From Antedon bifida (lineage: Eukaryota; Echinodermata; Crinoidea; Comatulida; Antedonidae): a DNA stretch of 64,000 bases. This document shows, piece after piece, positions 1 through 64,000 of this stretch (positions are counted from its first letter, which is position 1; each line of letters begins with the position of its first letter). Made by a program: the position numbers and the translations under genes. The stretch covers positions 16,559,001 to 16,623,000 of the forward strand of contig OY727095.1 in assembly GCA_963402885.1 (NCBI GenBank), in the 5' to 3' direction. The notes beneath the pieces were generated by a model. It saw only the letters and a list, made by a program, of their open reading frames with translations. It made no database searches and was not told the DNA's origin.

Positions 1-85
1 AACATGCGTGTGTGTGTGTGTATGTTTTGGTGCATTTGTGTACATACACACACCCTCCCTTCCTCACACATGCTTCTGAACTTAC

Positions 86-231
86 CCGATGAATACCATG
101 GTATATCATCTGTCCTCCGTGATCCCAGATTTTAAATGTTTCTTCCAAAGTCTCCTCCTTATTTTCCTCAAATTTCTTGATTAAATCTTTATCTAACTGC
201 TGTTCTGTGTCAATCGGATTAGCTTCAGTAT
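86..231 (-). CDS. ROC G3 exon (WDHGGQ) of module A
   Basis: The exon has its acceptor at 231 and donor CGG/gtaagt at 86. It encodes an acidic helix (DTEQQLDKDLIKKFEENKEE) followed by IWDHGGQMIYHGIHR. WDxxGQ with a following YH and H is the G3/switch II of ROC domains. It is very close to the exon at 38865-39019, differing by a few substitutions and small indels. The next exon, expected to start like the one at 32946-33035, would lie left of the window. Confidence 0.85.
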
Positions 232-3200
232 CTGTTGTGGAAACAAAGTTTTTTTGTGTTACACTGAACATGCATGCACACAAAAACTGCAGATCACTGC
301 ACTCTGGCAGTCCACAACATATTTGCAATGTGGAAGTAAGTAATCTATTTTATGCCTTGATGCTTTAAATAATCTCCTCCATACAAGAGAATAAAGTGTG
401 GCGGGTATGGTGATCAGGGATCATGGTTAGGTTGCAGTACTAGACCTAGGTTGAAAATCGACCCAGCAAGATCACCTGATTAATGTCATTGTCTCAAATT
501 AAGATTTATTCATTTTTGTCTCTGGACAAAAAAAAAAATGAACTTGCATACCTTTTCCAGTTAATTTCTTTTTAACCTGACAAATAAAATGAAAATATAA
601 AAAAGAAATATTTAATTTTTTCTGTACTTTTTTCATTTCATAATTTCAGTTGTCATGTTTGATTACAACATTTCATACAGTATATACATTATTAATTACA
701 GTAATACACTCACATCTTGCTTTGTCTGATTTAATGTACCATCTTGTTCTTCATTCTTATTTCCTAAGTAAAAAGTAGGTTGACGATTGTTTTAAATTAA
801 TTTGAAAACCATTTTAAAAATGTGTGAAATGTTCCATTATGCATATTTACAGTTTACAAATCAAAAAACAATAATCAAAAATACTGAAAAAGGAATCCTG
901 AAAAATACAGCATCAATCAATTTGATATAGTTGGCATAAGAAATTAGAGTAGCAATAATTGTAAAATGTAATATATAACACCACACTACTATATTTTTAT
1001 CAAAGATAACAAATCATGCAAACATATTTCAGAAAATTGTTCATGAAACATCAAATGTTTGTATGATGTACATAATGATCTTAAAAACAAATCCAATTTG
1101 AAAAAGAAGATTGTTAACTAAATAAAAGTGACAATTTAGTATTGTATTTTTCTCTAAGCCAATATTGATTTTGATGAAATTAAATGTGAGTCTAGTATTT
1201 ACTGTTTGTTTCCCAGAATTTTGCTAAATATAATATTGAGACCGGTCGATAATTTTCAGGGTAATCTTTAGACCCATTTTTTTTTGCTTGAAACACATTT
1301 CACACACTGTGTTTAAAAAGTATTTTCTCCCCAACATTTTTTAAGTATAAGATCACAATTTCTGGACTTATATCCTACCTAAACTAACATAATGATCCTC
1401 TCCTATCAGACCAAGAAGAAGCTGCTGGTCATCAGAGTTCAAATTTCCTTTGATGTCATTGAACAAATATCCTGATTCAGAACTTTGTTTCTGGCTTGTA
1501 ACTATCCGTATGTTGCATTTGAGAACCATGGCCATTGCACGTACTGCAACTGCATCAACCCAAGTTCCATCTTGTTCAAGGTTATGTAGGTAATGATCAT
1601 TTACATGTTCCTTAAGTGGGTTGTCGTTATCCTGAAATATGTAAAGAGTTAATTAACCCCTATATAGTAATATTTTATTGCACATTTACTGTATAGTATT
1701 GTACAAAGTTTCAGTCTCACCAATTGTTGCAAGAACTCTACAAGTTCAGTTCTCATGTTTGCTACAGGTTGTACAGGCAGTTGCATTCTTTCCAATTGAT
1801 CTTGTATGCAATAGAAAAAACAATTGCCGTCTCCAGGAACATTCTTTCTTATCAATAAACCTAAGGATGCTACGTTTTCTTTCAGTCGGCTATAGTGATC
1901 TTGATGCAAGTCTGAATCTAAAGGTATAGAGCGGTTAACTATACCATCAATTTTTAGTCCCAGCATTAATTTTCATTTCATTCATTTTTATTGTCAAGCA
2001 AAAATAAGCATCAACTTTAAATAACCCAAAATAGCAAAAGGACACAATTTAAAGCCCCACTAAAATATTACTTGAAAAACATTAAACCAGGTCATTTCTA
2101 ATCTTAATATTCTCAAATGTTAGAATTGCTATATTATCAAGCTTTCGTTTTAGAATGGTTCTCGTGCAGTACGGCCGGTTTAACAGATCATGACCATACT
2201 CTCAACTAAGCTCCCATCATGTTCATTTGTAGGAACTCTCTTACTACTACCACTACTAGTAGTAGTAGTAAAAGCAGCAGTAGCAATATACGCATTGCAT
2301 GCGTATTGATATTTTCACTTTTCCTTTGTGATTCACCTACTTTTGATCGATCGAGAAGGCCAAAACAAATGGAAGAATCATAACTTTTCAGCAAAAATTA
2401 TGGCAAAACAGAACTAGACAACGTCAGGCTAGGCCTATAGCTAGTGTATTATGGTCGTACGTTACTGCTGTTTACTAGCTAGGCCTACAAAACTAAACCT
2501 AGCTAGGCTAGGCATAAAGACTGTCTACAATAGGACATTCATCGCAAGCTACTTAAGTAGTGCAATGTTTCTCTCTTTCTATCATAATTTACCTTAAAGG
2601 ACCACTTGACCAAAAATCATATCTTTAACAACATATTAACATCCCTAATACATTGTTCAAATATGGTTCTCGGTCAAGTTGTCCTTTAAAACATACATGT
2701 AAGACATGGTTTAATGTTTTTGAAGTAATATATATGCATTATTTTTACAAAACGTCAAAAATTGTAGGGAATGGGTCTTTAAGTAGCAGTTTTAAAACAC
2801 AGATTCCTCTTTTAAATTTCCTAAAATTTCTATGAAAGTTGAATTGTAAAGAACTTGGAGAAAAGTTCCAATTTGTTTACTGTCTGAAAAAATGTAAGTT
2901 AAAGGCAAGTTACATACCTTCTCCAGTAGATTTTTTGTCAACCCAAACCTGATAAATTAAAAAATAAATAAAAATTATAAACAGAATATATATATATATT
3001 TTACAGTAATTTGAGCACAAAAAAGATCTACAAAACATAAACAAGTTTACAATTAAAACTCAGTTTTGGATATTAACATACATTTTTATTTGAACTGTCC
3101 ATTGCATTAAGTTCATCAGTGATCAATCTTGTAAACTGTTTTGAAGGATTACCTGTAGAAAATCATAGTGCACATTAATACCTGTAGTTGACTAATAATC

Positions 3201-6200
3201 TTTTTTAAATCTGGAAAAAGTAATAACTTGTAACAAGTTGTAACCTGGTTTGCATAGTGTTAAAAAGTCTTGGGCCGGTGGAGGTACACAGGATTAGGCC
3301 AGGCTTAGTATGTACTCAGGCCTAGCCTAGTGATAAAGACACAAGGCCATAACCTGTATCATTAAAAGCTTTATTTAAGATAACCAATACAAATCAATAA
3401 TTCACAGTTGGCAAATATAATTTGAATGAAATTTACTCTACTTTCAGTAAATCATTGCAACATTCTCAGCCATGATTTCGGAAAAACTTTTGCAGTGTTA
3501 TGACGTCATACATCAACTCGTACTCATGTCAGAGAGCGAACGCAAGTGCTCAAATTTGCCAGTCAACGTGCCAGTCACCTAGTGCATGCGCATATCATAA
3601 AAATGACGTCAGGGTAGCAGTTGCCATAGTCGACATGAAATTTTAAAAGTCTCTAATACTTTATCACAAGAATTTGCAAGGTTCGCTATGCCTGTTGGAA
3701 TACATATAATAAATCAAGAGATCAGAATATGCTGTAAATCTTTAAAGTTATAACAAGTTGTTCACAATTTATGCAGTGTGAAAATAGAATTTCTCTGGAT
3801 ATTCACATATGCCAAACTCATTGACAATGACAATTGTATGAATTACAATCTTGAAAAATCAAACAATTTAACAAAGAGATCATGGAGTAACAACTGTAAA
3901 CTAACAACTTTTTTCTTGAATTTCTTGGATGTAGTTTAGTAATACATTGCCTTTATAAACATATGAAATTAATGGTATACATCTGCCATGGTTTTGTGAA
4001 CAAAATAATATAGCTGTGCCCATGATGACAAGAATGCTAAATTTATTCATATTTACCACTATCAGCATTATCCTCAATCCATGTTGTGCTTACAGTTCTT
4101 ATCACTGCTATGCCATCTGTAACAACATGTTTCGTCTGAAATCTGAAGGAAATATCATTTTAAACAAATAATCATCCTATCTCTTTAAAACATGTATTAT
4201 ATATAAGTGGTCTATTAAGATTACAATTTCAAACAAATTAAAGATGGCTAGATTATATAGTAGGAGAATGTTTTCGGCCCAGGACGCTTTCGCCACAACT
4301 GAGATAATTTTGTATAAAGGTTGTTAAAATACATACAGGACTGTTTAGATAAATACCACAAAAATGTATACAATCAATTGGTTTTGGAAAAAAAAAATTT
4401 ACATTTTGGCCCAAAATGTTGTGGGCCAACTGGGCCGACACATTTCTGATTTGTTTTTTCTGCTTATTTGTTGTAATGTCCATTTTACTGTCCTACTACT
4501 ACTTACTCTTTTCCAAGTAAGGCATTGATCATGCATGTTTTACCCACTCCTGCCTGTCCAATCACCTTAAGCATTCCAAGATTGACTCTGACGAATTTCC
4601 CTTTCTTTAAGATTTCAATGTATGCTTCCTTGATATCTTTACCACGAGCAGTAATTGCAGACGGAATAAGGTTTTCAACTGATAAACAAGATTTAGATGT
4701 AATTTTAATTTGAAGCAATCAAGTATGACTCCAATCTATCAGCTCTGTCTCGTTAAATGGACTAATGATTCATGAATCTTTCAACTCAAAGAAATATTCT
4801 TCACTCATTCAACTCATAAACATTTGTTAATTGTAAACATTTGAATGGAAACAATGTCTGTCTTTAAATTTGTTTGTAATAAATTATTGTGCACTAAAAT
4901 AACGAACGACACTATTGAACTTTTTGCTTAGTTAATTTTAGTTAATATTTATGAGTTAGATGCTATGGTATGGGTCTGTTGCCGTTAGCAGAGTGTGGTA
5001 TTGCAGGATGTTTAACATCGCTAGACGTGATTTCGTATGAGAATCGGCTGATCTGTCTGTCTTTCGAACAGTTCATTTATTGTATCTATATCCGTCAGGC
5101 AACTTTATTAACACTACCTCCACTATCACTATCATTATGTTCATGAAACACAATAATCTTCTAAATCCATAATCCCAGGGACTGCAGTTTGGATTAGATT
5201 AGGCCGGGTAATTGGCTGTGACGTGGATGACCTAACCACTAGCCAATCACCAGGCACTATAATATAAATAAAATCAAATAGATGAATTAAGGAGATTCAT
5301 GAAAAAGCCATGTATTTAAACCAATATTATTGCACAGCACACCGCTGAATACAGTAAAGACATACATGGTCAAATACATCATCTAAGTATATAGCTTAAC
5401 ATAACTTTTATTTCCGGAGGTTTTTGGAACAAAAAAATAATTCATCCACTATCGCTATCATAATATTATAATTTAAATATAAAAATTGTATATTTTATTA
5501 ATATTAACAAATATTTAAAACAACAGTGTATTGTTTTGATGTATTGAATAAAGAGATTGAATTGATTTTCAAATGGTTGGTGATTCCAATTGATAATATT
5601 AACCCTTTTTAACTCATTTGGCTAATAGTGCCAGACAAAATAGTACTTAAGGGTGCCCTTTATTGCATACTTTTTCATAGAAATGACGGGTGAATTAAAT
5701 TCTAAAAATTGTATTCTGTTTATTTTGTATTGTCATGATATGATACGGCCTTATCATGTTGAAACACAGGTTTTTTTTTGTTTGATCACCAAAGCTGATC
5801 ACCGGCTGGAGCTTGGATGGAAGACCATCTGGGAATATTGTGTGCAGTATATATGGAGCTGGGGTCTGATCAGGCATTTGAAATCAGCAATGCTGACTCT
5901 TATGGCAGCCCCTGCATCTAGTATCTGCCTCAGACGTATTGGCTCATGTCTTTCCTCTGGTCAAGGTGAAAACAGACTTAATCTACATCATTACCATTAA
6001 TATTATAACATACCTAGATTTGGTCTTGATGTCTCAACATAGCCTATAACAAATAAAACATATAATTATTATTTAAATAAAAAAATAAACCAGATTTATA
6101 TATATATGTATAGAAAAACTCAACGAGTGATATTATCCTGGAAATTAAATAATACAAAAAAAAATTAAGATGAGGAAATCTGTGAGAATGAGAAAAAAAA

Positions 6201-9200
6201 CCACCCCAAAGCGAAATAAGAATCATCTGCTTGAGTATGTGGAGGAATTAAGGTGTTTTAGGAACTAGCAATGTAACCAAAGTGTATTGTAGTGCTAGAT
6301 AAAAAACAAGCCAACACCTACATTGTTTTAACCCCTACTCTAACAATGGTACAGTCAATAATGGGTGGTTATTGTCATGGATGGTTAATGTCTGATTATC
6401 GTTTTTGAATACCAAAATATTTAAAAAAAATTAAGTAGGTCAAGTGTTATAACGTTCGTAAAGCCAGTTACTTATTTGCCGTAGAGGGTGTAGATGCAAA
6501 AAAGTTTGCGGAACTGGGGTGGCAAATGGTAAAGTAGGTCAAGGGTAATCGATCCATATCAAAATCTTTTTAAAAATAAGTAGGTCAAGTGTTATAACGT
6601 TCGTAAAGCCAGTTACTTATTCGCCGTAGAGGGCGTAAATGCATAACATGTTGTTGAACTTGACCGGAAGAAGTACATGTTGATGTAATAACTCAATTAG
6701 ACAGTTATTACATAATAAAATCATTTTATTTGTGTCCCTTTAATTGAATTTGAATAAGGAACTAGGAACTATTCTATTATTCTGTGTGTACTCTATAGTA
6801 TTATTGTTTTCTGAAGCTCAATTTTTCAATAATTTAACTGCTCAAATATTAAGTACTGCTTTGCATTGTACTATTTGCTTGGGAAGTTGTATAAAGGGGA
6901 AAATTAGGGGGAGGGGTCGTATATATATTCTTTTAAATGTCATTGTGTTTTTAATGTGTCTTTAGTGTAGAGCCTAGATTAATCAGCCAAAACATGTCCT
7001 AGGCTGGATTGAAGCATCAAAACCCATAACTTTTTCAATTTCCACGCGACCACAGCTGCCGTGGCCAGTCTTGGTTCTGCAACACTTCCTCGTGTCACTT
7101 CAACGCTCGTGAGATCCAAGAAACAATCATGTAAAAATGTGAATATCACCAATCCGGATCGATCATCGTTATTATTTTTTTCAACTTTAATAATTTGAAA
7201 ATTCAACGCAAATCAACGAAACTCGCTGTAACGTTACATCGACAAGAAAACAGGCTTTAAAACCAAACTATACTTATATACCATATTCCACTTATATTCC
7301 CACCCAGTTTTGACTTTTTGCATTCTCTCTCCTGAGGATGATAAAAAAATATTGATCGAAACGTCGAGAAACTCAACAGTTCTTTTACGAACTTATGTAC
7401 ATGGTGTACCACAAACTTTATATCAACAAATATTTAGACAATTATATGACAAAATGGCCAAAACGCTTCAGATTCTATCTCCGGGCATCTAGAAAAAAAA
7501 AATTGTTTGTCCCATATTGACAATCTAAAAAAAAAAAAAATTACATTTACATTTATATGCAATTAATAAAGTTCAAATAAAAATGACTAGATCCACCCCT
7601 GGTATAAGATAATACAATTGTAGGAGCGAAGGTAAAAGATTAGGGTGTACATACCCTAATCAAAATCCATGGTTTAGTTCTACAGTTAAGAAATTAATTT
7701 ATAAACGGAATTCCGCTTTCAATATAGGTGACATAGAGTTAATTAGGAAATCAAAATATGACTTGCGGAAAGGTATAAAGAGCGCGAAAAATAATTATTC
7801 CGAAAAATTAGAAGGGGATGTCTCATCCAACAACTCGTCCGAAATTTGGAAAGGTGTAAATAATATGACAAACTATTGCACGATGTCAGTAAATATTAAT
7901 TCAAATGATGTTAACTTGCCTAACAATCTAAATACGTTCTTCTGTCGTTTCGAAACTCCTTATGATGATAATGACATCACTGTTAATAAGTCAGATATCA
8001 ATACTCCATTTGAGATTTCTGAGTATGAGACTCGTATGTTATTCAAGCATCAAAAAAGCTCTCGTATTTTAAAGGAGTGTTGCCATCAACTCGCGTTTAT
8101 ATTTACGTATATATTCAATCGGTCTCTAAGGACTCATGTAGTCCCTGATACGTTTAAAAATGCACATATTGTACCTATACCTAAAAGAGCATCCATTGAT
8201 ACACTGAACAACTATCGTCCAATAGCCCTTACTTTGGCTGTAATGAAATGCTTCGAGCGTTTGGTTCTAAATCATCTGAAAAAGTTACTCCCCGTTGGTT
8301 TCGACCAGCATCAGTTTGCGTACTGTTCAAACAGGTCTACTGAAGATGCGGTCACATGCATGTTGCATAGTACTAGAACACCTGGACCGTGAGAAGCGAT
8401 ATGTTAGGCTGTTGTTTATTGACTTCAGCTCGGCATTCAACACAGTGGTTCCACGTAGACTGTTTGACAAGATGCATGAATTGGGTGTAACTTTACCGAT
8501 TTGTAGTTGGGTGTTGGACTTCCTCAGTAATAGATCACAATACGTTAGGGTAGGTAATATGATGTCAGATAAAGCAGTAGGTGAAAATGACATGTAACTT
8601 CGTAATCAATTTATTTTTTTTTTGTAAAAAGGCCCAATTACACTATGACGATAACGACGGACGATAAATATATAGCATGCATTTTTTTTACATAAACCAA
8701 AAGAAATTAGAAAGGTTTTCGTTCTAGACCTATAGGATAATCATTTATGCTGTCTTTGATAAAAATAATGTTTTTCAAATTCCAATCAAATGACGTCATG
8801 ATAAATAAAAACAATAAAATCGCTGTATTGTCACGATATTATTGGTCTTACTAATCATGACGTCATTTGATTGGACGTGTGAAAATATAATTTTCATCAA
8901 AGGAATTGTTTATATTTCTTTTGGTTTATGTATTAAAAATGCACATTTGTCTATTTATCGTCGATCGTTATCGTCCTAGTGTATGGGCCTTATGCTGTTA
9001 ATGTTCAATTAATTGATCATTCCGATTTTATTAGTTGGACTCTTGCACAGTTGCTGTCTAATCATTGTTGTGTAATATCATTTCGAACCATATTAAAATC
9101 ATAAAGAGATTCATATTCCTTAATATGTGGCTGTGCATGGAAGTCCGGTCTACAAAAACTCGGGCCCGGGATCATTGTTATTGGGCCTGAACCTGAAAGT

Positions 9201-9508
9201 GTTGGTGAATTCATAATTATACTTAATATTATATTTATATATATATATAATTATATTATTATACAATTGAAAGCAAAACCCGTTGAATCTCAAATCATTA
9301 GGACTAGAAATTTGGCTTATCAATCAAATAAATACTTTCGTTGAAAATGAAACTCCAACCTCTCTAAAAGATTGAACTCGAAAACGGACTGTTTTTTTTT
9401 AATTGGGTATGTTGAAACATTTCAATATTCATTTAAAAAAGTACATTAATTATGGTATTGATCAGTGTATTGATTAAGCCAATTACCTTGAACTGTTTCC
9501 TCTGCCAT
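86..9508 (-). CDS. Module A: ROCO-type GTPase with OTU protease domain inside the ROC domain (partial, 11 coding exons)
   Basis: Eleven exons join without a stop: 9487-9508 (ATG at 9508), 6014-6043, 4507-4678, 4057-4142, 3082-3152, 2918-2948, 1721-1917, 1379-1631, 714-763, 552-576 and 86-231. All have AG/GT borders and agreeing phases, giving about 361 codons before the left edge. Order of parts: short N-terminal linker, P-loop GQAGVGKTC (G1), the VVTDGIAVIRTVSTTW switch-I region of ROC domains, two small exons, an OTU fold (GDGNCFF to DHYVSL), two small exons, then WDHGGQ (G3). ROC GTPases normally continue with G4 and a COR domain, which here would lie outside the window. The paralogue at 45-24 kb has the same exon plan without the OTU. 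The ATG is chosen because the acceptor at 9523 read in phase 1 meets TAA just before it. If this exon is skipped, the 6.0 kb exon can join upstream phase-1 exons. Role inferred: GTP-regulated signalling protein with a ubiquitin-directed protease module. Confidence 0.75.
552..763 (-). CDS. Small exons between the OTU and G3 of module A
   Basis: Exon 714-763 (phase 1 to 0) encodes a charged, low-complexity stretch beginning GNKNEEQDGT. Exon 552-576 (phase 0 to 1) encodes VKKKLTGK. They resemble the tail of exon 3082-3152 (ending SSNKN) and exon 2918-2948 (VWVDKKSTGE), which lie on the other side of the OTU, and share their phase pattern. Module B has one equivalent at 41350-41425. They look like a duplicated linker pair flanking the inserted OTU. 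Confidence 0.65.
1379..1917 (-). CDS. OTU-family cysteine protease domain (two exons) of module A
   Basis: Exon 1721-1917 encodes VPGDGNCFFYCIQDQL, the OTU active-site signature, with Asp two residues before the GNC and the nucleophilic Cys at the helix start. Exon 1379-1631 encodes DGTWVDAVAVRAMAMVL, then a hydrophobic strand and LLLGLIGEDHYVSL, whose DHY supplies the catalytic His. These landmarks fall in the order and rough spacing (about 120 residues) of OTU deubiquitinases. The two exons form a cassette that enters and leaves in phase 1. All core catalytic residues appear present, so activity is plausible. The domain sits between G1 and G3 of a ROC domain, which I do not know from described ROCO proteins. 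A separate overlapping OTU gene is less likely because the phases match on both sides. Confidence 0.85.
2593..2692. mobile_element. Short MITE
   Basis: The ends ttaaaggaccacttgac and, reversed, ttaaaggacaacttgac flank about 65 bp. It lies in the intron between the OTU and the preceding exon. Confidence 0.65.
4057..4678 (-). CDS. ROC GTPase G1 (P-loop) and switch-I exons of module A
   Basis: Exon 4507-4678 (phase 1 to 2) encodes a helical lead-in and then NLGMLKVIGQAGVGKTCMIN, a textbook Walker A GxxGxGKT. Exon 4057-4142 (phase 2 to 1) encodes TKHVVTDGIAVIRTVSTTW, matching the Thr-containing switch I of ROC domains. The acceptor at 4678 and donors at 4507 and 4057 are canonical. The pair matches 43543-43702 and 43168-43253 exon for exon and phase for phase, so they are paralogous. 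The function is nucleotide binding by the family rule. No biochemistry can be read from sequence. Confidence 0.85.
5200..5560. repeat. Dispersed repeat, pair with 36850-37140
   Basis: Shared are ctagccaatcaccaggcact, aattaaggagatt and atttaaatataaaaattg near the end. It lies upstream of the P-loop exon of module A. Confidence 0.65.
5688..6420. repeat. Segmental duplicate of 57260-57960 (SINE, linker exon, flank)
   Basis: Long matches link the two places: the 5S-like SINE with its body, the 30-nt linker exon (6014-6043 and 57557-57586), and about 180 bp after it (aaggtgttttaggaacta, tgtcatggatggttaatgtc). Order and orientation are kept. The copied unit therefore includes exon and intron, showing how the linker exons spread. 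Confidence 0.8.
5740..6000 (+). mobile_element. 5S-rRNA-derived SINE, diverged copy
   Basis: It has the same layout as the 57.3 kb copy: atacggccttatcatgttga, gatcaccaaag, gagcttggatgg, gggaatattg, then the body with gcccctgcatctagtatc. The middle of the 5S part is shortened. It lies within the segmental duplication. Confidence 0.7.
6420..6645. repeat. Duplicated segment of about 80 bp, spaced about 145 bp
   Basis: taagtaggtcaagtgttata through gccgtagagggtgta occurs at about 6432 and again at about 6578 with few changes. Confidence 0.8.
7640..8597 (+). pseudogene. LINE reverse transcriptase fragment, L2/CR1-like, broken
   Basis: The frame from about 7660 to 8392 carries the linker region (NPWFSSTVKKLIYKRNSAFN) and then LNNYRPIALTLAVMKCFERL and DQHQFAYCSNRSTEDAV. 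A one-base slip near 8370 moves to the frame of 8295-8597, with LLFIDFSSAFNTVVPRRLFD and WVLDFLSNRSQYVRVG. The part before ILKECCHQLA lacks the usual PDG-containing segment, an internal deletion. The YxDD motif and the rest are absent, so the copy is dead. Confidence 0.85.
8626..8995. mobile_element. MITE with about 40-bp inverted ends
   Basis: The left end aggcccaattacactatgac and the right end, read in reverse (aaggcccatacactaggacg), match for about 40 bp including the gacgataacg motif. The inside is AT-rich with mirrored tgacgtca segments. There is no coding capacity. A shorter relative lies at 55790-56030. Confidence 0.8.
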
Positions 9509-10984
9509 TTTAGTGTTTTTTTGCTGCAAAATAACATCATTAACATGTGTTAACACGCAGCAAATGTTGTATTTTTTTTGTCTCATTCATCACTAGTATT
9601 GCAATCAAAGTACAGGAAATATAAACAATGGAATAGTATACCAGTTCAAAAATTATTATTATTATACAAATGAAAACTAATATTAATAACAGGCAAAATA
9701 TATTTAAAAAAAATATATTTAAGTATAAACTCTGAAATATTCTGTACTATATAAAGCAAAGTTCATTCAAACCACTCAAAATGAAGTATACACGTCACGT
9801 GGTAACAATATTTAGCATAGAAAATAAAAAGTAAAATTAAAATTTATATAAATTTCTTATTGTAACAGTACACTCACTCGATTGTCTTAAATTATACAGC
9901 ATAGAGATATTATATAATATTTCTAGGATTACATTAAATATAGCAATAAAATATTATTTGACAAATTTCTAACAAAATTTAAAATACTGATAATTTCAAA
10001 ATGAATATCAGGAACGCCCGCTGGCCATAAAAATGAACGCATACTGGCCAAACCTACCCAACCCTGTAACAATATTGTTATATAAGATTTACTGTTCTAT
10101 TCAATGAGACAGAGCCTAGTTAAATAGGCTTTAAAAAAAAAACATTTAAGAGTTTAGCACACCACCCAAAATTCTCAAAATGTTAAAAAAAGTTGATCAT
10201 GCAATAGTCATTGGAATTGGATAAAATAATGCATGAACTCGTTATATGAAATACAGCCAATCAAATGGTAAGGATACACTTAGTAGCTAGCATATGTAGT
10301 ACTGAAATCAAAATAACTAGACTTTACTTAAAATATGAATAACTTTTCCCTTCGACAAAAATCCGACCTTCCCCATTTGGAAATAAACCACTAAACCAAA
10401 GTTTTACATTGTTACTAGCTGGCTACTGGTGTAATTCTCATAACAAATGACCATTTTTATAACTCAAATTACTGTACACCTTTTATGAAATATTAAAAAA
10501 ATAAATAATAACATAAAAACTCACAATACTATTGAACAACAGAATTGTTGGTAACCATAAAGTTACTCTGCAGGATTACGCATCTCTGGAAACGGTCCTC
10601 CATCCACTGGTCCGTCAGTCCGACTGAACAGCTCTACATCAACAGACGCTACTTGACTATTAGGTGTTTATAATTGTCACTGCTTCTGTGCGTCACATGA
10701 CTTCCCAATCAGTCTTGTATGCTAACCTATAATAGAAAATATAAGTCTTGTTTACCTATCTATCGTTTGCAAACTTCATATAAACAAAGATAGTGTTAGG
10801 AAGATATCATAATTCCTATTCGACCAATGTAAACGAACGTGAAACATTATGGGCGGAGCCAGAGCGATAAAATTAAAGAGTTGCGACATTGGGTTAAAGT
10901 CATGTGATATACAGATGAAATTATGTCAAAATTATCTCCATTAACGCATGCAAAGTATAGGAGCAACAAAATACTTTAAACTTC

Positions 10985-11260
10985 AAAAATGAGTGTGACA
11001 TTTATGTTATGCTGGTAATATAACCATGGGGCTTAGGCTTCTTTCCCCGGTCTATTATTAGTCCTCCTCTCTAAATACTGGATCTACTCCTGGTGTATTT
11101 CTACCAAAATAAGTGTGGCAATATGTTATGCAGGTAATATAACCACGGGGCCTAGGCTTCTTTCGCCAGTCTAATATTAGCACACCCCTCTAAATACTGG
11201 ATCTACTCCTGGTGTATTTCTACCAAAATAAGTTTGACATTATGTTATGCAGGTATTAGA
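10985..11260. repeat. Tandem duplication, about 125 bp, two and a bit copies
   Basis: Units with gttatgctggtaatataacc and tactggatctactcctggtg appear twice in full, then a third start at about 11225. Confidence 0.8.
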
Positions 11261-11412
11261 CAAACTTACTGATTTAACAGATTTTTACAATCTTCTGTCA
11301 TGTGAAATATAAAGCATTATAACTACAGAACTAAATATTAAACCAAAAAATATATGTGTTGTGAAAATATCTGTTGTCTTTGTTCTACTACTGTACAATA
11401 CCCCACACAAAT

Positions 11413-12795
11413 GGCATATGACCGTTTCGGCCACAGACAGTTTCGGCCACAACAGATTTCTATGGCGCGCCATTCACGCATAATTAGACCGTGCTATTGT
11501 TTTTGCTAGTATTAGTTATCGCATCTAATGCTTTGTTGTATAGTATTTTTATGACTATTACTATTGCATTACAGTGTTATCATTCTTAACTTTATTCCAC
11601 TACAATTTGCATTTATTAGATTTGTTGTTTCCATTCCAGTTTGGTTGTATCATGGAGTAAAGTTGTATTTTATTAGTCTGCTGGAAGTCTTGGCGAAAAA
11701 CAAATTCAACTGTCAGTGACACAGTTAAATACTCTCGTATTAATAGTTTGGCTATGAAAGAAGAAATTCTAAGAAAAAAAAAGAAATTTTATTTTTCCTT
11801 CCATTGCTGAGGTGACCTAAAGGAAAGAGGAATATCAGGAACTCACACATAAATACAAGCAGAATCAAGAAGAAAATTAGTGATAAAAAAAATAAATTTA
11901 ATAAAACTTTGTCATCTTCTTCTGATTGGTTTTTAATACAATACAGGAGTAATTCAATGTTTTATCATGGAGCTCAACAGGTCATGTCTTAAGAACACAT
12001 GTGCATAAATAAAAGGAACATATCAGACCCAACATAAAAATAATAACATATTTTAACATGCACAGAATAAATGAACATATCATATCAATATACAAACAAA
12101 ATGAGTAATAATTTGGATAAAAATGCGACTAAGGATAGCATTTGTTGTGTTCAATGCGAACGTCAGAGGAAGTCCCCAAACTAATTAGTAGGCCTATTAG
12201 TATTATCAATTAATAATTGCTGCTATAAATATATTGAGCAAAACGTTGAATTGTATTATTTTTCAATAAATGCTAAGTAAGTCAGTAAAACAACAATTTC
12301 AAAAATTCATTTCACACTGTTATTTCAAAGTTCGGCCCAATATTACGGACGACGTAGGGAAATGAAGATAAATAGGGTAGTACTACGGAAATGGGGAATC
12401 CCCGGCAAAATGCAACGGGCAAATCAACAGGGGTTTTCCAGCACGTACCTTCTCATGACGCACACAGTCAGAAATTCATTCTGAGCCTGTTCAGAGACAC
12501 ATATTATCTAACAACAAAATTCTTCAATGCTCACATAATTCCTCTTGGGTAGTGGTGTTTTACTAATAGTTCAAGTTCATTTTATTAGGTAAAATTTTAC
12601 ACGCATAATTGCCAAGTTTGTCCGTGTCCGTGTTTTCTTGTGTAAAAAAAAAAAAAAAAAAAATAACGCAATGGAATCGATAATCCTGTATTATATTGTC
12701 ATGTGTCATTGTTCCCCTATCAATGGCACTATGGGCGTTCCATAGATATTGTAGTATTATGTCTGTGGCCGAAATTGTCTGTGGCCGAAGTTGGC
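11413..12795. mobile_element. TIR element inserted in the satellite
   Basis: Inverted ends built on tttcggccacagaca and ttcggccaca lie at 11425-11456 and, reversed, 12755-12790. Both sides abut the same piece of satellite monomer, ccacacaaat, which looks like an 8-10 bp target duplication. The size is about 1.4 kb with no recognisable transposase, so it is probably non-autonomous. The inside at 12190-12500 matches 49985-50430. Confidence 0.55.
12190..12500. repeat. Dispersed repeat, pair with 49985-50430
   Basis: Shared segments are ttgagcaaaacgtt, aatgctaagtaagtcagta, atgaagataaatagggta and cagaaattcattctg, in the same order. Confidence 0.75.
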
Positions 12796-14972
12796 CTAAA
12801 CCACACAAATACCCTGACTAACAGCCCTAAGGAAGCAGTGCATTTTAGTCTATTAATAAATGGATCATAAAGTAAGGTAGTACAATACCTCACACAAATA
12901 CCTTGACTAACAGCCCTAGGGAAGCAGTGCATTTTAGTCTATTAATAAATGGATCATAAAGTAAGGTAGTACAATACCCCACAAAAATACCCTGACTAAC
13001 AGCCCTAGGGAAGCAGTGCATTTTAGTCTATTAATAAATGGATCATAAAGTAAGGTAGTACAATATCCCACACAAATACCCTGACTAACAGCCCTGGGGA
13101 AGCAGTGCATTTTAGTCTATTAATAAATGGATCATAAAGTAAGGTAGTACAATGCCCCACACAAATACCCTGACTAATAGCCCTGGGGAAGCAGTGCATT
13201 TTAGTCTATTAATAAATGGATCATAAAGTAAAGTAGTACAATACCCCAAACAAATACCCTGACTAACAGCCCTGGGGAAGCAGTGCATTTTAGTCTATTA
13301 ATAAATGGATCATAAAGTAAGGTAGTACAATACCCCACACAAATACCCTGACTAACAGCCCTAGGGAAGCAGTGCATTTTAGTCTATTAATAAATGGATC
13401 ATAAAGTAAGGTAGTACAATACCCCACACAAATACCCTGACTAACAGCCCTGGGGAAGCAGTGCATTTTAGTCTATTAATAAATGGATCATAGTAAGGTA
13501 GTACAATACCCCACACAAATACCCTGTCTAACAGCCCTGGGGAAGCAGTGCATTTTAGTCTATTAATAAATGGATCATAAAGTAAGGTAGTACAATACCC
13601 CACACAAATACCCTGACTAATAGCCCTGGGGAAGCAGTGCATTTTAGTCTATTAATAAATGGATCATAAAGTAAAGTAGTACAATACCCCAAACAAATAC
13701 CCTGACTAACAGCCCTGGGGAAGCAGTGCATTTTAGTCTATTAATAAATGGATCATAAAGTAAGGTAGTACAATACCCCACACAAATACCCTGACTAAAA
13801 CAGCCCTAGGGAAGCAGTGCATTTTAGTCTATTAATAAATGGATCATAAAGTAAGGTAGTACAATACCCCACACAAATACCCTGACTAACAGCCCTGGGG
13901 AAGCAGTGCATTTTAGTCTATTAATAAATGGATCATAAAGTAAGGTAGTACAATACCCCACACAAATACCCTGTCTAACAGCCCTGGGGAAGCAGTGCAT
14001 TTTAGTCTATTAATAAATGGATCATAAAGTAAGGTAGTACAATACCCCACACAAATACCCTGTCTAACAGCCTTTGGGAAGCAGTGCATTTTAGTCTATT
14101 AATAAATGGATCATAAAGTAAGGTAGTACAATACCCCACACAAATACCCTGTCTAACAGCCCTGGGGAAGCAGTGCATTTTAGTCTATTAATAAATGGAT
14201 CATAAAGTAATAACCAAACATTTCTATAACCTTTATACATGTTTCAAACAATCAGATGATTTTTACTTTATCTTTTGTTTAAATACAAAGTTAATATTAA
14301 ACTAACGATAATGATTTTGAGGATTTGTTTGCCTGTATCTAGGGGCAACAGGCAAACACAAAGCAAGTCATTAATAATAATCAGACCCCTTGTTTTTCTC
14401 AATGTAAGCTTGTTGACAATCTCCATAACATTTTTCTCAAGTACAAAAACAACCCTGGCTAAAAAGATTCTGAAACACAATTCCTGATCGAACTCCTACT
14501 GAACAATTAATTTCTTTCATAAGAAAAATCTCTGACAAAAAACTGTTTTAGCTATGAAATTGTCAAAAATTGAGTGTGTTATCTAGAGCAAAATTAGTAA
14601 ACACATAATTTATCCTCTTTTAGTTCTCTAGTTTCATATTTTTCTATTTCTTACTCAAAATGGGTTTTGTTCCTACAATAAAGAAATTAAATTTCTTTAA
14701 AATAATGTCATGAGGGTGTTTCTCAACGTAGCCATAGTGGCAAAGCCTTTTCACTTTATTTTCTTCTAAACTTGTGTAGTTTGCATTGGGTCACCTTCTA
14801 ATTTCCCAAAAGTATTTAGGCTATCAAGATTTCCCATACAAATTTTTTTTTTTTTTTAGTGTCTACTGTCTAAACATACCACACACTGTATTTGCTGTTG
14901 ACTAGCTAGATTTCTAGTTTATAACAAATTATATTTTTTAGACAAATAACTCTGTAATTTTTATTTTTTTCA

Positions 14973-15540
14973 AATTAATTTGTTTAAGAAGGTTTCCAGT
15001 CATATCACTAATTGGGTTTTAAAGACATTTTATGCATTTGCTGCAATTGTGTCATCCTTACTGATACAAGTCCGCACACGTTAAAACAGGTATTCATAAT
15101 ACCTTAATTTAGTCTTATGGGGTATCCCATGTTAGATCTGGTTGATGTGCTCTCTTCTTTGGGTTTCATGGGTCACTATATTTGTCAAAATTGGTCTTAT
15201 TTTTGGTTAATCTTCTTTTGGGCTACAGGGACCTCTGATAGGTAATTTGTTATCTCACATTTGATCTGGTCTGGTGCAGAGGCTATATACAGTCATAAGA
15301 CTTCAGCAAACATTTATTATCTTTATAATCTAAATATATTTTTTGTACATATTGCTCTGGTTTAAGATTATCTATAACAAATTGTATAACAGGAACTCAA
15401 TAATCAAAACAAACAAATCATTAGTAACAATATGATAAAAAGTTCATTTATACAGAAACCCAGGGTAGAAATTGTTATTAATGATTTGTTTGTATTGTTT
15501 ATTGAGTTCCTGTTATACAATGTGTTATCAGATAATCTTA
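14973..15540. repeat. Dispersed repeat, pair with 62848-63330
   Basis: Long collinear matches include attttatgcatttgctgcaa, ttgtgtcatcc, ggtatcccatgttagatctg and cataagacttcagcaaacat. Confidence 0.8.
15364..15540. mobile_element. Hairpin element with about 68-bp arms
   Basis: The left arm aagattatctataacaaatt... and right arm ...gttatcagataatctta pair almost throughout, including gtataacaggaactcaataa opposite ttattgagttcctgttatac. The loop is about 40 bp. Confidence 0.75.
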
Positions 15541-16260
15541 AACAGTAGATTTAATATTAACATTGTATTCTAATGTTAAACAAAGATAATAAATAGAACA
15601 CACAGCCATTTATAACTCTCTGTACTATAAATTACCATTTTGGTTATATTTGCACAGAGTGATAATATTAAATAAAATGAACTTAGTCAATACTCTGTCA
15701 ATCATTGTACACTTCTATTACCAAAGTGAAAATGAATAGGATGAACTATAGTGAGTGGGTTAACAACGCCACTACCTAACCCTAGTTCAAAATGATCAAA
15801 AGCATGGCATAGCAGATAGATTGTGGCGTGCCATACAAATACCAAAATAAAAGGCGACTGATATCTTTGTAAACCAATAGTTAGTGCGGTTTTAAATACG
15901 ATCCTCCGTTCAGGAGGTACGATTCTTTAATTAACATAGTGTCCTGAAATCCACTGAAAACGCATGTTAATTTTGTTTTTACTAAAGAATATCAGAAGAA
16001 TGAGTAATCCGCGGTTTTCCCTGTAACTTTAATATTGTCCATGCGGTAGGGCGCCACCATAAGTTGGGATGTATGTGATGGTAATCTAAGCCTGGACCAC
16101 CTGTAGTGTTTTCATGATAAAAAATGTTATCAACTACATGCTAACATCATATTAAATGCTATTTGGATATTTAATTGTTTGTTTTATGCAATTTATTTAG
16201 TAAAAACTGCCGAAAAAAAAGCACATTGTTGACGTGTTTTCACGAAGGATAGTTTAATAA
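15541..16260. other. No feature recognised
   Basis: AT-rich single-copy-looking sequence, no coding frame or splice-bounded exon seen on either strand. Confidence 0.5.
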
Positions 16261-16261
16261 T

Positions 16262-17012
16262 ACAGTCGACTCCGTCTAAGTCGAATTCGCGTAAGTCGAA
16301 TAATCGCGAAAGTCGAATTTTTATGAAAGTCCCAATTCTTTCCTATACATTACTGTGTAATTTTGATTTGTAAGTCGAATTTTTCTAAGTCGAAATTCGT
16401 CTAAGTCGACGTCTTTTTGCGGTCCGAATACACACATTCTTTAGTGATTTATATCGTATAAGTCGAAGTCACAAATCATGCGGCAACAACGCGATAAAAA
16501 AAGCCGATGAAATGTATGTAATTCGATAAACAAACGACAGAGGTGATAATGTGCATATCGGTTCTCTCAAGCAGGTTGTAGCATAGGCGGCGTCCTATAA
16601 CTCGCGCTAGTACTGTATATATCTGTGAGTTGTTTTAGCGTTGAGAAATTGAGCGGCGTTTTGTGGGTACCTATTTTGTGCTAGACAGATGGCAATAAAT
16701 AATGGATACCGTTTTCGAAAAAGAACCGAAATGTATTTGTTATAAAAAAAATACAGTTTGTCATTGCCGATAAAGGAGGCCTAGCATTTATTAGGCCTAG
16801 CTAGCTAAGCAAACTGAATTCAAGAAGGCTCATCGTGTGGGCCGCGATCGTGACAGGGTCTACTAGGCTTAGCCGTAGTGCGGCTAGTGAGTGGGCCTAG
16901 GCCTAGCATTTTTTTTTACAAATCTGTAAGTCGAAGTTCGCATAACAGCATAATAGCATAAGTTTTATACTAGTCCCCTTAGATTTGACTTAGGCGGAGT
17001 CGACTATATATC
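16262..17012. mobile_element. pogo/Tigger-like non-autonomous TIR element
   Basis: The ends are cagtcgactccgtctaagtc on the left and, reversed, tagtcgactccgcctaagtc on the right, both next to TA. Repeated taagtcgaa motifs lie below the ends. TA targets and such ends are usual for pogo/Tigger-like elements. No transposase frame is seen. Confidence 0.7.
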
Positions 17013-17079
17013 TATGTGTAGAAAAAATAAATATTAATTAAATGGAACATTTATATCATAAATACATTACTTAATTTAC

Positions 17080-18240
17080 CTTAGAATTGGGCCTCATAAG
17101 TACTTTTATGAAGAAGAATCACATAAAAAGTAACAAATAATTCTTTTTTTTTCTTTCTTTTTTTTAATGATTTTACAGACGTGTTTCTCGCACACCGTTC
17201 GCGAATTTCGCATACACGAAGTTCAATATTTTCATTTCTATGGAGCGCCAAAAGAGCAACTATAATAGAGGGTTAAAAATGCAGTGGAATGCGTCTAATT
17301 TTAATGCATCTATTTATGAAATACACATTTAATTTCCAATTTTTTTGTCAATAAAAAAGTTGTTACATGTTACTGCTGATAATGTACGGTTTTCAAAGAA
17401 CATTAACCGACCCTAAATCAGCATCTAATTAGTCCATGCCTGGGACTATGACTAAGAGGGATATTATTTAGATCATTGAGGTATATCAACCTACGCCGTG
17501 GCTAAAGATACGGTACCGTATCCTAACCTCTCTTTACTAAAGGTACGGTAAAATTACATTACGTCATAATCAGCCAATGGGGTGCTGGTGTGACGTCATT
17601 GTATAAGGACTTTGAATTTTTGTTCATATCGCAAAAACAGTGATCAACCGCATTTTCTTGCATGGCTCCAATCTGGCACCGCTTTCTCTACACAAACTCG
17701 CATAATGAGGTTATAGTAAGTAGGCCTAGGCCTCTTTTGAAACAGTTTTCTGTATTCTAGAATTAAAATCAACATGTTTTGGCTTTTCAATAATAATAAC
17801 AGACGTAGCAACAGACGTAATAGCAAGAAAATGCGATAAACCTACAGTACATCTTATGATGATGAAATTGTCAATTTTTATTCTTAAAAGTCAACGAAAA
17901 CCATGTACAGTTTCAACAGTAACAATAACATTTTAGTTGTATTGACATTGACAAAATATATTGAAATTGAACGTAATTTTCACCAAAAAATGCATTAAAT
18001 ATGCGCATTCCACTGCCTTTTTAGCCCTCTATTATAGTTGCTCTTTTGGCGCTCCATAGAAACGTCAATATTGAACATGGAGTAGGCCTAGGCCCTATGT
18101 GAAATTCACAAACCGCCCATGTGCAAGAAACACATCTAAATTAAAAGGATTTATTTGTTACTTTTTCTGTGATTCTCCATTGTAAAACTAAAAGTACGTA
18201 AGTAAGTCTAATTCTAAGGTGTGATATTGAGGATAAAGTG
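17080..18240. mobile_element. Element with long inverted ends (about 200 bp or more)
   Basis: 17080-17310 and 18000-18240 match in reverse: gagcgccaaaagagcaacta, taatagagggttaaaaatgc, agaatcac with aaaagtaacaaata, and a cttagaatt edge. The inside of about 700 bp has no coding frame. Confidence 0.75.
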
Positions 18241-19639
18241 CCTTAACACACTTGGAGTCGAAATAAAAGACAGGTGCGAAACGGAACTAGCGCCCCTAGG
18301 CTAGTAGTAGGCCCCTAGTACCGTAGTAGTGTAGTCAGTACGTAGATGGCTAAGCCTAGGAGGCCTAGGCCCTAGGCCTAGAATAGTTTGTTAGCTAGCT
18401 AGGCTAGGTAGGGCCTATATCCTAGGATACGAATATAAGATCCAAATAAAGACCTGCTATTAAAACAATACAGTATAAAGAATTCCGTATATGATATGGT
18501 ATGATAATAATGAAACAAAACTTACTTCTTGTTTTTGTCATTCTTCAATTCTGGTGGGGTGATAAACTTTATTTTTTATAGAGGGCGCAATCACAATTTG
18601 TCTACATTTTATCGCTGCAATATTTATATCGAAGAACTTTATTACTCGATTTTCGGCGGCGGGTTGGTGAAATGAATAATATTATTCCTATAATAAACAA
18701 TACATTTTTAACAATAGCTAGCACGTACAATTTGATATAATGACCTCCTCGATGTTAAAATCTCCCTCTTCAAAAAACACTATCCTTACAAATAAACAAA
18801 TATGTTTTTCATTCATAATTTAGTATTTATTAAAAAATATGAATAACAATAAAACATAGCAGCATAAATACTGAATTGAGTTTTAATTTACAAAATTGAA
18901 TTGAAAGTAAAAAAATATCAAAATATAAAACATTTCATTTACCAAACAGACATTTAAAAATTAATTCATATAAAAAATATAATTACTGTACAAAAAAATT
19001 GAACACTATAAACAATCATTTATCAAACATTAATTTAGATTTAAGCATTGTTCGTTTAATAATCGGATCAAATATGGAACAGGGCTAGAGAAGTGGTGTT
19101 TAGTAGCACAGTGAGATTCAACAAAGTTGTGTCTATGTCTAGTATGGTAAGGGGAAGGATTAGAGGGCGCAAGGATTTAATTCTGTTGAGAGCCATATAT
19201 ATAGTTATGACTTTATATATATGGCTCTGATTCTGTTCTTCCGTTTACCTGGTCTCATTTGCATATATTTTTGTCCCGTTTTGTTTTTGTAATTCTGCAT
19301 ATATAAAAAATAAATTAACAAAGTATATAATTAACTGGTTCTCTCACGTTAAAAAAAATTGAAAGACATTCCAACTACTTCCAGTTCCTAGGTATTTTGC
19401 CTCTTTATTTTTAATATTTAAACTCAGTTCATTTACTGTACTGTACTATAATGTTGTCGTTTCATTTGACAAGCAAGGTTGAATTCCTTCAGGGGGACAT
19501 TTTTGTTTTTAATAAAAAGGGGAATCAAGAGTGAACTTTGACCTTTGGATTATTTTTCAAAAACATAAGAAACACTTTAAACAAAATTGGATCTCTTAAT
19601 TGGAGAGAATGCAATAAATGAAGTAGATTAAGTCTTGTT
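18241..19639. other. Nothing firm; GGCCTAG-rich patch and AT-rich sequence
   Basis: 18285-18420 is dense in gcctaggcctag-like words. Near 19190-19225 a short hairpin of atatatggctct is seen. No exon recognised. Confidence 0.5.
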
Positions 19640-19880
19640 TGATAAATTTCTTTCATGGAAAAATAATATTCATAGTTTATTTCAAAATGTAAGAAAAAAA
19701 ATAGGCATATTATTTAAGTTGAGATAATTTGTTCCTCAATACATCCTAATTATAATCTACAATTCATTTATTAATCCATTATTCGTTTATGGCATTGAGG
19801 TCTGGGGTAGCACATATTCTTCTTACTTAAATCAATTCTTATTAAAAAAATGTATGTTTGTCATTTGATTTTTGCCTGTA
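19640..19880 (+). pseudogene. LINE RT fragment
   Basis: Broken frames read KIGILFKL, then IYNSFINPLFVYGIEVWGST and YLNQFLLKKCM, a C-terminal RT pattern (NSFIxPxxxYGIEVWG). It lies just before the 116-bp array. Confidence 0.7.
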
Positions 19881-20008
19881 ATCTCAACCTAGAGACTCTA
19901 ATATAAATGCACAACAAAATATAAAAACAGTTAAAATGGTCTTATCTCTAAATATAGCAATAGGTAATGCCTACAGGAACATTAGCAATGTTTTATACCC
20001 ACATGCCT

Positions 20009-21645
20009 GTAGGCCTACTATTATTTTTTGTAATATTCCAGTATTGTTATTTGTTTTGTCATCTTTTTTTGTTACTAACATTCATGTACCGTTTAGTACA
20101 CTGAAATCTTATAATAAATCTTTGTAGGCCTACTGTTATTTTTTGTAATATTCCAGTATTGTTACTTGTTTTGTCATCTTTTTTTGTTACTAACATTCAT
20201 GTACCATTTAGTACACTGAAATCTTATAATAAATCTTTATAGGCCTACTGTTATTTTTTGTAATATTCCAGTATTGTTATTTGTTTTGTTGTCTTTTTTT
20301 TGTTACTAACATTCATGTACCGTTTAGTACACTAAAATCTTATAATAAATCTTTGTAGGCCTACTGTTATTTTTTGTAATATTCCAGTATTGTTACTTGT
20401 TTTGTCATCTTTTTTTGTTACTAACATTCATGTACCATTTAGTACACTGAAATCTTATAATAAATCTTTATAGGCCTACTGTTATTTTTTGTAATATTCC
20501 AGTATTGTTATTTGTTTTGTTGTCTTTTTTTTGTTACTAACATTCATGTACCGTTTAGTACACTAAAATCTTATAATAAATCTTTGTAGGCCTACTGTTA
20601 TTTTTTGTAATATTCCAGTATTGTTATTTGTTTTGTTGTCTTTTTTTTGTTACTAACATTCATGTACCATTTAGTACACTGAAATCTTATAATAAATCTT
20701 TATAGGCCTACTGTTATTTTTTGTAATATTCCAGTATTGTTATTTTGTTTTGTCATCTTTTTTTGTTACTAACATTCATGTACCATTTAGTACACTGAAA
20801 TCTTATAATAAATCTTTATAGGCCTACTGTTATTTTTTGTAATATTCCAGTATTGTTATTTGTTTTGTCATCTTTTTTTGTTACTAACATTCATGTACCG
20901 TTTAGTACACTGAAATCTTATAATAAATCTTTGTAGGCCTACTGTTATTTTTTGTAATATTCCAGTATTGTTATTTTGTTTTGTTGTCTTTTTTTGTTAC
21001 TAACATTCATGTACCATTTAGTACACTAAAATCTTATAATAAATCTTTGTAGGCCTACTGTTATTTTTTGTAATATTCCAGTATTGTTATTTTGTTTTGT
21101 CATCTTTTTTTGTTGCTAACATTCATGTACCATTTAGTACACTGAAATCTTATAATAAATCTTTATAGGCCTACTGTTATTTTTTGTAATATTCCAGTAT
21201 TGTTATTTTGTTTTGTCATCTTTTTTTTCTTACTAACATTCATGTACCATTTAGTACACTGAAATCTTATAATAAATCTTTGTAGGCCTACTGTTATTTT
21301 TTGTAATATTCCAGTATTGTTATTTTGTTTTGTCATCTTTTTTTTGTTACTAACATTCATGTACTGTTTAGTACACTGAAATCTTATAATAAATCTTTGT
21401 AGGCCTTATACTGTTATTTTTTGTAATATTCCAGTATTGTTATTTTGTTTTGTCATCTTTTTTTTGTTACTAACATTCATGTACTGTTTAGTACACTGAA
21501 ATCTTATAATAAATCTTTGTAGGCCTTATACTGTTAATTTTTGTAATATTCCAGTATTGTTATTTTGTTTTGCTGTCTTTCTTTTGTTACTAACATTCAT
21601 GTACCATCCGTTTAGTACACTGAAATCTTATAATAAATCTTTCAA
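20009..21645. repeat. 116-bp tandem array, about 14 copies
   Basis: The unit begins aggcctactgttattttttg and includes attcatgtaccatttagtac and aatcttataataaatcttt. Successive aggcct starts at 20126, 20241 and 20357 give a period of 115-117. Variants alternate between gtcatc and gttgtc, pointing to higher-order pairs. The last two or three units carry aggccttatactg. Confidence 0.9.
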
Positions 21646-21985
21646 CAGTAGAACCTCCTCCTTACTACTGGAGTAAATCCCTTCTTTAGGACACCCCTAT
21701 TCAGGGGACACACCCCTATTTAGAGGACACACCCCTATTTAGGGGACACATCCCTATTCAGGGGACACACCCCTCCTCTTTACTACTGGAGTAAACCCCT
21801 TCTTTAGGACACCCCTATTAAGCGGACACACCCCTATTCAGGGGACACACCCCTACGCTTTACTACTGGAGTAAACCCCTTCTTTAGGACACCCCTATTC
21901 AGGGGACACATCCCTCCTCTTTACTACTGGAGTAAATCCCTTCTTTAGGACACCCCTATTCAGGGGATACTTCCCCATAAAACGA
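21646..21985. repeat. Minisatellite of ggacacacccctattcagg units
   Basis: Short units of about 18-20 bp (ggggacacacccctattca) are nested within longer units of about 60-100 bp that start ctttactactggagtaaa. It abuts the 116-bp array directly. Confidence 0.75.
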
Positions 21986-22850
21986 GGGGAAATATATGTT
22001 TGTACATTGAAGTATGACACGCTAACATTACATCGCAACCAAATCGCTACTCAATTCGCAGATAAAAGAGTTAACAGGTAGATTGTACTGGTATCAGTTT
22101 TCAACACTTTAACGCTGTCTAATACTTGTATGAATAGAATGTTCGTGTTTATTGCATCATTGGGCTAAGTCTGTGACTTAAGTCTTCATCATCCTCTGAG
22201 AGATCTATACGGATGAAAAACAGTATCAATAAATTTAGTATAACAGTTATGATTATTGTGGAAATTGTAATTGTTTTTTAAGATTATGAATAATGAATAT
22301 AAATTCATAAAACACCAGCAATATTTTCCAATGTAATAAATTCAGTAGATTAGCATCATAGTTATTGTTGAAATCATAATCATTATTTGAATAAGATTGC
22401 AGTATAATTCATGAAACGCCACAAAATCATTTTCAATTTCTTGTAATAAATTCAGTAGGTAGCATTCTTATCATAATCACAATTTTAAGATTATGAATAA
22501 AAATTCATGAAAAACCACAAAATCATTTAGTAATAAAAGTAATAAATTCAGCATTGTTATTGTTTAATAATAATAATAATCATTGCTTGAATATGATTAT
22601 AATATTAATTCAATTCAACAATTTTCTATATCTATAATCAGCTTTTAGAAACAACTACAAAAAAACTACTCACTCTAATTATTTTATTCCTATAATAATA
22701 AGTTACATTATATTCTGTGTTTTATAAATCCTAAATTTTAGAGTTATATCATCCTCAATATCACCAACTTCTATGTCATTATATTCATATAATCTTTCTT
22801 TTTTTAAACTTTTTTATGTTTTTCTCCCATTCTTGTATAATATTTATAAT
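21986..22850. other. AT-rich spacer, nothing firm
   Basis: Loose repeats of a unit containing attcatgaaa, acaccacaaaatcattt and aataaattcag appear near 22300-22560. The terminal exon of module B might lie here or further left but was not identified. Confidence 0.45.
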
Positions 22851-22854
22851 TTAC

Positions 22855-25800
22855 CTTCACTTTGTTCACATTGGTGACTTGATGATGCTGCCTCACTTCT
22901 TCTCACTATCGCCTACAAATAATCATTTAATGTAAATAATCAACTTTATTAAATAAAAAAAAAACCAGATATTATTAATTTGAATCAAATTACAATTACT
23001 GAAACTGTTTAAGAATGAAAGATTCAATAACTTTACAAATAACTTAATACAAAACAAAGAATATATGCATACCATTACCAAGTAGTATGTTACTTGCTAT
23101 TTTGCTAAGACGACCTGCAAACATCTGTATTTTGTCTAAATCATCAGATAATTCTTGCTCAATCTCCAGACGGAGAACTGCATCCCATACATTGGAGAAG
23201 TTATATTTTGTCAATTTATAGTAAGCAGTAACATTATGTAATGCATCTGGGTCAACTTGATTCAGGGCCTTGAACAGTCGCTTCCTGTAAGGTGACAACT
23301 TAGCTTTACCAGTATGTCTATTCTGAATGTTGTTGTTTGTCATATACTTTGATACAAGATCTTTGGCCTGTTGGATTTCAGATGTATTTGTAACCTCTAA
23401 CAGCAAGTTAACATTGGTTGGTGAGATTAAACCTTTGTCTTCAAGTGCATTGAGCAATTCATGTCCATTGCAATGTGGATTTTTAATTTCACTGACACTC
23501 AAGTGAGAAAATAGTAGGAATCTTAGCCAACGGTATTTTTCACCGTCAAAGCATCCACTGAGACCAGCTTTTAGATCTTGGAAATTGTCGCAAGTTTTCG
23601 ATTCTGCAATTGTGTTCCTGTCTGCAAATAAAATTATAGCACATTTATTATTATTTTTTATTATTATTTCCAAAATGAAAATAATTTGTTTGTTTAATTA
23701 TAAGTATAGACTATCAACAAAATGTAAAAGCATAAAAAAATTAAACAAATTAAAAAGTAATTGAGGTAAATGTTAAATTTGTGTTATGTTCTCTCTCCAC
23801 TCTACTATTTAAAAATAAAAATATTGTGGAATTATGTCAGGTTCAGATCAAGTTCAATAATAAATATCAAACTACGGTAAACTTTGGAAAACTTGATATT
23901 GTAAGTTCTGGAAAAATTGACAGTCACATGTGTGTCATTCTAGACTTGGCTATATGTGGCAAGTTTTGGTATATTAAACAATTAAAATTAAGGACTTGAC
24001 AGTAGTTGGCTGAAGTCAGCCATAGCTAGGCTGGTACGTAAGCCACGGGCGGGTAGAGGCATGTCCTTGGTTTTGCTTTCCCAATGTGTTCCCAACAAAG
24101 ATTAATGCATTGCTGTAAAACTATTTCTCAATTGAACTGTTGATTTTATGCATTTGTGTTAATGCTAGTTTATTTAGTTCAGGTTCGAATTGAATGCGTC
24201 TGTGATGATACTATGTGTCCCATGCAGGATAGGCCTTGCTAGTACTACTGTAGTAAACTAGTATAGTACTAGTATTACTGAATGGGTACCCCTGTTACTA
24301 GCTATAGGCTAGCCTAGACCCAATCATCTGTTACATGAGTCTAATTGTCTTTGCCATCTAGACCATGATGACCATAAACAATTCTAAATTTGGTGTAAGT
24401 ACAGTACTATCGTCATTTGATGCAAAAACTCCAACAGGTAAAAAATAACCACAAATCTTGAACATGACAAATTTTCACAAACATTTTTTTTTGGGGTTTG
24501 CACAAATCAATTTCAAGTCTAGTTTTAAACTTAATAATCAACATTATATTCTTGGTGCTATAATAATATGATCATAAATTTTAGAGAGAGTATATTATCA
24601 TCATCATTATAACCAACTTAAATTTTTTAATTTAAAATTATTATAATCTTGTTCATCATCATTATGTGTGTGTGTGTGTGTGTGTGTGTTGTTCGATTTA
24701 TAAAGCGCTTATACAATCAAAAGATTGTCCCAAAGCACTGACAGAAGAAACAGAAAGAAATTACAAAGAAAAAAGATGGGTTTTGAAATAGATAGTGGAT
24801 GCATTTTTAATAGGATCAGGAAGATTGTTCCACAATATCACTATCTTTATCTACTAGTATCTTACCTTCACTTTGTTGGTGACTCTGTGATGTTCCTTCT
24901 CTTTCATCCTCATCACTACTACCTAAAAATGATAAAAATGAGAAGTATATGTTTAAAGTATGTTAGGATTTGTTTATATACATGGCACTTTTACACTGGA
25001 TGATCGAGATTTGATCATTAAGAAAGTAGTGCATTACTAATACACTATCAAACTTGTTTGACATAAAAAGTGTGATGTCGTGAGGTAATTTCCCGATTGA
25101 TCGTAATCAAAACGGTACCGGGTATGGTCTACTAGCTTTTCTGCTCCCAACCAGTACATCCATTCATAGAAGCCTTGATTAAGTAAGCCTACCTGGTGGT
25201 AACCATAGAACGGTCCCGAGATAACGACTATACTTCAGCTTTAGTCGATAGAAGATTGAAATATTGTTAGAGATAGAGTATACGATGTTTGATTATGTGT
25301 AGATATGTGATTTGTTCTATTATCCAAATGATGTTCCGTATATAGGAGATGAAGATAGTAGTTGGGTGTAATGATTTTGTATATCAAATAATTATCCTAG
25401 ACTGTATATTATGCGATAAATAATATTTTATATATATTTTAAAAAATATTTATTGTTATGATTATAATATTAATAAAAATATATTTGTTAGTATAAATTA
25501 AAAAATTAAAAAATATAAAATATAGATATAAAGAAGAAAAGCAAAGAGGTTATGGAGCGGCTATTCCTGAATATACAATAATAAGTATCGTAAGTTTAAT
25601 TTATAAATTTTAGGCGATCTTGTCAAAGGTCAAGCGCCTATAGCCTGCTACGTTTCGATATTCAATATTGAACTTGAAAGCTCTCTGTCTACACTATCAA
25701 ACAAATTTGACAAAAAAGTGTGATGTGCCCAAATATGAGTGATATACCCAAATATGGTAGTGATATGACATCATCATGTCCATATGTGGGCACATCACAT

Positions 25801-28800
25801 TAGCGACACATAGGCCTAATATAACATACCTTGATTTGAACTTGTCCCCACATCATCTGTAACAAATAAAATATACAATAATGAAATAATGTTACTTTAT
25901 ATATATATATATTTTAATATATTGTATATTTCCTATTATATTATTAGCTGTTTTAGGTCTTCAACCCTGTACAAGCTTTTAGCTTTTTGTTGTTGATCCT
26001 TTTCATCTTTTATGCATTTTATCTTTACATGTTTTATAATTTTTTTTTTTGATGAAAAAAATGAATGAAATGAAATGAATTCAATGGATGCTATACAAAT
26101 TCTATATTGCCAACACAACAGCACATTATCACATGTTCAAATGTTATAATAAAAGCAGCAAAGTATTTTATAAACCATTGAAGTGTTTTAGATCATCATC
26201 ACATTCTGTTATTTCCTTCATCATTTTAATTTTTATTATTTGATCAAAACCAACAGCGATGAAAACCACCATTAATATAAATTTGCTACTTAAAATTGTC
26301 TATACCAATTCATTTATGGAAAGGAATTACGTTGACCTTCATCCAGTCATTGGAAATGGTACCGGTTGAGAGGGATAAATTAAACAATTTTGAAAGCGGC
26401 TCAGCAATAAATGTAGCAGTTATCTTGAGCATAGTAGAAGTTATACCATCTTGACCTTGTGATTTACCAAATTTAAGCTTGTTTACGAGTCGCAATACCA
26501 AAACACTTTCATGAATATAAATTTGATATCTTGTTATAGTTATATTCTGTTTACTAGGGTAGGAAGCACTCGAGTCGGGGATGACGGGCCAAGTCACACA
26601 TTGCAAGGGCATATCACATACTTAGGTTTGGGTTTAGTTTTTTTCCTCAATTTTCTACTGTTTGAGAGGTTTCACAACATACAGAGCTTTATAAGTCCAT
26701 GATATTATAATATAAATACTCTGCGTATTTGTTAGACTCTCACAATGACGTGCCATATACACATATCCATTTCTAGAACATGTATGCACTGAATAAATCA
26801 TGGTACCCATCTTATGCTAAAATAAAATTCATTGATATTAACAAAGACAAATAATTTATTATACAAATAAACGCACAAGTCTAAATTTGTGCGTTAGAGG
26901 AGATGCGGCAAACTTGAGGGTATTTACAATGGTGTATGTTGCACAACATTTTTAATACCAGAGAGTTGCATCTCCAGTAACGCACAAACTTAGAATTGTG
27001 CGTTATTTGTTTTACAACATGGGTCTATGAATTATTATCACCACTCTGCTCGGCGACCAAATCACCGACAAGGCCTAAGGAGCAGCAATCACCACTTTGC
27101 TTGCCGACCAAATCACCGTCTAGCCTAGAAAATGGTACAATGCCTAGCACGATCGGTAATACTCTGCCATATGATTTACACGCAGTGGTGTTATGCTTTT
27201 TTTCCACTTCAGTGATCGCATGATAGTGAAAAAATAAAGAGCGCCATGTGATTCATTTCAGCGCATCTGATTGGCTACTATACATCTTTGAACCCATGTT
27301 ATAATACTAGTTAATTATCATTCATAAAAGTAAAACATAGTTTTTACAATTTAAATTTTTTTTAAAATAATCTATTTATCTGATATATAATATTTCAATC
27401 ACCTTGGTCTCTTTTTCTTCTTTTTCTTCCCTTTCCAATTTCATCTGCAAATAAAATGAAAAATATTACACTAGTTGAACCTTCTGTAAGTGGACACCAT
27501 TGGGTCCAGAAAAGTATCTGCTTATAAAAGTGCCTACTTATGACAGATTCAGCTGATAGTATCAATTGAGTGTTTATTAAGGGAGGGGAGGAGCACTGCA
27601 TACCATGTTTAACTATAATCACTTGAGACACAAAGATAAAATTGCTATGCAAGTAATCTACAACAAGCGACAGCTAATCTGAGCTTATCCAATCCTTTAC
27701 TTGTCATTGGTCAAATTACTATTGTTGTGCCTACGTTCTTGTGTTGCATCCTAGAGATCCAAACAATCGTCATTGAGGGCAGCACAGCATTAACAAAGGC
27801 AAATACTTTATTATAATTAAATATCATTGAGTCCATAAAAGTACAACATTTTGCAAAATTTATCTACTTATTTCAATCAATTACCTTCATCTGAATTTCT
27901 TCTTTTTCTTTCTGTTTCATCTGCAAATAAAATAAAAAATATTAGTTGAACCTCCTGTAAGTGGACACCATTGGGTCCAGCAAAGTATCTCATGGATGCA
28001 CACCAAAATGCAATGCACAGCTCATCTGAGCTTATTCACTTGCCATTGGTTAAATTACTTGTTGTGCCTACATTCTTGTGTTGCATCCTAATGAGATTCA
28101 AACTTAACAGCCAACATATTAAACTCTTGTCAAATAAAAAAAATAAATAGTTTTATAATATTGAACCTCCAACATTCACATTTTTGAATTTTAACTATCT
28201 TGACATTAACAAATAGATTGTTAATATTTTAATATTTTAACTAAGTAGAGATTATCAATAATGATTCTATTAGTACTACTACTGGTAAGAGGAATGAAGA
28301 TATCAAAGCTAATAGCAGCATGTTGTAACAATGTATAGATTATCAATAATGATTCTGATAGTACTACTACTGGTAAGAGGAATGAAGATATCACAGCTAA
28401 TAGCAGCATGTTGTAACAATGTATAGATTATCAATAATGATTCTAACAGTACTACTACTGGTACGAGGTATGAAGATATCACAGCTAATAGCAAATTGAA
28501 GATATTTACTAATTTGTATGTGTTTGTTTAATTAAATTAAATAATAATCATTTAGTTTATTGTTTATTGGTCAAATAAATAATGAAAATAAACTTGTATA
28601 TATATATATTACTCTTACTTCCAAATAGCCGCTGGTAACGTGAAACATCCATTGAAAATGTCGCGCCAGTTGTGGTGCATTTTAACTTTCTATACTGGAA
28701 ATATTCAAGATTTTGAATGTGCTTCTTTTCTGATGTATTACTGCATTCACAAAGTATGCATCTCTCATATTGAATCCCTCTTCTACCACCATCTTTAGAA

Positions 28801-31800
28801 GGTGCAAATGACTTCTGGATTGTTAACAAAACCTAAAATATAAATTGAATGGCAAACTGCAATTAAAACTATACTATGTAGCAACTTTGAATCAGCAGCA
28901 CAAATTCTTAAAATGTTGTGTTCACTAATAATTACAATACAATAAAAGAGAAAACTAAAACAATAACAAATAAAATATCTAAAATACAATTCTAAAGTGA
29001 ATTTTTAAAGACGTTTTTATAAATCATTTGTTATTAATTAATGTTATATAATAAAAAAGTCAATAACAACTAGTTGTGAAAACTGTACTTTAAGTTGCTT
29101 GTACTTTAAATTGATATTATATTAACATTTTATCATTTTATAATTAAATTTTAAAGATGTTTTTATATCAATTGTTACTAAGCAATGTTATATTATATCA
29201 TAATTAATTTACCTCCGCCAAGGAGGTATATGTAATCGATCGTGTGTGTTTGTCTGTCTGTCTGTTTGTTTGTTAGCAGGATTACTCAAAAGTAATTACA
29301 AGATCTTTACCAAAATGAATAGATATGTGGTCAAGGACCATTCCATTAAATTTTGTGACCATTTGGAACCATGGGCCCAATTCTGGACCACTTTTTAGTA
29401 TACTTTTCAGACCTGCTAGTGTTAAAAGATAGGACAGAATTTTTCAAAAGCCGGCGAGCAGTCTTAAAGTAACAAGTAAACTGCAAATTGCATTTTCTCA
29501 AGAACTACTTGTCCAAGAGTTATAATTTGTGATTTGTAATTTTAAAACATAATTTGATTGAATGTGCATGTTTTTTGATGCGAGTAGTTTAAAAAACCTA
29601 TTTCTTTTCAAATTCACTCGTTTGATTTTCGCGTTGCTGTTCTATTGTTAGTCAACTGAAGCTATTGTTAATTGAAAGGCTTGTTACATAACCATTACAC
29701 CAAACTCGCATACGCATGCTTGTAGTGAAATTAGCCTAAATCACAAACAGCATTAAGACACACACAACTATATATATATCTTATGTAGGAGAATTTTACA
29801 GTAGGCGGAGGAATGCACTCTCGGAGTGGCTTTCTAATTAATAACGTTAACTGAAATCAATAAAGTTTTAACGATATGGTAGATCTTAGCAATAGTGGGC
29901 TTAGATGTTTTTTTAATTATTGAAAACTAAACCAATCTACAGAATTACAACGTCAAATACAAATTAAGACAATGAAACGGCTAAACGCATTACACAAAAA
30001 TTATTTTAAATGTTTAAATTATTTTATTTATTTTATTTTTTTATGTCGTACTATAACAATCTCAAAATCAACCAAAGCATCTATAAAAAATATGTAGTTC
30101 TCCAAACTGATATGAAATAATAACCAACCTCTTTACATGCTTCAGAAGAGGGTTCCTCATTACTTGTTTCATTAAGAGCAGGAGTTCTTTTAATAGTCAC
30201 CTGAAAAAAAGGAAAGTGATGTTTTGATATTTGAATTTGAGTTTATGAATAGATTAAATTATGATTTATTCACAAGATATTGAATGATACAGTACCTTTA
30301 ACAAGAACTTTCGCTCATTCTCCTTAGTTATGAATTTGACAAGAGATAAAGTTACATCATGATCTTGGTCGAAGTAAAGTTCAGCATGATTATACAAGAG
30401 TATTGGGTCAACTCCTTTCTTTTGAAATTTGTTGAGGAAATCAATAATCATATATGGAAACAATACATCTGGCAGATATCCCTTAAAGTCGTAATAGATA
30501 CTGATAGCTGGAAATTCATCAGGCACTGCTTTCACTTCACTTGCTGTCTTGAAAGCAAGGCGTAGTGGCACAAAAAATGATTGCTTTCCAACAGATTCCT
30601 GAAATTGTTGATTTGTAAAAATGCCATTTAAATTTCTTTTAAGAAAACTAATTTCATGTACATGTTAAAAACATCTTTCAGCAGAAAGTTTAATCAAAAT
30701 ACGTCATAACGCTACAAATAATTAGAAATTGTATGTAAAATTTTACCAATTATGTATCATATAAAAAATCGTTTTTTTCACATTAGCTTCATGCAAAACA
30801 TAACATGTTAGAAAACAAAACCTACTGTAGATGTACTTCCCAAATCTTGGCTGCTGGTTGTCTTCCTTTTACAAATGAAACCTAATTGAATCATCAGTGC
30901 TACAAGGAACTCAAAATTCTTTCCTTTGTCAACATTACTATCTCTCCATAATTTTCGCAACAACTTTTCTTCCAGTATGCCCTTGTCAAGCTTATCATAA
31001 GATTCATTAAACATACCGTACTAAAAAAAAATTGTTACTTTCTGTTTTTATTACAGAGTGGCAGAAAGGAATCAAGAGGGATACAGGGAAATAGTCAACA
31101 AATAAAGTAAACTTTTATAACATGAATAAATGTCAATGTATAATGCAGTATTATCATTGTGAAATTACAGTAGTTTGTTGCTGTGCTTTTTACTTTTTCA
31201 ATTATAATACAATGAAAGTAACATAATTAAAACGTTAGTCACTTGCAAATGATGCCTTCCAGCATACTTAAATATAGAACATCTTAAGCAAGAAATTTAA
31301 CACAGAACAGGAATAATTATATTACTGCAACACGTTTTTCAAATGCAAGACATTACATGAGTCTACTTACAGATTTTGAGGGAACCACAGTTACAAATGC
31401 AGTAACAATTTCAACCAGTTTCATCGGATCTAACACTGCTTTATTGATTAGTAATTCGTTGTCAGGCATGTAAACAATTTCACCATGATCGTGCAAGTTT
31501 ATAAGCAGAACTGATTTGGTTTTTTTGTCAACAATACCATTATTACTTGCCAGCGTTTTGAGCTTTAAAAATTAGTGTTAATCAGATTTTTTTTTAAATG
31601 TAGGTATATATTTATTATCAACATTATTTTTGTCCTTAACAGCATACATTTTTTGAGTAAATAACACTTTTTGGTTATCCAGTGTAGTGAATATAAATAA
31701 ATGTTACCAAAATAAACAAAAGGGTTCACTAAGAAGTTTGATAGCAAGACATGGACACAAAAACAGCGATCATTCTCACAGGGGTATACCCACATGTTCT

Positions 31801-34800
31801 GGCTGACAATACATATTGCCAGCATTACCCTTTAAAATAAGAAATCATACCGGCATTGTTTTGAGTATATAGTATTACATACTAACTTGGTTAAGGGAGG
31901 ATAATTTTAGTATTTAGGTAAATGCTATTGCTAAAATTCATATAATTTATGTAATAATAAATAATTATACAAAGTATACTTTTTTTAAATTTGTGTGCAT
32001 GTTTTATACTTAAAAACAATGTTATTTGATAGTGGGACGAAAAAAAACCCCAATTTTTTCACTTATTAGGTCAGTATTTAGTAACGATTTAGAAATAAAA
32101 CAATGGCAACATATATAAAAGATGAAAATATGATCTTGAATATTGTTATTTAATTGGTTATGACAAATTCCAGTATAAAGATCATTTTTAAAATTATATT
32201 TTTTTTTTTAATAGATACTTGATAAATATTTGTGACTTTCTGACTGAAAGTGTTTATTCTATAAAATATTATTTCCAAAAATGTTCTGAAGAATGATAAA
32301 AAATAACATTTACCTCTTCTAAAGAACACAAAGAAAAAGAGGGCTGTTTTTCTCTCCTTAGATCATCTAGTCCACATCTAAAACGCATCCACTTTAAAGG
32401 AATTTCCTTTTCTAAAGCTTTCTTAAGGTCATCAATAACTTGTTTGAGATCACCAAAGCTCTTATCTGTCGTTTCTTGGCTGTTTTCAATGGCAAAATAT
32501 TGATACACATGTTTTCCATATGGTTTTCTTTTAAGCACATCTTGAATCTTTTTAAACATCTTTTCTGCCTGTTTGTAAATAAAGATTTACATCTATACAC
32601 AAATGTGTCAATTCTGTAATTTATTTTAAGTAAGATTTGAAAACTAGTCTAGAAAACTCAGATCTAGAAAACTCAGATCTCAGATATATCTGAGTTTTCT
32701 AGACCTAGAAAACTCAGATATCTGACTTTTCTAGATCTAGAAAACTCAGAGACATTATGAGAACACCTAACCACAGTAAAACCTGGAATGGTTAGTTTTT
32801 GAAAGCATTCATTACTACATCTTATTTGGAAGGCATTAAATAAAATCTTTTATAAGAGTCAAACTGTTTTTAATGCATAAAATGCATGTTATAAATTAGA
32901 AGACTTGTTCAATCTCAATGCCTTACTGCATCTAGAAACACTTACTTCATTAGAATCAATGAAAGTAGCAAGATCATCCAATGGTTTACTGAGATCAAAC
33001 ACAACAATGTATAGTGCTTGTAGTGTTATGAACATCTGCAAAAATATTCAAATATTGACTGATTAATATTCTTTAAGGCCTTCTGACAACATATGAACAA
33101 ATATTATTTTAAATTGTATTGTTGCTACAAATGCCTCGACATTGCAGTGCCAGCCTTATGTTTACGGAATGTTTTTATGAATTGTTAAGAAAATCAATAT
33201 ATGGCCTGATGGGTAGACTAAATGCAAGCGAAAATGTTTTAGTCTCAACGATTATAAGCAACGTCTTAGTTAAGTCGAAGATGCTCTCCAGGTGGAATGC
33301 CATCCTGAGATGAGTAGTAGTAATTAGTCTTGTTTATTTTATTTGATATTATATGTAATTTTTACTTTCTATGGACCAGAGATTCCGAAATAAAAGATTG
33401 AATGAATGAATGAATATATAATAAAGACTTTCATAAAGGTAAAAGGTAAAGGTATTATAATAATAGTTGTCCTCAAGCCTAACTGAAAACTGAGGAAATT
33501 CGGATTAGGCCCTCCACTGACCTACAGCAGCCAGCAGTGCAGCGCCTACCAGATCAGCACACCGGGAGATGACCCTACTCTTTGTGAATAGTGTACCAAG
33601 TTCTTTAACGTGTACACAAGACGAGTTTACATCCAATCCGAAGGACGAGGCAATGAGAGCATCTTGCCTAAGGATACAGTTAGTATGGTACCGATTCGAA
33701 CCCATGCCTATTATATGCTAGTCTGATATTATCATTACACCATCGCTTTCCGGTATACAGCACCCGCCGTGATTCCTGACAGAATGCAACCGGGCCCAAC
33801 ATTGCTTAACTTCGGTGATCTGACATAAACCGGTGTTTGGCCGTATACACACATTTTTTGATTTGTGGCGAAAAGCTACTGAAAATGTGTAATATTAACG
33901 GGTGTCTAGAAAGCTAAGATCTAGAAAACTCAGATCTGAGATATATCTGAGTTTTCTAGATCTAGAAAACTCAGATATCTGACTTTTCTAGATCTAGAAG
34001 ACTCAGATATCAAGATCTGAGTTTTCTAGTTCCAGAATGAAACTAAAAAACCCATTGTCAAATGGATCGTTCCATTATTAATCAGAGGGTAGCTTGTTTG
34101 AAATACTACAGTATTATACGTTTTCTTACTACTAATAATAAATATTGTAACTTGTAGTAGAGGCCTACAACTTATATCATAAAGAAATACAGTATACACC
34201 TTTTAAAATATAGGCTTAGCATTTAGGCCTAGTCTAGCTATTACAAACTCAATTCAAGGCTCAACGTGTGGGCGCTATCGCAATGTATCGCGAGGGGGGT
34301 CAGCCTGGCCCTACTAGGCTAGAAGTGGTCAACTCGTACCCAAAATAACTCATACCTATTCCCAACTTAACTAACGTACTAACTCGTACCTCAACCAACT
34401 CGTACCACACCAACTTGTACATACCTAATTTTTAAGCCTACATTTTAACGGTAACGTGCAGTGTATTTCCGTTATGATTTACATGTTGACTACATGTTAC
34501 AATATTAGTAAGAAAACGTACACAGAGTAATCAGTTTTAATAATACTCTAGTATTTCAAATGACCTTCTGATTAATAATGGAATGATCCAAATGACCTAC
34601 CAACCAATCATTTGATGATCTGAGTTTTCTAGTTCCAGAATGGAACTAGAAAACTCAGATATTGATATCTGAGTTTTCTAGATCTAGAAAATCTAGACAC
34701 CTAATTTTAACATTAGGCATGGATATTTTATATTCATGCAATGTTGTGAGGTGGTTTCCCGATTAAACGTACGATCAAAACGGTACTGGGTATGATCAAC

Positions 34801-37800
34801 TAGCGTTCGTGTTCCCACCTAATCATCCATTCATGCAGAATGATGAATGGATGATGGATATCAATCTGTGGCGATGAAGATATCAATCTGTGGCGACAAT
34901 AGAATGGACCCGAGACCTGGCTATCTTCGACTTTTAAATAATAGAAAGTTTTGAAAATTTTGTTAGGCTAGAAATGTACGTTGTATGATGTGTATGTATA
35001 TTGAAAAATGGTTGTAGTTTTCAAAATTACATTGTACAAGTTGCGATGAGAAAAACTGTTATTTGATCGTTAGTTGACGTGTACATAAAGCAAAAATAAA
35101 AATAGAATAAAATTTGTTAGTAAAACTTTAAATAAGAGTAAAGATATAAGGAAGAAAAGCAAAGAGATCATGGAGCGGCTGTACCAGAATATACAACACA
35201 AGTATTGTAAAGTTAAAAAACTAAAAAATTTAGGCGATCTTGTCAAAGTCAAGCACCTTCAGCCTGCCACGTTTCGATATTCAATATTGAACTTGACCTG
35301 ACGTAGTTCCACAATATCTTATTATAAAAAATTGTAGAGTGGATAGAAAACTATTAAAAATGGTTATTGTTAAACTGTTTTTAATATACGTTTTAATGTT
35401 AAACTATGTTTACATTGTCTCAAAAAAAAAAGTATTTTATTTCAAGATGAAGGAGATTGAAAGTTAATGTTGTGTACTTGTTTCTGTGTATACAGGACGT
35501 TAAAAATATTAAAATTATTATATAGGATTTATGTAATATGATTATATTTTATGGTTTATATGAATGATAATTTTAAAATAGAAATGATTTAGTTCTAAAT
35601 ATAATATTAAAAGTCTTACCTTGTTTGAAAGCCATTTGGTTTGGATATTATTGAAATAATGATATGTCAGAGCTGTTGTAAGTTTAAGATGTTTTTATCG
35701 ACCTTTTCTTTGTGAGAATGTTATGTTTGAAAGTAACAAGTTCGAAGGTTTGCTATGTGCATGCGTTAGAACGTGGTATCGAATTGACGTGGGTGTTTTG
35801 ATTACGCATAAAAGTCTGTATAGATTATTATATGGGAGGATTATATACATAACGGTTTTTGGTTTTAAATTTTATAGTGGAGTAATTTATTTAGATATAA
35901 CATTTGAGTTTATATACTTGGTTATGGTTGGAAAAAATAGTGAATAGGGTTTAGGGGTAAAAACATAAATAAACAAATATCGTTTTAGTTGGATTAGGCA
36001 TTTGTAGGGTGGTTTATGGGGAAAGTTTTATAGATTTATTAAATATCGTTTTTGATTAGGTTATGTAAAGGGGTAGGTTTAGGCATGGATTAAGGAATAG
36101 AAGGATATGTATCAGTTTGAGTTCAAAGGTTCCATGACTCTAACCTACAGAGCGTGGACCGCCCACAATGTTACAAAATAAACACAGTACAGTATAATTA
36201 ACCGTCGTTAACAACGAAACGGTCGTGTGCCTAATATATTGTTTACTGCACATGCTCAACAACCTTTAACCTTGTTGGCTATGCTTTCGCGCGCTCTTAT
36301 CTTGGTGGCATGATTAATATTTTATATTTTTAGCGCTAGCCTAACTTTTCTGAATTCAAATTAAACGATCTCCCAGAAATATTACAAGATTATTAATAAA
36401 TGTAATTACAAGATTAAATACAAATTGTTTGTAAATTGTAGTACCCTTTGTGTTTAAAAAACATTAATTTTGCCATGTTCAAAATCTGCCGTGATTGATC
36501 TACGCTAATGTTTCTATGACCTTAAAGTAGCATTTTATGACCTGTAGTAGCCCTACATCTGAGGACACAACTAGTTGTTGTCTCAGCCTACATGTAAAAT
36601 TACAAAATCAGCAAGGATACTAGGCCCAGGCCTTCTAGGCTTACTAGTAAACTCTATGATTTGCCGACATTGATATAGACCTAGGTAGGCCTATTGGTAG
36701 GCCAATCTTCAGTGTAGTAGCGATCTATATTCTCATCGTTGTCTACTTCTTGTGGGAATAATAATACAGTAATATAAGCTTGCCTTGCGAAAACGAACGA
36801 GCGCTAGTAGAGAGTAGTACAGCAGTAGAGTCAGTGGTGATGTATAGCCAGCCAATCCCGGATCAGGGATCGCACTAGCCAATCACCAGGCACTACAATT
36901 TAAATATAATCACATCGATAATTAAGGAGATTTATAAAGAAACCACTGCTTAGCCATACATTAAAAACACGATTGTTGTATGTGTGGACACAGGACACGC
37001 TAACAACATACATTATCAAATGCATAATTTAATATTCTATAGATTAACGCAATTTTTAATGACAGAAGATGGCAGGCAAATAATGATAATTCAAATATAA
37101 AAATTGCATATTTTATTAATATTACCAACTACTTAAAATTACCAGTCGTAAGAAAGTGAACTTTTCGTAGTCCGATTGTGATGAAACTAAAACAGAATTG
37201 TTCAGCAATATATTGTTGTTGTCAATTAATCACCGACGCAGACATGTCAATAGAACATTCAGACTGTGCATATCATTTCTACATGGCTACGTTTTGGTCT
37301 CAAAAAATGTAACAGTTGATTCGCAGCGTTCTACAGAGGGCCGCGGTTAGAGACACAGAGTTCAATGAGCGTGTTTGTTTGATTGGCAGCAGTGCTTTAG
37401 TATAGGCAAGCGCGTTGGAAAATCGTTTGATGTCACTGTCGATGCATATCCTTCTATTCTTTAATCCATGGTTTAGGGATATAATAGGAAAAATAATTAA
37501 GGGTCGTTTAATTTATAAAGTTGAAATAGGATGTTTGGTTAGTTTTAGTAATAACTTGGAGTAGGTAGTTTATGAATATATAGGAATGGTTGACAAATTT
37601 AGAAGTGAATTCTTATATTAATTAAGGTATAGTGATCAAAAAATAAATTGATGTCATTTAATAGTGTGCGTTTATAACATATTTCGTATAAAAAACATTT
37701 TATAAGTCATAAAACTCAAAAAGAATAAATAAATATAGAGGTAAACATTATGGTACAGTATGAATAACGATTTATTTGACAATATTAAAGTATTTATATG

Positions 37801-40800
37801 AATATATAAAATACAACAATTTAGTATTAAAGTACTATATGATATTAAAATAATATTAAATTATACTAAACTTTTAAGTTAATATGTTTGAAATGTGTTT
37901 AAATTGTTTAATCTTTTTGTCGTTATAAAGCACCTATTGTATTTTATATTTGTTGTTGAGTAGGTGTTCGTGGTTGTTTATAATGCCTTGCATAATATTT
38001 TTTTTATCTGTGGTAGTTTATCAAACTTTGCTTTAATAAAAATTGTTTTTTTATTAATATTTTTTGTGATCCTTTTCTTTGGGTTCTGTTTAAATTGTAT
38101 CAAATGTTTATTGATAAATTTATGACTGTAACCTATTTTCTTTAATCGTAATGAGAAAAGGGTGGTGATGTGTTGATATTCTTTAATATTGCATGATAGT
38201 CGGTTATAACGATGGGATTCCGTTTTGGTAATACTTTTAAATATTGCGGGGTTATGGTTGGATGTTTTATGAATATATGTATTTTGTTTTGCGCATTTTT
38301 ACACAGTGAACAACCACACACTTGTCAAGAGGCTGTTGTTGACTGATCACATTTCATTAACCTGTAGTGTGCGCTGTGTCTAATTGTTTTACTCCCTGTA
38401 TAAAATTAGAGTGCTGCTTTTTCAATGGCCTAGCCTCTTGTTAAAAGTAGGCGTGTTATACTTTTAACAAGAGGCTAGGCCAAGGCCTAAACTATTCGAG
38501 AAGTAGAACAATTATAGACGTGACAATACAGATTGATTTTTCAACACGCAGTCTATTCTTACTACCTTGGCAGATGACAAGGTAGACAAGGTAGGTAGTC
38601 TATTCTCGCGTCCCATGTTTCGGTTGCTCACTGTGTAACATAAGAAAAATGTGTAATCTGACTTAAAAGTTTAATAGTATATTGAATATCATGTGACCCA
38701 CAATCCTCCAATCAAATGACAAGAATCTAATATTAAATTGTTATATATATTACTATGCAGTACCATGGAAAGATGTTTGCAATTACTTAATGGGAAAAAA
38801 AAAGAAAAAAGCAAACTATACCTTGGCCATACAATTATGTTAGTCTATACAGAAACCTACTTACCCGATGTAGACCATGGTAGATTAATTGTCCCCCATG
38901 GTCCCAGACGTTGAATGTTTCTTCTAAAGTCTCCTTATTTTCCTCAACTTTCTTGATTACATCTTTATCTAATTGCTGCTCTGTATCAAATGGGATAGCT
39001 TCAGTAACTGTGTAAGCACCTGTAGTGGGAACAAGTTTTTTGGTCATTCCACAAACGGCATAACAAGCATCATTGTTTTAGTCCTATAATCATCATAGTT
39101 AATCAGTCAGTTAAAAAGTCATTACTATGAGTATAGTTGTCTTTATTATCATCATTAGTGAGCTTTTGCATCGGGACGGTAAGCGAAAGGGGACGGTAGA
39201 TATGAAAGGATACGGTAATATATACAAAATATTAATCTGCACATTTGTATAAGCCCTGTATATATTTATGTATATTATATAGTCGGTGTAGACCGTGAAT
39301 TCACTTTGATTCTTTTAGATTCATACCATTACAATTTGTTTTATGTACCCAAAAATCCGGGCGATTTCCGCTAAACGGCACGAAATCACCGAAAAACAGC
39401 TATTTTTTGGAGGTTTTTTCAATGTAACTTTGTTATTAATTGACCGATTTTTATGGCTGTTTCGACATTGTAACGCCTAATTAAGTACCTACGATGTCAT
39501 GTTATTTTTAATTAAAAAAAACTTAAAACGTCGTCGGCATTGATTTTTAAAGTTAGACGATTTGAAAATTGCCCTGTGTTAAAGAATAGGCTTGTTTTGC
39601 CAATTTGTTGAGATCTTTACAAAAACGTTCATAATGTTTGACCTAGTTATCCAATGATATTGGCTGTTCCACCATGCAAAAGCTAATCAATCAAGCTTTC
39701 TAATGACCTAAAGTAAAATGTGATTGGTTCAGATACTTCGTCGGCACAGCCCCTTTTTTGAAGCAGTGTCTTGGTTTGTCAGTGACCGACTAGTGTTAAA
39801 GGATAGGCGAAAATTTTCGAAGTCGCCCAACGTTTCCTGAGCAGTCAGAACGTAACGTTAAAACTAAAATTACAGTTGCTGAAAAACTACTTATTCAAAA
39901 CGCTTTATTTTTTCACGAAAGTTAAGAGTTATTATCCCTTATTTGTAATATGTAAATGTATTTAAGATAAGGGAACAGGATTTTTTATATAAGTAGTTTT
40001 AAAACACTTGGTTTATTTAAAAACCACCAGCGTGGTTTTGCCGTATTGGCGGACTCGTCCATTTTATTAATAGGAAAAGGATTGTAGCACAAAACGTTGA
40101 ATTTGACCTATATGGTTTCCATTTCTGTTTTCTAATGTCAAATTAATATTATATTATTAGTATCTCTATGTAATATATAATATATTCATATTGTACTAGT
40201 TAGCATCTACATACCGTTATACTGCACTTTAAATTTGTTTTGGTGATTTTTCAATGAATTGTATACACAGGGAGTTGGTATACCATTGGTTCTACTAAAA
40301 TTATTATTACTTTTATTTGTTTGTGCAATATTTGAAGATTGCTACAAAAATAGAAATAATTTAAATATAATAATATTTAACAGATTAAGTGTACGCACTA
40401 TGCATATGGAACAGATTACCTATCCGTATCGGGCGTAGTTCAGTATGATATTCTATTATTACCTTCTGTATCAGCCTCCGCCCTTTTGGGCTTTTTTTTC
40501 CTACACAATACTTATTGTTAATGTACCATAGTTATTTTAAGGGGAGTAGTCTCCTAATAAATAGTTCTTAGCACTCTAACATTGTTCTTTTGTACCTTTC
40601 TTTTCTTTTATTAAAAACTTTTGTTAACTGTCTGAAAGTTACCTCCTAGTAAAGTGGAACGACCCAACATGGTTCATTAAACACCACTGTGTTAGGGAGC
40701 AGATTGAGATCAACTGATAAGAGCCCAACGCACTAAAATTAAATAGGCCAAAAAAACAAAACAAATTGTAATGAAAAAAATAAGCATCTTTGTAAGCCCT

Positions 40801-43800
40801 TTTTAAGGTTTTAATTAGGTGTTTTATTTCATCTTTTTTTAACTTTGCTAACTAAGAAACATGCCCACCAAGGCTGCATGTACAGCGTCTTTGGACTGTG
40901 TAGGAGTGGGATGGCCGCTGCCATGTTTTCTCCAAATTACCGTCACCATATTGTTGCCTCTAAGTTATAAATCTGATAACATAATTTTATACTTAGTTAC
41001 ATTAAATTGGAAAATCTAACTAATAATCTTATAATTTTAAAGATGTATTGTCCCCCTGAAAAAATAATTTTTTTTTAAAAATGCCATTTTAATGTCACAT
41101 AATAGTTATCCACTTTGACCAAAAATTGGATCGAAAAAAAATGTATTTACTTAAAAAACTGTAATTTTAAGCAGAAAATAGTCAAATTGACTGCCAGCCA
41201 ATGGGTATTTGGTTGAATTTAACCATTTATTTTGTTATTTTATAATTGAAAACCTTAATTGTTTCTTTTTTTTTCTACAGAAATTTTTTTTAATGCTTTT
41301 ACTACAAAAATGTAAGAATAATTAGAATTTAAGGGAAAGTTATACATACCATCATTGTTGTCATCGTTATTGTAGTCAACAACAATACTATCATCATCAT
41401 CATCTGTAAGTGGTTTCATGTCAATCTGACACATAAAACAAAAACAATAAATGGATATAACAAAGAAATAAATGTTTTATTCAAAGTTAAATACAGTATT
41501 GTTTACAATTTAATATAAGAGAAAACTAATATTGTTTACTCTCAAAAGAGTAAATTTTAAAAGGATTGAAGAATCAAAAAAATGAAAGCTGCTCATAATG
41601 CCTCATTGGTTCATTTAAAAAGAAAGCCTAAGTGACTGATTTGCAATAGTCCTATAGGTGCTACTTTATTCATTTTATGTTTTCATTACACTATTATTGA
41701 CATACGTTTATAGTTTTCTTTTCTCTTAATTTGTCAGTGACGATTTTTGTATACTGTTTTGAAGGATTACCTGTAGAGAAAAAAGACATTTGTACGTATT
41801 ATTTCAGCAGACACATTAATAGGTGACAATACTTTGACTGATTGATTATTTAAAGTAAAATTACAATTACAGTACATCAACAAACAATAGCTTGCGTGTT
41901 AAGGGATCATAGAGTATTGTAACAATAGTAAAGTATGTATGTGAAAATAAGACCATTGACACCATACTACGGTTGAATGCCTTATTGAATGCCATTCTAC
42001 ATCTCCATGTGGGGCTGTTTGTGTCTATGATAATGAGATTAATGATAAATATTGTTACAATACATAGCCTATGATGATGGGAAGAGTAATACCGTAAAAC
42101 CTTGAAAAGAAGCCCATGTGCTACTTCTTTTTTTAGAGCTCTTGGGTGGGCTTCTTTTTGATGGGCTTCTTTTTTTAGATGGGCTTCTTTTCGAGAGTAC
42201 TTTTGCAAACTGTAGAGGGGGGCTTCTTTTCGAAATGAATGCTGTAAATTTTGTGAATTTCTACTACAATAATATGACTTTTGAAATTATGTTTAATATA
42301 CCAATTAAAAAACAATATAAAATTCACCGTCAAATACAATCTTTGGGGTCTTATACTTTTGCTTTATAGCTGGTGCATAATATAAAAACAAATAATACAT
42401 TAAACGAAAATGGCTACACCAAGTCCTATCCACAAAGTGGCAATTGTTTCATCTAGAATTAAAGGACACCATGTTTTCAGTACAATTACGAAATAAACGA
42501 AGAAATGATATGTAAACTGGAACCTAAAAACAAAAAAAGTCTAGGCAGAAATGCAATCAAGGTATGTTCGTGGAATGGTGCAGATGTTGGACATGTTCCT
42601 GAATGTTTGGCTCAGATAATAGCTCCGTTGATGAAAGATAGGAGGACAGTAGTGCAGCTTATAGTCAAGATAACTGGAATGGAACGAACGGCCCCAGAAG
42701 GAAATGTGTACTTGGTGGAGGTGTGGAAATTCCCTGCCGATTTTCATATTTGTCAATGAAGCAGACAAGAAAAAGATACAAGATGCGATCAAAGCACCAT
42801 TTGGACGACAAAAAACTGTAAAATAAATATATGATAAACACGATCATACATATTAATTATTATCATCAGTCTGCATCACAAGTATCTGGCATTAAATTAT
42901 CCTACTACAGTAACTCTTAATCACGTGTTTGTATTGTTTATTTCTGTTCCTTTGACGTTCAGTTAATAAACCTACATTCTTAATACAGTATAGTAGTCTA
43001 TCTCGAAAAGAAGCCCATACTATCTTGTTTCGAGATGGGCTTCTTTTCGAGAGTACTTTTGCAAACTGTAGAGGGGGCTTCTTTTCGAGATGGGCTTCTT
43101 TTCGAGGTTTAAGCCCATGGGCTTCTTTTCGAGGTTTTACGGTATGCTAATTTTTATTCATGTTTACCACTATCAGCTTCAGCCTCTTTCCATGATTTGC
43201 TTACAGTTCTTATCACTTCTATGCCATCTGTAACTACATGGTCTTCCTCAAATCTGAGATACATATAATTTGAAACCAACAATGAATGTCAGTCATTTTT
43301 AGTGCTGTAAAATTCAATTTTCTCTTTTTAATTATAGATACCAGTAGTTACTATTTCAATAGTCTTTATTTATAAAATACACATTTTAAATCAGTTATTT
43401 AGTCAACAATTAAAATTATCTTTCTTTTAAAATTACAAAATAATGTTAAAATTTAATTCTATTATTGTTATTGATATTGATTATTGGTAATTAGGCAGTA
43501 CCATGTATTTTGTAATGTCAATTTTACTGTCCAACTACTTACATCTTTCCAAGACATGCATTTATGAGGCATGTTTTACCCACTCCTTCCTGTCCAATCA
43601 CCTTAAGCATTCCAAGATTGACTGCGACAGATCCTCCTTTCAAAGCTTCCTTGTACGCGTCCTGATACTCTAATTCACGAGCAGCAATATCAGATGGAAT
43701 ATCTGAAAATTGAATAAGATTTTAAAACAGAATTGAATAAATAAAGTTCAATAAAAAAATCTACAAAACCATGCATAAATATATATATATATATAAATAC

Positions 43801-45156
43801 TCCATTATTATTATTATTATTATTAAGTTATGAGAGTTGCCTAAGTAAAACTACACTATGAGATTAAAAAAGAATCAACATAAAAAAAGTATTAACTAAA
43901 ATTCTATTGTAATGAATACTGTAATAGTAATATTTTAACATTAATAACAAAAACTGGACAAAAAAGAGAGGAACACTACGAATTTAAGACCAATTCAAAC
44001 ATTCAATAAAAATTAAATTAAATTGTGAAAAAAAAAATTGGTAATATTAGCAAGTGGGAAAATACTGTAAAAGTATTTTAGTTTTATTCATAAATATTGA
44101 GTGCTGTTTAATTTTTTTAAAGTAGAAAATAAACCATTTCATTATCTATACATACAATACACAAACAAACTTTTATCTGTTATTTTAGTAAACTTAAATT
44201 CATTTTCAAAATTAACAATGAGAGTTGCAAAGTAAAAATGAACATTACGCATGTTGATAATTCATGAAAAACAAATGCTTTAAATGGTTTAAATTGCTTT
44301 AAATTAGTCTAAAATTTGATTTTGTTCATTCTTAAATTTTAAGCAAGCATTTCTTGTTTGTTTTAGACTAAAAAATCAAGGCCTGTACTTGTTTTTAAAT
44401 ACTGTTTAACAAATTGTGCCTAATTATGGTCGACTTTTTTTGTACATGCATAATGAAATTGCCAACAACAAACATATACTAAGTGTAAGTGAAGTCTTGT
44501 TGGTCATAGTATACCACAACATCCTTGTTTTCAGTTTCTATGCTGTGGATAGGTAAAAAGTCGTGGTATTTTTTAAATGTTAAAAGACATAACATCAACA
44601 ATTAACTTCAGGATAGTACTTTACCAAGTAGTGTGTTACTTGATATTGTGCCGAGAAGATCTGCAAACCTCTGTATTTTGCCTGGAACATTTGCTAATTC
44701 TCCACGAATTTCAAGCCTGAAGACTGCATCCCATACATTTGATAAGTTATATTCTGTCAAGCCATAGTAAGCAGTAACATTTAGTAATGCATCTGGGTCA
44801 ACTTGATTCAGGGCCTTGAACAGTCGCTTTCTGTAAGGTGACAACTTGGTTCTATCAGTATGTCTATTCTGAATGTTGTTGTCTCTCATATACTTTGATA
44901 CAAGATCTTTGGCCTGTTGGATTTCAGATGTATTTGTAATCTCTAACAGCAAGTTAACATTGGTTGGTGAGATGAAACCTTTGTCTTCAAGTGTATTGAG
45001 TAAGTCATATCCATTGGAATCTTGATTTGTAATGTAACCGACATCCAATTGATCAAATAGTAGGAACCTCAGCCAATGGTATCTTTCACCATCAAAGCAC
45101 CTACTGAGACCAGCTTTTAGGTCTTGGAAACTGTTCAAAGATTCAGAACCAGCCAT
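22855..45156 (-). CDS. Module B: DED-ROC-COR protein with a C-terminal second DED (19 coding exons, 3' end not found)
   Basis: Exons: 44625-45156 (ATG at 45156 inside an exon whose acceptor is 45164), 43543-43702, 43168-43253, 41706-41770, 41350-41425, 38865-39019, 32946-33035, 32314-32568, 31371-31562, 30826-31020, 30296-30598, 30129-30200, 28619-28832, 27885-27920, 27403-27444, 25830-25856, 24866-24922, 23079-23621 and 22855-22905. They total about 1,050 codons with no stop and consistent phases. Domains in order: DED plus DED-like, ROC (G1 GQEGVGKTC, G3 WDHGGQ), COR, Cys-rich segment, basic and acidic linkers, DED. DEDs recruit caspase-8/FADD-type adaptors and ROC-COR is a dimeric GTPase unit, so an apoptosis or immune-signalling role is inferred. 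The ATG could be bypassed because the exon is also open in phase 1 from its acceptor. The terminal exon is not recognised. A stop also follows if the 23 kb DED exon is left unspliced, at 23044. Confidence 0.75.
23079..23621 (-). CDS. Second DED exon of module B, or DED of a separate gene
   Basis: This exon of 543 nt, phase 1-1, runs from acceptor 23621 to a donor at 23079 (an alternative donor lies at 23073). It encodes about 181 residues: WLRFLLFSHLSVSEI, ELLNALEDKGLISPTNVNL, a LLEV helix, then SPYRKRLFKALNQVDPDAL. It is clearly paralogous to 44625-45164. The ATG of that copy is not kept here, so this exon must be internal. Left unspliced, the frame stops at 23044. A linker exon, 22855-22905, is open in phase 1 from an acceptor at 22905 (not from 22912) and resembles the 24866-24922 linker. 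Confidence 0.75.
24664..24855 (+). mobile_element. SINE-like or LINE-end remnant after a (TG)n run
   Basis: (tg)n is followed by ttgttcgatttataaagcgc and gattgtcccaaagcactgac, a motif widely repeated in invertebrate deuterostome DNA. A weak coding trace follows (KMGFEIDSGCIF). A related short piece is at about 45875-45935. Confidence 0.4.
24866..30200 (-). CDS. Post-COR Cys-rich exon and linker exons of module B
   Basis: 30129-30200 is a polar linker whose donor is gttggt, a weak site. 28619-28832 encodes about 71 residues with CILCECS and a later C, resembling the Cys-containing tail of COR domains, or a small zinc site. Five short exons follow, mostly phase 1-1: 27885-27920 (ETERKRRNSDE), 27403-27444 (GKGRKRRKRDQ, basic and possibly a nuclear signal), 25830-25856 (DDVGTSSNQ) and 24866-24922 (acidic start, then SQSHQQSE). 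They serve as flexible linkers between COR and the second DED. Confidence 0.65.
25070..25680. repeat. Dispersed repeat, pair with 34745-35300
   Basis: Shared segments include tttcccgattgatcgta, atcaaaacggtaccgggtat, aaagaagaaaagcaaagagg and ctacgtttcgatattcaata. Confidence 0.8.
25681..25806. mobile_element. MITE, tctgtctacactatcaaac family, copy 1
   Basis: The left end ctctgtctacactatcaaac is followed by aaaaaagtgtgatgtgccc and its inverted partner gggcacatcacat. The outer right end is lost. Confidence 0.7.
26300..26510 (-). pseudogene. LINE RT fragment
   Basis: LVNKLKFGKSQGQDGITSTM with LKLFNLSLSTGTI-like continuation (PLSKLFNLSLSTGTISNDWM) and VNVIP: the early RT segment of Jockey/CR1-type LINEs. 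The rest is missing. Confidence 0.8.
26868..27010. mobile_element. Small foldback MITE
   Basis: Inverted ends are made of aacgcacaa and its complement, with inner gagatgcggcaaac opposed to gttgcatctcc. About 140 bp. Confidence 0.65.
27403..27985. repeat. Tandem duplication of linker exon plus intron (about 480 bp)
   Basis: Both exons 27403-27444 and 27885-27920 are preceded (minus strand) by the same intron end and by caccattgggtccag and tgtaagtggacacc at the same distance. Sections 27470-27780 and 27945-28130 match further (ttgttgtgcctac, attcttgtgttgcatcc). Confidence 0.75.
28249..28492. repeat. 88-bp tandem repeat, 2.7 copies
   Basis: gattatcaataatgattct starts units at 28249, 28337 and 28426. 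It lies in the intron between 28619 and 27920. Two short minus-strand open frames here are products of the repeat. Confidence 0.85.
29215..29835. mobile_element. Non-coding element starting acctccgccaaggagg
   Basis: It begins acctccgccaaggaggtata with a (tgtc)n/(tgtt)n run and ttagcaggattactcaaaag, and ends near aggcggaggaatgcactctc. This head and tail are typical of a repeat common in marine invertebrate genomes. The inner part recurs reversed at 63340-63575 and more weakly at 39800-39900. Confidence 0.65.
30296..32568 (-). CDS. COR domain exons of module B
   Basis: Four phase 0-0 exons. 32314-32568 contains KHVYQYFAIEN and then EIPLKWMRFRCGLDDLRR, the entry to COR domains. 31371-31562 contains VLLINLHDHGEIVYMPDNEL and AVLDPMKLVEIVTAFV, the winged-helix-like COR core (LHDxGxIxY and LDPxxLVxxV pattern). 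30826-31020 is helical, with a LLRKLWRD and FLVALMIQLGFIC pattern. 30296-30598 contains SFFVPLRLAFKT and DFKGYLPDVLFPYMIIDF, the COR C-terminal sheet. COR dimerises ROCO proteins. Splice sites are canonical throughout. Confidence 0.8.
32640..32765. repeat. Palindromic ctagaaaactcagat cluster
   Basis: Alternating gaaaactcagat and atctgagttttc form nested hairpins, the same unit as the foldback element at 33.9 kb. It lies in the short intron between the ROC strand exon and the first COR exon. Confidence 0.8.
32946..33035 (-). CDS. ROC core strand exon after G3 of module B
   Basis: This phase 0-0 exon encodes MFITLQALYIVVFDLSKPLD and ends in DSNE. The ALYIVVFDLS strand directly follows the YHGLHR end of the G3 exon in ROC domains, so the join across the 5.8-kb intron is convincing. 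The next expected ROC segment, with the THxD-type G4 motif, is not found before the following exon at 32568. Confidence 0.8.
33119..33416 (+). pseudogene. LINE 3' end with (gaat)n tail
   Basis: YGLMGRLNASENVLVSTIIS then SRWNAILR resembles the C-terminal end of CR1/L2-type RT proteins. It is followed by a 3' UTR ending gaatgaatgaatgaat at 33401-33416, the usual simple tail. Confidence 0.65.
33435..33846 (-). mobile_element. Composite SINE: 5S-like head, tRNA-like part, CTTTAC-type tail
   Basis: Read on the minus strand, 33846-33757 is 5S-like (atacggcc, gatcaccgaagttaagcaat, gggtgctgtat). It is followed by a tRNA-like region with an A-box-like gatggtgtaatgataat near 33745 and a B box ggttcgaatc near 33700. 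A unique body ends near 33436 in a short CCTTTA/CTTTAC-type tail. Pol III promoter parts of both kinds in one element point to a dimeric SINE. Confidence 0.6.
33896..34710. mobile_element. Foldback element built of ctagatctagaaaactcaga units
   Basis: The left arm (about 33896-34150) and right arm (about 34490-34710) match in reverse, from gtgtctaga at the edges through actcagat palindromes, cattattaatcaga and cgttttcttacta. The core holds GGCCTAG-rich sequence and degenerate aactcgtaccc units. A short relative is at 32640-32765. Confidence 0.7.
34745..35300. repeat. Dispersed repeat, pair with 25070-25680
   Basis: Collinear with the other copy from tttcccgatta to ccacgtttcgatattcaata. Confidence 0.8.
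35301..36849. other. Intron sequence of module B, no feature
   Basis: Lies within the 5.8-kb intron between the G3 exon and the following ROC strand exon. GGCCTAG-rich near 36600-36710. No coding evidence. Confidence 0.5.
36850..37140. repeat. Dispersed repeat, pair with 5200-5560
   Basis: Collinear segments as for the left copy, in the large intron of module B. Confidence 0.65.
37141..38425. other. Intron sequence of module B, no feature
   Basis: AT-rich, no conserved frame. Only the perfect hairpin at its right edge stands out. Confidence 0.5.
38426..38482. repeat. Perfect 24-bp inverted repeat, 9-base loop
   Basis: tggcctagcctcttgttaaa with agta, a loop of ggcgtgtta, then the exact complement. 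It lies in the large intron between 38865 and 33035. Confidence 0.85.
38865..43702 (-). CDS. ROC GTPase exons G1 to G3 of module B
   Basis: Exon 43543-43702 carries NLGMLKVIGQEGVGKTCLIN (P-loop). 43168-43253 carries DHVVTDGIEVIRTVSKSW (switch I). 41706-41770 is a NPSKQYTKIVTDKL helix. 41350-41425 is a short Asp-rich insert encoding a run of five Asp. 38865-39019 carries the DTEQQLDKDVIKK helix and VWDHGGQLIYHGLHR (G3). Phases run 1-2, 2-1, 1-0, 0-1, 1-0. Where module A has its OTU, this copy has only the Asp-rich exon, so it probably shows the ancestral layout. Confidence 0.85.
39020..41034. other. Intron sequence of module B with a diverged dispersed repeat
   Basis: 39780-39910 (gtgttaaaggataggcgaaa) resembles 29410-29530 of the acctccgcc element. 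Nothing else recognised. Confidence 0.45.
41035..41285. repeat. Dispersed repeat, reversed pair with 59825-60120
   Basis: aaagatgtattgtccccc starts both. attggatcgaaaaaaaatgt and gccagccaatgggtatttgg appear here and reversed in the other copy. The start motif reads the same way in both, so it may be a terminal repeat of a short element. Confidence 0.65.
42090..43144. mobile_element. TIR element (TA-flanked) carrying a HIRAN-like sequence
   Basis: The left end taccgtaaaaccttgaaaag and right end cttttcgaggttttacggta are inverted copies. Units of tcgaaaagaagcccat repeat inside both ends. The size is about 1,055 bp and the end type is pogo-like. Confidence 0.75.
42450..42815 (+). pseudogene. HIRAN-domain gene remnant inside the TIR element
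   Basis: Read over at least two frame shifts, it shows IKGHHVFSTITK, then ICKLEPKNKKSLGRNAIKV, then GADVGHVPECLAQIIAPLM, and in another frame GGGVEIPCRFSYL. The LEPxN..GRNAIxV then VGHVP spacing is the HIRAN pattern (a DNA-end-binding module of HLTF/Rad5). The uninterrupted part is 42505-42759. Broken frames make it non-functional as it stands, barring sequencing error. Confidence 0.6.
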
Positions 45157-45164
45157 TGTGTTTC
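44625..45164 (-). CDS. N-terminal DED exon of module B
   Basis: One exon of 540 nt encodes about 177 residues from MAGSES. Residues about 8-75 have the DED pattern: amphipathic helices, WLRFLLFDQL, then YDLLNTLEDKGFISPTNVNL with the LLEI that closes DED helix 5-6. Residues about 105-170, starting at SPYRKRLFKALNQVDPDAL, have a similar helical spacing ending in a LE-x-x-GEL and F-A-x-x-L pattern and may be a second, divergent DED, as in caspase-8 or FLIP. The acceptor is 45164 and the donor CTTG/gtaaag. Two other copies lie at 23079-23621 and 55083-55637. Confidence 0.8.
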
Positions 45165-46464
45165 CTGCAAATAAAATTATAGGACAGTAGGCTACTGCTC
45201 TAGGCCTAATGACAGTCAGTCATAACATGTCTAGTCTAGGCCATCGGTGTCTGCAACATGCACTAGCCTCGAGGCCTACAAGCACCTATTTTCCATAAAC
45301 ACCGCTCGTAAATTCCGCTTACCTCTACCGCTAACTATTACCGCCCGTCTGTGTAAATTGGCCTTTAAGGGCACAACATCATTTAAAAGAATGTATATCA
45401 TATCGCTGGAGTTAGCTTTTAACGCGAAATACAAAACATTCATTATTTGTTTTATAACAGTACTTTTATTCAATTTAATCATTGACAATTGCTAGGCCGG
45501 GAAGCAGCCCCTTAACAAATTGCGAGAATACAATCAGGTATGTTATAATATTCACTAAAGATTGTTTTCCACTTTCATTGTGGGCACATTTGCAGACTGT
45601 TTTATAACAAATTCTTACTAAAAATAAGTAACATTATGATTCCCTAAATGTTAATGTTACACCAAAACATTTTATAGTTCACAATGTAGAAAGTTAAAAA
45701 AACAACATTTAATTTCACACCAACCTTACATTAGTACAACCCACAATTCATAATAATGATTTTGCCTCTAAGATTATCAGACAATATTAATACCATTATT
45801 AATTTTGGAGGCCAGCCCTTGGTGTGGGGGTTTGTGATCTCTGATTGCTCTTGTTTACACTGATATTATATTTATAAAGCTTCTAATGTTGTGAAACCTC
45901 TAAGCGCTGTACATATTATTACCCCAGTTAATTTTGGAAACATACTCTTATAATGCAGCTAGTCATCAGACTTGACCTTAGAAGGTACACCTGGGTGGGG
46001 AGTGGCAAACTTGCTTTAGGATACAAGCAATGCGACGAGCATTGGATTCGTTAGTCTAACGTTCAACACACTACATCACACGCCCTTACAAGCTCGGTTT
46101 TTTAATTTCTATTGTTTAAAAACGGCTCAAAAATGGGTATTTGGAAACTTGGACTGGGCATGCTCAAACCTCAAAGCACATCTGGGAGAAAAGAGTCTAT
46201 GACTGGTAGTCTAGTCTGTAAGAAATATTTCTTGTTTTATTGCTGGACGCAAATACCCACAGCGGAACGTTTTATCTTGCACATGGTTCTCTCCTAGACT
46301 GATCCTGGGCCAGATCCAAAGGGCGGATAGGGATGGAGATTGGCGTAGCCGCACAACTTTAATAACTATCTACTTAACCGCGTACAGCATTTAATTGTAG
46401 CAAATGTTCTAAATTACCAATTGGTTGAGTGAATCTATATATAGGCTATACGGTATGCAAACCA
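45165..46464. other. Upstream of the module B ATG exon; no gene recognised
   Basis: 45320-45380 resembles a MITE end (aaggccaatttacacagac). Either the promoter of module B lies here or the region is intron between module C's last linker and the DED exon. No clear TATA-type or first-exon evidence. Confidence 0.4.
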
Positions 46465-46560
46465 CTGATGATCAACAATCAAACAATCGGCGGTTCACAT
46501 AGAACACGCAAAAAATGTTACGTCACATGTGTTTTTACCACCGGAAAATTATGATCACTG
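46465..46560. repeat. Short dispersed repeat, pair with 50825-50930
   Basis: Both have atcaaacaatcggcggttc and agaacacgc followed by a similar ccggaa and tgatca stretch. 50690-50765 also matches 10090-10165 (ctgttctattcaatgag). Confidence 0.6.
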
Positions 46561-46997
46561 ATTATCTGATTGCTGCACAATACACAGCCAATGAATTAGA
46601 GGTGCCATTTATCATGAATTTTATGTGTGGCAAGGGTGAAAATACATAACAATAGCAGGTTTTACATTGACTTATTATATGGTACAAATCATTAACTTGA
46701 AAATGACAATACAAAAACCGCCCTGGTTTAAACCACAAAGGAAATGCAAACAAATTGTTGAAACACAAACATTTATGATGAATACAAATTAAGAAAGCTT
46801 GCAATGAACAATTCCCTTGAACCTCACAATAACAGGGTGAGAAACAAAAATATTTCAATGGATGCATTTGTCATGGTAACATAGGTTTTGAAAGGAAATG
46901 TTTGCAATAATTCTCTACTCTTCAATTCAATAAATGTTCTCAACAAATGCAACTGTAGTCAATCAAGAACACAACTAAAACTTGCATACACTAAAAT

Positions 46998-47252
46998 CAA
47001 TGTACAAATCTATATAACAGTATAACCAATGTACAAATCTATATAACAGTATAACCAATGTACAAATCTATATAACACTATACCAATGTACAAATCTATA
47101 TAACACTATAACCAATGTACAAATCTATATAACACAATAACCAATGTACAAATCTATATAACACTATACCAATGTACAAATCTATATAACACTATAACCA
47201 ATGTACAAATCAATATAACACTATACCAATGTACAAATCTATATAACATTAT
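46998..47252. repeat. 28-29 bp tandem array, 9 copies
   Basis: The unit is caatgtacaaatctatataa followed by cactata(a)c. It is flanked on both sides by the same segment of about 50 bp (caactgtagtcaatcaagaa), at about 46950 and 47270. Confidence 0.9.
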
Positions 47253-47600
47253 AAATATGTCCAACAAATACAACTGTAGTCAATCAAGAACACAACTAAA
47301 GTTTGCATACACTATAACCAATTTACATCATATAATGTACTATTATAACCATTATACATCAGTGATTCAGCAAGTTTTTAACATGTAAATCTGAACGGAA
47401 TCTTAACGGATGATGCCATCATCCAGGGGGTTGCCCAAAGAGTCCAGGGCTGTGGACACTGCGTATTTGAGACAAGATCCCCACCCCCATGGTGGTGCTT
47501 GTGGTGAAGCGAATTCTGTTAAATGACACCCCTAGATGCATGATAAATGGTACCTCTTGTTCACCGTAAAATGTCACTCCAAGTACGCTAGCAAACAGAC

Positions 47601-47702
47601 GATCGTAGCCTATTTTTCAATAAGATCGTAGCCTATGTTTCAATACAATCGTAGCCTATGTTTCAATGCGATCGTAGCCTATTTTTCAATACGATCGTAC
47701 GA
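47601..47702. repeat. 23-24 bp tandem array, about 4 copies
   Basis: gatcgtagcctatttttcaa and close variants repeat every 23-24 bases. Confidence 0.85.
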
Positions 47703-47934
47703 ATACGAATAGAACTTTATTGCAATCAAAGGAAGATTGAAGTTTAACAAAAGCGTTTCCCTCAGAAACATAAAATGCAATATACAAATATAAAAAATAT
47801 TTAGAAAGAAAGTACATACAATCACCAAAAAATTGTTAAAAATTTAAAAAATTTAAAAACTTCAAAAATTTTCACAATTATTTACAAACAATGGTACGGA
47901 AGGTCGCGGAAACAGAACACTAAATGATTACCAT

Positions 47935-48592
47935 TTTTGGAAAAGTCCGTGATTAATAAACGTTTCAGAACGATTAGTTTTAACTCTAGGGATACAGAAC
48001 TCACGGAGTCTTCTAAGATTATAAGCAGCAGATGGAGCCTCCGGTAACAAATGATTCAATCTGTGACTGGGGTCTTTGATTTTAACGAAAAAATCCTTGC
48101 ACAGTCGAACACTTCTAGGGTAGAAAAACCAAGGAAGCTACGGGCATCGAAATAAGTAGCCTGCGGAAAAATACATTTAAAGGCCCTTCTCTGAATTTGT
48201 TCAAGTTGTTGACTCTGTTGCTTCGTAATATTTGATCCCCAAACTGGGGCCGCATATTCTAATATGGGTCTAATGATACTAGTATAAAATTGGACAAGTG
48301 CGGGGGCATCCAGGCCTGCCCTCCGCATCTGTTTGAGAAAGTACATTCTAGAATTGCATTTACTAATCATTTTGTCAATATGGGGTTGCCATGACAAATT
48401 ATGAGAAATAATAACACCAAGGAGTTTAAATTCATCAACATGTTCCAGATTACAATCTCCAACATGAAGTGGCTCAAAAGCCGTCTTTGACCTTTTACAA
48501 CTAATTCTCATCTCTTTCGTTTTCTTAATATTAAGGAACATATTGTTATCATTAGCCCACTGAATGATCTTATCGAAATCAATATTTATGCG
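47935..48592 (-). pseudogene. LINE RT C-terminal part, CR1/L2-like
   Basis: The frame 48592-48056 reads FLNIKKTKEMRISCKR, DEFKLLGVIISHNLSWQPHI and FYTSIIRPILEYAAPVWGSN. After a slip near 48115 it continues RLCKDFFVKIKDPSHRL and ends in FINHGLFQKW near 47935. The end of a non-LTR element. Confidence 0.85.
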
Positions 48593-49521
48593 TTATGCAT
48601 TTTAGGCTCCAATAATGTAATTTCATATTTTACCTTTAATAAAGTTTCCTCGTGCGTGCAGTGCGTCAGTAGAGTAAACAAAACAACATTCGGGAAATGG
48701 TAGAGTCTAACAGGGATTTAGCTAAACACACACGTGCATTTATTGCGGACTATATAAACAGCAAGGCCGGCCGCCGGCTTCTGTGTTGTTGGGTAATAAA
48801 TAATCGAGCCGGGATGGTATAAATTTCTCCCCCGACAGAAACGCCTTTTCCCTGTGCTTTGGCCTATATTATCTGCACGTTTAACAACGATACAAGTGTT
48901 CGTTTGCTAGAAATATTTTTAGCATATAGGCCTACGACGTACCGTCGTACATAATTTTGTAGGCCTAGGCTAGGGGCCTAGCTAGGCCTGCGCTACTGCA
49001 CTTTCGCACCTCTTGAGCATACCCAATTTTAAAAAATTCACCTGCTGCGCGGCGGTGACGGTGGGTGACCGTGAAAGTCTTAACATTTTCGCGTGTTACG
49101 GAAGCCACCAGCCAAGCGTAAAAAACAAAAATAACATAGCGTTCAGAGGATTTAAGAAAACTGTAAAATGCTTCTTATTAAATTGATAACTGTATGAATG
49201 CTGTATGATTAAAAACAATTTGAACAATTGTTTTGATCATACAGTATAAAATACAACAACAATTATTTTTTAAAATCAAATATACAGTGATTTAGGCATG
49301 GCTCTCTTTCCCCAAATGCCTTACAAAAACGTTCAGGAAACAGTGTATAGACCTATTGACATAGATAAATTAACTAAAACGTTTTTACCATTATATTTCA
49401 ACAATTTTTAATTTTGGCTAATGACCGATTCATTTGGCTAAATAAAAAAATTGGACTTTAGCCATTTTGGCTATAGATAAACTGATTTGACTAAAAAAAT
49501 ATTTTGATTTTCGCCAAATGG

Positions 49522-49800
49522 CTAAACAAAATGAAATGTTAGTGCTACCCCAGCATCTCCTTGGTCAGTAGCAGTAAAGCATTCGGTTAACAAATTTGTA
49601 AGAGCGTCAGTGGTAGACACACCCTTAGAGCAACCAAATTGATTCAACTTGATTTTATCTTTAATTTGGACCCAAATCATTTCCCCTACGATCCCTTCAA
49701 TAACTTTCATGGTGGTGGAAGTCAGCGAAATAGGACGCAAGTCATTCTCAAGAACCTTAGGTGGGTTAACCTTTGGAATAGGAATTATATCGGCTGACTA
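49522..49800 (-). pseudogene. LINE RT fragment, same orientation, upstream part
   Basis: SADIIPIPKVNPPKVL, ENDLRPISLTSTTMKVIEGI and KLNQFGCSKGVSTTDAL are RT motifs that precede the piece at 48592. The middle of the RT is absent, replaced by about 930 bp (48592-49520) rich in GGCCTAG. It is probably one element with a deletion or insert. Confidence 0.75.
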
Positions 49801-49984
49801 CACACGCGACTAACAATAGGATAGCATTTTTTGCATATGCGAATCAGGGGAAGTCCCTGATGAAACCTCCGGTCGGTAATACATTCAATTTCTAATACAG
49901 TAACTGTAATCAATTAATGAAAATTAATTATTACTATCAATTAATGATTTGAAAAAGTTAGACAAAGAAATATGATGCTGCTAT

Positions 49985-50430
49985 TATATATAAATAAATT
50001 GAGCAAAACGTTAAATTGTATTATTTAATGCTAAATAAGTCAGTAGTTAAAACCACAATTTCCAAAATTCATTTTCATTTATCCGCTATACTGTACAATA
50101 CTAGTGTTGCTTAAACCACACTCAAAAAGAAAACAAAGAAAATAATGAGAGTATTACTCCGTGATAATTACTAAGGAAATTCGGCCTAATATTTCAGACG
50201 TACGGACATGAAGATAAACAGGGTACTACACGGAAATACAAAACTATACGCAAAATTATGATTTTTTGGCCTTAAATTATAGAAAACATCCAGCCGGCAA
50301 AACACAATCAATATGGACAAATCGACGATCCCCATATGACAGGATTTTGGCCTTCTTTCGTACCTCTCATGACGCACCACAAGCCACTACTCATTCAGAA
50401 ATTCATTCTGCGCATGGTCAGAAAAATATC
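49985..50430. repeat. Dispersed repeat, pair with 12190-12500
   Basis: Same segments and orientation as at 12.2 kb. Small open frames in this stretch are not genes. Confidence 0.75.
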
Positions 50431-51129
50431 TACAAAAAAATATGTGCGTAGTCTGCCAATTTATAGATATTCTTTTCCAGCCCTGGACTTCTATATAACA
50501 TTATATGGATGTTGTATACGATGAAATGGGAAAAAACATTTAGTATGAAATTAAGGGTGTTGCCCGGGCCATTAGGGCAACAACCCTGCATCCGTCCCTG
50601 TCATCTATTAATTTACAGCATTGTATTGCCTAAAAGTACTCATTTTGATTCTATAAGGAATGTTTATAAGTTGAATGGGAAGAATATTTGACTGTTCTAT
50701 TCAATGAGGCAGAGCCTAGTTAAGGAAAGGCTTTAAAAAAAAAAAAACATTTACAAGTCTAGCACAAAATGCCTGTTTTTCTAGTTTGATTGAAAACGCC
50801 ACTTAACGCAAATTAAAACTTGTGAACGATCAAACAATCGGCGGTTCCCACACAGAACACGCGAATCTCAAACGTGTGCTTGTCAGCGGAATTCCGGAAA
50901 AAGTCCGATCATTTTTCTGAGTACTAGCACGCTATGGGAATGTAATTTCCGGCCAAGTACAGGTGTCATTTAGCATGAATTTTACGTGCCAGAGTACCAT
51001 TTCCGGCCATCTAGGGGTGTAATTTAACAAAATTGGGTTTGCCACAGGCCTCCTTGGTACCAAATTCGAACACCCCTCTGTTAAATCCTGGATCCGCCCC
51101 TGTGTGATGACTGGTCTAATATACTAGAC

Positions 51130-53492
51130 AACATTGAGACCAAACTGACATTTGTTCGTAAGAAAATACAGCCTTTCTTTGACAGAATCTAGGAAACGGC
51201 TAGCTAAGTTATGGAAATCAAATAGGAAAGTCGCTATTCGTATAATTAAAAACGGTAATGTTGAAAAAACACCAGCTAAATGTCCTGTTACAGACAATGA
51301 TGTGCACACATTTTATACGGATAAATGCCGGAAAACTGTTGATTGGGACGTGGATAACGCGATATGAAGTAAGGCGCTTAATATTAGCAAACAGGAGAAA
51401 TACGATGATGTCTTAGCAAAATTAACCGACGAAGAATTAGTGGCGACAATTAAATGCTTACCTAGCAGGCGGAGTGCACCCGGAATAGACCGAATCACAT
51501 ACAGTGATCTGAAATCAGTTAAAGAGCATTCATATCCAGTTCTAATTGATATGTTCAACACATGTATGGAATGTAAACGAATTCCTGTAGAATGGAAAAT
51601 CGCTATTGTTAAATTAATTCCAATTAATTGTTTGTTCCAATATTGCTTCTGTTAACCTGCTATAAAATATTTACCGTAATAAATTATTGGAAAGAAGAAT
51701 AATGGATTGAGCTAACAGAAACAAACGATTATCTGAAAATTAGAAACGGAATGGTCTACAGGAACACGTGTTTTGCATGGAAACAGCTATAAGTGACTTT
51801 AAAAATATATCTGGACAGATGTACTGTACATTTGTTTTGTAGATTTAGCGGACGCGTTCGGAAGCATTTCACATGAATTTATGGCATATGCTCTACGATG
51901 GTTTGGTTACCCCGAACAGTATGTTGAACTCATTGAGAAAATGTACAAGGTTATACAGAAACAATTGATAGGTTCAGGGGTATCATACAAGGTGACCCAA
52001 TTTCGATGGATGTATTTGAACAGAGTATAGATATCTGGATTCGATGGGTAATAAATAATAAGGAGGAACCAACTATACCAAATCCAGTACAGGGATATGT
52101 TGATGATGTTGGGATGTGTACAAATAATAAAGAGGAACTGGGAATTATGTGTAACAAAACAACCCAATTTGTTGAATTAACCGGTATGAATGTTAAACAT
52201 ATAAAATGTGGTTTATTGCACGGACACAGGACAGGAAATAACTGGAATCGTAAAGACATAACATTTGATGTAAATATTAAGATACAGGGCTCGGAAATTC
52301 CAAAGTTGGGCAAGCAGGGCAAATACAAATACTTAGGATATGATATAAGTTTAGATGGGAAAGCATCTGATGCTCAATTGATGGAAATTTTTAACTCATT
52401 CACTCCTTCCCCCCTTCCAGTTGTGGCTGAGTTAAAAGCAATTAATGAAATGGCATTGTCAAAAGTAAACTTCTTCATGTGCAATATGTCAATTGCACTG
52501 AAGAAATTGAAAGAAATTGAGAATATTATTATTGAATATGTACGACAATTGGCTATCTCTTAATACATCATCCAACAGAGACCTGGTATTTATACCGTCT
52601 GGAAAAGGTGGACTGGGAGTCATTAACCATGTGACCATGTATTTTGCCACAAAAATACAGTTTCTCTTACAGTGTTTAAATTCTGATGATGAACAAACTA
52701 AATTTAGTGTAAGTAAGACAGTCCTTTAAACTACACATGTGTAAAGCTAATGTAATTATGACGAACATACCCGTAATTTTAGAGGTTACATTGTTGATAA
52801 TGATGGTTGAGTAATTAAACAGGGAAAAGTAAACTGGCCCAAATCTATTTGGGTTGAACTTAATGAATTATGCATGCACGAGCATATTGAGATTAGACTA
52901 AAAGATGATACTTTCTATGCCTTATATAATATTAATGGTAATGTTAAGGAATTTGAATTCCATATCGTTCTCTCTAAATATATTAAAATGACACACACTG
53001 AAACTAGAATAAAACAATTAAATTGGTTTGAAATCTCAAGGAAGGATATTCAGTACAGTTGGTAGAGATCTGAAGTTATTTTTTAATAACTTGTTATTGA
53101 GAGATAAGCTTGTTTGCTTTGTATTTATCCACCATAAACGATGTATAGTATGTAATAATCTAAATGACACAGTATCGCATGTTATGAATGGTTGTATGAC
53201 TTTTAGAAACATGGACATAATCCATAAAGAAATAATGATTTTACGTCCTAATATCAGTTCTTTTAAGGACAAGGTAATTAATTGTAGAATGTTTCCTAAT
53301 TGTGATACCGATTTCAGTATAATACAATATCGAAGACCTGATCTGCTATTGATCGACAATCAGTCAAAAAAACCTTTTATTGTTGCAATTTCAACTCCAT
53401 TTGATGCATTTGTGGATAAACTTTTTCGGACTATTTCAACTGATAATGATATGTTGCTTCTGCAGGCAGATTTGGATGGTCTTGTTCACTAG
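51130..53492 (+). pseudogene. R2-like LINE (restriction-like endonuclease type), degraded
   Basis: Pieces in order: 51152-51367 upstream region; 51440-51655 with SAPGIDRITYSDLK; about 51838-51990 VDLADAFGSISHEFMAYALR; then RGIIQGDPIS and 52006-52563 with GYVDDV (RT catalytic) and KYKYLGYDISLDG; 52517-52729; 53028-53492 with a zinc-knuckle-like C-x2-C, H, C (CIVCNN then HVMNGC) and RRPDLLLIDNQSKKPFIVAI, the PD...K layout of the endonuclease. Several stops and shifts break it. Such LINEs often insert site-specifically. It is in antisense to modules B and C. Confidence 0.8.
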
Positions 53493-53509
53493 TGTTGCTC
53501 TTAAGAAAA

Positions 53510-53800
53510 AACCCATTCAACTGATTTCAAGATTAATAATATTGTTCTTGAAAAAGTTTCTGTTCATAAGGATTTAGGCGTTGATTGATTCTTCTTTAAA
53601 TTTTTGTAAACATGTTGATTATGTTGTAGCTAAGAGTAACAGACTCCTTGGATTCATTTGGAGACATTGCAGACATATCAATGATAGTAAGGCATTGATT
53701 CTTATGTATAAATCTTTAGTTTGGTCTAATCTTGAGTTTTGATTTGTTATTTTTAATTCAATTTCTTCTTCTCAGTCTATTAGGTTACATATTATTATAT
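53510..53800 (+). pseudogene. LINE RT C-terminal fragment
   Basis: VSVHKDLGV, then in the next frame HVDYVVAKSNRLLGFIWRHC and ALILMYKSLVWSNLEF, the common end of Jockey/CR1-type RT (DLGV, KSLVRSxLEY pattern). It has one shift and a stop. It directly follows the R2-like element. Confidence 0.8.
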
Positions 53801-54469
53801 AGCCCAATGTGATCTGGAGACTATAATTTATCCCGAGACGAAGTCGAGGGATTCAGGATGTGTCCAGATCACTGAGGACTATATTTTTTACCGATGAAAT
53901 CCCAGTAAATATACCGTACCACCCAATTTGGCTGGCTAGGTTAGGTCGAAGTGAATGCAAACATGGACTTGGTTGGAGTAGGCCTAGGCATAGTTAGTGG
54001 CACAATGTCGCTGCGAAGAAGCAACAAAAAAAGCCTGCATTTGATAATTCATCACTTCCAGATATGCAATAAATATTTCCAAATCATATTTAATTTTTTT
54101 CTTCATATTTTAACTGGCCGATAAACTAATCCTCTAAGTCAGCTCATACACAAGTAAATCAATTTAGGCTAGACTAGGGCTAGCTACGCAATCGTGTTGC
54201 GCGTATGGATCCAATTGTATTAAAGAGAAGAAGTTAGAGAAACAGACATGCGCAGTTTAGCCTGTCTATAGTTCTTCGAGGGCATGGCAATAGCTATAGA
54301 CCGGCGATTAACCAATCAGATGCCGTGAATTGAAAGGTGCCGGTATATAATACAAAATCTAATGTCTTTTTACAGTCTGTGGTGGAATGTTGACTGTGAG
54401 TTCTTCTTTAGGAAATTAGCAGTGCCTTACTTAATATCCTACATCATTTCCATATTGAACATAACATAC
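53801..54469. other. Spacer with short hairpin-rich sequence, no gene
   Basis: Near 53808-53880 gtgatctggagactata and its mirrored gtccagatcactgaggacta form an inverted pair. Nothing else recognised. Confidence 0.45.
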
Positions 54470-57400
54470 CTCGATTTGAACTTGCTGTTCCAACAACACC
54501 TGAAACAAATGAAATGAAGTCATTTGGTGTATTATATTATAGTTTGAGAGGTTTCCGACTGTAATGAGAATCTACTCACTTGGTTGCAATATCAGATTTT
54601 ATTTGTACAATACAGTATTTTTGGAACAGAGAACAATGATGCTGTGAATGAGATGTGTACTTGAGGAAGTGTGTCCGAAGATGCCTGGATAAGGTGTGTC
54701 TGGGCTCTGCTGAAACTGGAGGGTATATTGGTTTCTGTTCATTAGCATATGTCATTATGTCATTTCTAAGCTCGACCATTGGTCCTAAATGTTCCAGGTA
54801 CTTTTTTAAGGGGTTGATTAATGATGTCCTAAATGATGGATAATGTTGTCACATCTGTGCTTAAAAACTGTCCTTAATTGTTTTACGATGAGAAAGTTCT
54901 GTGAGGTCAGATAAATTGTATTCTTTAGGGAGCTAATTTTTCCAATATTCCTGGTCATAAATAAAATAATATATATTATATCCACAATGATGGAATATAA
55001 ATCAGTTGTATCATTTAAACTAAATTAACATCATGTAAAATTTTAAAACAAATGAAAGATATAATAGTTACATTACAATTACCTTCGATTTCTGTAACAA
55101 CATTATACTTCAACAGTATATTTCTTGCCTTTCCTCCAAGACGATCTGCAAATATTTGTATTTTGTCTGGATCATCTGCTAATTCTTCCTCTTTCTCCAG
55201 ATGAAGAACTGCATCCCATACATTGGAGAAGTTATATCTTGTCAAGTCATAGTAAGCAGTAACATTATGTAATGCATCTAGGTCAAGTTGTTTCAAGGTC
55301 TTAAACAGTTGCTTTCTGTAAGGCGACAACTTGGATTTTTTATCAGTATGTTTATTCTCAACCTTGTTGTCTGTCATATACGTTGATACAAGATCTTTTG
55401 ACAGTGCCATTTCAGATGTTTTTGTAATCTCTAACAGCAAGTTAACATTAGTTGGTGAGATTAAACCTTCGTGTTCAAGGTGATTGAGTAAGTCATGTCC
55501 ATTGAAATTTATATTTGTAATTTCACTGACATCCAACTTATCAAATAGTAGGAACCTTAGCCAACAGTATCTTTCACCGACAAAGCATTTACCAAGATTA
55601 GCTTTTAGAATTCGGAAATTGTCGAAAGTTGTAGAATCTGCAAATAAAATTACTGGCCATTATTTTGACAATGATTATTTTCACTGATTCCAATCAAAAT
55701 GAGTTTGATTTAAAATATATATTGTGCAAAACTATGACAGCACTGACAATGATAAAAAAAAATCTTCTATCAACTAAAACTCGAAATAAAGGCCCATTTA
55801 CACTAGGACGATAACAATCGACGATAATTAGATAAATACATTTTTCTTACATAAAACAAAGGAAATCTAAAAAGTTTTATTAGAACTATAGGATAACCAT
55901 CTATGCTACCTTTGATGAAAATAACATTTTCACACGTCCAATCAAATGACGTCATGGTCAGTAAGAGCAATAATATCGTGACAATACAACGATGTTATTG
56001 TTTTTATTGACCATGACGATTCCAGTCTATGAGTAGAATAGTAGGTCACATATTCAAGACATTTCCGGTGAAAATGTTGCATTGTATCTGTATTAAAAAA
56101 GCATAAATTTATTACCGTATATTTCGGTGTATAAGTCGCACTTTTGACACACAAATTTGACCTCTAAATTACACCGAACATAAATGCCTCACCACACAGA
56201 TTGTACATATAGGCCCAGGCTATCGTCACCTCGTTTGCTAGGCCTGAGTAGGCTAGGCCTAGCTACAGTAACTAACTAACGTAATGGCAACCTGCTTCTG
56301 CCTAGTTTTCAAGGCATTTTAGCATGATGTTATACTAAATATGATGAAAAGATTTATTCATTATGGCGATAAAATTTCATTTGTAAACGTTTACGTACGA
56401 TTGGAATAGTATTTATTTATGCAGTAGTTATACGCACGATCGCCGTACCCCCAGCGCAAGCCCTTCTTGGCGGCCACATGGTGTACAGTATTCAACTAGT
56501 ATATTCTCCAGTTGATTATAGCATGGACCTAGCGTACACACTTCTCGGATACATAGATACTAATCGAATACGATTGTCCGTGAAAACGTGCGCCCTCTCG
56601 AAATGATCGAGCGAGGCTAGCCCACACGTACATGTTACACACATGGTCATGCACTCGATGTTGAGGCTGGGCGCGGCCGAGCCCAGGTAAGAAAAACCCT
56701 CAATAAAGGACGCCATTGCAGATATAACAAAATATATTATTACAATAATATTGATTACAATTTAAAAAAACATTGTTTTTGATGAAATATAAGGTGCGTC
56801 TTATACATCGACGATATAAAAAATACCGATATTTTACTCTCAGTTAGGGGGTGCGTCTTATACACAGGTGCGACTTATACACCGAAATAGACGGTATATA
56901 TATTTTCTAAATGTAAGTAGTACTAAAGAGTATTATTACCTTGTCTAATACCTCGGTTCCATGCACCTGTACCAGAAGACACACCTGCACCAGAAGACAC
57001 ACCTGTACCAGAAGACACACCTGCACTGGAAGGAACACCTGTACCAGAAGACACACCTGCACCAGAAGACACACCTGCAGCAGACGACACACCTGCACCA
57101 GAAGACACACCTGTACCGGCATGGGATGAAACAAATTAGCTAAAAATTACAGCAAATATACGGTATAGTATCATGGTTTAAAAGTCCTTGTCTCATAGGC
57201 GTGCTGGCAAAGTGTAGTTATAGATGCCTGCAACTTTGAGGAAATTACCATAAACCTTTATTGTATTAATTAAATTCTAAAAATTGTAGTCTGTTTATGT
57301 TTGTTCACTACATATAATATGGCCTTGTCACGTTGAAACACTGGTTTTCTTGTCTGATCACCAAAGTTAAGCAATGTTGGACCTGGTTGGAGCTTGGATG

Positions 57401-59676
57401 GGAGACCATCTAGGAATATCAGTGCTGTATATATGAAGGGGTTCCATCAGGCATTTTAAATCAACACAGGGGCTGACCATTATGGCAGCCCCTGCATCTA
57501 GTATTGGCTCATGCCATTCCTCTGGTCAAGTTACCATAATTAACTTTATAACCTACCTAGATGATACCTTGATGTCTCAACATCACCTATAACAAATAAA
57601 ACATACAATAATTATTTCAATAAAAAAAGAAACTATGTATAGAAAAACTTGACCAGTGATTTTATCCTGGAATTTTAATAATAAAAAAATAAACAAATTA
57701 AGATGAGGAAATCTGTGAGAATGAGAAAAAAAAAACCACCCAACCGATATTCGAAATAAGAATATTCCGTTTGATATGCAGAAGAATTAAGGTGTTTTAG
57801 GAACTACTACAGCAATGTAACCAAAGTGTATTGTAGTGCTAGATAAAAAACAAGCCAACACCTACATTGTTTCCAACCCATACTCTAACAATGGTACGGT
57901 TAGCTAGTTATTGTCATGGATGGTTAATGTCTGATTATCGTTTTTTTTAATACAAAATTTTATTTATTACAATCATCATTCTAAATTTAGACTTATTGTT
58001 GCATTTTAAATACTTACAATTCACTTTCACTGGATCAATATGATTTGACTTTTGTTTCAGTGATATTGTTGCCTTTAGAACTTTTACTGATGAATTACCT
58101 CTTTTTAAAAGAAATGTCTTGAATGGTTCTGCACGCCATAGGATTTCAGCTTTGACAGTCTAGGGAAAAAAAGCCATACTCATACAAAATTTACAGCTCC
58201 AAGGCACTGTAGTAAAATTGATTGCTGTGATAAATAAATATTATACAATTATTTATATATTTTTTTAAATAATTTTTTTTTATACTGGTAATGCTTTCAT
58301 TCAAGTTTTTCTCCCAATGAGAAATATAAAAATGGCTATACTGCAAATAAAAGTGTGCATCCTCTAAAGAGACTAATGAAAAGACAGAATTTTTATTCTA
58401 AAGCTCTGTCTACACTATCAAACTTTATGTGAAACTGAAAAGTGATGTGCTCATGTATGGACATGATGACATCATATCATTATCATATTTGGGTACATCA
58501 CACTTTTTTTGTCAAACTAGTTTGATAGTGTAAACATCTTAACTCAGTATTATGATCCAGTATGCTCAATTGGATAGCAATAGAGATTTTGTTATTTATT
58601 GATCAAGTTTATGAATTCTCAAGTTATGTGGTATTCCTGCAAAAACATGTTTAATGCATATTCTTTACCATGCCAACCTACTAAAAACATTGTGATAATA
58701 CATATATAACATACTGTATCATGGTATATAAAACAATTATTCCTACTTGTTTTTTCTTCTGAACTTTCCATTTCTTTTTTGATACTGCTACAGTAATGTT
58801 CATGTCTTTATACATAGATAGTATACCTACAGGTGTTATTAAAGGCTGCTCACCAATTGTTATGTGCGCTTCTTCTATCCTCTGAAACACATATTTATAT
58901 TTAATATACTATTTGTGTACACATTTCTTTATTTTATAAGGAAAGAGTAAGATTAAACAATGCAATCATAACCCATGTTTCTTTCTTTTGTAAATGATCA
59001 GGAATCAATTCAATTAAATCATCAATCAATTTAAAGACAATAAAATAACCATGTTTTGTACTCTATGATAAAACTGATATAATGAAAAGTCTATATTATA
59101 TCTGGGCTAACCACCAATGGGTGAAGAGGAGTAATAATTATTTATCTGGAACATGAATTATCAAGAAAATAAAATTTAATGTATTAGAAATTAAAACCGC
59201 AGTACATAATTCAAATACAGTTTAATTATTACAGATTATAGTACCTACCTTTCTAGCTGACGGCTTAAAAATTCTTATTTGAAGTTGATATTCATCATTT
59301 CCAATCAACTTTCCAAAAACTCCCAACATCATTTTTTTCTTGTGACTTAAGAAATTTGCTACACGACTCGTTATTTCATAACTACAGAAATCATTAAATA
59401 ACATATACAACATCAATCTTTGTTTGTATGTTTCAATGTTATTTTAAACGCGATTTTTAGTAAGGTAAAAAAAACAAAGATTGTGTTGGCTACATTTGGC
59501 AAAATTCCAAAAAAATTGGATAGTTAATGAGTAAGGCCGGAGGGAAATACATTATATGGTTCTCGTAAGCCAATGAATATTACAAAAACATATCTTTTTT
59601 AATACCTCATTGTTAGTTTTCAGAATGTCTGGTTGTATCCTGCAAATTTCTGTCCAAAGTTCATTCCAAATTGTTT
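54470..59676 (-). CDS. Module C: unknown beta-rich exons, linkers and DED (partial)
   Basis: Exons: 59606-59676, 59249-59381, 58747-58881, 58018-58159, 57557-57586, 56940-57110, 55083-55637 and 54470-54499. From 58881 downward all phases agree. The join 59606 to 59381 does not (phase 0 out, phase 2 needed), so an exon is missing there or 59606-59676 is false. The linkers encode DVETSRYHL (close to YVETSRPNL at 6.0 kb), Gly/Ser/Val repeats, and GVVGTASSNRG (close to DDVGTSSNQ at 25.8 kb). The last exon ends in phase 1 and could splice in frame to the DED exon at 45164 across a 9-kb stretch full of mobile elements. No start or stop codon was identified. Confidence 0.55.
55083..55637 (-). CDS. 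DED exon of module C
   Basis: This exon of 555 nt, phase 1-1, has its acceptor at 55637 and donor at 55083. It encodes about 185 residues: CFVGERYCWLRFLLFDKLDV, DLLNHLEHEGLISPTNVNL and a LLEI helix. A second helical part follows, SPYRKQLFKTLKQLDLDAL to a LEKEEEL and IFADRL pattern. It is paralogous to the two other DED exons, with an extra tail NVVTEIEG. Acceptor context (tttatttgcag) is the same in all three copies, so exon and flanks were duplicated together. Confidence 0.8.
55790..56030. mobile_element. Truncated copy of the 8.6-kb MITE
   Basis: It starts aaaggcccatttacactagg with the same gacgataac motif, then matches the inside of the 8.6-kb element (tttcacacgtccaatcaaat) and stops near the mirrored centre. 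The right inverted end is missing. Confidence 0.7.
56115..56897. mobile_element. pogo-like TIR element
   Basis: The left end accgtatatttcggtgtata and the right end, reversed, accgtctatttcggtgtata share the continuation agtcgcac. They are flanked by TA. The right end also has inner gtgcgtcttata units. There is no transposase. It lies in the intron between module C's 18-bp-repeat exon and its DED exon. Confidence 0.75.
56940..57110 (-). CDS. Repeat-encoded Gly/Ser/Val linker exon of module C
   Basis: This phase 1-1 exon has acceptor ggtacag/ at 57110 and donor /gtaata at 56940. About eight tandem 18-bp units each encode GVSSGA or GVSSGT, with single variants GVSSAA and GVPSSA, ending GAWNRGIRQ. 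The coding frame stays open in spite of the repeat, and unit changes are multiples of 18 bp, so it is probably a flexible, length-variable spacer between the unknown domain and the DED. Open frames on the other strand here are shadows of the same repeat. Confidence 0.65.
57260..57960. repeat. Segmental duplicate of 5688-6420
   Basis: This is the partner of the left-hand copy, with SINE, linker exon DVETSRYHL and downstream intron in the same order. Divergence is moderate, so the duplication is not recent. Confidence 0.8.
57317..57556 (+). mobile_element. 5S-rRNA-derived SINE
   Basis: 57319-57432 aligns by eye along a whole 5S rRNA: atggccttgtcacgttgaa at the start, tctgatcaccaaagttaagc, gagcttggatgggagacc, then atcagtgctgtat at the end. 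The internal promoter region is recognisable. A non-5S body follows (gcccctgcatctagtattgg). This is the structure of 5S-headed SINEs (SINE3 type). It is too diverged to be a working 5S gene. Confidence 0.75.
58018..59676 (-). CDS. Exons of unrecognised domain at the start of module C
   Basis: 59606-59676 is open only in phase 1 (NELWTEICRIQPDIL). 59249-59381 encodes SRVANFLSHKKKMMLGVFGK and an alternating-hydrophobic stretch. 58747-58881 encodes GEQPLITPVGILSMYKDMNI. 58018-58159 encodes EILWRAEPFKTFLLKRG. The alternating pattern suggests beta sheet. Position before a death-fold module would suit a UPA-like domain or a diverged COR end, but I recognise neither with confidence. Canonical AG/GT borders and long open frames support real exons. 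Confidence 0.5.
58400..58541. mobile_element. MITE, same family, copy 2
   Basis: It has complete inverted ends, gctctgtctacactatcaaa and tttgatagtgtaaacatc, with the inner agtgatgtgctc and gtacatcacact pair. Confidence 0.8.
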
Positions 59677-59824
59677 CTGTCAAAAATAAACAAAACCTCC
59701 CCCAAAAACACATACCTATGCATAAAAAAAAGGAAAAGCATCTTCATTTACCAATCATTCATGCTGATAGTCTAAACCCAAATTAGGCCCAAAATTTCCC
59801 TTCTGAAAATATAAAAAAAGGTAA

Positions 59825-60120
59825 CCTTTAAAGATGTATTGTCCCCCAAAAACATGAAAAATGAAGGTTAATTAAATCAGACTTTGAATATGTTATTTTG
59901 TAGCTTTAATAAAGTTAATCACTTCATTAGAAAAATAAAACGAAAAAAAAATTTTAAAAAATACAAAATAAATGGTTAAATTCAATCAAAAACCCATTGG
60001 CTGGCAGACAATTTGACAATTTTTTGCTTTAAATTACAGTTTTTTCAGGTAAATACATTTTTTTTTCGATCCAGTTTTTGGTCAAAGTGGATTACTAATA
60101 TGTTACATTAAAATGGCATA
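59825..60120. repeat. Dispersed repeat, reversed pair with 41035-41285
   Basis: Matches as for the left copy: tttttttcgatccagttttt, aacccattggctggcagaca. Confidence 0.65.
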
Positions 60121-60127
60121 TTCAACA

Positions 60128-62088
60128 AAAATACCCATGCCAACTCGTACCCAACTTGGCTAACTCGTACCCAAACCAACCCGTATCCATGCAAACTCGT
60201 ACTATCCATTATTTGGCTTTAATACTTCAAGTATCCATTTTTTGGCTTACTCGTACCCATTTTTTGCCTTACTCGTACCCATTGGCTTACTTAACGATTT
60301 GATGGTGCAAAACTAAAGGTATGCTTTTGCCGTGTGAATATTTTTATATAAAATTTTTTTTTTTGAAACAGGTCTCGGAGAAATGTGTGCCAATAAAAAC
60401 GACAATTGATTGTAAACATTGTTTAATTAGGCATATTTATTTGTTAACATTCAATCATTTAAATGTAATATATTTTTATAGCGAATGTACGTTTGTGTCT
60501 TTTATCTAAGAGACGTAAGAGAACATTTATTTAAGAAAAATTCATTTTACTGTTTAATAGTATACTATAGTATTACAATTCAATTAAGCCCAGGTAAAGT
60601 ACCAACAACGTATCATTTTTATACTTATCAATTTTATCCTTATCACCTAATTATCTTCCCTGATTTACATAGTAATCGATCAAGTAATTTTTTTTTTTAT
60701 TTAGATTAAATAAACATGACCATAAGGCCATATACATGGCTGCAGTCTCGTGCTCAAATTTGAGTTAGTGTTTACCAACCAAACGTTATGTACATTTTAT
60801 TGGTATAAGATTGTTTGAATCATATAATATCTCTATGTTTAAATTAACAACTCCCTGTTTTAAGCAAAGGCCTGCAGGAGAGCTACATGGGGTTGAATTA
60901 CTTGTAGATTTATTTTTTTATTAAATAATTCAGTGAAATGATCATATACACGTTTGATTAAGACAATTAAACATTTTTGGCAGATTTTTTCTCTATGTAT
61001 AACAGCTACATGTTTTGCTGACCAGGGATTCCCCTGTCATAAAAAAAACCCGCATTTATATAGTGTGTCAAATAGACAATGCAATGTGACGTATGATCGT
61101 TTATCCATTTATTGTTAAATAATTCAGTAAAATGATCTGTTTGTTTAAGGCAATTAAACATTTTTGGCAGATGTTTCCTCAATAACAGCTACATGTTTTT
61201 GCTCTCCGTGGATTCAACTTTTTAAAAAAAAATATGTATTTTATAGTGTGTCAAATAAAACAAATGAATGACGTACGATCGTTTTCCCATGGCAACGGAT
61301 GCCATCTTATTTACTAAAATACATTACATTAAATTACAAATTTGATAATTTACTAAAACAATATAAACTTTCTGAAAGGCCTGTTTGAGTACTTACGTAT
61401 CTGTCGATGGTATTTAGTTTTAGTATTATATATTTCGGTTTTTAGTCATAATAATACAGTAATAATCATTATAAAATGAAAACGCAAGCAAATGTCGCTG
61501 TTTGTAATTAAATGTTTAAATTATTGCAGGCTACCTTTTATTATTATTCTCACATCCGTCATTGTATACTAGGGGCTTTGTTTAATAAACGGCAATAATC
61601 TACATGCAGTAGATTTATTATTCTAAAACTCATGCTCACTCAGCAAAAATGAGGCTGGTATCCACTTTACGAATAACTACTTAAAAATGTATTAAATATT
61701 TTCGAACAGTTTATTCTTTTCCGAAACTTGCAAAACAAAACAACAAGAACCATTTTATGTGCAGGGGTAGGGTAGCTGGGCTTTTTTCGTATCTGTTTTT
61801 ACATATTATTCTTTTAGGTCTGTAGTTTTTGTCTTTATAATATTGGTTAAATTATGATTGGCATATAAAAATGTAATAAAACTGGTATAAATGTAATACA
61901 AATATATTTCACGTACAGTACTGACTACAAATCATGTACCATAATCCATGTTTGTCGCGTGTGTAAAAATATGTAGCATTAAACTTGGGTACGAGCCAGC
62001 CCATATGGGTACAAGTCAGCCCATGATGGGTACAAGTGAGCCAAAATGTTGGGTATGAGTTGGCATGCGTACGAGTTGACCTGTATTC
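60128..62088. mobile_element. Segment bracketed by inverted clusters of the aactcgtaccc motif
   Basis: 60128-60300 holds about nine degenerate units of aactcgtaccca. 61985-62088 holds the same motif reversed (gggtacgag, gggtacaagt). Between them is a duplicated stretch of about 240 bp (60920-61075 and 61105-61275, sharing aattaaacatttttggcaga). Related units occur in the core of the 33.9-kb foldback element. No transposase is seen. Confidence 0.45.
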
Positions 62089-62213
62089 CTTAATCAGTCT
62101 TGCATGCTAGCCTATTCAATAGAAAATAAAAGAGGTTATATAAACAGAGAACAAATTCACTTGCAGTTTTTGATGGGTTTTTATGATATGGTCTATTGGA
62201 AATTAGTTTCTAC

Positions 62214-62372
62214 AGCTCTGTCTACACTATCAAACTTTGTGTGACAAAAAAATTTGATGTGCCCATATATGGACATGATGTCATATCACTACCATATTTA
62301 GGCATATCACTACCATATTTGGTCACATCACACTTTTTTTGTCATACTAATTTGATAGTGTAGACATAGCTT
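62214..62372. mobile_element. MITE, same family, copy 3
   Basis: It has complete inverted ends, agctctgtctacactatcaa and tttgatagtgtagacatagc, and a duplicated inner atcactaccatatt segment. Confidence 0.8.
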
Positions 62373-62847
62373 TACCTAGGGTACCAAAGCAAGCTAACAA
62401 CTTTCCTGTACTTTACATCTAAATTTTTACAATGCGACGATGTTTTTCAGCTTTTATAAGCATAAACTTGTCCTAGACTAGGCCGGTATTATTTTCTTAC
62501 ACGCCGGGTCGATCACGGTTGGTTGTGTGTGTGTGTGTGTGTGTGGCTGATGGTTTAAACGATTGTGAAAACTGACCATGTGGCTTCATCAGCTCTATTC
62601 ATTGACTGTGATTGATCGTCGGTGGTACCGCTACTCCACAATACGGGAGTGACGATCACAAAGGATGCCGACCTGCTTAGTGTTTGCATAATCAAATCTG
62701 AGCATAAAATCACAAATTGTATTCTAAATAAATCAGTATTTTCTAATCTTTTACTTTGCAGTTGACTGGCTAGATCTCTGTTTTTTTTAAAAATTATAAT
62801 TGCTATAAAATGCTGTAAAAATTTATTCTGTAACATTTATTTCTCCA
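62373..62847. other. (GT)n run and unassigned sequence
   Basis: A (gt)n microsatellite at about 62523-62545, then an open minus-strand frame of 93 codons (62555-62836) without recognisable domain or splice sites. Confidence 0.4.
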
Positions 62848-63330
62848 AATTAATTTGTTTAAGTAGGTTTCCAGTAATATCATTAACTAATTGATTTGAA
62901 TGACATTTTATGCATTTGCTGCAATTGTGTCATCCATTCTGATACAAGTCCTCACACACTAAGTGGGCGTTAAAACAGGTATTCACAATTAATACCTTAA
63001 TTTTGTCTTATGTGGTATCCCATGTTAGATCTGGTTAATTGCGTTGTCTTCTTTGGCCTCCAGAGGTCACTATTTAGTCAAAATTGGTCTTGCAGTACCT
63101 CATATTTGATCTGGTCCATTTGTTGGGCTACAGGGGATACACAGAGTCATAAGACTTCAGCAAACATCTATTATCTAATAATCTAATTTGTTGTGTACAT
63201 TGCTCTGGTCGGACAGTTTATGATGATAAAAATTTCAATATAACATTTAAACAGAAAATCAGGGTAGACATTTTTATAAATGATTTGTTTGTTTTGATTA
63301 TTGAGTTTTTGTCAAAATATCAGATATAAA
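62848..63330. repeat. Dispersed repeat, pair with 14973-15540
   Basis: It has the same order of segments as the left copy. The terminal hairpin part is shortened. Confidence 0.8.
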
Positions 63331-63339
63331 AATTCTTCT

Positions 63340-63575
63340 ACATAAGATTTAGTCTCCGGAAAAATTGTGTGCGTCTTAATGCTGTGTGTGATTTAGACTA
63401 ATTTCACTACAAGCACGTGTATGCGAGATTGGTGTGATGGTTATGTAAAAACCAGCCTTTCAACTAACAATAGCTTCAGTTGACTAACAATAGAACAGCA
63501 ATGCAAAAAAAAAACGAATGAATTTGAAAAGAAATAGGTTTTTTTAAACTACTCGCATAAAAAAAACGTGTAGGC
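63340..63575. repeat. Reversed copy of the inside of the 29.2-kb element
   Basis: ttcagttgactaacaataga, gaaaagaaataggtttttt and actcgcat correspond in reverse to 29570-29760. Confidence 0.75.
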
Positions 63576-64000
63576 TACATTAAATCTAACTAGAATTTAA
63601 TTCGTCACTTTGACGAATTATAGGTGATCATTTTTATAATTTAATTGACATTAATATTTTTTAAACATGAACGTACGTTAACATACAATCGAAAAATGTT
63701 GATGTATGCCATCCTATTATACGCTTATAGTGCTGAGTTGTGCCTATTATATGCCATATACATTATGTACAGTATATACTGTATATCTATATACAGTGTA
63801 GCATTGGTGAAATTATGGACACACATCATGTTCTAATATTTTGGCACTGATGACATCATCAAAATAAACTTGTGGATAACAATATCGAAAGATAATGAAT
63901 TGAGCAATAAAATATAACAATTGGAAAAAAATTTGGAACGTAGAAGCGCGGTGCGCGCTCTTTAAAATGTGTATAACTTTGACGAAAAAGATGAAAAAAC
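63576..64000. other. No feature recognised at the right edge
   Basis: AT-rich sequence, a short plus-strand frame (63645-63836) with no recognisable domain. Confidence 0.4.

Follow-up and report, generated by a model that had tools for sequence, protein, structure and literature searches.

To our knowledge, deubiquitinases of the OTUD type, such as OTUD3 and OTUD5, are free enzymes and are not known to lie inside a GTPase domain. A bacterial Roco protein is described as changing both conformation and oligomer state with nucleotide (PMC11052575). In brown-algal ROCO genes, exons of one phase are reported to be shuffled and alternatively spliced, and the products have been proposed as immune receptors (PMC11378527), while elements of the Helentron/Helitron type are described as carriers of OTU proteases (PMC4067079). 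A literature search for 'OTU domain' and 'Roco protein' together found no report joining the two; two reviews name both an OTU domain and LRRK2. In a broader search none of the matches listed named an OTU domain, the matches listed in a coral OTU/NLR search did not mention OTU, and neither did the accessible portion of a ROC review.

Here we describe an OTU exon pair lying between the two halves of a LRRK2-type ROC domain in the crinoid Antedon bifida, in a window of 64,000 nucleotides (the whole stretch analysed, contig OY727095.1). Our preferred reading, to which we assign a probability of roughly 0.55, is that the gene, gene 1, encodes a crinoid DED-ROC-COR protein to which an OTU exon pair was added in the interswitch linker, and that the gene was then copied.

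Exon arrangement and domain content of gene 1

On the minus strand, from 4678 to 86, nine exons encode the two halves of a ROC domain with an OTU domain between them (Table 1). The motifs GQAGVGKTC, VVTDGIAV, GDGNCFF, DHYVSL and WDHGGQ are all encoded on this strand, and joining the exons from A to E gives 343 amino acids without a stop, with agreeing phases and AG/GT borders, just as an earlier sequence-only reading had proposed; its placement of the OTU exons after G1 and switch I but ahead of G3 of the ROC domain is likewise borne out at the DNA level. Exons C and D together span 450 bases with symmetric phase 1-1. The frame also stays open without s1 and s2, without s3 and s4, or without both pairs, and the DNA around s2 resembles that around s4 (72.6% over 73 bases). 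The gene 1 model runs beyond the window end to 997 amino acids with no stop, G4 and COR being encoded by exons outside the window.

Table 1 Features of gene 1, its copies and its OTU-less paralogue. Positions are those of the window unless prefixed by C8.
Feature	Position	Strand	Remarks
DED-like exon, probable N-terminal exon of gene 1	23079..23621	-	phase 1 both sides
Exon A: ROC start, P-loop GQAGVGKT	4507..4678	-	68% identity to gene 2 exon A
Exon B: switch I VVTDGIAV, β2	4057..4142	-	
Exon s1: interswitch linker GNPSKQFTRLITDELNAMDSSNKN	3082..3152	-	counterpart in A. mediterranea P0051
Exon s2: interswitch linker VWVDKKSTGE	2918..2948	-	s1+s2 symmetric, phase 1-1
Exon C: first OTU exon, GDGNC, putative catalytic Cys	1721..1917	-	weak acceptor
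Exon D: second OTU exon, DHYVSL, putative catalytic His	1379..1631	-	moderate donor
Block holding C+D, about 1.46 kb	1331..2786	-	recurs at X3
Exon s3: interswitch linker 3' of OTU	714..763	-	
Exon s4: interswitch linker	552..576	-	s3+s4 symmetric phase 1-1
Exon E: second ROC half, β3, G3 WDHGGQ	86..231	-	
Gene 2, OTU-less DED-ROC-COR paralogue	28618..45164	-	incomplete model, exon G not found
Gene 2, first exons	DED 45164-44625, A 43702-43543, B 43253-43168, s1 41770-41706	-	
Gene 2, middle exons	acidic s2 41425-41350, E 39007-38865, F 33035-32946, H 32568-32314	-	
Gene 2, last exons	I 31562-31371, J 31020-30826, K 30598-30296, L 28832-28618	-	
X1, OTU-bearing ROC gene	C8:16466329-16456161		834 aa from exon A, 0 stops
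X2, OTU-bearing ROC gene	C8:16218746-16209678		842 aa, 0 stops
X3, fourth place of C+D block	C8:16852609-16854084		putative catalytic Cys lost

When the joined protein was checked against Pfam, as the sequence-only reading had advised, both domains scored over their cut-offs: Roc at 51.3 bits (cut-off 27) and OTU (PF02338) at 45.5 bits (E = 1.3e-11, cut-off 23.3). The OTU domain alone reached 49.6 bits against the same PF02338 cut-off, the ORF holding exon D alone still reached 32.3 bits, and COR-A follows directly after ROC at residues 670-806 (40.7 bits, cut-off 35.3). The OTU match covers residues 328-437, between the P-loop and G3 of a single ROC. Laying the family profile on solved bacterial Roco sequences places the insertion point between switch I and β3; the OTU sits in the β2-β3 (interswitch) segment, a long linker already in the crinoid family, and the linkers on its two sides measure about 49 and 56 residues. 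The distance from P-loop to G3 is 291 residues in gene 1 versus 108-232 in Antedon mediterranea (n = 15 with both motifs), and only 12 and 10 residues separate the matched parts in two solved Roco chains.

At the other end of the protein, we assigned the DED-like exon to gene 1 across a putative 18.4-kb intron by analogy with gene 2, whose corresponding gap measures 922 bases; it is 73% identical to the gene 2 DED exon and scores 20 bits for DED in the joined protein and 23.1 bits as a separate ORF. The DED exons of this region, at 20 to 26 bits, fall below the Pfam cut-off of 35.9 and are DED-like only, and the DED of A. mediterranea P0002 scores above it (45.5 bits).

The Asp of G4 ([TN]xxD) confers guanine specificity. 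It is missing in gene 1, which reads THKG instead, as do 17 of the 18 A. mediterranea relatives with this region, the other one having THKA; another ROC of A. mediterranea P0001 has THMD, and the majority G4 in an alignment that includes corals (A3) is THAD. By its G1, G3, Roc and COR scores we file the gene 1 protein as a divergent ROC-COR with putative GTPase activity. In the OTU domain, GDGNC and HYVSL are kept in all three ROC genes that carry it (gene 1, X1 and X2), and in X1 a Y replaces the D just before the His (GEYHYVSL), a point that counts against the preferred reading. We take the GDGNC Cys with its preceding Asp, and the C-terminal His, to be catalytic by analogy with OTUD enzymes (alignments of PDB sequences to the OTU, as displayed, end before the His), and ubiquitin cleavage is a predicted activity. 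AlphaFold models of an OTU-less relative, P0052, had a mean pLDDT of 36.5 with 17 sequences and 50.6 with 28, residues 71-174 lying under 50; the best Foldseek match had an E value of 0.07, with small GTPases heading the list and CtRoco at rank 5, and we treat these models as weak support.

Copies in the genome and the empty site

The layout recurs within the genome, beyond what the sequence-only reading had claimed: gene 1, X1 and X2 all have exons A to L in one order and with an unbroken frame. Exon E has about 67 genome copies, three of them in OTU-bearing genes, and exon D matches at seven places, only three of which lie within ROC genes. The 30 kb read at X3 showed neither ROC nor COR exons, just a DED-like exon 15 kb away. 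X4, a candidate for a fourth inserted gene, was rejected: it is a 100-base piece of D that lies upstream of exon A of another gene. Divergence among copies is 0.4-5.9% in the OTU exons and 0-7.3% in those introns that can be aligned (a range that excludes the X2 intron after D, which does not align with gene 1); since exon and intron divergence are similar, no extra constraint on the OTU is visible. The dN/dS of the OTU was 0.42, 0.94 and 0.89 for the three pairs, each with few changes, the duplicates being young.

Relatives without the OTU occur both nearby and in the closely related A. mediterranea. Gene 2 lies about 40 kb from the OTU-bearing gene, and searching its stretch with the OTU part yielded nothing, even at E values up to 10. 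The ROC proteins of A. mediterranea (P0001-P0013, P0051-P0058) belong to the same family (54-76% identity over matched parts) and share the long interswitch linker and THKG with gene 1, but differ in having no OTU: the search for the same domain order in related species that the sequence-only reading had suggested found an OTU in 0 of the 21 A. mediterranea relatives returned (Pfam, blastp). In P0051, s1-s2 is followed by s3-s4 and then E without an OTU, an empty site, the two linker pieces being 76% and 65% identical. As P0051 is itself a predicted protein, its gene may hold skipped OTU exons, and the contrast between insert and empty site can be read as gain here or as loss or skipping in A. 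mediterranea. The symmetric phase 1-1 of C+D and the empty junction of P0051 are both found as domain insertion by exon shuffling would predict.

In the preferred reading, a phase-1 exon pair, symmetric at its borders, would have brought the OTU into the β2-β3 linker, in the simplest case a single time and ahead of at least two copyings of the gene along the chromosome. The OTU would be tethered by its long linkers, not welded to the switch, and would therefore trim ubiquitin as an enzyme borne by a death-fold scaffold, where ROC-COR assembly would place it near ubiquitinated DED partners; splicing, folding, activity and partners are here those predicted from sequence.

Predicted splicing of the OTU exons and alternative readings

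In RNA, the OTU exons are probably joined to the ROC exons on either side. Two borders count against fusion: in the 124 kb examined, 1447 of 6056 AG score as high as the weak C acceptor, the fifth lowest among 29 scored acceptors, and 560 of 6996 GT score as high as the moderate D donor, the eighth lowest among 29 scored donors. A GT is conserved after D, which could equally be conserved coding sequence (LGR). X2 is without the stop found after D in gene 1, X1 and X3, as would be allowed if D is spliced onward, and inspection by eye of a diverged OTU copy at C8:23464 kb shows the intron between C and D at the same position and a phase-1 GT directly past HYVSL. Removing C and D leaves the frame open in gene 1, X1 and X2, and splicing could therefore give a protein with or without the enzyme. 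A real possibility, overlapping the preferred reading, is that the gene makes both forms, the one with the OTU being a minor or regulated isoform of a ROCO scaffold that has none; the skippable frame, the weak C acceptor and the sensible protein that P0051 makes of the OTU-less join would agree with this, whereas symmetric phase is also expected from shuffling alone. More doubtful is a nested gene, in which a small stand-alone OTU gene or its remnant would sit in the s2-s3 intron in the same orientation and be skipped by the host mRNA. On their own, C and D do make up a frame that runs from an in-frame ATG 48 bases before C to a stop 9 bases past the D border and counts 169 codons both in gene 1 and in X1, and 174 in X3; at X3 the block occurs where the 30 kb read showed no ROC exon, the flanking linker exons follow each other directly in A. 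mediterranea, and the weak C acceptor fits as well. However, both fusion borders are in the right phase in all three ROC genes, which would occur by chance in about 0.3% (an informal, rough estimate from the site densities, on short stretches chosen after seeing them), the frame of X2, lacking the stop, would read on to 242 codons, and the ATG context is poor, with T at −3.

It is unlikely that the OTU exon pair is spliced in, functionless and drifting: dN/dS values of 0.94 and 0.89 in two of the three pairs, the lost Cys of X3 and the fragment at X4 would suit such decay, yet GDGNC, HYVSL and the frame are intact in all three ROC genes, and divergence is too small to tell drift from selection. 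The least probable reading is a GTP-gated protease, in which the nucleotide state of ROC would move the interswitch and open or close the OTU, or ubiquitin binding would alter GTP turnover. The insertion does lie between both switches, and the bacterial Roco protein is described as responding to nucleotide in conformation and oligomer state (PMC11052575); the long linkers, THKG at G4 and the poor structure models, available for the OTU-less P0052 only, argue against it. The proposal of the sequence-only reading that GTP state gates ubiquitin removal, or the reverse, found no support on these same grounds, and we regard gating as speculation because of the weak acceptor, the nested-gene reading, the young duplicates and the G4 without Asp.

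Were the deubiquitinase carried by the very segment that moves as ROC changes its nucleotide, GTP state or ROC-COR assembly would control ubiquitin removal at death-fold complexes, with exon skipping as a second on/off control, a scheme we consider very unlikely as a whole. If true, it would mean that whole enzymes can land in the ROCO interswitch. Domain nesting that places an enzyme within the switches of a G-domain would be of a rare kind, and gene 1 offers a natural test of the insertion size that a ROC domain tolerates; the OTU-bearing genes, the OTU-less paralogue and the empty-site relative allow testing through transcripts and recombinant protein pairs.

Comparison with known systems

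The shuffled exons described for brown-algal ROCO genes are LRR repeats, and OTU is unmentioned in the main text of that report as far as it was available (PMC11378527). By profile, the solved sequences closest to the crinoid OTU are OTUD3/OTUD5 structures (4bou, 1.1e-10; 3tmo, 2.4e-10). The OTUs of Helentron/Helitron elements stand in transposon proteins, unlike the OTU in ROC. At E values up to 1, PF02338 matched the genome 50 times, and many of these matches lie in open frames roughly 1,000 to 3,200 amino acids long. In an unrooted tree with long branches, the neighbours of the ROC OTU clade are P0015 and the OTUs of the long ORFs (local support 0.826), not the corals; the grouping of P0015 with the long ORFs has a support of 0.022. 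A Helentron/Helitron source of the crinoid OTU is thus possible, the tree leaning weakly that way.

Outside the crinoid genes, three protein searches found OTU and ROC together only in corals, with the OTU outside the ROC domain. For example, P0014 of Oculina patagonica (ACROYT_G031114) is arranged as LRR-ROC-COR-GT4-OTU, its OTU ending in HYVSL. Both a ROC and an OTU match were present in 20 of the 36 proteins of one search, these 20 being from corals: the OTU follows G3 in 19, of which 18 have it near the C-terminus and one, P0017, in mid-protein, and it precedes the P-loop in P0049, a partial OTU match. Where both motifs were seen, none of the 20 has the OTU between P-loop and G3, as gene 1 does, and GDGNC, present in the crinoid OTU, occurs in none of 12 aligned coral OTUs (GSGNC, GLGNC, GEGNC and similar). 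The remark of the sequence-only reading that no ROCO protein of this layout was known does not extend to the combination of ROC with OTU in the wide sense, which exists in these 20 coral proteins. Together with the coral data, our analysis suggests that ROCO and NLR-type proteins have gained OTU modules on more than one occasion, and ubiquitin editing may therefore be an output of invertebrate innate receptors.

Gene model and position of the OTU

The nine exons A to E of gene 1, the minus-strand DED-like/ROC/OTU/ROC/COR gene, agree in phase and join without a stop, and we lengthened this model with genomic DNA below the window (Table). The extended model encodes 997 aa with no stops, in which Roc, OTU and COR-A exceed their Pfam cut-offs and the DED-like match falls below; no ATG-bearing first exon was found. 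Downstream of the COR, an in-frame TGA lies in an exon homologous to Antedon mediterranea protein P0005, which reads on at this point, and the gene 1 ROC, OTU and COR are unaffected. The C-terminal DED-like exon that follows is 91% identical to one A. mediterranea protein, and when the stretch from first to second ROC half of the full model, OTU included, served as a protein query, 13 of the 15 matches came from this crinoid; the source is accordingly a crinoid near Antedon.

In the 997-aa numbering, the P-loop lies at 221, switch I (TDGIAV) at 246, the OTU exons at 301–450, WDHGGQ at 511 and THKGE at 598. A family profile aligned to the solved bacterial Roco proteins 4wnr and 3dpu matches up to switch I (residues 78 and 79, respectively) and resumes at beta3 (91 and 90), which puts the extra sequence in place of a loop 12 or 10 residues long. 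The distance from P-loop to G3 is 291 residues in gene 1, compared with 108–232 in the 15 A. mediterranea proteins that carry the two motifs; the family already had a long linker at this interswitch position before the OTU. The linker of A. mediterranea P0054 consists of repeated units resembling linker exons s3-s4 plus another insert, hinting at growth by exon duplication. Gene 2, a DED-ROC-COR paralogue that lacks the OTU and whose interswitch linker is acidic, provides a natural control for gene 1. No ROC exon was recognised between gene 2 and a third DED-like exon. Elsewhere in the genome, two arrays of Roc matches occur on contig C15, mostly within open frames of ~950–1000 aa.

Features in the window and genome (window numbering unless a contig is named; the window is C8:16559001-16623000, so that 16559000 added to a coordinate gives the C8 position; negative values lie below the window)
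Feature	Coordinates	Strand	Remark
Gene 1 DED-like exon	23621-23079	-	part of extended model
Gene 1 exons A to E	4678-86	-	
Gene 1 exon F	-215..-304	-	extension of model
Gene 1 exon G	-412..-591	-	extension of model
Gene 1 exon H	-765..-1004	-	extension of model
Gene 1 exon I	-1708..-1902	-	extension of model
Gene 1 exon J	-2134..-2331	-	extension of model
Gene 1 exon K	-2502..-2807	-	extension of model
Gene 1 small exon K2	-3094..-3147	-	likewise compatible with model
Gene 1 exon L	-3646..-3856	-	extension of model
In-frame TGA	~-7073..-7126		
Gene 2	45164-28618	-	
Third DED-like exon	55659-55018	-	DED 24.7 bits, below cut-off; 65% identical to gene 2's
Reverse-transcriptase-like ORF	7613-8597	+	RVT_1/zf-RVT, scores at or below cut-off
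Reverse-transcriptase-like ORF	51937-52563	+	RVT_1/zf-RVT, scores at or below cut-off
Reverse-transcriptase-like ORF	53022-53492	+	RVT_1/zf-RVT, scores at or below cut-off
ALKBH8_N match	48056-48592	-	24.9 bits; domain common in retroelements
Tandem repeat	12801-14210		period roughly 89 bases; self-comparison
Tandem repeat	20008-21642		period roughly 115 bases; self-comparison
Tandem repeat	46988-47254		period roughly 29 bases; self-comparison
88-base repeat	28232-28493		occurs also in gene 1 below window
Roc-match array	C15:13.46-13.55 Mb		
Roc-match array	C15:17.17-17.33 Mb		
Exon D matches 1-3			gene 1, X1, X2; OTU-bearing ROC genes
Exon D match 4			X3; OTU block with the Cys lost and no ROC exons
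Exon D match 5			X4; fragment of 100 bases, upstream of another gene
Exon D match 6	C8:23464 kb		diverged, broken copy
Exon D match 7	C10		32% identity

Origin and copies of the insert

All three exon pairs, C+D of the OTU and s1+s2 and s3+s4 of the linker, are symmetric with phase 1-1, and the frame stays open without C+D in all three OTU-bearing ROC genes. Exons s2 and s4, flanks included, are similar (72.6% over 73 bases, E 3e-5). The A. mediterranea protein P0051 has the order s1-s2, s3-s4, E, in which s2 directly adjoins s3, as an empty site would give, but P0051 is a predicted protein whose gene could hold skipped OTU exons.

We searched 315.6 Mb of genome in 27 contigs for copies. Exon E has 71 listed matches, at least 67 once four short neighbouring pieces are set aside and not all of them intact genes; the OTU-bearing genes account for three of these. 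Exon D matches at seven places. Since gene 1, X1 and X2 lie on one strand and span ~360 kb, the simplest history would be a single insertion of the OTU followed by gene duplication. Divergence among the copies is 0.4–5.9% in OTU exons and 0–7.3% in alignable introns, with near-identical patches in a pattern as after gene conversion.

Splicing and possible function

Both C+D borders are in the right phase in the three genes and X2 carries no stop after D, which count for an OTU spliced into the ROC protein. The diverged C8 copy has the same C-D intron and, by eye, a phase-1 GT after HYVSL, which could be mere coding sequence. Counting against fusion, the C acceptor is weak, the D donor is moderate and the C+D region holds its own ATG-to-stop frame of 169 codons, which could be a nested gene separate from the ROC protein, a reading we regard as less likely but well short of negligible. 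Fusion of OTU and ROC in one protein is likelier than not, with a probability of roughly 0.55.

GDGNC and HYVSL are present in all three OTUs, with Y replacing D before the His in X1. OTU dN/dS is 0.42 between gene 1 and X1 (3 synonymous, 5 nonsynonymous changes), 0.94 between gene 1 and X2 (3 and 11) and 0.89 between X1 and X2 (4 and 14). G4 reads THKG in gene 1, as it does in 17 of the 18 A. mediterranea relatives in which this region is present. Structure models of a relative without the OTU were of poor quality and left the interswitch unmodelled. A GTP-driven change of oligomer state is described for one bacterial Roco protein (PMC11052575). The proposal that GTP state gates the OTU is not favoured, given linkers of ~49 and ~56 residues; for the function of these genes we infer, as the plainer reading, a putative deubiquitinase that is tethered to a death-fold scaffold and could be skipped in splicing.

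Comparison with known proteins

Protein searches, of limited sensitivity and covering lengths of ~548–1745, ~952–3029 and ~189–600 aa, returned no OTU inside a ROC, and the combination was not found in the literature searched on OTU with ROCO/ROC proteins. A coral relative's OTU used as query returned 36 proteins, 20 with both ROC and OTU matches and several of the others listed with NACHT or NB-ARC domains. Among P0014 and P0016-P0050, which come mostly from corals, a single OTU module turns up repeatedly, in ROCO, NACHT/NB-ARC and TPR proteins and in one protein named RNF213; a GT4-conflict glycosyltransferase often accompanies it. The gene arrangement described here is real and unusual, a novel variation on the ROCO architecture that three genes of one crinoid share. 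In the 20 ROC+OTU proteins the OTU follows G3 in 19 (mid-protein in P0017) and precedes the P-loop in one, whereas in gene 1, unlike any of these, it lies between P-loop and G3.
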